A stretch of 64,000 nt of DNA, taken from Coptis chinensis (Eukaryota; Streptophyta; Magnoliopsida; Ranunculales; Ranunculaceae). Shown piece by piece: positions 1-64,000 of the stretch; position 1 is the stretch's first letter; each line of letters opens with the position of its first letter. The stretch covers positions 1-64,000 of the forward strand of contig JADFTS010000078.1 of assembly GCA_015680905.1 (NCBI GenBank), written 5' to 3'. A program made the translations under genes and the position numbers. The notes under the pieces are model-generated. The model searched no databases. It had not been told where the DNA came from and saw only the letters and a list, made by a program, of their open reading frames with translations.

Positions 1-92
1 TCGACAACTTTCTCGAGGATTAGCATTAGGATTCCCTCCCCAAGAAATCCCATGGAACAAAGGTTCCATTAACAACAAGAATGTATTAACAT
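1..92 (-). pseudogene. LINE ORF1, N-terminal fragment at window edge
   Basis: Equivalent to 17861-17952, the first ~30 codons of the LINE ORF1 read on the minus strand. The rest of this LINE would lie left of the window. It carries small indels relative to the other two copies, so the frame is not continuous here. Confidence 0.75.
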
Positions 93-353
93 TTGATCTG
101 GAAATTCAGAGCAAAGAAGTAGTTCTTCCCCTCCTGGATTTTAATAAATAAAGTAAAAGTGTTTTTTATGGCAAGCAAGAGATAAGGTGTTGATGACCTT
201 AGATCAAGTACCAAACAAGGAACCTAATGGGTAATATCTAAATTATTTCTAATGAGAGAAAGACAGAGCTTTTCTCACTCAAGAAACATGACTTTTTTCT
301 CTCGCTATTTCAAATGATCACGAAGCATGGACGCAAGGATAATCACAAGCCAA

Positions 354-436
<83 letters not shown>

Positions 437-559
437 ATGCAGATGGACATCAATGAAATTTTGTTGACTTCTACGAGCTAGTTGCAAAGCTGAAAAAAAA
501 AAAAATTACACAACATACCCGAAGTTCTCTTTCTATTGAAGCAAACGGTCTCCAAATGC
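93..559. other. AT-rich non-coding stretch, copy A
   Basis: Sequence upstream of LINE ORF1 and downstream of the PPR pseudogene. Apart from the (TA)n tract and a short poly-A at 495-505, I see no coding signal. It may include the LINE 5' untranslated region, but the 5' boundary of the LINE cannot be placed because all copies share the same flank. Confidence 0.6.
362..434. repeat. (TA)n microsatellite, copy A
   Basis: About 73 bp of uninterrupted TA dinucleotides. The equivalent tract in copy B (18219-18242) is only about 24 bp, so the locus has changed length since the duplication or is misassembled. Confidence 0.95.
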
Positions 560-1978
560 TGAGTTTGACTTAGTCATACCCCTCGAAAGCAAAGTAAAGC
601 TTGGATCATAGTAGCAAAGGTGATGTTATCGTGCATGCATTTCCTCCCGCCTCATCTCGACAAACATCTCCCTCCATCCTTTGCAACTCCCCTACTTGGC
701 CATATGCACTCGATGACAAATGGAAAAAGGGGCATCCAAAACTACATCGAAGTTCTCCACTTGCCTCAAAACTGCTTGATATTGTATAGTTTCTCAGCTT
801 TACTATAAAAATTAACAAGAGAGCAAAAAGAGGTAACAGAATTAGGTTTTACTCCTTTGTACTTCATCATCCTAAGTAATATTCCATTTTCACAATGTCG
901 TTTACCCTCCCAAACATCTCAATAAGAATATTGAAAGTTATAGTTGTTAGAGAAAGCAAAAATCTTTTCTTCATAAAATCGATAACTTTCTCCATTTTGT
1001 CATGCATGTTTCCCATATGATCCGGATCAAGATATTAAACGCCTTTATGTCCGGACCGACTCCACGAGTTGAAACTTCTCATACCACCTCTCCATCTCCT
1101 TGATCTCCAACATTCCCATGCCCATAAGAAGGAGTTCATCAGGTAAACATCGTAGGCATTTATTGTTTTGTCATATCATCGGTAATTTCTCCATTTGTTT
1201 AAACATCTCAGCCTTTTACCATATCCATCAATCAAGGTATTATAGGTCACAATGCTACACTCGATACCTGATATGACATATCGCCGAGTAACTACCAATC
1301 GGGACAAAGCTTAATTTAAATTTAGAACGCTGAATTAACGAGGATCAATATGTGTAAATATCCCGGCTTGCAATCAAGAATCAGACTCATATCATCCACT
1401 ATACCAAAAGCCTCCCGAAAAGTGACCACTTAGACCATAAACACCGACAAGGGAAGTTGTAAACATCAATAGAAGGCTTGAGAGCCACCATTTTCATAAA
1501 GCAAAACTTGCATATCCGTGTCGCTTACATTTCTAAGCATAACAAAAGTTTTGTGTATGTTTGACATCTTGGTAATGCATCTAAATCTTGCTTTTACATA
1601 GTAGTTCAAAAATCTAAAAGAGGCAAAACAAATATGAAGAACATGAATAAAGTTAAAAGTTTGGAACGAAATGAGGCTAATATACCTTAAGAGCAGATTC
1701 CCATTGATTGTTAGTTATAGCTCCAAATAAAGCTTCTAAAAACGGGACTTGGGGCCAAAGGCTTTTAGTCGACCTTTGCAAAAGAGCTCTCCTTTCAATA
1801 CCTTGGAACAAAGCTTCAGCTTGTTATCCGTGGAAAGGGTCTTCTTGATTGCTTTTGATGCTTTCACATAAAAAAGTCTTCTTGTTTGTGTGAGGGATCT
1901 AAGAAGCTAAGGCAGGAATGTTGTCAAGGAAGATGGTGAACAAGTGAAGTTAGAACAAAGGAATAATTGGTGCTCCAT
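560..1978 (-). pseudogene. PPR protein pseudogene, copy A (At5g48730-like)
   Basis: Degraded copy of the gene at 18350-19796. The start codon lies at 1978-1976 and is followed by the same transit-peptide-like N terminus, but single-base and multi-base indels break the frame within the first 40 codons and again through the repeats. Recognisable PPR pieces persist, including the C-terminal piece near 600-780. PPR proteins bind organellar RNA and act in editing, splicing or stability. No long open frame survives, so a functional product is unlikely unless the indels are assembly errors. Confidence 0.7.
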
Positions 1979-2064
1979 TAAACTAAACTCTTTAAACTAA
2001 TATGTACGTAAGTAATAAGGATGATTCTCAAATTCAGATATATATTAGCCCTCGTGTGTTCGGA

Positions 2065-2710
2065 AAATGATACATGTGTTTTTCACTAAACGCCAATTTT
2101 AAATGGTACCAATTTGAATTGGAATGGTAAACACGTTATATTTGAAAACAACATATGTCACTAAACTAAGTGGCATACTTCGTGCGCTATATACCGTTGG
2201 AAAGAACTTGAAGTCTAGTTTCTATGTAAACAAACGGATCAAAGTTTTGATTTCTAGAAAAACGATACATGTATTTTTCTACAAAATGTCAATTTCAAAC
2301 TTCACACAAAATATGAGATAGAACGAAGTCAACACCTCATATTGAAAACTCACATATGCCTTTATACTTAGTGTCATGCATCGTGCTATATACCTTTGGA
2401 AAGATTTTGAAGTCTACTTTCTATTTCAAAATGGATCAAAATTTTGATTTGGGGAAAAAAAAAAGATACACATGTTTTTCTATAAGCCGTCAATTTTAAA
2501 CGATACTCAAATTTGAATTAGAACGGTAAACATGTTATATTTTGAAAAATAACACATGTCGCTAAACTAAGTGGCATATGTCGCGTCTGCCAGATCCATA
2601 TACCGTTGGAAAGAGTTTGAAGTCTAGTTTCTATGTAAACAAACGGATCGAAGTTTTGATTTCTAGAAAAATGATACATGTATTTTTCTACAAAATGTCA
2701 ATTCAACCTG
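2065..2710. repeat. ~200-bp tandem repeats, copy A
   Basis: Three diverged units plus a partial one. Units can be anchored on GATACATGT-like words near 2070, 2264, 2463 and 2671. Each carries CACTAAACTAAGTGGCAT-like, ACCGTTGGAAAGA-like and GATCAAAGTTTTGATTT-like segments in the same order. Spacing is close to 200 bp. No coding frame is conserved between units. Confidence 0.85.
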
Positions 2711-2774
2711 TACAAATATGAGGGTATTTATACTTTTTGTTTTGTAATTATCTATTCATCTCAAAGTTGAATTA

Positions 2775-3475
2775 CATTTTCAACACATTACCTTGAATTC
2801 ACCCCACGATCAAGGTGATTAGAAGATTTATTTTATTTTATTTTATTTGAGAGAGATAGAGAGATATTAGGGTAATATATATCGTGCACCTAACTAATAA
2901 CCATTGATGTGTTTGTTGAAGAAGTTGGTCTCCAACAATTTTCTTTTCACAAGACCGATATGTTGTTTATGTACTTTTAGGATGTCATTTCTCTTGGTGA
3001 ATCTAGTCCTATTTCTATGAAATATTTGGCTTAGTTTGGTTAGTTATTGTATATGTGATAGATCTCTTGCTCACTCAATGGTATATGCATGCCCATTTTT
3101 TTTTAGAAGGCCAACATATTTGGAATAAAGCTTTATTTTTGATCGTGTAAAGAGTCCGACTAACGTAACATACGCCAATATTTATTCATATTAGGTCGAG
3201 AGACAATTTCAACATTTTACCTTGAAATGCACGGTAAAATCAAGGTGAATGTTTTTTGGGATAACGAGAGAGAGAGAGAATGTAATCTTAGGCGTAGTCC
3301 AAACCCCTTGATGTGTTCATGAAATACTCTCCAACAATCTTTTTTCTTTGCATATGGCATTTTCAACACATTATCTTGAATTGCTTACTATAACCAAACC
3401 AAAATGATTGTAAGATTTCAATTTATTTTATTAGACGAGAGAGAGAGTAATCTTAGTAACGGACTAGATATATAT
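2775..3475. repeat. Degenerate GA-rich repeat zone, copy A
   Basis: Three imperfect repeats, starting near 2775, 3196 and 3356, share a TTTCAACACATTACCTTGAATT-like head. It is followed by ATCAAGGTGATT-like sequence, a GAGAGAGA tract and TAATCTTAGG-like or ATGTGTT words. The rest of the zone is AT-rich with no coding signal. Confidence 0.65.
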
Positions 3476-3792
3476 GACAAGATTGTGAAAAAGTAGTAGT
3501 TTAATTATTATTTATTTTATTTTTTCCAAAATCTTGAGGCTAAAAATGATAATTACAATATAGGATGAGAGAGATATCGTTGAACATTAGATGTAGGAAA
3601 AGAAAAGAAAAAAGTTTAGCTTGATAATCAGTATGAATGCTTGAATATTAATGATAGATCCTGTTATTTCCATTAGATATACCCTTAACACTTTTGAACT
3701 GAAAATGAAGCAAATGTACACAGCCCATAAATACTATTTTGTATTGAAGCAAATATACTTGAATTAACTAACTTTGCATTTTTTCGTTTCAG

Positions 3793-3990
3793 AGATGACA
3801 CAACTTATCTAAAAAGTTGGACAAAATTGATGTGTGTGCAATATACCTATTGGTCCAGTGTGGGGATTTCAATTCCCCACCAGATATTGCCCCAATAGAA
3901 CTCATTACCGAGAAGATGGTTGCTCGGAATATGCAGAAGATGTGGAATGATCATTATGGTATTGGTGCACTAAAAAGTCTGAAGCTATCT
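3793..3990 (+). pseudogene. Plus-strand terminal exon, copy A (frame disturbed)
   Basis: Equivalent of the open exon at 21612-21794. It is preceded by a pyrimidine-rich acceptor ending TTTCAG, but extra bases near 3812, 3830, 3855 and 3875 break the reading frame that is open in copy B. The product is not recognised. Confidence 0.45.
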
Positions 3991-4429
3991 CATGATATAC
4001 CATTTGTTAGCCTCTTTCTCTCTCTACAAAGCTACTATTACTTATGTATTCTTGTGTATAGATGCCAAAATAGTTTATATTATATCATTATTTTATTTTT
4101 CTATTGTACTTTTATTTGATGTCTTTTCTTCTTCTTTTTCTTCTTCATCTTCTTTCTTCCTTTTTGATTTTTGGTACGCCATTAGAAAGCCTTAAAACAC
4201 ATAAGCCTGTTAGGGCCAAGGTTGGTCTTATAGTTTTTTGGGGTGAATTACCCTGATCCAACGAGACAGCTGTAATATTGTTTAGATGTGTCTAAATAGT
4301 AAGTATTGTTAGTTGCACCTCGAGGATGCTTTCATACCCCAAATCCCCTGTAGGAAGTCGTTTTTGTACGTTCTTCCGACCAAGGGGCTTTGAAGCCTAT
4401 GATTGTCTACAAGGCCACGCTGATGATCG

Positions 4430-7400
4430 AATGGGTAAACAGGATGAGGATCTGCCACCTTTGGATAAATGGAGGTGTGACAAGCACTGATGGTCTCAGT
4501 GCTTCATCATCAGTTGACCAGCATCTTTCAATGCCAGAACCCTCATCAACTACATGATCATTCACAAACCTATCAGTCCCAGCATCAATAGTACAGGAAC
4601 CCGCAGTATTAACCTCAACTGTTATCTCAGTGACAGCAGGTGCAGAACAGCTTGAATATGCATTTGACATCTGCTGCTCTTTCAAAGACTCAGCCTTGTG
4701 AGTTCCATCAAATCTCTTCACAGCAATTTCTACAACTTGAACATTAACATTGCTGGCATCAAGTACCTTAGTTGGCTTCTCGACATTAGTACAGCTACCA
4801 ACCCTAATATGTTTGCTTGGGACATCTCTCCACTGAGAAGTATGACAGCCATTTTGCACAGGGATTTTCCTGTTCAAGTTCTCAGATTGATTTAACGCAT
4901 TTGATTTGTCCTCGCGGTACCAAACTACCATTGTCAAATATTGAAGGAACAGTCTTTGAGGCTTTAACCGCAGAGGAGCACTTTCCAGGGAAGAATGAGC
5001 TTGGTTCTCTCTGACCGCATACATCATGCTCGCCAGATATCACAATGTTGTTCTCGGTTCTTCCAAGGCTGAAATATCAATAGAACAATGTGAAGGGTGC
5101 AAATACTGAGTCACTTGGACTACAAAAAATAGCAACACAGACTACAGAGTGATGGGGAGCGGTTTCAAGAACTTGAGATAAGATATCAAAACACAATATC
5201 GATCCAGTACATCACTTAAATGCTTTTTTTTTCTTAAAACATTTTTATATATTTTTTCGATTAATGAAAATTATTTTCCTGAACACGTTGCCTTGCTAAG
5301 GATGAACAAGGTGGGGTGGTAATGACAAGTAGTGTGTCTTAGTGTCCATGCAGAATCCTACAAACCCTAATCTTGGATGTGTTGTAGTTCTTTCTATAAT
5401 GAATGAAAAAATTATATTCTTTCGATAAAAACAAAAAGTCAAAACCAATAAAATCAATATAAGACATAAACACCCTTCATGATCTAATAAGATACTTAAC
5501 TCTGTTACGCTTGTCTATTAATGTATTTCTTGTGCATAAATTATCAAGGGGCTTCATGGCATATACAACAATAAGATCAGCCAAACAGTTCAATCAAGAC
5601 AACTATAAACAGTGAGTGGTGCGCAACTTCGCATAGTTGTCCTTTTAAAAATTTGAGTGGTGCAGTGGCAGTGGCAGTGAAAGGCTTGATAATTGTTTCT
5701 TGCTTGTTAAGGAACTTCAAAAAGTCAGTATGTTTGCCCTTATTGAGCTTTTTCTGCTTCCACTTTTTTTTTAGAATTAATATTCTAAGAGAAAGGATAC
5801 ACAGAGAGGAGGATGGACTCGCATCAGGATGCTCTAATACATCCTACCTAACTGTGTTGGCACCTATAGGCCTATTATAAGGTGCTGACCTACATGAGAG
5901 GACGAGAGGTGAACCAGAGGCTCGACACAAAAAAGACCAAAAAGACAAAACGCCGCCAGAAGCCCCAAGGCTAGAGCACCAATAAAAACTTCTGAAAACA
6001 AATAGTATACACTTAAAAGAGATGAATACCACAAAGCATTTCACTTCCACACAGGTACTAACTTGTTTCTTTCCTGAAAATATATCAAAAAAGAATTCCA
6101 GACGTAATATATCAACCTTGATCATATTAAAAACATTTAAGTCCTAAGTTTCTGTCAAAATTACAGTTCCAGAATTTCATGAGAATTTGGCATTTTGTTT
6201 TATTTATCATATTGCATACTGTGAAATATATTATCTCAATCGACTTGAATTTCCAAATATATTCTGGATGAGACTTTATTGACGTTATTGAATATTTCTG
6301 AAAACTAACCTTGCCAAAGACTGTTTATCAGTAAGAGGTTCATGAGAAAGTGGATATGCAACGCCAGGTTCTACCGAAATTCCACAGAGGGAGTGAAATT
6401 GCACCAGTTTTTGTACCTGCATTGAGAGATCAGCCAAACAGTTACAGTAATGAAGGAGATTGTTCCCATTATAATACAAAGTTGACAGCCAGGTACTGTA
6501 CAGTAACTGTGTTACCTGTCACACCTCCCAACTTCTCATAATTACCATCCACGTAATGATTAGAGCATGTCTGCAGCGGCTTAACAGCCATCTCTAGAGC
6601 ACCATTGTTAATGTTATTGTAGGGTCCCTCCTCTGGTTCTTCAGCTGCTAAAGAACCTAAAGTAGTGCCCCTTTGCTGCAATTCTGTTGAGAGAGAGTAT
6701 AGTCTCCCTTGCTGTTGCTCCATTTCAGCTGAAGTGATTGATGCTTCTGCTTAGACGGATCTAATGCATACCTCAAGGCAAGCAACCTTAAATTCTCATC
6801 CAGGAAATGAGGGCTTATATCAACACTCTCATTGTTGGACAACATATGTGTCAAACTTGGTCTACCGACTGAGTTTGTTGAAGTGAAGCCCGTCGATGCT
6901 TCTGACAAAGGCAAACCTGGTGCAGCAGTTAAAGTTGAAGAATTGAAGGATCTTAGAAGACCGTGATCAAAATGATTGTTGTTTTGAAGGAAAGAGGTTT
7001 TTCCATGTGAGCGTCTGAGATCAGATGCATCATGCAGAATCGCCGCTGAGTGACACCAATAAGAAGATTGCTTTCCTTTCACAGTTGAAGCACTAGATAG
7101 ACGGCTATCACTTGTGAATCCAACACTTGGACTAGGACCAGCCATCTGGTTATTATTAAAGAGGGAATTGCCTCTCTCTGTGCCATAGTAGCAATTATCA
7201 GCGGTGTCCTGAACCCTTTTACATCTCTCCGCGTGATTGAAATGACCCAGTATAATGTTGTTAAGTTGTTTTTCCTCTGTTCCATCTTTTCTGTTACTAC
7301 AATATTCGAGGGGCGATGGTACCACTATATACACCATGTGGCCCTAAACATAAAAGTCTCACTATAATTGATCCTATTCTTACTAGTCTGAGACAGCACA

Positions 7401-8165
7401 TCCCTTTCAGGTAGGGGTACTAAATTATGGAAGATATGTATGTGATCTCTTAACCATGTCACCCTTCAATTTTTCTACTTTTGCCGAATCTCGAGGGGCA
7501 AGATGCCGAACGTTGGACTTGCTTTGGATCCCTCTATGAGAAATTGACGTGTTTGAAGGAAGAAGACCCCCAAGATTTTGCCTCGACTCCTCCTTTAACA
7601 TGGGACTTCCCACTGCACAAAAGGAAAAAATACAAAATAATCAGGGAAATTTTGTAGAAACAACTTATGAAATAATCAAATCAGAATGTCAACAACTGAA
7701 ATTCTTCTTCAAGTATTCACCATTATGAAAAACGGGGTCCTGTAGTAATGGCTTTGGGCTGTTGCTGTACATAACAAATGGCTGTGGCTGCAAAGTTGAT
7801 ACAACTGAACCTTCCACATTATAACTTTGCTGACAAGGTTGCCCAAGTCTCAATTCAATGTTTGATGAAGTATTATCTCTTTCGACAATAAATGCGTCCC
7901 TTGGACCCTTACCTCGGTTGACATCAGAACTTGTACCAAGAAATCTGAAGTTCCCCAAACTCTGGTTGGCAATTAATGGATCGCCACTTTTGCTGAGAAC
8001 GCCAATGTACTCCGATATGGATTGATATCCACTGTCTTCTCGCCCTTTCTCTAAAAGGGAACTTGACAGCACTAAACCACTGGATATTTGACCTTCTTTC
8101 ACCATGTACATTGTCTGGTTATCTGCTGGAGCGGGCAAGAAAACTTGTGCAGCTCCAGCCAACAT
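4430..8165 (-). pseudogene. Gene X internal exons, copy A (large nuclear-type protein)
   Basis: Minus-strand exons matching copy B (22240-25986). Pieces are: a 158-codon segment at 8165-7689 with an EAR-like IELRLGQP; a second segment split over 7613-7425 and 7337-6657 by indels near 7320 and 7410; a short exon near 6430-6310; and a segment at 5050-4440 ending in GSGIERCWSTDDEAL. Splice-like GT and AG borders separate them. From memory the segments resemble the N-terminal half of large plant proteins whose C terminus carries PHD fingers; I cannot verify this. No first exon with promoter and no PHD-like Cys/His part is present, so this is an internal fragment. Confidence 0.5.
5060..6270. other. 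Intronic/intergenic stretch inside gene X, copy A
   Basis: AT-rich sequence between two gene X exon blocks. The only open frames are short and not conserved as protein between copies A and B. The equivalent region in copy B is 22880-24110. It is most likely a large intron. A low-complexity T tract lies at 5764-5772. Confidence 0.5.
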
Positions 8166-8296
8166 TTTGAGAGGAATCTATTGGTGTTTTTGTCCTTGAA
8201 ATCTTTACCCTGCAACTCGGTTTGCCATTCCTTTTCCCTTCTCACTGCTTCCTCCTCTTTTGTTTCGCCTAGGATAGAGAGAGAGAAAGAGCTTAC

Positions 8297-8330
8297 AGAA
8301 TCACCAAGAGGCTCTCCTCTTTCTGTAGAA

Positions 8331-8361
<31 letters not shown>

Positions 8362-10574
8362 GTTGAGGCTGTGTACAGATGATGCTACGAAATGCTCCAC
8401 GACCAGATTCTATCTCAGACTCTAATACATACTGAGGAAGCTGAGTGGTTTTGCCACATCCAGTCTCTCCAGAGATCACAATGACCTGTCATATAAAAAA
8501 AAATAACAATTGGTAACACCAATAGAAAATTCACAAACCGGATATAACGTGCAAAAAACAGCCTGTTGGAAATATGTCCAAATTTTACCTAACTGGTTTG
8601 GAAATATCAATAGCTTCCACTTCCATGAGCATATGTGAAAAAGACAAATAGTAGACAGATGAGAGAATCTGTCGATGCTTATCCAATTTGCAGAATACTT
8701 AAAGGTTAAATCTGAGCTTTACTCTTTTTTTTATTATTAAATTATTAATGCAATACCAACACACGAAAAAATTTGTGACATGTTCCCGGAGCTGTGGGGG
8801 ATGTGAGATGGAAAAAATTTTACCTTTGCAAATTACCAAAAAGGTTTTGTTACAAATACATTAACACAAAAGATAATAGCAATAAAAGTTTATAACAAAA
8901 TAGTTTTTACATTTGCAAGCCAAAATGTTGTTTTATAAATAGTTCCAGGATCACATTTGCATTTACAAGATTTAACAATATTACAGGCACAGCTTTCCAA
9001 ACTGAAGCTTACTATGAAAAAGACTGTCTTATATACATACATAAACTGGATCCAAGTTTATCATAAGTTGGAACCATACAGAAGGAACCATAAATGAGCT
9101 CAAGCCAGAAAGTAACTTTCTTAAAAGCTACAGCTCAAGTGACAAATCCCAGTCAAACTCTTAATCCATTAATGTCGCAATGAGTCATTACAAGGAGAAA
9201 AAAAAAAGTCAAAGTATGAGGTGGTTGTTTATTGTTGATGTATTTCGTTCTTTCCCAACTTATTTTCGTAAGCACAGTACAAAATGAAGGAAGAATCTCC
9301 AGAAAACGAAACGAAAAAACACAACAAAAGGGAAAATCCCTAACTCAAGAGGGGCTTTTGTGTCTAATTACCTGTACCCCTTGATAATATGGAGTACTCT
9401 AGCCTTTAATATTTTAACAGCATATGCTCCAGCACCACTAGAAAAACGATCTAAATCGTTTATGCACATGACTACGCCATGTACACAACTTGGAATTATC
9501 AACCAAACAATACTCATCATACTCGACTGAAATCTTCTAGGAAGGGCATCAGCACGAAAGTAAAACCTGATTTCGAGCAATAGCTGAGAGTAGCCTATCC
9601 TTCTCTGAGTATGCAGGACGTGATTTCCTAAAGTCCAGCATCCTATTTCCCTCGGGCGATTCCTGGGAATTAAAAAAATTATCAAATTTAGCGCTATATA
9701 AAATCAATAACCCAGAAGAAAAACCCTAAATAATTTCAATATGTATTCTTTTAAGTAATCTCCACACCAAACTACAAGAAAATCCATGCAACTTAATGGC
9801 ATTATGTGTGAGGACCAACAATATGTGTTCTTTTAAGTGCCCAACCCTTTTTTCCATTCATCAGAAAAGCAGGGCCATTTATAGAGGAAGAATAAAGAAT
9901 GTTAAACTGACGCGAAATATACAAATAGCTCGTATATCATCAAACCTGAACTCTGAACATTTGTTTGTAAAGACAAATGATCACATTATGACATTTACAA
10001 GAGATCCCCACAGAAGGATCAATCATCAAAGTATACAATTTCTTTCAATATAAACTCCCCCAACAAATAGCGTGTGGGCAGATAGAAGTGTTACTGTGAT
10101 GAAATGTTTACCACCAACCAAATTGTAGTCATAATAATTAAAGATGGGCATCCAACTCAAAACCAATTGGTGATGAGTGAAGCGGCCCCATGATTTATAT
10201 ATTGATTGGCTAGGCTTTAGACTCCCAATGTGGGATTAATTTCAACAATAATTGCACAGCGTACTGCATCAGCAACAGAGAAAGTAATTATTACCTGCCA
10301 TGATCTCTGGAAATTAGCGATTCGAGAACTTTGACGTTGAAGAACCTTTTCCATGACCGACCTGTCAAGAAATGAGTCTGGATTCTCGCCTGGGTTTAAA
10401 TCTTCAATCTGATCAACAACCCTAGGATCACCTGAATTGTCATTGATTTTTCCAGAACTTAATTGCATTCTATCAAGGTGTTCCTGAAGGAGACCTTCAA
10501 CTGTCCTTTGCAAGCTAAGAGGGAGAACCACCTGTGCAAATAGAGCTTTGTAATTTAATCAACCTTACAGCTAC

Positions 10575-10608
<34 letters not shown>

Positions 10609-11226
10609 ATTACCTCTCTTTGAGGCCGCTTATCATCAAGATCGGGTCTGTAGTTAGGAAGAGGGACCTTGCTTGCAACCACAACTTTTCCATAAAGCTC
10701 ACTTAAACATAAACAGCACATCAGAACTCAATTTCAAAAACACTACCAAATAAGAAAAAGTGCCACAAATCATTTCCCTAACCTGTAAAGTCCCATCCTT
10801 TTAACAAGATTAGAAATCTGCTCATAATCCCTTCTATCTCTTTTATATCTACTAATTATCTCTTGGTCTTGTTCGCTACTTGATAGCAAACTAAGTTTCC
10901 ATTTCCATTCATCAATGTTAGCCACGGAGGACGACCCCTGACGCCAAAATCATAATTCTAGTATCAGAAACGCCTACACTTTAATAATTTCATAACAAAA
11001 TACTACTTGCAGACCATAAGTTCCGCTACACTATAAGTCACATTCTCACATTGTAACACAACACTAAAGTTCTCATAGCTCAAATTAAACTAATTGTACT
11101 AAATAGCAATAAAATTCAGGTACTACAATATAAGTATATAGTGAAAAAAGAAAAAACCTTTTGGTTATCGAAATCACATTCATACTCATCATCAGAAAAC
11201 TGCTCAACAAAAACTTCTTCTACTCA
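8297..11226 (-). CDS. DExH-box RNA helicase, first six exons, copy A (3'-truncated)
   Basis: Six exons with consensus splice borders on the minus strand: about 11226-11159, 10937-10783, 10701-10614, 10531-10295, 9662-9567 and 8485-8297. They encode an acidic N terminus ([13 protein letters not shown]), [31 protein letters not shown], then [16 protein letters not shown] and ATPase motif [14 protein letters not shown] with motif Ia [12 protein letters not shown] (R to Q in this copy), ending GEPLGDS at a GTAAGC donor. The order and spacing fit plant DExH3/DExH5-type helicases of about 1,100-1,200 residues. Motifs II (DEIH) to VI and all later exons are absent. Directly downstream is gene X, not helicase. 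An in-frame stop before exon 1 means the true start is not resolved. Without motif II it cannot be an active helicase. Confidence 0.82.
8500..9560. other. Large helicase intron, copy A
   Basis: AT-rich intron between helicase exons 5 and 6 (9566-8486); the copy B equivalent is 27372-26292. No coding signal or obvious transposon ends were seen. It is close to identical in the two copies. Confidence 0.6.
10578..10606. repeat. (GA)n microsatellite, copy A
   Basis: Uninterrupted GA repeat inside the intron between helicase exons 3 and 4, a few bases from the exon 3 donor. Equivalent to 28384-28412, with nearly the same length. Confidence 0.9.
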
Positions 11227-11504
11227 ACCAAATTGTACTCCTTGTTCTGATATTTCAGGTATGAAATTTTCAAGTATGAAGTAAAGAAGGTGAAATGAGA
11301 GTGAGATTTGAGAGGTTCGAAATACATTTTTTGAATTTGAGAACAAGTGTTAATCCGGAATGAGTCCCGATCAATCTCTCCTGCTTTCATGCGCGTGAGG
11401 GCATAATCGTCCACTGGAAGACAGATCTCACACCAATCTCTAGACACGTGGCTGTTGTTGAATAATAAATAAAAAGGAAAAAAAAAAAAAAACGTTTCTT
11501 TTTT

Positions 11505-11935
11505 TATCACTAGTATCCGTGCCGTGCGGCATAGATACGCCGCTTCGCCGGACGCCGGACGCGATCCACCCTCAGACGGCACAAATACGGCTTTGCATTA
11601 TCGACGCAAGCATCCGCTTCCCCCAGACGGGCATGCATACGCTGCAAAACCCAGCCCAAGTCCACCAACTTAAAAAGCCCAAAAGGTGTAAAAAGGCCTA
11701 ACATAAAAGGCCCATCCCAAATAGTTATAGTGTCCATTCACAAAGTGTAAAGGGCCCAATGTTAAAAGCCCAGCCCATGTAGCCTTTGTTGACCAAATGG
11801 TTATGGAGTGACTTAACAAAGTTGCACACACCCTATCATCTTTTAGATTCTCCATGTCATAAAATTAATCCAAAGGTTAGGGAGAGGTGTGGTTGGTCCG
11901 ACACCACCCTATTTTGTTATATAGATAAAAGGGGC
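11505..11935 (-). promoter_or_regulatory. Helicase upstream block with GGCCCA/AGCCCA boxes, copy A
   Basis: Upstream of the helicase exons. Between about 11650 and 11775 it holds several site-II-like elements (TGGGCC or TGGGCT on the minus strand), near 11652, 11672, 11708, 11752, 11767 and 11772. Such boxes are typical of plant promoters of translation and RNA-metabolism genes. The left part (11515-11650) is GC-rich and begins CTAGTATCCGTGCCG, which could instead be the end of a short transposable element reaching the TTGTTATATAGAT word near 11920. I cannot decide between promoter and TE. Confidence 0.4.
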
Positions 11936-12028
11936 TGAATGATTTTCTTTTGCCAATTTATAATCTACAATAACATTTAGTTAATGATAACAGTTATAAT
12001 ATGGAATTAACAATACCGTTTAATCAAG

Positions 12029-12551
12029 ATGAGACTAAATTTCGCAAGTAATATATTATTAAAGGAGAACAAGATTAGTCGAAGACAAAACACTCAGTGT
12101 GAGCGAGTCGTAGATCAAGAAAACATGGAGTCGAGGGAAGCCACTAGGGACGACACTCCAAGTGACGTCCAAACATTTCTTTTGTTCAGACGTGTGTTCA
12201 CAAGTCGCCCGGGCTATTTATCAACTGATAGCGAGATGGATAATTCCTCACCTCCTCTATCAACTAATAGTCACGCTGTGAGTTCAATTCTTTCTGTTTG
12301 TAGTGCATAGATCAGTAACTGAGGATTGTTGAATAATCCAGCCTTTTCTTGTGCTTCCTAGTGAAGTTATCCCCCGACTAACCTGTGTACTGTTACAGTG
12401 TTACAAGGAGACCATGTCAGAAAGCAGCAAAATGTGTTGTCGTAGTAAACATCAAATTAACCCAATTCACACCGACTCAAGTGGAAACTATGTAGGAGGA
12501 AAAACAATGGTTGAGATGACTATGTCGGATACTTTCCACAACCGACACTGA
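12029..12551 (+). CDS. Possible small plus-strand gene, copy A
   Basis: Two neighbouring open frames. The first is 93 codons (12029-12310), with a Ser/Thr-rich second half ending SSILSVCSA. The second runs 12351-12551 and contains CCRSKHQINPIH and GGKTMVEMTMSDTF. They could be exons of one gene divergent from the helicase. The first frame is preserved in copy B with a single residue change (Ala to Ser), which fits recent duplication as well as selection. No family is recognised. Confidence 0.3.
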
Positions 12552-13030
12552 CACAGAACAACAACGACATCATCACCTAAATCAGCTAATATTCAGACCA
12601 ACTAAGGCTCTTCTAACTTGTTTTATAGCCTAATCAGGTTAAATCTACTATGATATTCTAAGTTTTTATTCCATGCATTTCCCACATAAACTTCGCCCCC
12701 AGACCTTCCACATTTTCTTCGTCCACTTGGTCCTTGCTATACAATCTGGAAAACAGTCCAAAACTTGAATCATTATTCACAGCTTCTTAAACACGGTACA
12801 GTAACAACTGCATTCCCTCTATAGGAAATTTCATTCCTACTCTAGAATATCTTTTTAATGAACCTCCAAAACCCAACTGACTTTTTTTTTTGGCTAAGTC
12901 GGCAAGATAAATACTTATAGATAGATAAAGAAGGATATACATTGTGATCTACTGACACAAAACTCACCTTCTGGGTAATGTTTATAGATACATTCCACAG
13001 TAACAAGTCAGACCTCAAAACAACACTATG

Positions 13031-16000
13031 CTACCTGTCAGTAAACCTATAATAGGTCAGATAGGGTATCTCCCATCTGTTCACCCATATAGGTTTTCCT
13101 ATTACAACTAACATGTTCATTGTTATCCGATTTGCTCCAAACTTAGCGGCTTTTTCATTTCTGAAGTTTAGTTCTCTGTAGTTTGTTGTCATCCAAATGG
13201 CTTGCAACTTCTCTTTGCATTTGTTCCACCTAGACAGTAGCTCCCATGGTAAGTTGTTTTTCCCATAGGCGTGCACTGCAGCAACAGCAACAGAATCACT
13301 CTCAATCGTAAGCGCCAGCCACCCTTGTTCAATTGCGTGCTCCACACTTTCTAGAATAGCTGTAACTTCCGCTATGTAGTTGGTCTGGATCCCCAAGTTT
13401 ATGCATATAATCGCCAAAAATTTACCCAAATAATTTATGAAACTAGCACCAATCCCCGAAGACCCAGGATTACCCCTAGAAGCCCAGTCAACATTTATCT
13501 TTACAACACCTTGTTCAGGTAAGTCCCAGTAGCAGCTTAATACTCCTATAGCAGATTGAGTTCTTGCGGGCAGACCCCAGTTGCTAAGAATGGTATCATC
13601 TCTGACATGATAGCTATTGCTTTTAGAGAGTCTAAAAGCCATTTGTATCTTGTTTCTAACCATCCTCTTGCAGGTTGCATTGTCAGGCGCCTTGTTGTCA
13701 TAGACTACCATGTTTCGGTGCTTCCATAGTATAACCATGGAATTAACAATACATGCATCCCATAGCTTTCTAATGAGAGGACTCCTGCCCATTGTCTTAG
13801 CCCTTGCTTCCAGTGCATTTTGAAAGTTGTCTTCAAGCCCATAAAGTTCTGCATTCCAACTCCATAAATTCTTAGCAAACCGACAATGCCATAAAATGTG
13901 ATCCGTGTCTTCTTCCTCTTTACATCCCACAACAACATTTAGAGGCTAGATGAACACCCTTCTTTCTAATGCTAGTGTCGGTTCTTTGCACAATTATTAA
14001 ATGATTTCCATGCCGTGGCAGAAGTACTAGGGTGTATACTAGCATTCCAGACCAATGTATCCCATCCAACTTGAGTCTCTTTTTCTCTAATCTGTTCAAA
14101 AGCTGATGCGACAGAGAACTTACCCCTTATGTCTGGAGTCTGTATCAACTCATCAAGTTCACTGGGGTAGCAGGGTGGGAGCCGAGCAACATTTGCTTGA
14201 TCCAAAACCTGTTGCACTTCAGTAGGCATTTTCCAATCACCATTAACAATGATCTGAGCTAACTTAGACCTGCAACCCTTCAAAGTATCATCACCAAAGC
14301 CATGACTTCTTTCGCGACCAAGAGTTACTTGCCCAATTATGCCGCCAAATGTCTATCTTTTCACCATTTTCAATCTTTCACTGATATCTGCAATTAATCT
14401 CTTCCAAAGCCCACTTAATACCTGGCCAAATTGATGTCCTGGCCGAGTATATATTTAATTACATTACCATCCCTTGTCAAATATTTACATCTCATAAACT
14501 TTGCAAAATCATCATCTTCTTTTGAAATATTTTTTTTGATTGGTCTTCTTTTGAAATATGCCAGGCCAGCTTCATTAATAAAGCCTTGTTCACTTCTTGG
14601 AGTCTTCTCAACCCGAGTTTCCTTTGTGGGTTTGCAGCACTTGTCCCATGCTATTGTGATCTTCTTCGAGTTTGCTGGATTCCCTCTCGGTCCATAGAAA
14701 ATTTCTCATAACTGCTTCACACTCCTTAATGAGACTAGTTGGCCAATTGACATATTGTAAAGTGGGATGCTTGACAATATAGATTCAACAAGTACCACCC
14801 TCCCTTGGAATGACAACATTTTCCCTTTCCAGCTTGAAATTCTACCTTTTATTTTACCCAACAGTAAACCCACTATCTCTTTCGTTGCTCTCCCTTGTAC
14901 CAAGAGAACGCCTAAGTACTTTTCAGGCATTGTACCCAGTTGGCCAGTTGCATATCTAGTGGTTGTTGAATTGTAGGAATTTTGGCAAGACTCATACCAC
15001 CAATAAAGATCTTACTCTTCGCTTTGTTCACCACTTGACCAGACGCTGGTTCATATCTAGCTAGTAACCGAGTTAGATGCCTCACCCCTTTTAAAGTACC
15101 TTTGCAAAAAATTATGACCTCATCTACAAATAGTAAATGAGATGGACCTGGAAACCCTTTGACCTCCACCAAAGGTTTAGTTAAACTCTCTGCTCAACAC
15201 ATCTTCTGCCAATGCAAGCAATAGTGGAGACAGGGGGCGGAGACCTCTTCCAACAGAAAAGAACTCGCAAGGGCCACCATTAACAAGGACAGAGATTTTT
15301 GCAGAGCTGAGTAGTGCTCTGATCCAATTTATCCACTTACTAGAAAATCCAAAGCTGTTCAGAACATCAAATAAAAAGTCCCAGCTTAGGGTATCATAGG
15401 CTTGGGAGATATCAGCCTTGACAGCCACATTACCCCCTTTTCTTTTCATCTTTAGCTCATTGAACATTTTAGAAGACAAACCAATACTTGCTTGAGAATT
15501 TCTACCTTGAATAAACCCACTCTGCTCTTTGGAGACTACTTTGTTAATAATCCCATTACCAAACACATTGTAATTCCATGCTTTAAGATCGAACTTAACT
15601 TGCTTGAGCTTCAGTGCTACTCTATGAATTGGTGTGCCAATCACTTCCTGTTCCCAACTATGCTTAACCAGAGCTAGGAACCCTTCATGTTTGGACCATA
15701 CTTTATTGAATCTAAAAGGAACGTTTCTAGGCTTTGGAACAACCATATTAGCTCCCAAAAGAGGAGCATGATCAGACCCAAGCCAACTTGCAACTCTATA
15801 CTTCCACCCAGTGTATTTCGACTCCCATGCCGAGTTAAAGAAAGCCATACCCAACTTGCCCAAGACCCTATTGACGCCTTGCTGCTTGTTGGTCCAGGTA
15901 TATTTAAGGCCCGAGTAAGGATATTCTGCTTTGTTCACACGATTTATTCTTGCCTCATAAAATTCCCTCATTGCAATCCTAATAGGTGGTAACCAACCCT

Positions 16001-16440
16001 TCTTCTCCTCTTGTCGCATTACAATGTTAAAATCACCAATGACCAGCCATGGTTCAATTGGTGGTGATAAACTCTACAATCAGACCAAAGGTTTCTTCTT
16101 TCCCTGTGGAGGCAATGAGCATGCGGCGGTGTGAATGACATTACCCTCAACCTTGACAGAAATTTGCAGATTTGGGACTTCAAGCAAGTCTACTTGAAGT
16201 CCTTTTCTCCATAGTATCCATACATTACCCAACTTTTCAACAGAGTCGTTATGGAAAAAATTACAGTCAAAATAAGAATTAGCTAAATAACTAACTAATA
16301 CTATATCAGGCTTTATCGTAGGCTCTATCGCCAAAACAATATCAGGATTGAAAGCTGTTACTAGATCTCTGCACCTTTCTGCTGCATTCAGTTTCCTAAA
16401 ACCCCTCATTCCAATAAATGACTTTCATTGGGAGTGTTGG
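13031..16440 (-). pseudogene. LINE ORF2 (endonuclease-RT-RNase H), copy A
   Basis: Broken ORF2. The endonuclease starts near 16427 (VIYWN/MRGF-like start), with GDFN near 16035 and SDHAPLL near 15770. The frame then jumps from KAWNYNVFGN to INKVVSKEQSGFIQGR near 15555, skipping the fingers and the first RT motifs. Motif A follows (KADISQAYDTLSWDF, 15420-15375). The expected QGDPLSP box reads RPLSP, lacking QGD. The catalytic box is FVDEVIIF (15130-15107), with Glu for the second Asp. The thumb segment (YLGVLLVQGRA) is at 14920-14706. The zf-RVT Cys/His segment (EEEDTDHILWHCRFAKNLW) is near 13920-13860, and the RVT_3-type RNase H (NVDWASRGNPGSSG, IESDS) at 13500-13300. Several frameshifts. Inactive. 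Confidence 0.85.
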
Positions 16441-16548
16441 GGACTTGGTAGAAGATTGTTGACCAGAAGCGTACTTCTTGTTCTTCCCTCTGCCAACCCG
16501 TGCAAACGTCTTAGGAGTTCTCAAAACATCATCTTGCACAGGTCATTT

Positions 16549-17952
16549 CTAACTAATTTGTGCAGCTTCACTGATGACTTGTTCCTGTGTTGGTGAATCA
16601 GGAACTCTATCTTCAACAGCGGCAATGGCATCAGAATCAGGTGGTTCATCTTGATCCAGTAATTCAAAGTTATTCCGAACAGGAGTATGACTTGCTGGAT
16701 TTGATGGGCTACTCACTACAATATTTTGGACCAAAGCATCACCAATACTAGTGAATTCTCCATTCCTTTGTAGTGTATCATCTTCAATTGCATGTACTTC
16801 ATCATACTCAGTTACCAGTTGGGTTTCAGTCACTAGGATTGCCTCCACAGGTGGGATTTGCTCATTTTCTTCTACCATTTGTCGAGGCTCGACATTGGAC
16901 ACCTCAGCTACATTATGCATAACTCCACTAACAGCTTCACCATGCACTTCAGCTTGCTTGCTGGCATCTACTTCATTAGAGACATTCTCTTTGTCTAACT
17001 CAATCACTGCATTTTTGTTCTTCTTTTTGCGCTTTTTATTTTGATTTTTAGAAAGGTTTTCTCCTTGCTTTGTTTGCTCCTCAGTGTTTTTCTTCTCTGC
17101 AGCTGCAAGATCTTGCTTAAGGAATTTGCATTCTGCCACCAAATGCCCAACTCCTTTACAATGCCTACAGAATTTGGAGGCTTCACTGTTTCCACCTTTT
17201 GCCAAAACACTATGGAATGCTTTTTCGACTCTACCCAAATTTTATCCGGAATTGGTTTTGACAAGTTTACATCGATCATTACACTAGCAAAGAAACCTAG
17301 GTCTCTTGCTGTTGTAGTCTCATCAACATATAGGGGTCTACCCAAAGCCTTCCCCATTGCCACGAGGTTCTTAACCTCCCAATATTCCAGTCCCAAGCCT
17401 GGAAATCTAATCCAAATAGGCGGTGTGATGATTTGCGCTTTGCTTCTCGAGAGAAGTTTCGTGACCACTTGCTCAACCTTAGCACTTGCTTTTCTACCAA
17501 CCATGAACCTTATTCCCAAACTTTTTCTGTAATCATCTTCCAATGCAAACCTGAACATGATAAATCCAAGAACCTAAAGGTGTAGCTTTTATTGCACCTT
17601 TTCATTTCCACAGCTCTTTCAAGCTTGTTCTTAAATTTTCAATCTTTGTGTTGGTCATATCAAGCCTTCCCACTAGAGAAAACTTACAATAATCAAGACC
17701 TTTATCGACTTCCTCTTCTAGCAAGCAAATAGTTGGGTATTCACCATGGCATATCATCCAGGGGTAGGGAGATCTGACATCGACATTACGACCAAATTTT
17801 TGCTTGGTGACATTGGCGTATGATCTTGTTCCTGAAGGTGCCACTTCAGCTTCAACTAAATCGACAACTTTCTCTTGAGGATTAGCATTAGGATTCCCTC
17901 CCAAGAAATCCCATGGAACAAAGGTTCGATTAACAACGAAGAATGACAACAT
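16549..17952 (-). pseudogene. LINE ORF1 (DUF4283-like plus CCHC), copy A
   Basis: Nucleic-acid-binding ORF1 in three pieces: 17952-17602, 17558-17004 and 17238-16549. The middle piece has the DUF4283-like PPIWIRFPGLGLEYW and GKALGRPLYVDETT. The overlapping third piece carries the zinc knuckle CRHCKGVGHLVAEC (CX2CX4HX4C, about 17175-17130), then a Lys/Glu-rich and acidic tail to 16549. Two frameshifts separate the pieces. In plant L1-type elements this protein coats the RNA and accompanies ORF2. Confidence 0.8.
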
Positions 17953-18218
17953 TTGATCTTGAAATTGAGCAAAGAAGTAGTTCTTCCTCTCGATTTTACG
18001 AAATAAAGTAAAAGTTTTTTATGGCAAGCAAGAGATAAGGTGTTGATGACCTTAGACTAAGTACCAAATAAGGAACCTAATGGGTAATATCTAAATTATT
18101 TCTAATGAGAGAAAGACAGAGCTTCTCTCACTAAGAAACATGACTTTTTTTCTCTCAGTTATTTCAAATGATCACGTAAAGCATGGACGGCAGGATAATC
18201 ACAAGCCAAAGTGCATAC

Positions 18219-18242
18219 ATATATATATATATATATATATAT
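18219..18242. repeat. (TA)n microsatellite, copy B
   Basis: Short TA tract at the position equivalent to 362-434, about one third of its length. Confidence 0.9.
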
Positions 18243-18349
18243 AGATAAAGCAGATGTGACATCAATGAAATTTTTAAGTGACTTCTACGAGCTAGTTGCA
18301 AGCTCAGTAAAAAAAAAAAAATTACACAACATACACGAAGTTCTCTTTT

Positions 18350-19796
18350 CTATTGAGCAAACCGGTCTCCAACCTGTTGAGTGACTTAGTCATACCCGAA
18401 AGCGGTGTAGGCTTGGATCATAGTAGCAAAGGTGATGTTATCGGGCATGCATTTCCTCCGCTTCATCTCGACAAACATCTCCTCCATCCTTTGCAACTCC
18501 CCTACTTGGCCATATGCACCGATGACACAATTGAAAAAGGGGCATCCAAAACTACATCGAGTTCTCCACTTGCCTCAAAATCAAGGCGATATTGTATAGT
18601 TTCGGCTTTACTATAAAAATTAACAAGAGAGCAAGAGGTATGCAATTAGGTTTTACTCCTTTGTACTTCATCATCCGAAGTAATATTCCATTTTCACAAT
18701 GTTGCCTACCCTCCCAAACATCTCAATAAGAATATTGAAAGTTATAGTTGTTAGAGAGCAAAATCTTTTCTTCATAAAATCGATAACTTTCTCCATTTTG
18801 TCATGCATCGTGCTTTCCCATATGATCCGATCAAGATATTAAACGTCTTTTATGTCATTTGGACTTCCATGAGTTGAAACTTCTCATACCACCTCTCCAT
18901 CTCCTTGATCTCTCCAACATTCCCATAAGCCCATAAGAAGGAGTTCATTGTGTAAACATCGGTAGGCATTTATTGTTCTTTGTCATATCATCGAAAGTAA
19001 TTTCTCCATCTGTTTTAAACATCTCAAGCTTTACCATATCCATCAATCAAGGTATTATAGGTCACAATGCTACACTCGATACCCAGATATGACATATCGT
19101 CGAAAATTACCAGCTCAATCGGATCAAAGCGTGAAATTTAGAACAAAGACAATTAATGAGGATCGAATATGTGTAAATATCCGGCTTGCAATCAGTAACA
19201 GACTTCATATCATCCACTATACCAAAAGCCTCCTGAAAGTGACCACTTAGACCATAAACACTGACAAGGGAAGTGTAAACATCAATAGAAGGCTTGAGCC
19301 CCTCGGCCACCATTTTCTCATAAAGCAAACTTGCATATCCAGGCTGCTTACATTTCCCAAGCATAACAAAAAGTTTTGTGTATGTTTGACATCTTGGTAC
19401 GTACCAATCTTGCTTACGTAGTAGTTCAAAAATCTAAAAGAGGCAAAACAAATATGAAGAACATGAATAAAGTTAAAAGCTTGGAACGAAATGAGGCTAA
19501 TATACCTTAAGAGCAGATTCCCATTGATTGTTAGTTATAGCTCCAGTCAAAGCTTCTAAAACCGACTTGGGCCAAAGGCGAGTCGACCTTGCAAAAAGAG
19601 CTCTCCTTTCAATACCTTGAACAGCAGCTTCAGTTGTTAGAATCCGTGAAAGGGTCTTCTTTGATTGCTTTTTGGATGCTTTCACATAGAAAAAAGTCTT
19701 CTTGTTTGTGTGAGGGACGAAGAAGTTGGCAGGGAATGTTGTCAAGGAAGATGGTGAACAAGTGAAGTTAGAACAAAGGAATAATTGGTGCTCCAT
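18350..19796 (-). pseudogene. Chloroplast-type PPR gene, copy B (At5g48730-like), frame damaged
   Basis: The best preserved PPR copy. Exon 1 (19796-19506) encodes a Ser/Phe-rich, acid-poor N terminus like a chloroplast transit peptide, then a segment with LWPKSVLEAL. A 72-nt intron (19505-19434, GTATAT...TTTTAG) follows. Exon 2 has PPR motifs, including LRKQDWYVPRCQTYTKLF and GLKPSIDVYTSLVSVYG at about 19415-19240 (minus), later SIVTYNTLIDGYGKA near 19050, and the last repeat with DNITFATMIQAYT near 18440. The order matches Arabidopsis At5g48730 as I remember it. Frameshifts near 19130 and in the middle region break the frame. PPR proteins of this P-class type bind organellar transcripts. Whether this copy is functional depends on whether those indels are real. 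Confidence 0.72.
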
Positions 19797-19884
19797 TAAA
19801 CTAAACTCTTAAACTAATATGTACGAAGTAATAAGGATGATTCTCAAATTCAGATATATTCGAGCCTCGGTGTGTTCGAAAATG

Positions 19885-20525
19885 ATACATGTGTTTTTCT
19901 ACGAAACGTCAATTTTAAATGGTACTCGAATTTGAATTGGAATGGTAAACACGTTATATTTGAAAAATAACATATGTCACTAAACTAAGTGGCATACTTC
20001 GTGCCATATACCGTTGGAAAGAACTTGAAGTCTAGTTTCTATGTAAACAAACGGATCAAAGTTTTGATTTCTAGAAAAAACGATACATGTATTTTTCTAC
20101 AAAATGTCAATTTCAAACTTCACACAAAATATGAGATAGAACGAGTCAACACCTCATATTGAAAACTCACATATGCCTTTATACTTAGTGTCATGCATCG
20201 TGCTATATACCTTTGGAAAGATTTTGAAGTCTACTTTCTATTTCAAAAAAATGGATCAAAATTTTGATTTGGGAAAAAAAAAAGATACATGTTTTTTCTA
20301 TAAAGCGTCAATTTTAAACGATACTCAAATTTGAATTAGAACGGTAAACATGTTATATTTGAAAAATAACACATGTCGCTAAACTAAGTGGCATATGTCG
20401 TGCCCGTACTCTATACCGTTGGAAAGAGTTTGAAGTCTAGTTTCTATGTAAACAAACGGATCAGAGTTTTGATTTCTAGAAAAAATGATACCTGTATTTT
20501 TCTACAAAATGTCAATTCAACCTGT
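19885..20525. repeat. ~200-bp tandem repeats, copy B
   Basis: Same array as 2065-2710, with anchors near 19887, 20081, 20283 and 20486. The unit number is the same in both copies, so the array predates the large duplication. Confidence 0.85.
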
Positions 20526-20589
20526 GTACAAATATGAGGTATTTATACTTTTTGTTTGCAATTATCTATTCATCTCAGGTTGAATTACA

Positions 20590-21290
20590 TTTTCAACACA
20601 TTACCTTGAATTGCGACCTACGATCAAGGTGATTAGAAGATTTATTTTATTTTATTTTATTTGAGAGAGATAGAGAGATATTAGGTAATATATATCAGGC
20701 ACGAACTAATAACCATTGATGTGTTTGTTGAAGAAGTTGGTCTCCAACAATTTTCTTCGACCGCACTGATATGTTGTTTATGTACTTTTAGGATGTCATT
20801 TCTCTTGGTGAATCTAGTCCTATTTCTATGAAATATTTGGCTTAGTTTGGTTAGTTATTATATATGTGATAGATCTCCTTGCTCACTCAATGGTATGCAT
20901 GCCCATTTTTTTTAGAAGGCCAACATATTTGGAATAAAGCTTTATTTGCGATCAGGTAAAGAGTCTGATTCGAACGTAACATACGCGAATATTTATTCAT
21001 ATTAGGTCGAGAGACAATTTCAACATTTTACCTTGAAATGCGACGAAAATCAAGGTGAATGTTTTTTTTTGGGATAACGAGAGAGAGAGAGAATGTAATC
21101 TTAGGCGTAGTCCAAACCCCTTGATGTGTTCATGAAATTACTCTCCAACAATCTTTTTCTTTGCATATGGCATTTTCAACACATTATCTTGAATTGCGAC
21201 TATAACCAAACCAAAATGATTGTAAGATTTCAATTTATTTTATTAGACAGAGAGAGAGAGAGTAATCTTAGGCACGGACTAGATATATAT
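20590..21290. repeat. Degenerate GA-rich repeat zone, copy B
   Basis: Equivalent of 2775-3475 with the same three imperfect repeats and GA tracts near 20665, 21080 and 21250. Confidence 0.65.
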
Positions 21291-21611
21291 GACAAGATTG
21301 TGAACAAAGTAGTAGTCGTAATTATTATTTATTTTTATTTTTTCCAAAATCTTGAGGCGAAAAATGATAATTACAATATAGGATGAGAGAGATATCGTTG
21401 AACATTAGATGTAGGAAAAGAAAGAAAAAGTTTAGCTTGATAATCTGTATGAATGCTTGAATATTAATGATAGATCCTGTTATTTCCATTAGATATACTC
21501 CCTTAACACTTTTGAACTGAAAATGAAGCAAATGTACACAGCCCATAAATACTATTTTGTATTGAAGCAAATATACTTGAATTAACTAACTTTGCATTTT
21601 TTCTGTTTCAG

Positions 21612-21794
21612 ACGACACAACTTATCGAAAAGTTGGACAAAATTGATGTGTGCAATATACCTATTTGGTCTGTGTGGGGATTTCAATTCCCACCAGATAT
21701 TGCCCCAATAGAACTCATTACCGAGAAGATGGTTGCTCGGAATATGCAGAAGATGTGGAATGATCATTATGGTATTGGTGCACTAAAAGTCTGA
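21612..21794 (+). CDS. Unidentified terminal exon, copy B
   Basis: A 60-codon open frame starts directly after a strong splice acceptor (T-rich tract then TTTCAG, 21598-21611) and ends in TGA at 21792-21794. The peptide contains KLDKIDVCNIPIWSVWGF, then FPPDIAPIELITEKMVARN and ends MWNDHYGIGALKV. It has no upstream exons that I can find, and the region before it is repetitive. I do not recognise the family. It could be the captured last exon of a larger gene. The following ~600 bp (21795-22217) look like 3' flank: T-rich and without coding signal. Confidence 0.45.
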   Translation, partial: TTQLIEKLDKIDVCNIPIWSVWGFQFPPDIAPIELITEKMVARNMQKMWNDHYGIGALKV

Positions 21795-22239
21795 AGCTAT
21801 CTCATGATATACCATTTGTTAGCCTCTTTCTCTCTCTACAAAGCTACTATTACTTATGTATTCTTGTGTATAGATGCCAAAATAGTTTATATTATATCAT
21901 TATTTTATTTTTCTATTGTACTTTTATTTGATGTCTTTTCTTCTTCTTTTCTTCTTCATCTTCTTCTTCCTTTTTGATTTTTGGTACGCCATTAGAAAGC
22001 CTTAAAACACATAAGCCTGTTAGGGCCAAGGTTGGTCTTATAGTTTTTTGGGGTGAATTACCCTGATCCAACGAGACAGCTGTAATATTGTTTAGATGTG
22101 TCTAAATAGTAAGTATTGTTAGTTGCACCTCGAGGATGCTTTCATACCCCAAATCCCCTGTAGGAAGTCGTTTTTGTACGTTCTTCCGACCAAGGGGGCT
22201 TTGAAGCCTATGATTGTCTACAAGGCCACGCGATGATCG

Positions 22240-25200
22240 AATGGGTAAACAGGATGAGGATCTGCCACCTTTGGATAAATGGAGTGTGTGACAAGCACTG
22301 ATGGTCTCAGTGCTTCATCATCAGTTGACCAGCATCTTTCAATGCCAGAACCCTCATCAACTACATGATCATTCACAAACCTATCAGTCCCAGCATCAAT
22401 AGTACAGGAACCCGCAGTATTAACCTCAACTGTTATCTCAGTGACAGCAGGTGCAGAACAGCTTGAATATGCATTTGACATCTGCTGCTCTTTCAAAGAC
22501 TCAGCCTTGTGAGTTCCATCAAATCTCTTCACAGCAATTTCTACAACTTGAACATTAACATTGCTGGCATCAAGTACCTTAGTTGGCTTCTCGACATTAG
22601 TACAGCTACCAACCCTAATATGTTTGCTTGGGACATCTCTCCACTGAGAAGTATGACAGCCATTTTGCACAGGGATTTTCCTGTTCAAGTTCTCAGATTG
22701 ATTTAACGTACTTGATTTGTCCTCGTGTACCAAACGACCATTGTCAAATATTGAAGGAACAGTCTTTGAGGCTTTAACCGCAGAGGAGCACTTTCCAGGG
22801 AAGAATGAGCTTGGTTCTCTCTGACCGCATACATCATGCTCGCCAGATATCACAATGTTGTTCTCGGTTCTTCCAAGGCTGAAATATCAATAGAACAATG
22901 TGAAGGGTGCAAATACTGAGTCACTTGGACTACAAAAAATAGCAACACAGACTACAGAGTGATGGGGAGCGGTTTCGCAACTTGAGATAAGATATCAAAA
23001 CACAATATCGATCCAGTACATCACGAAATGCTTCTTTTTTTCTTAAAACATTTTTATATATTTTTTTCGATTAATGAAAATTATTTTCCTGAACACGTTG
23101 CCTTGCTAAGGATGAACAAGGTGGGGTGGTAATGACAAGTAGTGTGTCTTAGTGTCCATGCAGAATCCTACAAACCCTAATCTTGGATGTGTTGTAGTTC
23201 TTTCTATAATGAATGAAAAATTATATTCTTTCGATAAAAACAAAAAGTCAAAAAACCAATAAAATCAATATAAGACATAAACACCCTTCATGATCTAATA
23301 AGATACGAACTCTGTTACGCTGTCTATTAATGTATTTCTTGTGCATAAATTATCAAGGGGCTTCATGGCATATACAACAATAAGATCAGCCAAACAGTTC
23401 AATCAAGACAACTATAAACAGTGAGTGGTGCGTAACTTCGCATAGTTGTCCTTTTAAAAATTTGAGTGGTGCAGTGGCAGTGGCAGTGAAAGGCTTGATA
23501 ATTGTTTCTTGCTTGTTAAGGAACTTCAAAAAGTCAGTATGTTTGCCCTTATTGAGCTTTTTCTGCTTCCACTTTTTTTTTTTTTAGAATTAATATTCTA
23601 AGAGAAAGGATACACAGAGAGGAGGATGGACTCGCATCAGGATGCTCTAATACATCCTACCTAACTGTGTTGGCACCTATAGGCCTATTATAAGGTGCTG
23701 ACCTACATGAGAGGACGAGAGGTGAACCAGAGGCTCGACACAAAAAGACCAAAAAGACAAAACGCCGGGCCAGAAGCCCCAAGGCTAGAGCACCAATAAA
23801 AACTTCTGAAAACAAATAGTATACACTTAAAAGAGATGAATACCACAAAGCATTTCACTTCCACACAGGTACTAACTTGTTTCTTTCCTGAAAATATATC
23901 AAAAAAGAATTCCAGACGTAATATATCAACCTTGATCATATTAAAAACATTTAAGTCCTAAGTTTCTGTCAAAATTACAGTTCCAGAATTTCATGAGAAT
24001 TTGGCATTTTGTTTTATTTATCATATTGCATACTGTGAAATATATTATCTCAATCGACTTGAATTTCCAAATATATTCTGGATGAGACTTTATTGACGTT
24101 ATTGAATATTTCTGAAAACTAACCTTGCCAAAGACTGTTTATCAGTAAGAGGTTCATGAGAAAGTGGATATGCAACGTCAGGTTCTACCGAAATTCCACG
24201 AGAGGGAGTCGAGAAATTGCACCAGTTTTTTGTACCTGCATTGAGAGATCAGCCAAACAGTTACAGTAATGAAGGAGATTGTTCCCATTATAATACAAAG
24301 TTGACAGCGAGGTACTGTACAGTAACTGTGTTACCTGTCACACCTCCCAACTTCTCATAATTACCATCCACGTAATGATTAGAGCATGTCTGCAGCGGCT
24401 TAACAGCGATCTCTAGAGCACCATTGTTAATGTTATTGTAGGGTCCCTCCTCTGGTTCTTCAGCTGCTAAAGAACCTAAAGTAGTGCCCCTTTGCTGCAA
24501 TTCTGTTGAGAGAGTATAGTCTCCCTTGCTGTTGCTCCATTTCAGCGGAAGTGATTGGATGCTTCTGCTTAGACGGATCTAATGCATACCTCAAGGCAAG
24601 CAACCTTAAATTCTCATCCAGGAAATGAGGGCTTATATCAACACTCTCATTGTTGGACAACATATGTGTCAAACTTGGTCTACCGACTGAGTTTGTTGAA
24701 GTGAAGCCCGTCGATGCTTCTGACAAAGGCAAACCTGGTGCAGCAGTTAAAGTTGAAGAATTGAAGGATCTTAGAAGACCGTGATCAAAATGATTGTTGT
24801 TTTGAAGGAAAGAGGTTTTTCCATGTGAGTGTCTGAGATCAGATGCATCATGCAGAATCGCCGCTGAGTGACACCAATAAGAAGATTGCTTTCCTTTCAC
24901 AGTTGAAGCACTAGATAGACGGCTATCACTTGTGAATCCAACACTTGGACTAGGACCAGCCATCTGGTTATTATTAAAGAGGGAATTGCCTCTCTCTGTG
25001 CCATAGTAGCAATTATCAGCGGTGTCCTGAACCCTTTTACATCTATCCGCGTGATTGAAATGACCCAGTATAATGTTGTTAAGTTGTTTTTCCTCTGTTC
25101 CATCTTTTCTGTTACTACAATATTCCGAGGGGCCGATGGTACCACTATATACACCATGTGGCGCCCTAAACATAAAAGTCTCACTATAATTGATCCTATT

Positions 25201-25986
25201 CTTACTAGTCTGAGACAGCACATCCCTTTCAGGTAGGGTACTAAATTGCGGAAGATATGTATGTGATCTCTTAACCATGTCACCCTTCAATTTTTCTACT
25301 TTTGCCGAATCTCGAGGGGCAAGATGCCGAACGTTGGACTTGCTTTGGATCCCTCTATGAGAAATTGACGTGTTTGAAGGAAGAAGACCCCCAAGATTTT
25401 GCCTCGACTCCTCCTTTAACATGGGACTTCCCACTGCACAAAAGGAAAAAATACAAAATAATCAGGGAAATTTCGTAGAAACAACTTATGAAATAATCAA
25501 ATCAGAATGTCAACAACTGAAATTCTTCTTCAAGTATTCACCATTATGAAAAACGGGGTCCTGTAGTAATGGCTTTGGGCTGTTGCTGTACATAACAAAT
25601 GGCTGTGGCTGCAAAGTTGATACAACTGAACCTTCCACATTATAACTTTGCTGACAAGGTTGCCCAAGTCTCAATTCAATGTTTGATGAAGTATTATCTC
25701 TTTCGACAATAAATGCTTCCCTTGGACCCTTACCTCGGTTGACATCAGAACTTGTACCAAGAAATCTGAAGTTCCCCAAACTCTGGTTGGCAATTAATGG
25801 ATCGCCACTTTTGCTGAGAACGCCAATGTACTCCGATATGGATTGATATCCACTGTCTTCTCGCCCTTTCTCTAAAAGGGAACTTGACAGCACTAAACCA
25901 CTGGATATTTGACCTTCTTTCACCATGTACATTGTCTGGTTATCTGCTGGAGCGGGCAAGAAAACTTGTGCAGCTCCAGCCAACAT
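22240..25986 (-). pseudogene. Gene X internal exons, copy B (large nuclear-type protein)
   Basis: The cleaner copy. Exon-like blocks on the minus strand are 25986-25553 (EAR-like IELRLGQP near residue 105; donor GGTGAAT after HNG), 25436-24336 (long Ser/Asn-rich segment with FLDENLRLLALRYALD near its end; donor ACAGGTAACA), about 24232-24123 (PLSHEPLTDKQSLAR), and 22878-22240 (starts LGRTENNIV after a TTTCAG acceptor, ends GSGIERCWSTDDEAL). The composition is low in hydrophobic stretches, as expected of a nuclear regulatory protein. The likely family has C-terminal PHD fingers (recollection, not checked), which are absent here. Upstream the block joins helicase exon 6 directly, so the true 5' end of gene X is missing. 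Confidence 0.55.
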
Positions 25987-26117
25987 TTTGAGAGGAATCT
26001 ATTGGTGTTTTTGTCCTTGAAATCTTTACCCTGCAACTCGGTTTGCCATTCGTTTTCCCTTCTCACTGCTTCCTCCTCTTTTGTTTCGCCTAGGATAGAG
26101 AGAGAGAAAGAGCTTAC

Positions 26118-28380
26118 AGAATCACCAAGAGGCTCTCCTCTTTCTGCAACAGCCATAGCAGATATTCGTCGAGGCTGTGTACAGATGATGCTACGAAATG
26201 CTCCACGACCAGATTCTATCTCAGACTCTAATAAATACTGAGGAAGCTGAGTGGTTTTGCCACATCCAGTCTCTCCAGAGATCACAATGACCTGTCATAT
26301 AAAAAAAAATAACAATTGGTAACACCAATAGAAAATTCACAAACCGGATATAACGCGTGCAAAAACAGCCTGTTGGAAATATGTCCAAATTTTTACCTAA
26401 CTGGTTTGGAAATATCAATAGCTTCCACTTCCATGAGCATATGTGAAAAGACAAATAGTAGACAGATGAGAGAATCTGTCGATGCTTATCCAATTTGCAT
26501 ACTTAAAGGTTAAATCTGAGCTTTACTCCTTTTTTTTATTATTAAATTATTAATGCAATACCAACACACAGAAAAAATTTGTGACATGTTCCCGGAGCTG
26601 TGGGGGATGTGAGATGGACAAAATTTTACCTTTGCAAATTACCAAAAAGGTTTTGTTACAAATACATTAACACAAAAGATAATAGCAATAAAAATTTATA
26701 ACAAAATAGTTTTTACATTTGCAAGCCAAAATGTTGTTTTATAAATAGTTCCAGGATCACATTTGCATTTACAAGATTTAACAATATTACAGGCACAGCT
26801 TTCCAAACTGAAGCTTACTATGAAAAAGACTGTCTTATATACATACATAAACTGGATCCAAGTTTATCATAAGTTGGAACCATACAGAAGGAACCATAAA
26901 TGAGCTCAAGCCAGAAAGTAACTTTCTTAAAAGCTACAGCTCAAGTGACAAATCCCAGTCAAACTCTTAATCCATTAATGTCGCAATGAGTCATTACAAG
27001 GAGAAAAAAAAAAAGTCAAAGTATGAGGTGGTTGTTTATTGTTGATGTATTTCGTTCTTTCCCAACTTATTTTCGTAAGCACAGTACAAAATGAAGGAAG
27101 AATCTCCAGAAAACGAAACGAAAAAACACAACAAAAGGGAAAATCCCTAACTCAAGAGGGGCTTTTGTGTCTAATTACCTGTACCCCTTGATAATATGGA
27201 GTACTCTAGCCTTTAATATTTTAACAGCATATGCTCCAGCACCACTAGAAAAACGATCTAAATCGTTTATGCACATGACTACGCATGTACACAACTTGGA
27301 ATTATCAACCAAACAATACTCATCATACTCGACTGAAATCTTCTAGGAAGGGCATCAGCACGAAAGTAAAACCTGATTTCGAGCAATAGCTGAGAGTAGC
27401 CTATCCTTCTCTGAGTATGCAGGACGTGATTTCCTAAAGTCCAGCATCCTATTTCCCTCGGGCGATTCCTGGGAATTAAAAAAATTATCAAATTTAGCGC
27501 TATATAAAATCAATAACCCAGAAGAAAAACCCTAAATAATTTCAATATGTATTCTTTTAAGTAATCTCCACACCAAACTACAAGAAAATCCATGCAACTT
27601 AATGGCATTATGTGTGAGGACCAACAATATGTGTTCTTTTAAGTGCCCAACCCTTTTTTCCATTCATCAGAAAAGCAGGGCCATTTATAGAGGAAGAATA
27701 AAGAATGTTAAACTGACGCGAAATATACAAATAGCTCGTATATCATCAAACCTGAACTCTGAACATTTGTTTGTAAAGACAAATGATCACATTATGACAT
27801 TTACAAGAGATCCCCACAGAAGGATCAATCATCAAAGTATACAATTTCTTTCAATATAAACTCCCCCAACAAATAGCGTGTGGGCAGATAGAAGTGTTAC
27901 TGTGATGAAATGTTTACCACCAACCAAATTGTAGTCATAATAATTAAAGATGGGCATCCAACTCAAAACCAATTGGTGATGAGTGAAGCGGCCCCATGAT
28001 TTATATATTGATTGGCTAGGCTTTAGACTCCCAATGTGGGATTAATTTCAACAATAATTGCACAGCGTACTGCATCAGCAACAGAGAAAGTAATTATTAC
28101 CTGCCATGATCTCTGGAAATTGCGCATTCGAGAACTTTGACGTTGAAGAACCTTTTCCATGACCGACCTGTCAAGAAATGAGTCTGGATTCTCGTCTGGG
28201 TTTAAATCTTCAATCTGATCAACAACCCTAGGATCACCTGAATTGTCATTGATTTTTCCAGAACTTAATTGCATTCTATCAAGGTGTTCCTGAAGGAGAC
28301 CTTCAACTGTCCTTTGCAAGCTAAGAGGGAGAACCACCTGTGCAAATAGAGCTTTGTAATTTAATCAACCTTACAGCTAC

Positions 28381-28414
<34 letters not shown>

Positions 28415-29034
28415 ATTACCTCTCTTTGAGGCCGCTTATCATCAAGATCGGGTCTGTAGTTAGGAAGAGGGACCTTGCTTGCAACCACAACTTTTCCATA
28501 AAGCTCACTTAAACATAAACAGCACATCAGAACTCAATTTCAAAAACACTACCAAATAAGAAAAAGTGCCACAAATCATTTCCCTAACCTGTAAAGTCCC
28601 ATCCTTTTTTAACAAGATTAGAAATCTGCTCATAATCCCTTCTATCTCTTTTATATCTACTAATTATCTCTTGGTCTTGTTCGCTACTTGATAGCAAACT
28701 AAGTTTCCATTTCCATTCATCAATGTTAGCCACGGAGGACGACCCTGACGCCAAAATCATAATTCTAGTATCAGAAACGCCTACACTTTAATAATTTCAT
28801 AACAAAATACTACTTGCAGACCATAAGTTCCGCTACACTATAAGTCACATTCTCACATTGTAACACAACACTAAAGTTCTCATAGCTCAAATTAAACTAA
28901 TTGTACTAAATAGCAATAAAATTCAGGTACTACAATATAAGTATATAGTGAAAAAAGAAAAAACCTTTTGGTTATCGAAATCACATTCATACTCATCATC
29001 AGAAAACTGCTCAACAAAAACTTCTTCTACTCAA
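26118..29034 (-). pseudogene. DExH-box RNA helicase, first six exons, copy B (3'-truncated)
   Basis: Same gene model as 8297-11226, with exons at about 29034-28965, 28744-28589, 28507-28420, 28337-28101, 27468-27373 and 26291-26118. Motif [14 protein letters not shown] and an intact motif Ia [12 protein letters not shown] are present. It differs from copy A in two ways. Exon 6 lacks 15 nt (residues RVSTE before RGEPLGDS). Exon 2 has extra T bases at 28605-28610 and one G fewer at its acceptor side, which shift the frame. Motifs II-VI are missing, as in copy A. DExH3/5-type proteins are organelle-targeted or cytoplasmic RNA helicases; this truncated copy should not unwind RNA. Confidence 0.75.
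28384..28412. repeat. (GA)n microsatellite, copy B
   Basis: GA repeat at the same intron position as in copy A. On the minus strand it forms a pyrimidine tract just after the exon 3 donor. Confidence 0.9.
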
Positions 29035-29309
29035 CCAAATTGTACTCCTTGTTCTGATATTTCCGGTATGAAATTTTCAAGTATGAAGTAAAGAAGGTGA
29101 AATGAGAGTGAGATTTGAGAGGTTCGAAATACATTTTTTGAATTTGAGAACAAGTGTTAATCCGGAATGAGTCCCGATCAATCTCTCCTGCTTTCATGCG
29201 CGTGAGGGCATAATCGTCCACTGGAAGACAGATCTCACACCAATCTCTAGACACGTGGCTGTTGTTGAATAATAAATAAAATGCAAAAAAAAAAAAAAAC
29301 GTTTCTTTT

Positions 29310-29750
29310 TTTATCACTAGTATCCGTGCCGCGGCATGATATCGATCTTCGGCCCGCCGGGACGCCAAGATCCACCCCTCGACGAAGACAAAAATACGCT
29401 GGCTGGCGCCTCGACGCCAAGATCCGCTTCCCCGATGCGACGACGTGATATACGCTGCAAAAACCCAGCCCAAGTCCACCAACTTAAAAAGCCCAAAAGG
29501 TGTAAAAAGGCCTAACATAAAAGGCCCATCCCAAATAGTTATAGTGTCCATTCACAAAGTGTAAAGGGCCCAATGTTAAAAGCCCAGCCCATGTAGCCTT
29601 TGTTGACCAAATGGTTATGGAGTGACTTAACAAAGTTGCACACACCCTATCATCTTTTAGATTCTCCATGTCATAAAATTAATCCAAAGGTTAGGGAGAG
29701 GTGTGGTTGGTCCGACACCACCCTATTTTGTTATATAGATAAAAAGGGTG
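29310..29750 (-). promoter_or_regulatory. Helicase upstream block with GGCCCA/AGCCCA boxes, copy B
   Basis: Equivalent of 11505-11935. The GGCCCA/AGCCCA boxes (29465-29595) are conserved, but the GC-rich part (29325-29465) is almost unalignable with copy A, in contrast to the near-identical flanks. Confidence 0.4.
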
Positions 29751-29842
29751 AATGATTTTCTTTTGCCAATTTATAATCTACAATAACATTTAGTTAATGA
29801 TAACAGATTATAATATGGAATTAACAATACCGTTTAATCAAG

Positions 29843-30419
29843 ATGAGACTAAATTTCGCAAGTAATATATTATTAAAGGAGAACAAGATTAGTCGAAGAC
29901 AAAACACTCAGTGTGAGCGAGTCGTAGATCAAGAAAACATGGAGTCGAGGGAAGCCACTAGGGACGACACTCCAAGTGACGTCCAAACATTTCTTTTGTT
30001 CAGACGTGTGTTCACAAGTCGCCCGGGCTATTTATCAACTGATAGCGAGATGGATAATTCCTCACCTCCTCTATCAACTAATAGTCACTCTGTGAGTTCA
30101 ATTCTTTCTGTTTGTAGTGCATAGATCAGTAACTGAGGATTGTTGAATAATCCAGCCTTTTCTTGTGCTTCCTAGTGAAGTTATCCCCCGACTAACCTGT
30201 GTACTGTTACAGTGTTACAAGGAGACCATGTCAGAAAGCAGCAAAATGTGTTGTCGTAGTAAACATCAAATTAACCCAATTCACACCGACTCAAGTGGAA
30301 ACTATGTAGGAGGAAAAACAATGGTTGAGATGACTATGTCGGATACTTTCCACAACCGATTAATCGATTACGTAACAACAACGACATCATCACCTAAATC
30401 GCCTAATATTCGGAATTAA
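29843..30419 (+). CDS. Possible small plus-strand gene, copy B
   Basis: Same two frames as in copy A (29843-30124 and 30165-30419). The second has a longer C terminus because of base differences after 30356. Function unknown. The ~180 bp that follow are AT-rich and lead into the LINE 3' end. Confidence 0.3.
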
Positions 30420-30601
30420 CCAAGGCTCTTCTAACTTGTTTTATAGCCTAATCGGGTTAAATCTACTATGATATTCTAAGTTTTTATTCCATGCATTTCC
30501 CACATAAACTTAGCCCCGGACCTTCCACATTTTCTTCGGTCCACTTGGTCCTTGCTATACAACTGAAAACAAAGGTCAAAACTTGAATCATTATTCACGC
30601 C

Positions 30602-30849
30602 TTTCTTAAACACTGTCAAGACAAGAATAACCGTGATTCCCTATAGGAAATTTCATTCCTACTCTAGAATATCTTTTTAATGAACCTCCAAAACCCAACT
30701 GACCTTTTTTTTTGGCTAAGTCGGTAGTAATACTTCTATAGATAGATAAAGAAGGATATACATTGTGATCTACTGACACAAAACTCACCTTCTGGGTAAT
30801 GTTTATAGATACATTCCACAGTAACAAGTCATACCTCAAAACAACACTA
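30602..30849. repeat. Left copy of ~245-bp duplicated Athila flank
   Basis: Matches 46029-46271 and 12783-13028. It includes the end of the intergenic region and the LINE 3' terminus. It ends at CAACACTA, after which copies A and the right flank continue TGCTACC but this one runs into filler and the tRNA-like sequence. The first ~40 bases differ more from copy A than the rest does. Confidence 0.8.
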
Positions 30850-30867
30850 AAGTCTATGATATACTAT
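30850..30867. other. Junction filler between host and tRNA-like sequence
   Basis: Eighteen bases not found at this place in copy A or in the right flank. Together with the preceding ACTA, the first ten bases form a 14-nt exact match (30846-30859) to LTR-internal sequence at 31137-31150. The last bases ACTAT plus the next G match the host word ACTATG that would have followed. Confidence 0.75.
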
Positions 30868-30942
30868 GTCGTTGTAGTATAGTGGTGAGTATTCCCGCCT
30901 GTCATGCGGGTGACCCGGGTTCGATCCCCGGTAGCGGCGCCA
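30868..30942 (+). tRNA. tRNA-Asp(GUC)-like sequence with encoded CCA, likely retro-copied primer
   Basis: A full cloverleaf: acceptor GTCGTTG pairs with TAGCGGC using wobble pairs, D arm, anticodon stem CCCGC/GCGGG with loop CTGTCAT (anticodon GTC at 30901-30903), and T arm CCGGG-TTCGATC-CCCGG. Discriminator G is at 30939 and CCA at 30940-30942. Internal A and B boxes are intact. Nuclear tRNA genes lack CCA. Two T residues and then the LTR follow, the same spacing as between the other LTR and its PBS. The simplest reading is a DNA copy of the complete primer tRNA rather than an ordinary gene. There is no T4 terminator directly after it. Confidence 0.9.
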
Positions 30943-30944
30943 TT

Positions 30945-32489
30945 TGATAAACGTAAAAAGTGAGTGTTTTACCTACGAAATAAAGTGATGAACTCTAAAC
31001 GCAAGTAAAACTACGATTTCCGAAATGTGTTTATCAAGTTTATTCTACTCTCAAATCAATTGAACAGAGTTGGAATAGAAGATTCATTCCACTCCTAGTT
31101 CTTTGCACTGGTTGTTTTGTAAGATCTATTACTCTTACTAAAGTCTATGAGAGATTTACGAGGGGAATTATACTAAAAATACGCGATAATTTAAATAACA
31201 ATATATTGAAATTTGACTACGAAAGCTACGGAAATACGATGGTTTTTGAATCTAGATAAAGGATTAGAGGGGATTTGAATCCACCTCGAATCCAACTTAA
31301 TAACCTAGCATAGATTGTTGTATCTCAATTCTTATGTTCTTACGACAAGAATTTCGAGTTCTAATCCCTAGTGTTCGTGACATTTCTACCACAAACTAAC
31401 TAGCATGTGAGGTCGTCCACCCATTCTCATGGCGAATCACGACCTTCTAGAGTGGAATAGATGCTACAACATTTCTACACTACACAACTAAGTTTTCATC
31501 AAAGCTTCATCAACTCCTCTAATGGAGGTTTTAGCCTTGATTCATCAAACCATCATTTTCCATTGCATTATAACTAAACATCATGTTAAACTTCTAACTT
31601 AACTAAATTAACTAACAATGTTTCAATCTACTTAAACTACGAAATGATAATCAACAAGAATTAAAACTAATTAAGTAATGGAAATGAACTAGAATTGAAA
31701 TTAGATCTATAATGTAAATGACAAAAACGAAATAGAATAATAACTACTTTATTTATCTAATCTATCAAGAACAATGATTCAAGAACTTAATCTAAAACAA
31801 GAATTGAAAATGGAACTAACTTAATTAATCTATTGAAAAACTAGATCTAGAATTAATTAATGGAGGCTACTAATCTAATCCTTAATCTAGGTCTAATTAT
31901 CTACTACTATCTACTATTAACAAAGAGCTAAGCTTTTGTTTTTATACATTCAGATCCAAAAATCGTGCATGGGCTTGGAACCATATTTTGGGCCGGAAAA
32001 TCGGGCCCAAAACCCAATTATTTCAGTCCAGAAAGGGCTCTTCAGCTGCAGTTGGCTTCGACAGATGTTTCGTCTACTTCTGCTCCTCTGATTGGGTCAA
32101 GGCTTGGACCATTGGAAAGCTCCTTCCGAGCCGGTCGTTTTGACATAAGGTAGGCCCAATTCCGAGGTCTGAGTTCAAAGATATGGTCTTCGGAAGTTCT
32201 GCTAACTTTGTGTACAGTTTCTGCCCACGTGGACTTTGACTTTTCAGCTCTTGACCGGGCTTTACAAAGGCTCTGTCTCCTTGAATCTCGGCCTTTATCA
32301 CAGAACTTCTTAGCAACTAACCTTTGCTCTGTTATCTCGCTAAAGTGGCACATTTCTGCACATAATGGACTTTGAAGCCTGAAATGCACAAAAACACGTA
32401 ATCAGTATTAACTCTTACTTATTATTCACATAATTGGTCTAAAAGTACGATTGTTAAGGGGTTAAAACTACAGTTTTGGGCTCTTATCA
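30945..32489 (-). repeat. Athila 1 left LTR (3' LTR)
   Basis: 1545 bp, TGATAA...TTATCA ends. On the minus strand a TATAAAAA box lies at 31946-31939. The outer edge touches the TT plus tRNA-like sequence; the inner edge touches the polypurine tract. Confidence 0.95.
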
Positions 32490-32504
32490 AACCACCCCCA
32501 AACA
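32490..32504 (-). other. Polypurine tract of Athila 1
   Basis: Minus strand TGTTTGGGGGTGGTT directly abuts the TGATAA start of the 3' LTR, the expected primer site for plus-strand synthesis. The second element has nearly the same tract. Confidence 0.88.
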
Positions 32505-34079
32505 GCATTTTGCTTGTCTTCAAGCCAATATGAGAAATTAGAATAAGTGACCAAAAATGGAGTTCTAACTACTCTCGTTTCGCTGAGTGCAATTGCATTT
32601 ACCATATGCAATAAGGCCTTAAACCACTAGGAATTCCCTAGTGGACGAGCTATAGCCTCGTGAGATTTTTCCAGTGAAGGTACTCACAAACTTCATCTAT
32701 ACTACAACGACTAAGAAATAAAACTATTGTTTCCTCATTCATGTCTCAACTATCTATACATCTCACTAGCAAATGAATAAGAACAACCAAGTCAAAACCC
32801 TAAGCTAATATATATATATATATGCATAATAATCAATCATCTATGATACAAATATATATACTATGAGTAATACTATGAAATGCCTAACAGGTTCGTTTCT
32901 GAAAATTCGAAATAGCGTCCTTAAGTAGGTCCTCACATAAATGTCAAGACAAAAATCACTCGATTTTTCCACTGTTTTTTGCTACTCCGATTAATGCAGA
33001 TTGGCACACTTTACCTTACAATCTCAATATAACACACATGGAAGCTGGGGGTCGATCAAACATATTTGCCACTTACTATCACACTAACCTATTCCTAATT
33101 GAGCTAGAGGTCTTTATTAGGTGTTGCGGGGATTAGGAGATGGTTTAAGAAGGAAGGAATTAGATATTCAAATAGGACAAGTCTGAGATAATAGAGTCTT
33201 CATATTATGTAACTTAGAGAAAACCTTGTTATTTTCTTTTGCTTCTATACTTTGTTTCCATCCTTAGCCATATTTTTTTCTTTTTCTTTTCTTTGGCTTT
33301 TGACTCTCTTTTATTCTATTTTTTGGAGTTTTTATTTATTTCTATTTTCTTTTTCTTTTCCTTGGATGGAAACTTTTTTTTTTTCTCAACTAACTAACTA
33401 ATTTTTTGTTTACGTGTTTTCTCTTCTTCTTTCTTCACTCATTCTATTCTCGGACTTATTCTAGATTGGGTAAGTTGAATTTTTATTTTGTTTTGTTTTT
33501 GTAATGGGGTAAAGGAATTGTGGTTTATGGAAGGCTAAAGAAAGGCTCGGAGAGGCGACTAAGCGGAAAATAATTTCATAAGGTTGGAATTTACGGCTAT
33601 GTCGATCCAAAGAGGCCTAAATTCTCGCTTAGGATATGGTACAAATTGATCTAGCAAGTGGACGTGTGATTTCTCTATCTGGATTTTACTTCTCCCTTGT
33701 GTCATTTCTCAAATGTTTTGGCTCATATAAGACTTTAGGCTATATTCTCACAGGATTTGTAGAATAAGTATTCTAGCCTAGGTTTTGAAACTTTACCTGC
33801 TAACAATCATAGATACTCATGTAATATATTTATAGATAGATGCAAAGATTATTACCTACATATTAACCTAAGTTTATAACAATTATTCTGATGCAAAAGC
33901 TACGTGAGACTTCTAGATTGTTAAGAGCATAGAGAAAGAAAACAATACCCATATTCCTAAGTGTATAGCATAAACTTATTTATTTATATTTTTGAATTTT
34001 TGAATTTTTGACTAGAAAATAAATGCATATTATACATATCTATATCCTAACAGATGCCTTAATTACACGTGTTTCTATG
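32505..34079. other. Athila 1 long 3' non-coding region
   Basis: About 1.6 kb between the PPT and the last ORF with no sustained open frame. Several blocks are conserved with the second element, notably 32572-32710 and 33590-33910 (GGCCTAAATTCTCGC word). It also contains a short (TA)n near 32810 and pyrimidine-rich DNA at 33230-33430. Confidence 0.7.
32624..32644. other. Conserved near-palindrome in Athila 1 3' region
   Basis: CCACTAGGAATTCC followed by CTAGTGG: a 21-nt inverted repeat with one extra C. The second element has a perfect 20-nt version at 53244-53263 in the same relative place. Confidence 0.85.
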
Positions 34080-34110
34080 CCCCCCCCCCCAAAAAAAAGC
34101 ATGCTTTGTC
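34080..34110 (-). other. Internal polypurine-tract-like site, Athila 1
   Basis: Eleven C then eight A on the plus strand (T8G11 on the coding strand), followed by GCATGCTTTGTCCTCAAAG. The 3' PPT context (32490-32530) reads CCCCCAAACAGCATTTTGCTTGTC then TTCAAG, so the two sites look related. The second element has a counterpart at 54683. Confidence 0.55.
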
Positions 34111-34324
34111 CTCAAAGCATTGAAAAATAAAAAGGGTAGAAAAATACCATGGAAACGCGTGAAATTCTAGAACATCTGCAAATCAAGGTTATAACATACT
34201 AATATAGTAAAGGAAAATTGATGCAACTCTATAAGAGTTCCACCCATTATGGGGTTAACAAGAAATAATTTGCTTGGGACATAAACAGACACTAACTGAA
34301 ACTAAAACTCACCTGCAGTCCTGC

Positions 34325-35405
34325 TTATTCTTCCTCAGACTCATCCTCCTCTTCTTTGTAGGACCAAGGCTCTTTTGCGTCTTGCCATGCTATGATAACT
34401 TGCCAAGCCTTTCGTCGTGTGTCGTCTACCCGTGCTAACCTTTCTAGTGTGACTCGGTCTGTTGGGGTGTAAGGGGCAACCGCATGAGGTTGCACCTGCC
34501 ATCCCGGCCAAGTCATAATGCGAAGTGAACAAACCACGCGATTGGTGGGTCTCATGACTTCAACCCTTTTCTAATCCGTGAACTGGGTACAAAATACCCC
34601 TAAGCAACCCCGCATGATGCGGCAAACCAAAACAGGCATAAGAAGATACTTATGCCTCATGCTATGGGCTCTCTTCAAACTAGCCACTAATACTCGGGGA
34701 ATGTCATATCGCCGACGCTGATTAAAGCAAAGGGAAGACGTCACCAGCGGTACTATTTGCAGAAATAAACTGCCACTCCCCTAAAATATTCATCATGATG
34801 AATAACATGGTGGTGCCTACATTCAGGGACATGCTACCAAGGGTAATGTTATATCGCCCTTGGTCCATAACACGAAACACACCTCCCCCATAGTACTCAT
34901 GAAAATATGTATAGTTATAGAGGTATGTATTATCGGTCATATATCCCCACATGTGCATAGGGTCAGGTAAGAGCAATCCCGAAACTAACGCTACCAAAGA
35001 CTTACTGAATTCCTTTGTAGAGTCATATATCGCAAGGAAAAATTTTTGTTCTCCCTCTTGGTCACAATAGAAGGTAATATTATTATAGAAAAACGCAGTA
35101 AGCTGAGGTGAATATGAGCTGTCGTTACTTAACAGAAGATGCTGCCATCCTAACTTTATGATCCGTTCGTGGAACGATGCTCCATAGGTCTCGGTTCCCA
35201 ACAAGTCTTCGAAAGACTGTTTAGGTATGACTATAGGAGATGTCATCTCAACTACTCTTGGAACAGCTTCAAAAATCCTGGACAAACCCTCACACAAAAA
35301 AATTGAAATATCTGAGTTGATGGAGGTCGGTAGCCAGTGCGCCAGATATGGGCGCCGGGTCCATTTCGAAGAATTGGATGTCCAGCACTTCATGAAGTCG
35401 CTCAA
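34325..35405 (-). pseudogene. Athila 1 env-position ORF 4
   Basis: A frame of about 360 codons in two parts, 35405-34722 and a region continuing in another frame to 34325. A frameshift lies near 34725 and a stop TAG near 34573. The N-terminal part contains SFHERIIKLGWQHLL and QLTAFFYNNITFYC; the C-terminal part ends in an acidic KEEEDESEEE tail. The pattern F-x-E-x-I ... W-x-x-L ... FY resembles ORF 3, so the two are probably paralogous. It fits the family called putative plant transposon protein that is common in Athila-type elements (recollection). No signal peptide or clear fusion peptide. Its start is uncertain because the first in-frame ATG is at the FMKCW segment. Confidence 0.55.
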
Positions 35406-36096
35406 CTTGGGCGCATGTCTGCTCTGAGTAAAATTTTTGACAAAGGCTTAGTGGCGCGCTCTACTTAAAGGGCAAAAGGCCAGTAAAGTCAGCGAAAAAC
35501 GTAAGTTTAAAAGGAAAAAGAAGGAAAAGCTTGGAGTGAAAGGTGAGAGATGATGGTGGGGTGTAGTGTGGGTTGTGAGTGTAGAATGAAGGAAGCTTAT
35601 ATAGGTTTTAAGTTGCTGAAACGAATCGGGAAGTTGCCAAAAAGCTTTTATAGAAATTTCCGGAAATTAGAAAATTTCCAAACCCGAAAATGGAAACAAC
35701 TCATATTCTTGATTCTAAAACAACCCTAATATCTTTTAGGTTGAATTTAGGATAGAACCTACCTATCTTATCGAGATTTTCATCCTACCACCATATCTAT
35801 TCCTAGATATGCCCATATCGGCAATATTCTCACCCTAACTCCGAAATAACTTCTAAAAAAATACTGGTAATCTAAAAAGCATGGATTGATTAAATAAAAC
35901 CACCCCTAAACAATTTGGGAAGGTGGTTTCAACAAGAAACAACCACGCACAATTTGAAAATAACCAGATTATTAAAAATTTAAATCCTAATAACATAAAA
36001 CAATGATTATTCAAATTTAACTATTAAATTAAAATCCATACTAATTAAACAATAAAACAATGAAATAACAACGACACACAAACTGATGGTGAACAT
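35406..36096. other. Spacer between Athila 1 ORFs
   Basis: AT-rich, no coding signal in either strand. On the coding strand it follows the stop of ORF 3 and precedes ORF 4. Confidence 0.6.
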
Positions 36097-37257
36097 CTAG
36101 CCATGTGATGAAGATGGACCCTGAGATGGAGATTGGTTCTGGGATGCAGAATGGTTTGAGCCATCTGTCCTTCGGCGACGACGCTCATGCCTCTCAGACT
36201 CGTCTGAAATAGAGTCCTGCAGGGGTGGCATGCGTCGTAGCATCTCTTCTTGGAACACGCACTGTGCTTCCATCTCAGCCTTTAGTACTATATAGTGGTC
36301 CTCTTGGCGCTGGTGTATAGTCTCCATATTATACCAGATATCTTCTTGATGTTTTGCTACTACTTCAAAGTTCGTCTGAAGGTTTGCCTGGTTTTTCGGA
36401 ACTATCATCTGCCTATGTCGTATATCTTCACAAATGGCATAAACGCACCGCAAGCTAGTGTGCAACACTTGCATGCGTTCTACATTAGAGCTACACCTAT
36501 CCAGAGCATCTTCATCCAACCATGTCATATCCTCCCCTTCATCCTCCGACTCAACTACATCATTTCTCGGCAACTACCAAGTCTTTTGGATGCAATCCGT
36601 GTAAATAGTTTCATTTGAATGCAACTTGATCATAATAGGAGTCGATTTTTTAACAGCTCTAAAAGAGAGCATGATCTTAGTAATCAATATGGGAAAAGGC
36701 GCAATGCTCTTCCCGACTCCTCTAATCACATTTAAAATTAACTCGAGGATGCATAAATTATACTTATTTGTCTGCAAAATCCAGAGAATATGCAGGCATT
36801 GCAGGCCAATGTCGCTGACTTTTTCTTTGTTGAGGACGTTCCTACCAATCCACTGAGCTACCGCCAGTTGATTGGTTCTCAAGGTTGACTGTCGGACGTA
36901 ATGAGAGCTCGGATTGTACTCACCCTTCGTGACAGTGTCTCTCATCAAAGTAGGAACTCCAGTATACTGAGATTCCTGAATTGTAGTTTCTAGGTTGTCT
37001 TTCGGCGTCACGCCTAACAGCTCAGCCAACAACTGTCGCGTTACCTCCCTCCTCGTTCCTGCTACCTTTATGAAAATCCTATTTCCCTCGAATTCTCGCT
37101 TCTTATAAAACTGTTCGACCAAATCATAGTGATAGAACTCATCAGTCAAGTACCAGAGTTTATTCCAATCCCTCCTAATCATCTCCGCTTCATAGAATGG
37201 CGCGAAGCGGTCGGGCTTAAATGCTTGTTCCGGCAAAATTCTTCGTCTTTGCGCCAT
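36097..37257 (-). pseudogene. Athila 1 env-position ORF 3
   Basis: One frame of about 386 codons from ATG at 37257, interrupted by a single TAG at 36576-36574. The first 227 residues include FAPFYEAEMIRRDWNKLWYL, DLVEQFYKKREFEGNRIF and TRREVTRQLLAELLGV, the putative-plant-transposon-protein pattern. The second element has a clear homologue at 56964-56364 (FAPFFDHEIHSRGWESLLY, DLVMKFY, REVT). The last 158 residues are charged, with RHERRRRRTDG near the end as a possible nuclear signal and a Ser/Gln-rich tail. It sits where env lies in retroviruses but shows no membrane segment. Confidence 0.65.
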
Positions 37258-38290
37258 TGAAGTTTATGAAACAACAATTGGTTTTGTAGACTGTGGAGGA
37301 GGCGAGTTTAATGAAGAGCACTTAAAAATAGTGTTGGTGGCGATGGTGGTTGCGGTGGCAGGTTAGAACTTGGATTGTCGGGTGTTTTCTTGGTGGAAAC
37401 GGTTGGAGATTGGTATTATTGTTTTAACAGTGGGCGTGGGTGGTCTTTTTTAGTATTATAATTTTTGTTTTAATTTGGTTGCTAGGTTTTGTTTTTTTTA
37501 AATTGTTAATGGCGGTTTTGAGAAAGGAAACCGACTGTTTGCGTTTTTGGAAAGGAAGGGGACGCATGTGCCACGCACGTGCGTGCGGTTTTGGGCCCAA
37601 GCCCAATTCGAATTCCAAACTTTTTCGATATTTTGCGCAATTTCAAATTCAATTTGCCGCTTCGTTACTGGTCCGATTTTGGCGAATGAGTTATGGAAAT
37701 GATTAGTAGAGAATTTCCAATCCAATGATCCATAAAACACTCAATTCCAACCATGGGTGACGTATAAGAAGATGGAAAACACCTCGAAGTGAGTGTGTGA
37801 CGTAAGTTATGCGAACGAAGGGAATTTAAGTTATAGATAACGTCAACCCGAATGAACTATGATTAACGGGCCTAAGCAACACAAATGAAAAGTTTGAGCA
37901 ATCCGGATGGAAAGACCGACTGCCCACCCCCAAACAAATTTTTAAACACAAAATTTGTTTTCAACGTGGGTCTTTTAACGTCAGATTCCCAGGACTTGTT
38001 GGATTGCTATTTTTATGATTTTTATGATTTTTATGATTTTTTTTTTTTTTTAAATTTTTATAATAGTTTATTATAAGAAAAACGAAAAACAATAAATACA
38101 TAATTCACACCATAGAGGAACATGACTCAAAAACCGAGAAAACATGCAAATGTGGAAAACGTGAATTATGTGCAACGTGGACTTAGGATCCGGTACTTAC
38201 AGCCACACACTCCATAGGGAGGGCCCGGTTACCTGAATGGTGCACTTACCAGTATATGGAAATGAAAGGTAGTACACTAACAAACAAAGG
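37258..38290. other. Non-coding region between integrase and ORF 3, Athila 1
   Basis: No sustained frame. It contains TTTTTATGA triplets and a T tract at 38014-38052, and a single copy of the GTCTTTTAACGTCAGATTCC word that is tandemly repeated in the second element. The first ~180 bp after ORF 3 start (37258-37440) are probably a leader. Confidence 0.6.
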
Positions 38291-39549
38291 TCAGTCCTCA
38301 TAGACAGGGTCCAGTAGAAGGACTTCCTCCACATACGGGGACGATAGCTCGTGGAAATATTTTAAACGTTGACCATTGACTTGAAAGGTACTGTTGTCCT
38401 TGGGATTTACTAAGGTGATTGCCCCGTAAGGGGTGACTTCAGTAACTAGAAAAGGACCAGACCAACGGGTTTTTAATTTCCTTGGAAAAATATGTAGATG
38501 AGAGTTGTAAAGCAAAACCTATTGACCTACGACAAACTCTTTGCGCAAGATATGCTTATCATGAACACGTTTCATGTTAGCTTTATAATCCTTCTCGAGA
38601 TCGTAAGAAACGCTACGGATTTCTTCAAGCTCATTCAATTGCAACTTGCGTTTGACACCCGTCTCATCAATATTAAAGTTAAGGCTTTTTATAGCCCACA
38701 GGGCACGGTGCTCTAATTCAACGGGCAAATGACAAGGTTTACCAAATACAAGTCTAAAGGGAGACATACTTATAGGAGTTTTGAAAGCAGTCCTATACGC
38801 CCATAAGGCATTAGATAGACGCTTCGACCAGTCTTTCCTATCAGGATTAACAGTTGTTTCTAAGATCTTTTTTATTTCCCTATTATAAACTTCTACTTGT
38901 TCGCTAGTTTGTAGATGATAAGGAGTTGCTACCTTATGTGTAACTCCATACTTTTTTACTAGAGATGCAACAACCCTGTTGCAAAAATGTGTTCCACCAT
39001 CACTAATGATGGGTTTAGGGATGCTAAAACGACATAAAATATACTCCTTGACAAAGAACACAACTGTCTTATGGTCATTGCTACGGCAAGCCATGGCCTC
39101 TATCCATTTAGACACGTAGTCGATGGCAACTAGAATATAAATGTAGCCGTGGGAAACAGGAAAGGGACCCATGAAATCAATGCCCCAAACATAAAAAATT
39201 TCTACTACCATGATTGGATTTAATGGCATCATATTACGCTTCGTGATTCGCCCAAGTTGTTGGCAACGAATACACGTCTTGCAATGCACTTGGGCATCCT
39301 TAAAAAGGGTAGGCCAATAAAATCCACATTGAAGAACTTTAGCAGCTGTTTTCATCCCACTAAAATGGCCACCACACTCTTTGTCATGGCAGAACGATAG
39401 AATTTCATTATATTCCCACTGGGGAATACAACGACGAATAATCTGATCCGCACAATACTTAAAAAGGTAGGGCTCATCCCAGTAGTATAACTTAACTCTG
39501 GCCAAGAACTTCTTATGTTCATTTCTTGACCAATCATAAGGAATAACAT
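38291..39549 (-). pseudogene. Athila 1 integrase
   Basis: Integrase of the pol polyprotein, almost one frame: 39505-38519 and 38515-38291, split by TAG at 38521-38519. The HHCC zinc-binding part ([10 protein letters not shown] ... CIRCQ) is near 39390-39260. Catalytic D in GIDFMGPFP (about 39185), D in IISDGGTHF (about 39010) and E in [16 protein letters not shown] (about 38895) are all visible. The C-terminal GPF/Y-like segment TRWSGPFLV is near 38470. The enzyme would process LTR ends and join them to target DNA. The stop and the damaged upstream frame make it non-functional as read. Confidence 0.88.
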
Positions 39550-39857
39550 CAGCCGCTAAATAATTTACAATGTCAGCATACCATGGTGCTGAAAAAATAG
39601 CATACAGATGCTCATCAGGAAAAGAGTCCGGGATGAACTTAGTATCACTATCATCGTCGTTTGTAAGTCTAGATAAGTGGTTGACAACTATGTTTTCGAC
39701 CCCTCTTTTGTCTTTTATTTCTAATGTGAACTCTTGTAGGAGAAGAATCCATTGGATTAATCTCTGCTTAGCATCCTTCTTTGCAAGAAGGTACCTAAGG
39801 GCTGCATGGTGCGTGTAAACTAAAGTTTAGAACCAACCAAATAAGGACGAAACTTAT

Positions 39858-40358
39858 CTAAAGCATAAACCACAGACTAAGAATTCTTTTTTCAGTAGTT
39901 GTATAATTCCGTTGAGCATCGTTTAAGGTTTTACTAGCATAATAAATAAATGTGGACTTATTATCTAGTTTTTGTCCTAAGACAAACACCAACCGCATAA
40001 TCACTAGCATCACACATGAGTCGAAAGGTTTAGACCAATCGGGAGGCTGTATAATTGGTGCAGAGGTTAAGGTGGCTTTTAAGGTGTCAAAAGCCTGCTT
40101 ACAGTTAAAATTAAAATCAAAGATGACATCCTTTAAAAGCAGATTAGTTAAAGGCCTAGCTATTTTCGAGAAATCTTTAATAAAGCGCCTATAAAAACCT
40201 GCATGTCCTAGAAAGGCTTTAATGTCACGGACAGTCCGTGGTATAGGTAGAGTCGCTATCTTATCTAGTTTGGCCTTATCTAGTTCGATGCCATCACTAG
40301 ATACAATGTGACCTAGTACTATGCCCTTTTTTTTACCATGAAATGACAATTTTTCCAA
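39858..40358 (-). pseudogene. Athila 1 RT connection and RNase H region
   Basis: Continues the RT in another frame after a homopolymer frameshift at 40325-40332. GIVLGHIVSSDGIELDKAK and FLGHAGFYRRFIKDFSKIARPL mark the RT thumb, and FIYYASKTLNDAQRNYTTTEK the RNase H region. The frame is garbled around 40020-39985, where the first catalytic Asp segment of RNase H is expected, and ends at 39858. The remainder to 39550 is further disrupted. Confidence 0.8.
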
Positions 40359-41485
40359 TTTAAAATGAGGCTCTTTTCTTCACACCGTGTCAAAACCTTA
40401 GACAGGTTAGACAAGCAATCTGTGAAAGAGTCTCCATAGATAGAAAAGTCATCCATGAATACTTCCATGAAGCGTTCTACCATGTCACTAAATATATGAA
40501 GCATACATCGCTAGAAGGTACTAGGAGCATTACAAAGGCCAAAAGGCATTCGTTTATAGGCGTATGTTCCAAAGGGACATGTGAAGGTAGTCTTTTCTTG
40601 GTCATCAATATCAATAATAATTTGGAAATAGCCAGAGTAGCCATCCAGAAAACAATAAAAAGCATGACCAGCTAGACGTTCTAGCATTTGATCTATAAAA
40701 GGTAAAGGAAAATGATCCTTTCGTGTCATAGCATTTAAACATCTGTAATCAATACAAATCCTCCATTTAATAGGTCCTTGTGTAAAAACATAGTCACCTT
40801 TAGCATCACGTACCATGGTAATTCCTGATTTCTTAGGAACTACATGAATGGGACTTACCCATTCGCTATCGGAGATTGGGTATATGATACCCGCGTCGAG
40901 TAACCGTAAGACTTCTTCCCTAACCACCTCTTTCATGGCAGGGTTCAGGCGACGATGAGGTTCGCGAGAAGTCTTTGCGTTATCCTCTAAATGGATACGA
41001 TGAGTGCACACCTCGGGGTTATTAATTCCCTTAATGTCGGCTAGGGACCAACCAATCGCCGAACGATGTTCTCTAATCACCCTGATTAAACGTGTCTCCT
41101 CATCCTTAGATAACAGAGAAGATATAATAACCGGATGACTACCATCCGGATCAAGTTGAATATATTTTAGCTCCGGAGGGAGAGGTTTAAGCACTGTGGT
41201 GGGAGGAATATCGATAAATGTTTCTTCTGGGTCCTCATCTTGCGTAATGAATACTTGCTTAGGTGGCAAGTCTTCATACTCAGTATGTGGGGCAACCGAA
41301 GGTTCTACGATAGGTGTAGACTCAAAGATGGTGTTGACTTCCTTTAAGTAGGAGTCATTGACAAAATCTGAAGTTCCAAAAGAAAGGAATTTATACATAT
41401 GGTTTTCGGGAAACGTGTTGTTAAAATAATCTTGAGCTAAGCTCTCGATCATACTGACCTCTCCATCTACAGACGAATCTGGTAA
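40319..41485 (-). pseudogene. Athila 1 reverse transcriptase
   Basis: The RT runs from about 41452. It has EWVSPIHVVPKKSG (near 40870), WRICIDYRCLNAMTRKDHFPLPFIDQ, FCFLDG-type motif A (CFLDGYSGYFQI) and GTYAYKRMPFGLCNAPSTF, then TAG at 40513-40511 and, in the same frame, MLHIFSDMVERFMEVFMDDFSIYG with the catalytic F-M-D-D. The stop replaces a Gln found in the second element. The frame is lost after CHFMVKK at an A8 tract. The N-terminal ~150 residues before the RT core are acidic, as in other Athila-type pol proteins. Confidence 0.88.
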
Positions 41486-42448
41486 CTATTTCATCATTTT
41501 AAAAACATTCACTTCAACAGAAAGATGGCCAAAAGATAAGGACATCTTACCATCGCGGCAATTTATAAGCGCGTTGGCAGTTGCCAAGAAGGGACGCCCT
41601 AAGATGATCGGAACAGAGTCATTAGCGACTTTTGTATCGAGAATCACAAAATCAGCAGGATAGTAGAAATCCTGAACCTTGACAAGCACGTTTTCCACTA
41701 CGCCCTTAGGATACTTAATTGACCGGTCCGCTAACTACAACGTCATTTTTGTAGGTTGCATTTCCTGTAGACCTATTTGTTTATATAAATAAAATGGGAG
41801 TAAGTTAACACTTGCCCCCAGGTCTAATAAAGCGGTCGTCGTGTGGGAATCTCCTAAGGTGCATTTTACAGTAGGACGACCAGGGTCCTTGTACTTAACA
41901 ATTCCATTATTTTCTGATAAAGTTGGGAACTGTTCAGTTAGAAAGGCGTCTTTAGGTATATTGGTCTTACGCCTAGTAGTGCACAACTCCTTAAGAAACT
42001 TAGCATGATTAGGTAGCCTTTTAATAGCTTTGAGAAAGGGAAGGTTTATCGTTAGATTTTTGAAAACGTTCCTAATCTCCTCAAAGTTCGTATCCCTGGT
42101 TAGCATGGCTAATTTCTGGAGAAACGGTGGTTTTTCTCTATATTTGGCGTATGGCTCAACTGGATGTCTAACCTTGGCTATGTGTTTCTTAGGTTGTGGT
42201 TTAACTCGTACCTCTACAGTGGTAGGCTCTTCAGTTTCTGTTTCGGTATCTAGTTCAATATCCAGTGTAGGGAGTACTGATGGGGTAACTATAGGCATAG
42301 TTACTTTGTTATCTACCACTCTTCCAGAACGGAGAGTGGTGATGACGTTTAGCTCTCCTACGGTTGTATTATCCGTACTAGTATTACCGTTCATTTCAAA
42401 GGCTGTGTTTGTTATTTTCGGATTAGGTATCGCTTGACCTGGAAACAC
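41486..42448 (-). pseudogene. Athila 1 aspartic protease region
   Basis: Same frame as gag and RT. The protease core has ALLDLGASVNLLP (about 41830-41795; the usual DTGA/DSGA triad reads DLGA here), then PIILGRPFLATANALI (about 41610-41565). A TAG at 41737-41735 and another at 41488-41486 interrupt it; both take the place of Gln in the second element. Upstream residues (42448-41950) form the gag-protease linker with LPNHAKFLKELCTTRRK. The enzyme would cut the Gag-Pol polyprotein. Confidence 0.82.
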
Positions 42449-42463
42449 ACCTTTTGGTTGTAT

Positions 42464-43924
42464 TTATTCTTGGGCTAATTGTTGTATGCCCTGATTTATA
42501 GATTGTAAAATCTGTTGGTTTGATTGAGTCATGGATTGGAAAAGTTGTTGGGTAACTTGTATAAAGGCGTCGATACGATCCGGTTGTGTAGGTGTAGTAG
42601 TCACAGGTGGTGCAACTGGAACTATCTCTCGTTGATTATTTTTGGGCGGGTTGTGATAGTTATTATTGTTAACCGGAACGATACCTCTATTGGTATTATA
42701 ATTATTATAATTATTCTGACCTTGTGCTTGACCTTGTCGTGGTTGCACTTGGTTGTTATAATTATTATAATTCCCCTGACCTTGTCCTTGTCCTTGCCTA
42801 GGTGGAGCTTGGTTATAATTGTTTGCTTGCCTAACGTTTTGATTATTGTACCCTGGAGGTGTTACTTGTTGATTATTTCTCCAACTGAAGTTGGGATGTT
42901 GTCTCCAAGGGGCGTTAGGAATAGGATAGTTATTAATAGAGCAAACATTATCTTGTTCTGGTGGTTGTTGTTCATAAGCTAGAGGACAATAAGAGTCGGG
43001 ATGCTCAGGACTCAAACAGAAATTACATGGGTTGGAGTTGGCATTCATGACGGGGATAGACTTTTGTTGTACAGAAATGGCCTTTACCTTTTTAGTAAGA
43101 GATTCGATTAAATTTTTAAGTTCTGGGTCGGGTCTCATCTCAAACATACCGGTGGCCTTAACTATTGAAGAAGAACTAGCAGAGCGGGGGATATCATCAC
43201 TACCCCCCCAATTATTATTGTGCTTAGTTTGATCTTCTAAAAATTTGTAAGCCTCCGAGGCTCCTTTATTTAGGAAACTACCCCCATTCATTATGTCAAG
43301 GACTTCTTTATGGTGGTGTAGAAGTCCTTTGAAAAAGGCACGAACTAACGTGTCTTTCGCTAGGTTATGATGTGGACACTCTATAAGGAGATCGGTAAAA
43401 CGATTCCAAGCCTCAGAAAATGATTCATGAGGATTTTGTCGAAAGAAATGAATCTTGGAAAGCATCTTATCCGTTTTTAGGGGTGGGTAAAAATGTTCCA
43501 TAAACAGTTGAACAAGTTTAGCCCACGAGTCCACAGAATTAGGCGCTTGGGCAGTTAACCAAGACGCCGCCTTATCGGCTAAGGTGAAAGGGAATACCCT
43601 CAGTTTAATTTGTTTTGCACCAACCGTAGGATGGTGGAATGTTGTTAGGACTTGTTCAATCCTACGTATGTGTTGATAAGGTTTTTCATGGTCTAAACCA
43701 TGAAAAACGGGTAACAAATTAAAAATATTTAGGGGGATTCGAAAATCCCTCACTGGGTCTGCTAGAACGATGCAAGATTTGGGACTATCGCTCAAGGCTT
43801 TGTAGAGAAGTCGAGAGGGGAGCTCTCTTTCTTCACCATTATATCGTGGTGTGTGTGGAATAGTAGCTAGAGGTGTAATGGGTGGTATACTAGATAGACG
43901 TGTTTGTCGACGTTGCCGTGATAA
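42464..43924 (-). pseudogene. Athila 1 Gag
   Basis: The capsid-type retrotransposon gag domain lies at about 43740-43200 (YQHIRRIEQVLTTFHHPTV, WLTAQAPNSVDSWAKLVQLF, HESFSEAWNRFTDLL). A zinc knuckle CNFCLSPEHPDSYC (CX2CX4HX4C) lies near 43030-42985, then a long Asn/Gln/Pro-rich tail (42950-42520). The frame stays open upstream to a stop at 43927-43925, but I see no ATG between that stop and the capsid region, so initiation would have to be non-AUG or the start has mutated. It ends in TAA at 42466-42464 and then continues in frame into the protease. Confidence 0.85.
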
Positions 43925-43927
43925 TTA

Positions 43928-44468
43928 CGTTAGTTGTTTTTCTTCGACCGGACCTTAATCTCATGCAAGACTAAGTCGAACTTAACTAAACATGCAACAC
44001 TCCAAACAATTCTCGATATACTAGTATAAACCTCTACCGAGATAATGAGGTGTAGAAGAAAGGAATACCGACAAGGCCCTTGCTTCGCTTATGAATAGCG
44101 TCTTGTTCACGCGTGTTCAGTGTATATAACAAGTTAAAACACTGAAAAACTTGAAGAAATGGAAGTTTGAAACAAACCTGTGAAATCGGGCAATTTCAAC
44201 CCGGCGAGCGCATTGCGCTCGTATGGAAAATGTGTCGCGCTTAGGTGTAGACTTGAGTCCGCAGGTCGTTAAGCGGGCCGCGCTCAAGGTCCAGCGTGAT
44301 AAGCGTGGGTCGGCTCGCCCGAGCGAAAGTGCTTCCGTGCAAATTTTCTTTGAACTTGCGGTTTAAAAGCGGGCGACCACAGTTAGAATCAAACAAGGGT
44401 AGGTGGGTGAAATGGGACTTTAGGAAGACTAATAATTCTACGAAAACAATGCAAAAGTAAACTAAGAT
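43928..44468. other. Athila 1 leader between PBS and gag
   Basis: About 540 bp, with a GC-rich patch at 44200-44340 (GCGCTC, GGGCCGCGC words). No coding signal. It is the expected place for packaging signals; nothing specific can be identified. Confidence 0.5.
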
Positions 44469-44481
44469 GGCAGTGGCGCCA
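44469..44481 (-). other. Primer-binding site, tRNA-Asp type
   Basis: On the minus strand TGGCGCCACTGCC follows the LTR after AA. It is complementary to the 3' end of the tRNA-Asp-like sequence at 30930-30942 except at two positions. The first seven bases pair perfectly with GGCGCCA. Confidence 0.88.
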
Positions 44482-44483
44482 TT

Positions 44484-46028
44484 TGATAAACATAAAAAGT
44501 GAGTGTTTTACCTACGAAATAAAGTGATGAACTCTAAACGCAAGTAAAACTACGATTTCCGAAATGTGTTTATCAAGTTTATTCTACTCTCAAATCAATT
44601 GAACAGAGTTGGAATAGAAGATTCGTTCCACTCCTAGTTCTTTGCACTGGTTGTTTTCTAAGATCTATTACTCTTACTAAAGTCTATGAGAGATTTACGA
44701 GGGGAATTATACTAAAAATACACGATAATTTAAATAACAATATATTGAAATTTGACTACGAAAGCTACGGAAATACGATTGTTTTTGAATCTAGATAAAG
44801 GATTAGAGGGGATTTGAATCCACCTCGAATCCAACTTAATAACCTAGCATAGATTGTTGTATCTCAATTCTTATGTTCTTACGGCAAGAATTTCGAGTTC
44901 TAATCCCTAGTGTTCGTGACATTTCTACCACAAACTAACTAGCATGTGAGGTCGTCCACCCATTCTCATGGCGAATCACGACCTTCTAGAGTGGAATAGA
45001 TGCTACAATATTTCTACACTACACAACTAAGTTTTCATCAAAGCTTCATCAACCCCTCTAATGGAGGTTTTAGCCTTGATTCATCAAACCATCATTTTCC
45101 ATTGCATTATAACTAAACATCATGTTAAACTTCTAACTTAACTAAATTAACTAACAATGTTTCAATCTACTTAAACTACGAAATGATAATCAACAAGAAT
45201 TAAAACTAATTAAGTAATGGAAATGAGCTAGAATTGAAATTAGATCTATAATGTAAATAACAAAAATGAAATTGAATAATAACTACTTTATTTATCTAAT
45301 CAATCAAGAACAATGATTCAAGAACTTAATCTAAAACAAGAATTGAAAATGGAACTAACTTAATTAATCTATTGAAAAACTAGATCTAGAATTAATTAAT
45401 GGAGGCTACTAATCTAATCCTTAATCTAGGTTTAGTTATCTACTACTATCTACTATTAACAAAGAACTAAGCTTTTGTTTTTATACATTCAGATCCAAAA
45501 ATCGTGCATGGGCTTGGAGCCATGTTTTGGGCCGGAAAATCGGGCCCAAAACCCAATTATTTCAGTCCAGAAAGGGCTCTTCAGCTGCAGTTGGCTTCGA
45601 CAGATGTTTCGTCCACTTCTGCTCCTCTGATTGGGTCAAGGCTTGGACCATTGGAAAGCTCCTTCCGAGCCGGTCGTTTTGACATAAGGTAGGCCAAGTT
45701 CCAAGGTCTGAGTCCAAAGATATGGTCTTCGTAAGTTCTGCTAACTTTGTGTACAGTTTCTCCCCGCGTGGACTTTGACTTTTCAGCTCTTGACCAGGCT
45801 TTACAAAGGCTCTGTCTCCTTGAATCTCGGCCTTTATCACAAAACTTCTTAGCAACCAACCCTTGCTCCGTTATCTCGCTAAAGTGGCACATTTCTGCAC
45901 ATAATGGACTTTGAAGCCTAAAGTGCACAAAAACACGTAATCAGTATTAACTCTTACTTATTATTCACATAATTGGTCTAAAAGTACGATTGTTAAGGGG
46001 TTAAAACTACAGTTTTGGGCTCTTATCA
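44484..46028 (-). repeat. Athila 1 right LTR (5' LTR)
   Basis: 1545 bp, the same ends as the left LTR, with a TATA box at 45485-45478 (minus) that would start the genomic transcript. The outer edge passes cleanly from TTATCA into host sequence. The inner edge is TT and then the PBS. Confidence 0.95.
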
Positions 46029-46271
46029 CTTCTTAAGCATGGTACAGTAACAGCTGCATTCCCTCTATAGGAAATTTCATTCCTACTCTAGAATATCTTT
46101 TTAATGAACCTCCAAAACCCAACTGATTTTTTTTTTTGGCTAAGTCAGCAGTAATGCTTCTATAGATAGATAAAGAAGGATATACATTGTGATCTACTGA
46201 CACAAAACTCACCTTCTGGGTAATGTTTATAGATACATTCCACAGTAACAAGTCAGACCTCAAAACAACAC
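46029..46271. repeat. Right copy of ~245-bp duplicated Athila flank
   Basis: Begins immediately after the terminal CA of the right LTR with CTTCTTAAGC and is collinear with copy A from 12783 onward, continuing into the LINE. The sequence overlaps the left flank instead of being complementary to it. Confidence 0.85.
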
Positions 46272-46291
46272 TATGCTACCTGTCATTAAAC

Positions 46292-49200
46292 CTATAATAG
46301 GTCAGATAGGGTATCTCCCATCTGTTCACCCATATAGGTTTTCCTATTACAACTAACATGTTCATTGTTATCCAGATTTGCTCCAAACTTAGCAGCTTTT
46401 TCCACTACGAAGTTTAGTTCTCTGTAGTTTGTTGTCATCCAAATGGCTTGCAACTTCTCTTTGCATTTGTTCCACCTAGACAGTAGCTCCCATGGTAAGT
46501 TGTTTTTCCCATAGGCGTGCATTGCAGCAACAGAATCACTTTCAATCGAAAGCACCAGCCACCCTTGTTCAATTGTGTGCTCCACACTTTCTAGAATAGC
46601 TGTAACTTCCGCTATGTAGTTGGTCTGGATCCCCAAGTTTCTGCATATAACCGCCAAAAATTTACCCAAATAATTTCTGAAACTAGCACCAATCCCCGAA
46701 GACCCAGGATTACCCCTAGAAGCCCAGTCAACATTTATCTTTACAACACCTTGTTCAGGTAAGTCCCAGTAGCAGCTTAATACTCCTATAGCAGATTGAG
46801 TTCTTACGGGCAAACCCCAGTTGCTAAGAATGGTATCATCTCTAACATGATAGCTATTGCTTTTAGAGAGTCTAAAAGCCATTTGTATCTTGTTTCTAAC
46901 CATCCTCTTGCAGGTTGCATTGTCAGGCGCCTTGTTGTCATAGACTACCATGTTTCGGTGCTTCCATAATATAACCATGGAATTAACAATACATGCATCC
47001 CATAGCTTTCTAATGAGAGGACTCCTGCCCATTGTCTTAGCCCTTGCTTCCAGTGCATTTTGAAAGTTGTCTTCAAGCCCATAAAGTTTTGCATTCCAAC
47101 TCCATAAATTCTTAGCAAACTGACAATGCCATAAAATGTGATCCAGGTCTTCTTCCTCTTTACATCCACAACGACATTTAGAGGCTAGATGAACACCCTT
47201 CTTTCCAATGCTAGTGTTAGTTGCTGCACAATTATTAAATGATTTCCATGCCGTGGCAGAAGTACTAGGGTGTATACTTGCATTCTAGACCAATGTATCC
47301 CATCCAACTTGAGTCTCTTTTTCTCTAATCTGTTCAAAAGCTGATGCGATGGAGAACTTACCCCTTATGTCTGGAGTCTATATCAACTCATCAAGTTCAC
47401 TGGGGTAGCAGGGTGGGAGCCGAGCAACATTTGCCTGATCCAAAACCTGTTGCACTTCAGTAGGCATTTTCCAATCACCATTAACAATGATCTGAGCTAA
47501 CTTAGACCTGCAACCTTTCAAAGTATCATCAGTCAAAGCCATGACTTGCTGCACTGAAGAGTTACTTGCCCAATTATGCCGCCAAATGTCTATCTTTTCA
47601 CCATTTCCAATCTTTCACCGATATCGCAATTAATCTCTTCCAAAGCCCACTTAATACCGACCAAATTGATGTCCCGGCCGAAAGTATATATTTAATTACA
47701 TTACCATCCCTTGTAAAATATTTACATCTCATAAACTTTGCAAAATCATCATCTTCTTTTTGAAATATTTTTTTTGATTGGTCTTCTTTTGAAATATGCG
47801 GGGGCCGCCTTCATTAATAAAGCCTTGTTCACTTCTTTGGAGTCTTCTCAACCCGAAGTTTCCTTTGTGGGTTGCAAAGACTTGTCCCATGCTATCTTTG
47901 GATCTTCTTCGAAGTTTTTGGATTCCCTCTCGGTCCATAGAAAATTTCTCATAACTGCTTCACACTCCTTAATGAGACTAGTTGGCCAATTGACATATTG
48001 TAAAGTGGGATGCTTGACAATATAGATTCAACAAGTACCACCCTCCCTTGGAATGACAACATTTTTCCTTTCCAGGTTGAAATTCTACCTTTTATTTTAC
48101 CCAACAGTAAACCCACTATCTCTTTCATTGCTCTCCCTTGTACCAAGGGAACGCCTAAGTACTTTTCAGGCATTGTACCCAGTTGGCCAGTTGCATATCT
48201 AGTGCTTGCTGAATTGTAGGAATTTTGGCAAGACTCATACCACCAATAAAGATCTTACTCTTCGCTTTGTTCACCACTTGACCAGACGCTGTTTCATATC
48301 TAGCTAGTAACCGAGTTAGATGCCTCACCCCTTTTAAAGTACCTTTGCAAAAAATTATGACATCATCTACAAATAGTAAATGAGATGGACCTGGAAACCC
48401 TTTGACCTCCACCAAAGGTTTAGTTAAACTCTCTACTCAACACATCTTCTGCCAATGCAAGCAATAGTGGAGACAGGGGACGGAGACCACTTCCAACAGA
48501 AAAGAACTCGCAAGGGCTACCATTAACAAGGACAGAGATTTTTGCAGAGCTGAGTAGTGCTCTGATCCAATTTATCCACTTACTAGAAAATCCAAAGCTG
48601 TTCAGAACATCTAATAAAAAGTCCCAGCTTAGGGTATCATAGGCTTGGGAGATATCAGCCTTGACAGCCACATTACCCCCTTTTCTTTTCATCTTTAGCT
48701 CATTGAACATTTTAGAAGACAAACCAATACTTGCTTGAGAATTTCTACCTTGAATAAACCTACTCTGCTATTTGGAGACTACTTTGTTAATAATCCCATT
48801 ACCAAACACATTGTAATTCCATGCTTTAAGATCGAACTTAACTTGCTTGAGCTTCAGTGCTACTATATGAATTGGTGTGCCAATCACTTCCTATTCCCAA
48901 CTATGCTTAACCAGAGCTAGGAACCCTTCATGTTTGGACCATACTTTATTGAATCTAAAAGGAACGTTTCTAGGCTTTGGAATAACCATATTAGCTCCCA
49001 AAAGAGGAGCATGATCAGACCCAAGCCAACTTGCAACTCTATACTTCCACCCAGGTGTATTTTCGACTCCCATGCCGAAGTTAAAGAAAGCCCTACCCAA
49101 CTTGCCCAAGACCCCGGTGACGCCTTTGGCGCTTGTTGGTCGAGGGTATATTTAAGGCCCGAGTAAGGATATTCCCTTTGTTCACACAGTTTCTTGCCTC

Positions 49201-49672
49201 ATAAAATTCCCTCATTGCAATCCTAATAGGTGGTAACCAACCCTTCTTCTCCTCTTGTCGCATTATAATGTTAAAATCACCAATGACCAGCCATGGTTCA
49301 ATTGGTGGTGATAAACTCTGCAAATCAGACCAAAGGTTTCTTCTTTCCCTGTGGAGGCAATGAGCATGCACAGCTGTAATGACATTACCCTAAACATTGA
49401 CAGAAATTTGCAGATTTGGGACTTCAAGAAAGTCTACTTGAAGTCCCTTTCTCCGTAGTATCCATACATTACCCAACTTTTCAACAGAGTCGTTATTGAA
49501 AAAATTACAGTCAAAATAAGAATTAGCTAAAGAACTAACTAATACTATATCAGGCTTTATCGTAGGCTCTATACTGCAAACAATATCAGGATTGAAAGCT
49601 GTTACGGATCTCGCAGACCTTTTCTTGCTGCATTCAGTTTCCTAAAACCCCTCATTCCAATAAATGACTTTC
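46292..49672 (-). pseudogene. LINE ORF2, second copy
   Basis: Same domain order as 13031-16440: endonuclease 49660-48880, RT palm 48722-48155, thumb 48173-47949, zf-RVT about 47290-47120, and RNase H 46800-46500. Here the catalytic box keeps both aspartates (FVDDVIIF, near 48370-48350). The QGD deletion and the missing RT fingers remain, and extra stops occur near 48770 and 48893. Inactive. Confidence 0.83.
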
Positions 49673-49794
49673 ATTGGGAGTGTTGGGGACTTGGTAGAAG
49701 ATTGTTGACCAGAAGCGTACTTCTTGTTCTTCCCTCTGCCAACCCGTGCAAACGTCTTAGGAGTTCTCAAAACATCATCTTGCACATGTCATTC

Positions 49795-51192
49795 CTAACT
49801 AATTTGTGCAGCTTCACTGATGACTTGTTCCTGTGTTGGTGAATCAGGAACTCTATCTTCAACAGCGGCAATGGCATCAGAATCAGGTGGTTCATCTTGA
49901 TCCAGTAATTCAAAGTTATTCCGAACAGGAGTATGACTTGCTGGATTTGATGGGCTACTCACTACAATATTTTGGACCAAAGCATCACCAATACTAGTGA
50001 ATTCTCCATTCCTTTGTAGTGTATTATCTTCAATTGCATGTACTTCATCATACTTTCGAGTTACCGGGGGGGTTCACCACTAGGATTGCCTCCACAGGTG
50101 GGATTTGCTCATTTTCTTCTACCATTTGTCGAGGCTCGACATTGGACACCTCAGCTACATTATGCATAACTCCACTAACAGCTTCACCATGCACTTCAGC
50201 TTGCTTGCTGGCATCTACTTCATTAGAGACATTCTCTTTGTCTAACTTCAATCAACGTGATTTTTGTTCTTCTTTTTTCAGGCTTTTTCTTTTGATTTTT
50301 AGAAAGGTTTTCTCCTTGCTTTGTTTGCTCCTCAGTGTTTTTCTTCTCTGCAGCTGCAAGATCTTGCTTAAGGAATTTGCATTCTGCCACCAAATGCCAA
50401 ACTCCTTTACAATGCCTATAGAATTTGGAAGCTTCACTGTTTCCACCTTTTGCCAAAACACTATGGAATGCTTTTTCGACTCTACCCAAATTTTATCCGG
50501 AATTGGTTTTGACAAGTTTACACCGATCATTACACTAGCAAAGAAACCTAGGTCTCTTGCTGTTGTAGTCTCATCAACATATAGGGGTCTACCCAAAGCC
50601 TTCCCCATTGCCACGAGGTTCTTAACCTCCCAATATTCAAATCCCAAGCACGGAAATCTAATCCAAATAGCTGTGTGTGATCAAGGCTTGCTTCTCATAG
50701 AGAAGTTTCGGACCACTTGCTCAACCTTAGCACTTGCTTTTCTACCAACCATGAACCTTATTCCCAAACTTTTCTGTAATCATCTTCCAATGCAAACCTG
50801 AACATGATAAATCCGCAACCTAAAGGTGTAGCTTTTATTGCACCTTTTCATTTCCACAGCTCTTTAAAGCTTGTTCTTAAATTTTCAATCTTTGTGTTGG
50901 TCATATCAAGCCTTCCCACTAGAGAAAACTTACAATAATCAAGACCTTTATCGACTTCCTCTTCTAGCAAGCAAATAGTTGGGTATTCACCATGGCATCC
51001 AGGGGTAGGGAGATCTGACATCGACATTACGACAAATTTTTTGCTTAGTTACATTGGCGTATGATCTTGTTCCTGAAGGTGCCACTTCAGCTTCAACTAA
51101 ATCGACAACTTTCTCTTGAGGATTAGCATTAGGATTCCTCCCAAGAAATCCCATGGAACAAAGGTTCGATTAACAACGAGAATGCATAACAT
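49795..51192 (-). pseudogene. LINE ORF1, second copy
   Basis: Equivalent of 16549-17952. The zinc knuckle reads YRHCKGVWHLVAEC in this copy, so the first Cys is Tyr and one Gly is Trp; knuckle function would be lost. Frameshifts occur near 50060 (a GGGGGG run replaces copy A sequence), 50250 and 50680. Confidence 0.78.
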
Positions 51193-51331
51193 TTGATCTT
51201 GAAATTGAGCAAAGAAGTAGTTCTTCCTCACCGATTTTTCGCGTAAATAAAGTAAAAGTTTTTTATGGCAAGCAAGAGATAAGGTGTTGCTGACCTTAGA
51301 CTAAGTACCAAATAAGGAACCTAATGGGTAA
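51112..51331. repeat. Start of tandem unit copy C
   Basis: About 220 bp equivalent to 17861-18090 (LINE ORF1 start and its upstream sequence). It stops exactly where the second Athila-like LTR begins. Copies A and B give the uninterrupted sequence of this site. Confidence 0.9.
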
Positions 51332-53103
51332 TGATAAAACGCTCTTTACACACCTAACGTTTATTGGTTTTCAGTTATTTATTTTCTTAAGTCCGAGGTC
51401 CACAAATCCAAAGTCCGAAGACCACAGACCAAAGTCCAAAGTCCAAATTCCAACGCCGTCAGGTAGTCGTGATGCGTTTTAATCAAGTTACCTTACTCAC
51501 GTGGGTTTGGTAGGATAGGTCGAGTAAGGGATCGTCCAAACCTTAGGGCTCGGATAGGTTCACAACTGGAGTTACAACTTTAAGTGAGTAGGATTTTTAG
51601 GTTTCTTTTTAGTTGGTTTTTAATTAAAATAACGGTAATGCAAATAAAATAAATTACTACGGCGATTATATGTAGGTAAACAAAATGTAGAGAAACAAGG
51701 AGAGAGTTAATCATGCTCATGCAAGAATCATTTTTCAACAGTTTTTATTACCAAATCACTACATCTCTAATTCGTCTCGTTTCGGAGACGACGTCGAGTA
51801 TTGATCCCTAGTGCATGCCCACATCTCTAGGTCGCATTTCACTAGCATAAGGAGTTTCGATAATACCTCATCTCTGGTATATTATTTCAGCTCCTGGCAC
51901 AAGTTCACATCAGCTGGACTAATTGGAGAGCTATCTGACACTAGGAGTCGCTACGAGACATTTTGTCGCTACGCGAGACTTATCTGGAGCATCGGAATCC
52001 AACTTTTGTACGCCTCGGCCATTTTGGGACCGGATGTTAATTCTATGCCGAATTCCTAAGTAGTGATTCTAGAATATTAACGAAGTCAATCCGGATTTTC
52101 ACACGAGCAAAGATAACCCCCGAGGGGATTAGCTCATCATCATAGAAGGAATAATAAAACTTGTCAGATACATTAAGTAAATAAATGCAGATGTAAATTA
52201 AACAAGAAAAGAAATGATCAATTATTAAGGGTAAAATAACTTATCGTATTAAGTCTGCTGAAATAAAAATGGCATGGAAGGTAAGTAATCAAGAAAGAAA
52301 ACTAAACGTAGCTAAAGCATTAATATCTTTGAAGGGAAATAATGAAGGCGACCCCTCATATATATAGGCCGATGTCTCGTGAAGCCTTTAATCGGGTTTC
52401 GTGCTGTTTGCTAATTTAGACATTCAAAACTTTGAATAACAAAGTTTTGTCTCCATGTAAATCAATTTGATTCAAAGTTTTGTTCTTAAAACAAAACTTT
52501 CATTTAAGGTTTTTGTCCTTTTGTGTTTTGGTTTTGTCTTTTAGCCCAATTCAATTCAAACATTTAATTTAGTGCGTGTCTTTCCTCTTGCAAGGTGGCA
52601 CCAAATTGAACCCATCACTTGCCACCGCCTATATCTTCGTCATGCCATGCCTTTGGGGTCCGCAGAGTGGGTCCACTTAGGTGGTCCATTGGTCGCTACC
52701 GATTTTGGCGTTTTTACGACTTTTTGTCCTCTTGCAGAAGTTCGCCGCCGGGTTGCTATGGCAAACTTTACTAGCCAACGTCGGCATCTAGATTTATCCG
52801 ATTTAAGCTTCAAAGTTTGTCGCTTCTTTATATGTGGACCCGTTCAGACGTTGGTTTTGTTCTTTTTTTGGAAACTTTGGCTTTAGTCGGGGCTTTTTGC
52901 TTGGGCTTCACGGGGGGTCGAGTGGGAAACTTCAAATATTCCAAAGATTCTCGTGACTTTGATGCATGTTTTATCATTATATTCATTTTAATTTGGAAAC
53001 CACGCAAAAGTACGAAAATATAATTATTACATGATTATTAAACACATAATCGACCAAATTGCTACGTCTCGGGGTTTAATATTACAGTTTTGGGTGCTTA
53101 TCA
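51332..53103 (-). repeat. Athila 2 3' LTR
   Basis: TGATAA at 51332 and TTATCA at 53098-53103, about 1772 bp. Near the left edge (51390-51455) are repeated AAAGTCC words. A minus-strand TATATATA box lies at about 52366-52358. Short open frames within it are not conserved. The partner LTR is outside the window. Confidence 0.88.
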
Positions 53104-53117
53104 CACCACCCCCAAAC
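53104..53117 (-). other. Polypurine tract of Athila 2
   Basis: Minus strand TGTTTGGGGGTGGTG directly inside the 3' LTR, nearly identical to that of element 1. Confidence 0.87.
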
Positions 53118-53243
53118 AACACTTTGCTTGTCCTCAAGCAAAGAAGAGACATTAAACGATAAGTGGTCAAAAATGTGTTGTCCTAAGCTAAATCTCATTT
53201 CAGCGGATGCGGTTGCATTGACCAGATGCAAAAAGGCCTTGAA

Positions 53244-53263
53244 CCACTAGGAATTCCTAGTGG
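53244..53263. other. Perfect 20-nt palindrome, Athila 2
   Basis: CCACTAGGAATTCCTAGTGG is its own reverse complement. It lies about 140 bp inside the 3' LTR, at the same place as the near-palindrome of element 1. Confidence 0.9.
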
Positions 53264-54183
53264 ACGTTAGTTATAGCCTCGTGAGAGTTTTCCAGAGAAG
53301 ATACTCACAAACTTCATTTATACTACAACGACTCAGTAACCAAAGGCTTGTTTCCTTAATTAATCTCAGGTATCTAGACATCTCACTAGTAGGGGAAACA
53401 AGGATTTTATTCTTTCGAAATTCAAGTTAATATACATACAATAATCGAAACATCTACGTATGAGCATGCATGCAGTGATCTAATAATGAAATGTACGAGC
53501 AGGGCCGTTTCTGGATCCTTTGGATAGCGTCCTTAAGTAGGTTCTCGCAGGTATGTGTCGAAACACAATTTCTCTCTTATTTTTTCCACTCAAGCTTTGC
53601 TATCTCCAGTGTACAGTGGGCACACGTTTCCTCACATACTCAATGACAGTCAGAGGAGCCGAGGTCGAGAAGTCACAACTACTACTTATTATCATACTAC
53701 CCTATTTCTAATTGAGCTAGAGGTCTTTATTAGGTGTTATGGGGCTTAGGTGGTAGTGTAAAAGAAACTGGAATGGAAAATTCAAAAATGATAAGTATGA
53801 GAGAATAAGGTCTTCGAGATATTTATACTAGAGAAATCCTTTTTTTCTTTCCTGCTTCTAACATGGTTTCCATACTTGGATTTTTCAAGCTTTTGTATTC
53901 CTTTTCGATTTGATTTTTTTTTTTTTTTTTTGGGGAATTCTAACCTTGACATTTCTTTTGATTTTTGGAAACATATTTCTATTTTGTTCTTTTCTTTTAT
54001 TCAAACAAAAGTAACCGATTTTGATTTGTGACAAGGTTTTTCTCTTCATTTTTCTGCACTTCATCCTATTTCTCATACTCATCATCTAGGTAGGTTTATT
54101 TATTTGTGGTTACTAGATGGGTAATGATTTTTTTTTGGTGAAGTAGAAAGTATTAATGACAAGTTCAGTGGGGCGACTAGCGG

Positions 54184-54186
<3 letters not shown>

Positions 54187-54219
<33 letters not shown>
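54187..54219. repeat. (TA)n tract in Athila 2
   Basis: About 33 bp of TA repeats followed by a T8 tract, in the 3' non-coding region. Confidence 0.9.
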
Positions 54220-54228
<9 letters not shown>

Positions 54229-54682
54229 GGGTGTGAATTTTTGGCTATATCGATCGAAAAGAAGGCCTAAATTCTCGCCTAGGATTTAAGGAAGTGATCA
54301 AGTAAGTAGGCGTGTGAACTTCTATTCGGAAGAACTACTCCTCTCGTGTCATTAGTCATATAACATACATTTTGAGGCTTTTGGTTAGATTCTTACGGGA
54401 TATGGAAACTAAGTTGTCTAACCGTGGGTCTTTAAACTTCTTCTTTGTGTACATTAAATGGTAGTCGGTGCATGAATGCTCATGAAAAGATGTAAAAACT
54501 ATTGCATACGTATTAAATTAAGTTTCTAAGAACAAGTCCTAATTCTGATGCCAGGGTGAGATTTCTAAATATTTTTCATCATAGAAAGGGAAACGAGAAT
54601 TTGTCACTAAATACGTTTATTTAGACATTAAGTAAACTATATACAATTATGCATGCCTAATTTTTGCAAAAGGTTCTCACTA

Positions 54683-54712
54683 CCCCCAAACAGTCGGACA
54701 CTGTGTCCTCAG
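54683..54712 (-). other. Internal polypurine-tract-like site, Athila 2
   Basis: CCCCCAAACAG followed by a short spacer and TGTGTCCTCAGAG. It mirrors the 3' PPT context (CCCCCAAACAA ... TTGTCCTCAAG) about 1.58 kb away and matches the position of the C/A tract at 34080 in element 1. Confidence 0.5.
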
Positions 54713-55215
54713 AGTGTTAAGAGGAAGAAAGAGTATACCTGAGAGGCTTTGAGCAAAAATATAGCTGACATCTTCCACATAAATTTATTGTAACACACTA
54801 TATATTATACATCATAAAAGTAGAAGCACAATTGCCCCAACCTTGAACTGGTTGATAGTCCCTCCTTGCCTCGTCCCTGTAGAAATGCCATTAAAGATGG
54901 AGTGGTGAAAAAAGATTATTTTGGAAGAAGGGAAGTTAAATTTTTGAGGTGTCTATCATTGTTATAAATAGGCACTCATCCGAAAATGTAAAAGATATGT
55001 TTCGAGGTGTCACTCTTGTAAGATATGTGCAAAAGTGGATGTAGTGTGGATGAGAAGGATGGGGCATGTGACAAGGAGTACCCTTTTTTTTTTTTTTTTT
55101 TAGAAAAACGTAAGTAGAAGGACAAGGAAAATGTAGATATACGATTACAATAAGATGTAAGAACGTACAATGGTATGGGAACACAACATAATGATATGAT
55201 GAATTAAATACAAAC

Positions 55216-55335
55216 CTAAATATTAGATAGAACTATATGCCACATTAACAACATGACTATAATAAAACAACCGAGCATGAAGACTTGAGTAGCATATTCA
55301 ATCTGCTGCTGCTCAAACTTTTCTAGTGCATCCAT
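55216..55335 (-). CDS. Small ORF with one membrane segment, Athila 2
   Basis: A 39-codon frame from ATG at 55335 to TAG at 55218-55216. It starts MDALEKFEQQQIEYATQ and continues with about 22 mostly hydrophobic residues (VFMLGCFIIVMLLMWHIVL), so it would be a tail-anchored-like small membrane protein. It lies 3' of the ORF 3 homologue, in the env position. I found no counterpart in element 1. It may be chance in AT-rich DNA. Confidence 0.35.
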   Translation of the reverse strand: MDALEKFEQQQIEYATQVFMLGCFIIVMLLMWHIVLSNI

Positions 55336-55449
55336 GAATCTTGAGCTTGGAGTGATCTAAAAACGTTTTTTTAGAATAAGAAGTGTAGAGGGAAGAATAT
55401 GAAATGAGTGAATATGGAGGAAGAGTTGAACTTATTTATAGAAAGAAAA

Positions 55450-55540
55450 TTGCCGTTTTCTGACCGTTTTTTAGATGTGGTTCATGACCGTTTTCTGACC
55501 GTTTTTTGATGCGTTTTCATTATCGGTTTCTGAACGTGTT
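55450..55540. repeat. Short CCGTTTTCTGA repeats, Athila 2
   Basis: TGACCGTTTTCTGACCGTTTT-like words occur twice, followed by two diverged versions, within about 90 bp. No coding meaning is apparent. Confidence 0.6.
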
Positions 55541-55798
55541 ACTTACGTTAAAATTTGTTGTTTAAGTATGACATGGAAAATATATATTTATATATATGTA
55601 TATAATTTATTATTACCAATATATGTTCCTACCAATATTTGTAGCTAGACTTATTATTACCAATATATGAGATATAGCTAATATATCAAGATAGAAATAT
55701 TTAGGAACCATCTACTATTAAGCTGGAAAATGCAAACATGTAAATAAAATATCTGATATAAATATTATACAAGACCGGAAAAAATAAGTCTAGCTACT

Positions 55799-56964
55799 GA
55801 TGATCCTCAGGTGCTGTAGCAGAATCCTCGGGGGATGCAGAAGAAGAACTAGGAGTCCTGTGACGTCGTGCAGTACGAGCTCCCGTGGAGGCTAACTACT
55901 CCTGGATATCACCAAGAGTATCCATCACCGAAGCTCGAATCGATCTTCGGCTCGCCATGATCATTCATTTGAACCGGGTTCCGGGCGAGTAAGCATATTG
56001 TCTTGAAATGCAGTCATGGAGGCTCTCATTTCTTTGCTGGAATTCGCCCATGCCGTCATCATCGACTTCGTGGCGAAGTGGTCATATCGTCCTTAACTTC
56101 GCCCAAGGTACGCCTCATCAATACCGGGCGAGTGTACATGTCTCTCGGACCATTAATTTCAGCACGCAGGGCCCCCTATGGGTTGGGTGATCTTACTCAT
56201 GGCAGTCTCATCAAAGTATATGGGTGGGAGGAGAGGATCCTAAGCGTGCTTTCGCAGCCCTAGGTGCTGGGGGTTCCCAAGGTTCTTGTATGCATTTCTT
56301 AAAGACCAAAGATATTCTCATATTGTGGTATAGGGAGTAGTGGGGGCGCATTTAAATCCCAGATTAATCATGACTTGCGTTACTAGAGCGGCAAGGGGCT
56401 GACCTAAGTGTGGCATGTGTGATAATATCAAAAGAAAGGTAACGATGCAGGAAGTTACCCTTTCGCTCTGGAGGATCCGAAGGTGGAGGAAGGTCTTGTT
56501 GATGTTGGAAGGCTTCGAGGTGCCAATGACGTTCGGTCCGACCCATTGAGTCACCGCTAGCTAGTTCCGTCGCGACCGAAAGCCGATACGCCGCATTTCC
56601 CATCGATGTTGTACTCTCCCTCGACAGCGTGTCGAAAGCATTAGGTCGTAAGTCCGTGGGTACACGGTTCGCTGGCCGAAGTCGGCACATGGTCGACCGA
56701 TGGAATACCCGTGATCCCGGGAGAGCAACACGGTGTGACTTCGCGGGCGACACCCCGACGGTGACCCAAAAAATGGTCGCCATTAAAGCTTCCATTGTCA
56801 TAGAATTTCATCACCAAATCCTTGGAATAAAGCCCTCTATTGGCATATAACAAACTCTCCCATCCTCTAGAGTGAATTTCGTGATCAAAGAATGGAGCAA
56901 ACATCCCATTTTCAAACAAATTCCCAATTTTTTTTTCAACACAAATCCGCCTGTTTCCGACCAT
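55799..56964 (-). pseudogene. Athila 2 env-position ORF 3 homologue
   Basis: Starts near 56964. The first ~75 residues contain MFAPFFDHEIHSRGWESLLY, KDLVMKFYDNGSFNGDHF and REVT, aligning with ORF 3 of element 1. The frame then shifts near 56740. A second piece runs 56801-56364, and remnants reach a Ser/Pro-rich C terminus at about 55900-55799 (RTPSSSSASPEDSATAPED). Several indels in CG-rich words. Related to the putative plant transposon protein family (recollection). Confidence 0.6.
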
Positions 56965-56994
56965 TGCTGGTCGTAGAGAGAGGATGGCTATTGA

Positions 56995-57806
56995 TTACTG
57001 ATAAGGGGGAGAATTTGGATGATCCGGACGGAAGGAAATCTTGATCGAGTGAGGGGGTTTGCGAGAGACCGGTTTTAGTGTGGGCCTGTCTCGTGCGAGA
57101 CTAATTCGAGAGGGGGCAAGATCCGGTTTTTTAGGAAGACGAATCGTGTATTTGTGACGCGTGTTATCGGGTTTTTTGGGTTTAAATGGACCGAGAAATC
57201 GATATTTTGGTTGGGCCAAAAATTTTCTCGAAGCCCAAATCAAGCCTAAAGCCTGATTTAAACCTAAAAATCTAAATCGCACTCCACGATTTCGTTTGGA
57301 CTTCGAATTGGACGAATGAGATATCGAAACGATCGGCACGAAAAATTCTATCCAATTGTATGAGTCATTCTTGAAAGTCATTTTTTTTTTTTTTTTTTTA
57401 GAAAAGGAGAGTGTAAAGGTTTTATTTACATACAAGGGAGATATACGTGAAAAACACCGGATGTCCGTGGGGAGTCACTATCTTAAATCATAGACAACTG
57501 TCATGTCGGCTCGATTTAACCCAATCCAGCCGTTGTGGCTTCACCTCTATGTATTATGGGGTTAGGGGATCAGACCATCCCGGACCGTCGCGCGCCACGG
57601 TCTAATAAAATTGCCCTTTTACATATACGGCTATCCTCAAACCGCCCCAAAGGGACTCAAAGTAACCAATTCTAGGGTTGGTCCGGTGGAATCCATTGCC
57701 CGCTTGTGTTCCAAGTATGCGACATCCGAGGTTTGACCACGAATCCCTTTGTGCAAAACTTAATGCAAAGGGAAAAGATAACAAAATAAACATATTTACA
57801 AGGTGG
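56995..57806. other. Non-coding region 5' of ORF 3, Athila 2
   Basis: No conserved frame. Contains a T tract at 57381-57399 and moderately GC-rich segments. Confidence 0.5.
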
Positions 57807-57900
57807 AGTCTTTTAACGCCGATCCTCAAGACTTAATCGAAGTCTTTTAACGCCGATTCTCAAGACTAATCGAAGTCTTTTAACGCCGATTCTCAAGAGG
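57807..57900. repeat. Three tandem ~33-nt hairpin units
   Basis: AGTCTTTTAACGCCGATTCT followed by CAAGACTAATCGA is repeated three times (starts about 57807, 57841, 57874). Each unit contains AGTCTT and AAGACT as inverted arms. Element 1 has one related unit near 37967. Confidence 0.8.
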
Positions 57901-58386
57901 CTAATCCCATCCTGTGGGAGAAACGGCGGCGACGAAGATTATCCCGCTGCACTGGGTGTTAGACAAAAGTATACCTTAAACCGGCTAGTATCGATAGGAA
58001 GTCCGGCCTAGATGGAAGGGTGTTTGGCAATGCATACACCAGCCCATCCTTCAAGACGCCATTTATGAGCAAAAGAACTACGACCATTTCCTATTCGCGG
58101 ATGAGTGAGACTTACACCAAATGATTAGCTGAAGTTCGCGAGGTAGAGAGTAGAAAAGGGAAGAGAAGGAAGGAGGTGAAATTTTGGGTACCCATCGTTT
58201 TCGAAAAGCACATTTGCTCGTGGTTGCGTGAAGACATTTATACTCGGTTCAGTAAAAAGAGTTTTCGTGGACTAAGGTTCCGGACTTGCAACCACACACT
58301 TCAAAGAACTTTGGAGATCATAAGATAGAAGATGCCCGGCTACCAAAATGGCATGCCTCTATAGAAACAAGATTGAGCACGCCAAA
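57901..58386. other. Spacer downstream of Athila 2 integrase
   Basis: No coding signal seen. It leads from the hairpin array to the integrase stop. Confidence 0.5.
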
Positions 58387-59582
58387 CTAAACATCTAGTC
58401 CGTGTATCTTTGGATTACGAAGAAGAGTCCGCTCAACATCGGTGAGTGTAATTCGTGGTAATGTTTTTAGGCGTTGTCCATTGACTTGAAATTCATCGTT
58501 ATCTTTTGGATTAAGCAAAGAGATTGCCCCATAATGTTTCATAGTCGACACAATGAAAGGACCGGACCATCGTGTTTTCAATTTACCGGGGAAAGATGTG
58601 TAACTGGAGTTGTACAAGAAAACTTTTTGGCCAATTTTGAAATCCTTACATAAAATGTGCTTGTCGCGGCACTCTTTTCATATTAGCTTTGTAGGATTTA
58701 GAGATCATAAGCATCACTCGAATCTCCTCCACTCATTTAATTACAGTTTTTCGCTTCGCTACCCTCGGGATGATATTGTAATTGAGGCTTTTGATGGCCC
58801 GAAGGCACGGTGCTCAAGTTCAACTGCAGATGACAAGGTTTTCCAAAAACAATGCGGTAAGGAGACATCCCTATAGGTGTCTTAAATGCTGTTCGGTATG
58901 CCCACAAGGCATCCGATAAGCGGAGAGACCAGTCCTTTCTTGATGGGTTGACTGTTTTCTCAAGAATAGACTTTATCTCTCTGTTGGAGACTTCCACTTG
59001 GCCACTCGTTTGTGGGTGGTATGAAGTAGCAACCTTGTGAGTAACTCCATATTTCTTCATTAAAAACCCAAAAATTTTGTTACAAAAATGTGTACCCCCA
59101 TCACTGATGATAACTTTGGGAACACCAAAACGAGAAAATGTTTTCTTTTACAAATCTCACACAGCGGTCTTATGGTCATTTGAGCGACATACGCGAAAGT
59201 GCCTCAATCCATTTGGACACATAGTCTACAGCGACTAAAATGTATAGAAAACCTTGAGAAATAGGGAAGGGTCCCATAAAATCAATGCCCCAAACATCAA
59301 AAATTTCCACAATTAAGATAGGATTTAGGGGCATCATATTTCGTTTGGTAATTCGACCTAGGTGTTGACAACGAATGCAAGCTACGCAATGTTCGTGTGC
59401 ATCGCGAAAAAGGGTAGGCCAGTAAAAACCACATTGTAACACCTTGGCCGTAGTTTTCTTTCCACTGAAATGACCTCCGCAAGATTGTTCATGGCAAAAG
59501 GATAAAAAGTCGGTGTGTTCCCAGTCGGGAATACAGCGACGAATGAGTTGGTCGGAATAATACTTAAAGAGGTAGGGTTCAT
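58387..59582 (-). pseudogene. Athila 2 integrase
   Basis: Broken into pieces: 59582-59460 (zinc-binding part, disrupted), 59442-59176, 59060-58737 and 58617-58387. [20 protein letters not shown] ends the zinc part. Catalytic D is in GIDFMGPFP (about 59285), D in SDGG (about 59095), and E in [16 protein letters not shown] (about 58990). VFGKPCHL and a C-terminal TRWSGPF follow. Frameshifts occur near 59150, 58790 and 58680. Confidence 0.85.
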
Positions 59583-59668
59583 CCCAGAAATAATATTTTA
59601 CAGTGGATAAGAACTTTTATGATCGGGGCGTGACCAAAAGGAGGGGACTTCCTCAAGAATTCAGGTAG

Positions 59669-60271
59669 TTAACGATATCCGCACGCACCATAGGGATGAG
59701 AAAATAGAGTACAAGTATTCGCCTGGGAAGGAATCACCGATAGCTTCGGAATCACTATCGATGTCACCAACCAGCCTTGGTAAATGGTCGGGCTACGACA
59801 TTTTCGGTTCCTTTCTTGTCTTTGATTTCCGGGTGAATTCTTGTAAGAGAAGGATCCAGCCAGAACAATCGTTGTTTTAAGGCCCTTTTTTCGAAAGTAA
59901 GTACCGAATTGCGGCATGGTCAAGATATACGATGGTCAATGTTCCAACTAGGTAGGGAGAAACTTATCCAAAGCATAGACAACAGCTAGGAACTCTTTTC
60001 GGCCAGGGTATAATTACGTTGGAGTCGTTAAGAGTTTTACTAGCGTAGTAAATGACAACGGGTTTGTCATCACGTCATTGGCCTAACACGGCACCAATAG
60101 CAAAGTCGCTAGCGTCACACATCAGTTCGAATGGTTGAGACCAATCAAGGGGTTGAATGATAGGAGCGGTAGTCAGAGGCGGTTTTAGAGTATCAAAAGC
60201 TTGTTTGCAATTGAAATTGAAATCGAATACTGATCCTTAAGTAGGAGATTGGTTAAGGGTCGAAAGCAACT
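59669..60271 (-). pseudogene. Athila 2 RNase H region
   Basis: Heavily frame-broken continuation of pol between RT and integrase. Recognisable bits are the FELMCDASD-type segment near 60125-60100 and a downstream ITEFL/ARYLL-type stretch. No long frame remains. Assigned by position and by comparison with element 1. Confidence 0.65.
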
Positions 60272-61330
60272 TTAGAAAAATCTGAATGAATCTCCTGTAA
60301 ACCCAGCGTGGCCTAAAAAGGCACGGATATCCCGAACTGTATGTGGGAAGGGTAGCGAAGAAATTTTAACAATTTTAGCTTTATCAACCTCTATCCCGTC
60401 TTTTGAAACAATATGACCTAGAACAAGTCCTTTGGTAACCATGAAATGACACTTCTCCCAATTGAGTACCAGATTTTTTTCTTCGCAACGCGTTAATACT
60501 TTAGAAAGGTTGGATAAACAGTCGTCAAAGGAATTTCCATAAATGGAAAAGTCGTCCATGAAGACTTCCATATAACGTTCCACCATATCACTAAAAATGT
60601 GAAGCATGCAGCGTTGGAAAGTGCCGGGGCATTACAAAGACCAAAAGGCATTCGATGCGTATGCAAAGGTTCCAAAGGGACACGTGAAAGTTGTCTTTTT
60701 CTTGATCGGTGGGATCGATGACAATTTGGAAGTATCCGAATAGCCATCAAGAAAACAGTAGTAAAGCATGACCGCTAAACATTCTAGCATCTGGTCAATG
60801 AATGGGAGAGGAAAATGATCTTTACGGTTTCCGCATTAAGTTTGCGATAGTCAATGCAAATTCTCCATTTCAAAGGAATGCGAAAGTGGAGATGCATTCA
60901 CCATTTTCATTTTGCACAACTTGAATGCCGGACTTTTGGGGAACAACGTGGGACAAGGACTAACCCAGATCCACTATCCGAGATAGGGTATATGATACCC
61001 GCATCAAGTAAACGTAGAACTTCCTCTCACTACTTCCTTCATAGCGGGATTAAGGCGCTTTTGTGGTTCTCGTGGATGTCCTTGTGCCGCCATCAAGATG
61101 TATAACGATGCGCGCATATGCTAGGGTCTATTCCCTTGATATCATCTAAGGACCATCCGATGGAGGCGGTGTTCACGAATGACATGAATCAAACGCGTGC
61201 CTCTTCGTATGTAGTCAAGTGAGCAGAAATTATTATAGGGTGACTACCATCGGGATCGATGCACGCATTTCAAATCAGGGGTAAAGGTTTTAAATCGGGA
61301 GTTGGAGGATTGGGGATCAAGGATTCGTGA
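60272..61330 (-). pseudogene. Athila 2 reverse transcriptase
   Basis: The best frame is 60607-60272: MLHIFSDMVERYMEVFMDDF with catalytic F-M-D-D, then LNWEKCHFMVTKGLVLGHIV and FLGHAGF. Upstream, RMPFGLCNAP is split by indels near 60620-60650, and the WVSPI and CIDYR segments (about 60975-60840) are in other frames. Where element 1 has a stop after NAPSTF, this copy has the Gln codon CAA. Confidence 0.8.
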
Positions 61331-62059
61331 GAGGATCATCTCTTCAATGGAAAAGCATTTAATCCCGGTTCTTCCGAATTAGTTTGTAATCTTGAAGCAT
61401 TAGGGTCAAATAGTGGTATGCGACTCTAATAACGCATGGATATCCCTTTATGTACGAAGTCATCGTCAAACTCCGGATTATCAAAAGAAAGAAATTGGTG
61501 TATCTCGTCCTGGGGAAAAGAGTTTGTGAAATAATCATGTTCCAAACTATCAACCAAGCTAATCTCGCCTCCATTATAGGATCGGAAACTGTTTCATTAA
61601 TTTGAATACGTTGAGTTAAATGTAAAGGTTCCTTAAAGACAATGTCATTGAACCGCCCCGACAATTTATGAGAGCGTTGGCGGTTGCAAGGAAAGGACGC
61701 CCCAAGATGATAGGGATGGAGTCACGTGCTACTTCAAGATCTAGAATGACAAAATCAACCTGGATAGTAAAAATCTTGGACCTTTACTATAACGTTCTCT
61801 CTACTATGCCTTTTGGGTACTTGATGGAGCGATCCGCGAAGTTGCAGAGTCATATTGGTAGGTTTCAATTCATGAAGACCTAACCGCTTAAATAAGTAGT
61901 AGGGAAGTAGGTTAACACCGCACCTAGGTCTAAAAGTGCGAAGCGGTATACTTGTCGCCTAACGCATGGTACAGGTTGGTCGACGGTCCTTGTACTTTTA
62001 CCACACCATTGGTAGTGGTAATCGAGGGAAACCGCCGAGGAACGCTTTGTTGAGGTACA
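61331..62059 (-). pseudogene. Athila 2 protease region
   Basis: Remnants of the protease and linker: RPFLATANALINCRG near 61700-61660, MTLQL near 61850, and ADLGAVLTYF-like sequence near 61925-61895. Frames change every few dozen codons. Position and order agree with element 1. Confidence 0.65.
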
Positions 62060-63765
62060 TTAAAATGACGTCGTTTGGTGGTGCACATGTCCTTCAAAAA
62101 CTTGGCATGCTTGGGCAAATGCTTTAGCCGCATCTAGGAAAGGTAAGTTTATGGTCAAATTTTTGAAGGTTTCACGGATCTCATCAAAATGTTCGCCATG
62201 TTTGTTCTTTACCAAAACGGCAGGGAACGGAGCTTTTGGACGGAATCGCGCACAAGGATCAATGGTATCTTTTCCTAGGGACGAGGTGTAGATTTTGATG
62301 GCACAACTTCGTCCGTTATAGGTAGGCGAGGTAGGAGTTGGAAGGACGCGTCGGTCGTGACTTCCGTCGATTCCTCGCCCGCATACGCACATTATTGTCG
62401 ATGGTTCGCCGTAACGAAGAGTGGTAATGGCATTTACCTCACCCTCGCTTGGATTACTAGGTCCTGGTGCATTGTTCAGTTCAAAGGCAGTGTTAGTAGG
62501 CTTAGGGTTTGGAACTGCTTGGCCAGGGAACACGCCCTTTTGACTTTTATCCTGAGCTAACAGCTGAAGAGACTGTTGGATAGAAGCTAGGATTTGATTC
62601 TGTTGATTCATGTATGTCAGGAAAGTTTCAGCCGTTTTATCGGCTGTGGATTGGACTAAAGGGGCAGCAGGAACTAGTTCACGGTTATTATTCACGGGTT
62701 GATTTTGGTAGCCATATCCTTGACTAGCGGGAACAAGGTTGCGGTTGTTTTGGTACCCTATATTTGCGTTGTTGGGAAAATTACTTTGCCCTTGCTGAAA
62801 TTGTGGAGGATTTCCTTGACGATAGGAATTGTAGTTCGCAGGTGGTCGTACAGGAACGTTGTTGCCACCTGAAGGAGCTTGTTGTTGGACAGGGGGTGCC
62901 CAAGCTAAATTCGGATGTTGTCGCCAAGGTGCATTAGGGATGTTGAAAGCAACAAGCCTTGAAGGTTGGGGAGGACACCGTGATACCAAAGGACAATAAG
63001 AATCGGCGCGTTTCGGGACTTAAACAAAGAGGGCATGGGGAAGCGTTGGCGGCCATGACCGTTTTGGGTTTTTGTTCATTTACTTGTACCGAAAAGAGCA
63101 TCAACCTTTTGTTTAGGGACTCGATTAGAGTTTTAATTCGGATCGGGTTTGACCTCGAACATAGACGTAACTTTGGTAGGAGTGTCTTTTAGAAGACCTA
63201 GAAGAATCGGTGTTTCCCCAATGGGTGCTTCGCGGAGGCCTCGCTTTTCAAGAAAAGTGTATGCTAATTGGCGCCCTTGTCCATGAAACAACGCCGCTCA
63301 TGATATCTAATGTTTCCTTTTGATGGTCGGAGAGACCATTAAAGAATGAACGGACTAATACAGCGTGTCGAAGTTGATGATGGGGACATTCGAGAAGTAG
63401 ATCAAGAAATCTGCTCCATGCTTCCGAAAAGGATTCCCGGGGGTGCCGGGCGAAAAGAATTGAATCTTTTGAAGCATTTCGTAGTTTTCTCCGAAAGTAT
63501 AGAACTTTATCATGAATGCTTGAACAAGTTTGGCCCATGTGTCAATGGATTGCGGGCGCTTTGTCCGGGCGAGCCAAACTGAAGCTTTATCGCCTAAGGT
63601 GAAGGGAAACAACCTAAGTAAGACTTGTTCGTTGGTAACGGTCGGATGGTGAAAAGTGGTGACTACTTGTTGCATCCGACGAAGATGATTGTATGGTTTT
63701 TCATGGTCTAAACCATGGTAAACAGGTAACAAACCGAAAATGTTTGGCGTAATATTTAAAATCAC
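62060..63765 (-). pseudogene. Athila 2 Gag
   Basis: The N-terminal capsid part is at 63765-63355 (NHLRRMQQVVTTFHHPTVTN, SIDTWAKLVQAFMIKFY) and continues in another frame at 63538-63248 (FSEAWSRFLDLLLECPHHQ, LSDHQKETLDIMSG). A knuckle-like CPLCLSPE near 63030 has its His and last Cys displaced by indels. The tail (62989-62560) is Asn/Gln/Pro-rich, then AQDKSQKGVFPGQAVPNP leads into the linker. Orthologous to the Gag of element 1. Confidence 0.8.
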
Positions 63766-64000
63766 CTACAATCGCACCGAAGTTTAATGCAGAAGCGTGT
63801 CCTTCCCTGTAAAGGCAAAGATAGAACCGGAAGGGTTTCTCGACCGCGGAGATTTTCTTCAGCCCATAATTAAAGGGATAATGGAAACGGAGATGTTTGA
63901 CGAGGTTGATTTTACGGAGGAGGAACTATGCCTAGGAGATAACATAAACAGTTGTTTCTTGTATTTTCGACGATGATATGTAAGTTCTAATTCCTTATGT
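63766..64000. other. Upstream of Athila 2 gag core, window edge
   Basis: Probably the N-terminal gag extension and leader. I see no open frame of note. The 5' LTR and PBS would lie beyond the window. Confidence 0.4.

Follow-up and report, generated by a model that had tools for sequence, protein, structure and literature searches.

A complete DNA copy of the primer tRNA-Asp at the outer LTR edge of an Athila-like retrotransposon in Coptis chinensis, and the recurrence of related primer copies in the same genome

In this study we have identified a complete tRNA-Asp(GUC) that ends in CCA and is joined through two bases to the outer edge of a long terminal repeat (LTR) in a 64,000-nucleotide stretch of Coptis chinensis DNA (contig JADFTS010000078.1, positions 1 to 64,000), which as a whole is called the window. 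This tRNA, at 30868-30942, is a DNA copy of the primer of the retrotransposon itself, and the locus is one case of a copying error that recurs in the same genome. We consider it highly probable that the copy arose by primer overrun during plus-strand synthesis, after which the tRNA end was sealed at host DNA, and that the same overrun recurs within the family. The features of the junction and of the element are as follows.

30868-30939, plus strand: full-length copy of the primer tRNA-Asp(GUC), 72 nt from nucleotide 1 to the discriminator G73 (ARAGORN, RF00005, letters)
30940-30942, plus strand: CCA (letters), absent from the nuclear genes L045 and L046
30943-30944, plus strand: TT between primer and LTR, identical to the TT at 44482-44483
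30945-32489, minus strand: 3' LTR with its outer U5 edge at 30945; 33 of its 1,545 positions differ from the 5' LTR
32490-32506, minus strand: polypurine tract immediately before the 3' LTR, in the sense direction GCTGTTTGGGGGTGGTT and then TGATAAG
32697-32711, minus strand: 15-nt stretch in the 3' untranslated region with the same letters as the 5' end of tRNA-Asp (word comparison); also found near 53320, minus strand
38522-39505, minus strand: integrase fragment (rve, H2C2; Pfam)
39861-40358, minus strand: RNase H fragment (Pfam)
40514-41452, minus strand: reverse transcriptase fragment (Pfam)
42467-43795, minus strand: gag (Pfam Retrotrans_gag)
44469-44481, minus strand: primer-binding site (PBS), 13 nt (letters, comparison with family PBSs)
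44484-46028, minus strand: 5' LTR, its outer U3 edge meeting host DNA flush at 46028/46029 (letters, alignment)

A search of the whole window with ARAGORN returns a single tRNA, tRNA-Asp(gtc) at 30868-30942 on the plus strand, and the Rfam tRNA model RF00005 scores 54.2 bits on 30868-30939 against a gathering score of 29. Its identity is supported by sequence identity and by this covariance-model match, not by the folding energy, which is unremarkable (z -0.29) and uninformative. The letters of the junction read tRNA-Asp, CCA, TT and TGATAA, the LTR terminus beginning at 30945 directly after the TT. Since the element lies on the minus strand, position 30945 is the outer U5 edge of its 3' LTR, the place of an unremoved primer. 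It has been well recognized that CCA is a post-transcriptional end of tRNA and that bases such as the TT between primer and LTR are normally removed by integrase. Unlike a nuclear tRNA gene, the window copy has both CCA and an LTR. Two nuclear tRNA-Asp genes (L045 and L046), both met among the 40 candidates scored in the genome search below, have the tRNA body with no encoded CCA and no LTR, and the copy differs from their body by two substitutions, each of them C-to-T when read in the tRNA sense. The first-pass annotation, made from the window letters, had described a 72-nt tRNA-Asp(GUC) with CCA, TT and TGATAA at the LTR edge, and ARAGORN, RF00005 and the letters agree with it; the letters likewise confirm its reading of the other LTR, where the same TT is followed by a PBS that differs from the tRNA copy at two positions. 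Its proposal that the tRNA originated as a primer copy gains support from the comparison with genomic tRNA-Asp that it had suggested, because the two nuclear genes met share the tRNA body and neither encodes CCA.

The element is a minus-strand Ty3/gypsy LTR retrotransposon, with gag followed by reverse transcriptase, RNase H and integrase in Ty3/gypsy order (Pfam matches in separate open frames). Its two LTRs of 1,545 nt each show 33 differences and no gaps, and both run from TGATAA to TTATCA, that is, TG...CA. The PBS matches tRNA-Asp, the primer that is a trait of Athila elements. In none of the tested frames, three of which were searched at E up to 5, did the Athila ORF-1 domain PF03078 match; this domain is reported in only 16% of Athila elements (PMC6317226), and its lack therefore does not exclude Athila membership. 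In Diaspora, a related element, the PBS is 18 nt long and 5 bp from the LTR (PMC1142308), whereas that of the window element is 13 nt long and 2 bp away. The lineage is here called only Athila-like. The two positions at which the PBS at 44469-44481 differs from the tRNA copy look like later changes, since PBSs elsewhere in the family usually read TGGCGCCGCTGCC, which matches the tRNA; in the normal junctions read, PBS length is 12-14 nt and usually 13. The 15-nt match between the 3' untranslated region and the tRNA-Asp 5' end was reached by none of 300 random interiors. Among 18 other aligned family copies this stretch is exact in 13, carries one or two changes in 3 and has lost about 11 nt in 2 (L013 and L022), and it shows no special conservation, standing at the 69th percentile of its surroundings.

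To examine recurrence, 101 bases of the junction served as the query against the whole assembly (116 contigs, 935.6 Mb). The best 40 of 259 candidates were scored, a set chosen by score that favours long copies; read at the junction, they comprise the window, 37 further LTR-linked copies and the two nuclear tRNA-Asp genes. A 32-letter pattern from the LTR edge to past A58 was found at 214 places at up to three mismatches (reversed control 0), a total that may include copies ending at A58 whose last six letters match by chance and to which the reversed control is blind; the safe figure is at least 100 places with no or one mismatch (59 exact and 41 with one mismatch among the matches listed). 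A 26-letter pattern ending at A58 was found at 1,011 places at up to three mismatches (control 0), at least 100 of them exact; with three mismatches this pattern also admits somewhat shorter copies, so that these edges carry about 15-18 nt of tRNA or more, yet the normal PBS is about 13 nt. With a PBS of this length, even copies ending at A58 would overrun it by 5 nt. The normal junction, a 13-nt PBS and then leader, occurs at 10,154 places at up to three mismatches (control 0). On contigs C1-C4, 33 of the 99 exact 26-letter matches continue exactly past A58 and 4 with one mismatch, while 62 do neither. All these pattern counts are tied to the LTR edge TTTGATAA and thus miss related subfamilies with other edges.

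These results reveal that the window locus is not a one-off event, a reading rejected by the 37 other LTR-linked copies and by the pattern counts. The first-pass annotation had expected full-length primer copies to be rare and had suggested a genome search for more LTR edges with long tRNA-Asp copies. The search yields many, and the expectation of rarity does not hold: copies past A58 stand at the at least 100 LTR edges with no or one mismatch, up to 214 at three mismatches, and 22 of 58 copies read reach nucleotides 1-5. These 58 copies are the window, the 37 from the junction search and 20 from the pattern search. In an ungapped comparison of 40 nt, 56 of the 58 have distinct joins. As to the two pairs that share a join, L017 and L018 are neighbours in a tandem array, and L024 and L043 belong to a segmental duplication that includes the flank. 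The copies thus represent mostly independent events, and a heritable lineage carrying the tRNA copy is rejected as the main explanation.

To see what follows the copies, 20 loci other than the window were read at 10 kb. At 18 of them the tRNA copy runs into element sequence, while L026 and L027 were not placed. At eight loci (L009, L014, L015, L016, L021, L022, L023 and L024) the copy is followed by partial U5, PBS and leader, preceded in L024 by patches of tRNA-like sequence. PBS or leader with no U5 follows at two (L010, L019), internal or 3' element sequence in a deletion-like arrangement at five (L011, L012, L017, L018 and L028, with a short inverted patch in L012) and inverted sequence at three (L013, L020, L025). 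The LTR itself is directly preceded by the element 3' region at 6 of the 20 (L010, L016, L018, L025, L027, L028). Where U5 is repeated, the repeat is 83.8-98.9% identical to the preceding LTR (8 loci measured), a range suggesting a different RNA of the family as a frequent acceptor; later divergence could account for part of the difference. Perfect 5-bp target duplications were found in four of the six internal cases tried, namely CTCAT (L023), GCAAT (L015), CTCCC (L022) and TCTAT (L013). As for the other two, the right end of L024 is rearranged, and in L012 no right LTR end was found when both ends were sought. At least the four tRNA copies in L013, L015, L022 and L023 were therefore made before ordinary integration. 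The window locus differs from these relatives in that its copy lies at the outer edge against host DNA, and it is the only locus where a full copy has been seen in this position.

Several of these loci have unusual structures. In L013, together with L053, two directly oriented LTRs enclose an interior that is internally deleted and inverted, and the element has a perfect 5-bp target duplication; its jump coincides with the match between the tRNA 5' end and the 3' untranslated region, and the acceptor is the stretch corresponding to 32697-32711. L017 and L018 belong to an array in which a deletion derivative made up of LTR, tRNA copy and interior is repeated in tandem at a spacing of about 6.19 kb. 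In L020 an inverted LTR follows the tRNA copy, and in L055 the copy is followed by forward and inverted U5 pieces in a hairpin-like join.

The window also preserves the target of the insertion, because the element lies in a tandem array. Positions 1-13028 align to 17861-30849 (95.5%), positions 12783-18088 align to 46029-51332 (95.7%), and 1-235 also match 51102-51332. Unit 1 therefore displays the target without the element, and the following features can be placed.

12783-13028, plus strand: empty site, uninterrupted target in tandem unit 1 (alignments to 17861-30849 and 46029-51332)
30604-30849, plus strand: left copy of the approximately 245-bp target stretch (alignment to the empty site)
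30850-30867, plus strand: 18-nt filler that separates host DNA from the tRNA 5' end (letters, word comparison)
46029-46273, plus strand: right copy of the approximately 245-bp target stretch (alignment to the empty site)

No tRNA is found at the empty site in unit 1, where the longest word in common with the tRNA is 9 nt. Together with the genome-wide recurrence of the junction against a reversed-pattern control of 0, this rules out chance. At the right end the LTR terminus TTATCA meets host sequence with no extra base. A 5-bp target duplication was not found at the window locus; the host flanks overlap instead by about 245 bp, which is likely a target duplication. At the left end, the first 10 nt of the filler together with 4 nt of the flank form a 14-nt word that is present in the LTR U5 at 31137-31150, and a word of this length spanning the join was reached in only 2 of 1,500 random fillers. 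Taken alone, the filler has a 10-nt word in the element, which is not significant (803 of 3,000 random fillers reach it). The sequence ATATACTATG at the filler end, including the first G of the tRNA, recurs at 32856-32865. The earlier annotation is partly supported: the primer copy, the passage of A58 to nucleotide 1 and the joining of the unprocessed tRNA and TT end to host DNA stand, with the empty site without tRNA in their favour, but its claim of rarity does not, and the 245-bp overlap and the filler had no place in it.

The tandem unit is about 17.86 kb (window 1-51332). The units differ from one another in clusters, and their alignment has 193 gap openings over 13 kb, while the LTR pair is clean; the clusters could be due to conversion or poor polishing. 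An array of this kind offers a different origin for the overlap, in which the tRNA copy arose as proposed and the array broke, so that 13028 of one unit was joined via the element to 12783 of another. The flanks do sit in the array, and the left and right target copies diverge more (18 of 242 aligned positions, plus 3 gaps) than the LTRs (33 of 1,545). However, most of the excess falls in one cluster; the 216 columns outside it contain 6 mismatches and one 2-nt gap, close to the LTR divergence, and one complex difference from unit 1 is common to the left and right copies. We regard such a joining of units as possible but rather unlikely. An element could also have inserted first with element sequence beyond the tRNA, as a tandem like L010 or L028, and a later deletion could have brought host DNA to the tRNA 5' end. 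Element sequence does follow the tRNA copy in five of the six loci with the element 3' region directly before the LTR, but a simple deletion makes no 245-bp overlap of the flanks, which leaves this order of events improbable. It is still more improbable that the locus is an assembly artefact, with a tRNA-bearing element end chimerically joined to the flank: the clustered multi-base differences between units 1 and 2 and their gap openings could reflect poor polishing, yet the LTR pair has no gaps and tRNA-LTR junctions of this type are found in many contigs. Insertion beside a pre-existing nuclear tRNA-Asp gene or tRNA-derived retroposon, to which an intact tRNA body equal to the two nuclear genes apart from two changes might point, is ruled out by the empty site without tRNA and by the CCA, which neither nuclear gene has, barring a precise loss of the tRNA from unit 1, and the CCA-TT-LTR junction occurs at the at least 100 other places as well.

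In the primer overrun that we favour, the order of steps may be reconstructed as follows. During plus-strand synthesis, reverse transcriptase would go from U5 into the tRNA still attached to the minus strand, pass A58 and run off at tRNA nucleotide 1. The tRNA would stay on, leaving the 3'-LTR end with TT and the whole tRNA. Because the tRNA is not removed, such an end would lack a proper integrase end, and the U5 end would be hidden from integrase. The U3 end would be joined to the chromosome exactly at its terminal CA, presumably by integrase, and the tRNA end would be sealed by microhomology-driven, templated end joining, giving the 18-nt filler and the approximately 245-bp duplicated target. 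Overrun could have two outcomes. If it happened in plus-strand strong-stop DNA, the over-long 3' end would be mismatched to the 13-nt PBS and would transfer aberrantly by microhomology, priming on partial U5, leader, or internal or inverted element sequence, and the resulting rearranged elements would be inserted normally by integrase. If an unremoved primer was copied at the end of full-length plus-strand synthesis, the product would be a tRNA-capped U5 end. This second outcome fits the window locus, where the U3 join is exact and the tRNA end was probably sealed by end joining. According to section 12 of a review (PMC12786077), host alternative end joining mediates second-strand transfer via microhomology, and alternative end joining at this step would suit the patchy joins. 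Template-switched LTR elements of Triticeae, described in the same section with second-strand transfer by alternative end joining, likewise involve strand-transfer rearrangement and microhomology; a copied primer tRNA at the switch point is not mentioned in that section (PMC12786077).

The points at which copying ended provide further information on this process. The last copied tRNA nucleotide lies in nucleotides 1-5 in 22 of the 58 copies, in 6-9 in none, in 10-14 in 24 and in 17-49 in 12. A less biased set, the exact 32-letter matches on contigs C1-C4 (32 of 33 read), gives 8 in nucleotides 1-5, none in 6-9, 12 in 10-14, 4 in 15-29 and 8 in 30-49; under a uniform spread over nucleotides 1-51, the simulated probability of 12 or more end points in 10-14 is 1.5e-05. 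No substitution opposite A58 was found in the 58 copies. Because reverse transcriptase is usually halted or confused by a methylated A58, it is a reasonable inference that the copied primers lacked A58 methylation. Nuclear tRNAs of Arabidopsis bear the m1A58 signature (PMC11658184), suggesting either that some primers are unmethylated or that the enzyme of the element passes m1A, between which sequence cannot tell. A modified base at position 9 may lie behind the heap at nucleotides 10-14. For example, m1A9 in tRNA-Asp(GUC) is listed in a table of human data (PMC13191261). However, two observations speak against position 9 as a strong block: PMC7475180 names m1A9 only for archaeal and mammalian mitochondrial tRNAs, and nuclear tRNA-Asp(GTC) of Arabidopsis gives almost only full-length reads (PMC11658184), the latter suiting a primer with no strong stops beyond the T arm. 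We tentatively speculate, as a possibility somewhat short of an even chance, that the end points could be a fossil record of where reverse transcriptase stops on tRNA-Asp in germ-line particles, mostly near A58, then before position 9 and then at the 5' end. Copies past A58 would come from primers without the A58 methyl, and each overrun would force a microhomology-driven second-strand transfer and give rise to deletion, duplication and inversion derivatives, some of them mobile. If this is true, hypomethylated primer would be a steady source of new non-autonomous elements.

Primer tRNA copied into DNA has been described in retroviruses. For example, a circle of Moloney murine leukaemia virus carries tRNA-Gly between its LTRs (Colicelli and Goff 1986, as cited in PMC12220202) and has been explained by a spurious primer that remained on the minus strand and was copied when plus-strand synthesis reached its end (PMC12220202). 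The circle resembles the window locus in that a tRNA was copied into DNA at the U5 edge. However, it is one cloned unintegrated circle with a non-cognate primer that lacks 4 nt at the tRNA 5' end (PMC12220202), whereas the window copy is of the cognate primer, complete to nucleotide 1 and integrated, with at least 100 related edges in the genome. The traits of the Colicelli-Goff type are present here, a CCA-ended tRNA being joined to U5 through PBS-adjacent bases (CCA-TT-TGATAA) and absent from the empty site. An HIV MN provirus in a Jurkat clone also bears a CCA-ended tRNA-Gly copy at the outer edge of the integrated 3' LTR; in contrast to the window copy, that tRNA is non-cognate and lacks 5 nt, and the explanation preferred in that study is a separate insertion that followed a normal integration with direct repeats (PMC12220202). 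At the window locus no 5-bp duplication is seen, and the TT that links the tRNA to the LTR points to one molecule. In HIV, m1A58 stops plus-strand strong-stop DNA and unmethylated primer gives overrun (PMC13191261). The step is the same in Coptis chinensis, whose genome has both near-A58 and overrun copies, but here it concerns a Ty3/gypsy element with a 13-nt PBS and overrun products that survive as rearranged insertions. The Helenus elements, small LTR elements with plants among their hosts, are similar in linking tRNA-like sequence to LTRs, but their tRNA-like part is within the LTR (PMC10886601), whereas the window tRNA lies outside the LTR against its U5 edge. A Helenus-type reading is therefore rejected, since the tRNA is outside 30945-32489 and ARAGORN finds no tRNA in either LTR.

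No report of recurrent primer-tRNA copies in an LTR retrotransposon family was found among the titles and abstract openings listed, which is weak evidence of absence. The described copies that we found are single retroviral cases, whereas one genome here provides at least 100 integrated overrun examples with their joins, by which second-strand transfer, primer removal and primer methylation become testable from genome sequence. Primer overrun would also be a concrete source of rearranged, internally deleted LTR elements. For tRNA annotation, the locus is a warning that an intact tRNA-Asp with CCA can be retrotransposon debris.

Two further observations were made in the window. Short tandem repeats with units of about 200 bp are present at 2064-2722 and 19879-20541, one set per duplicated unit. 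Where the tandem array ends, a second, related element follows at 51333-64000, which is 68.7% identical to the first over about 3.6 kb covering pol and 72% identical in the 3' region.
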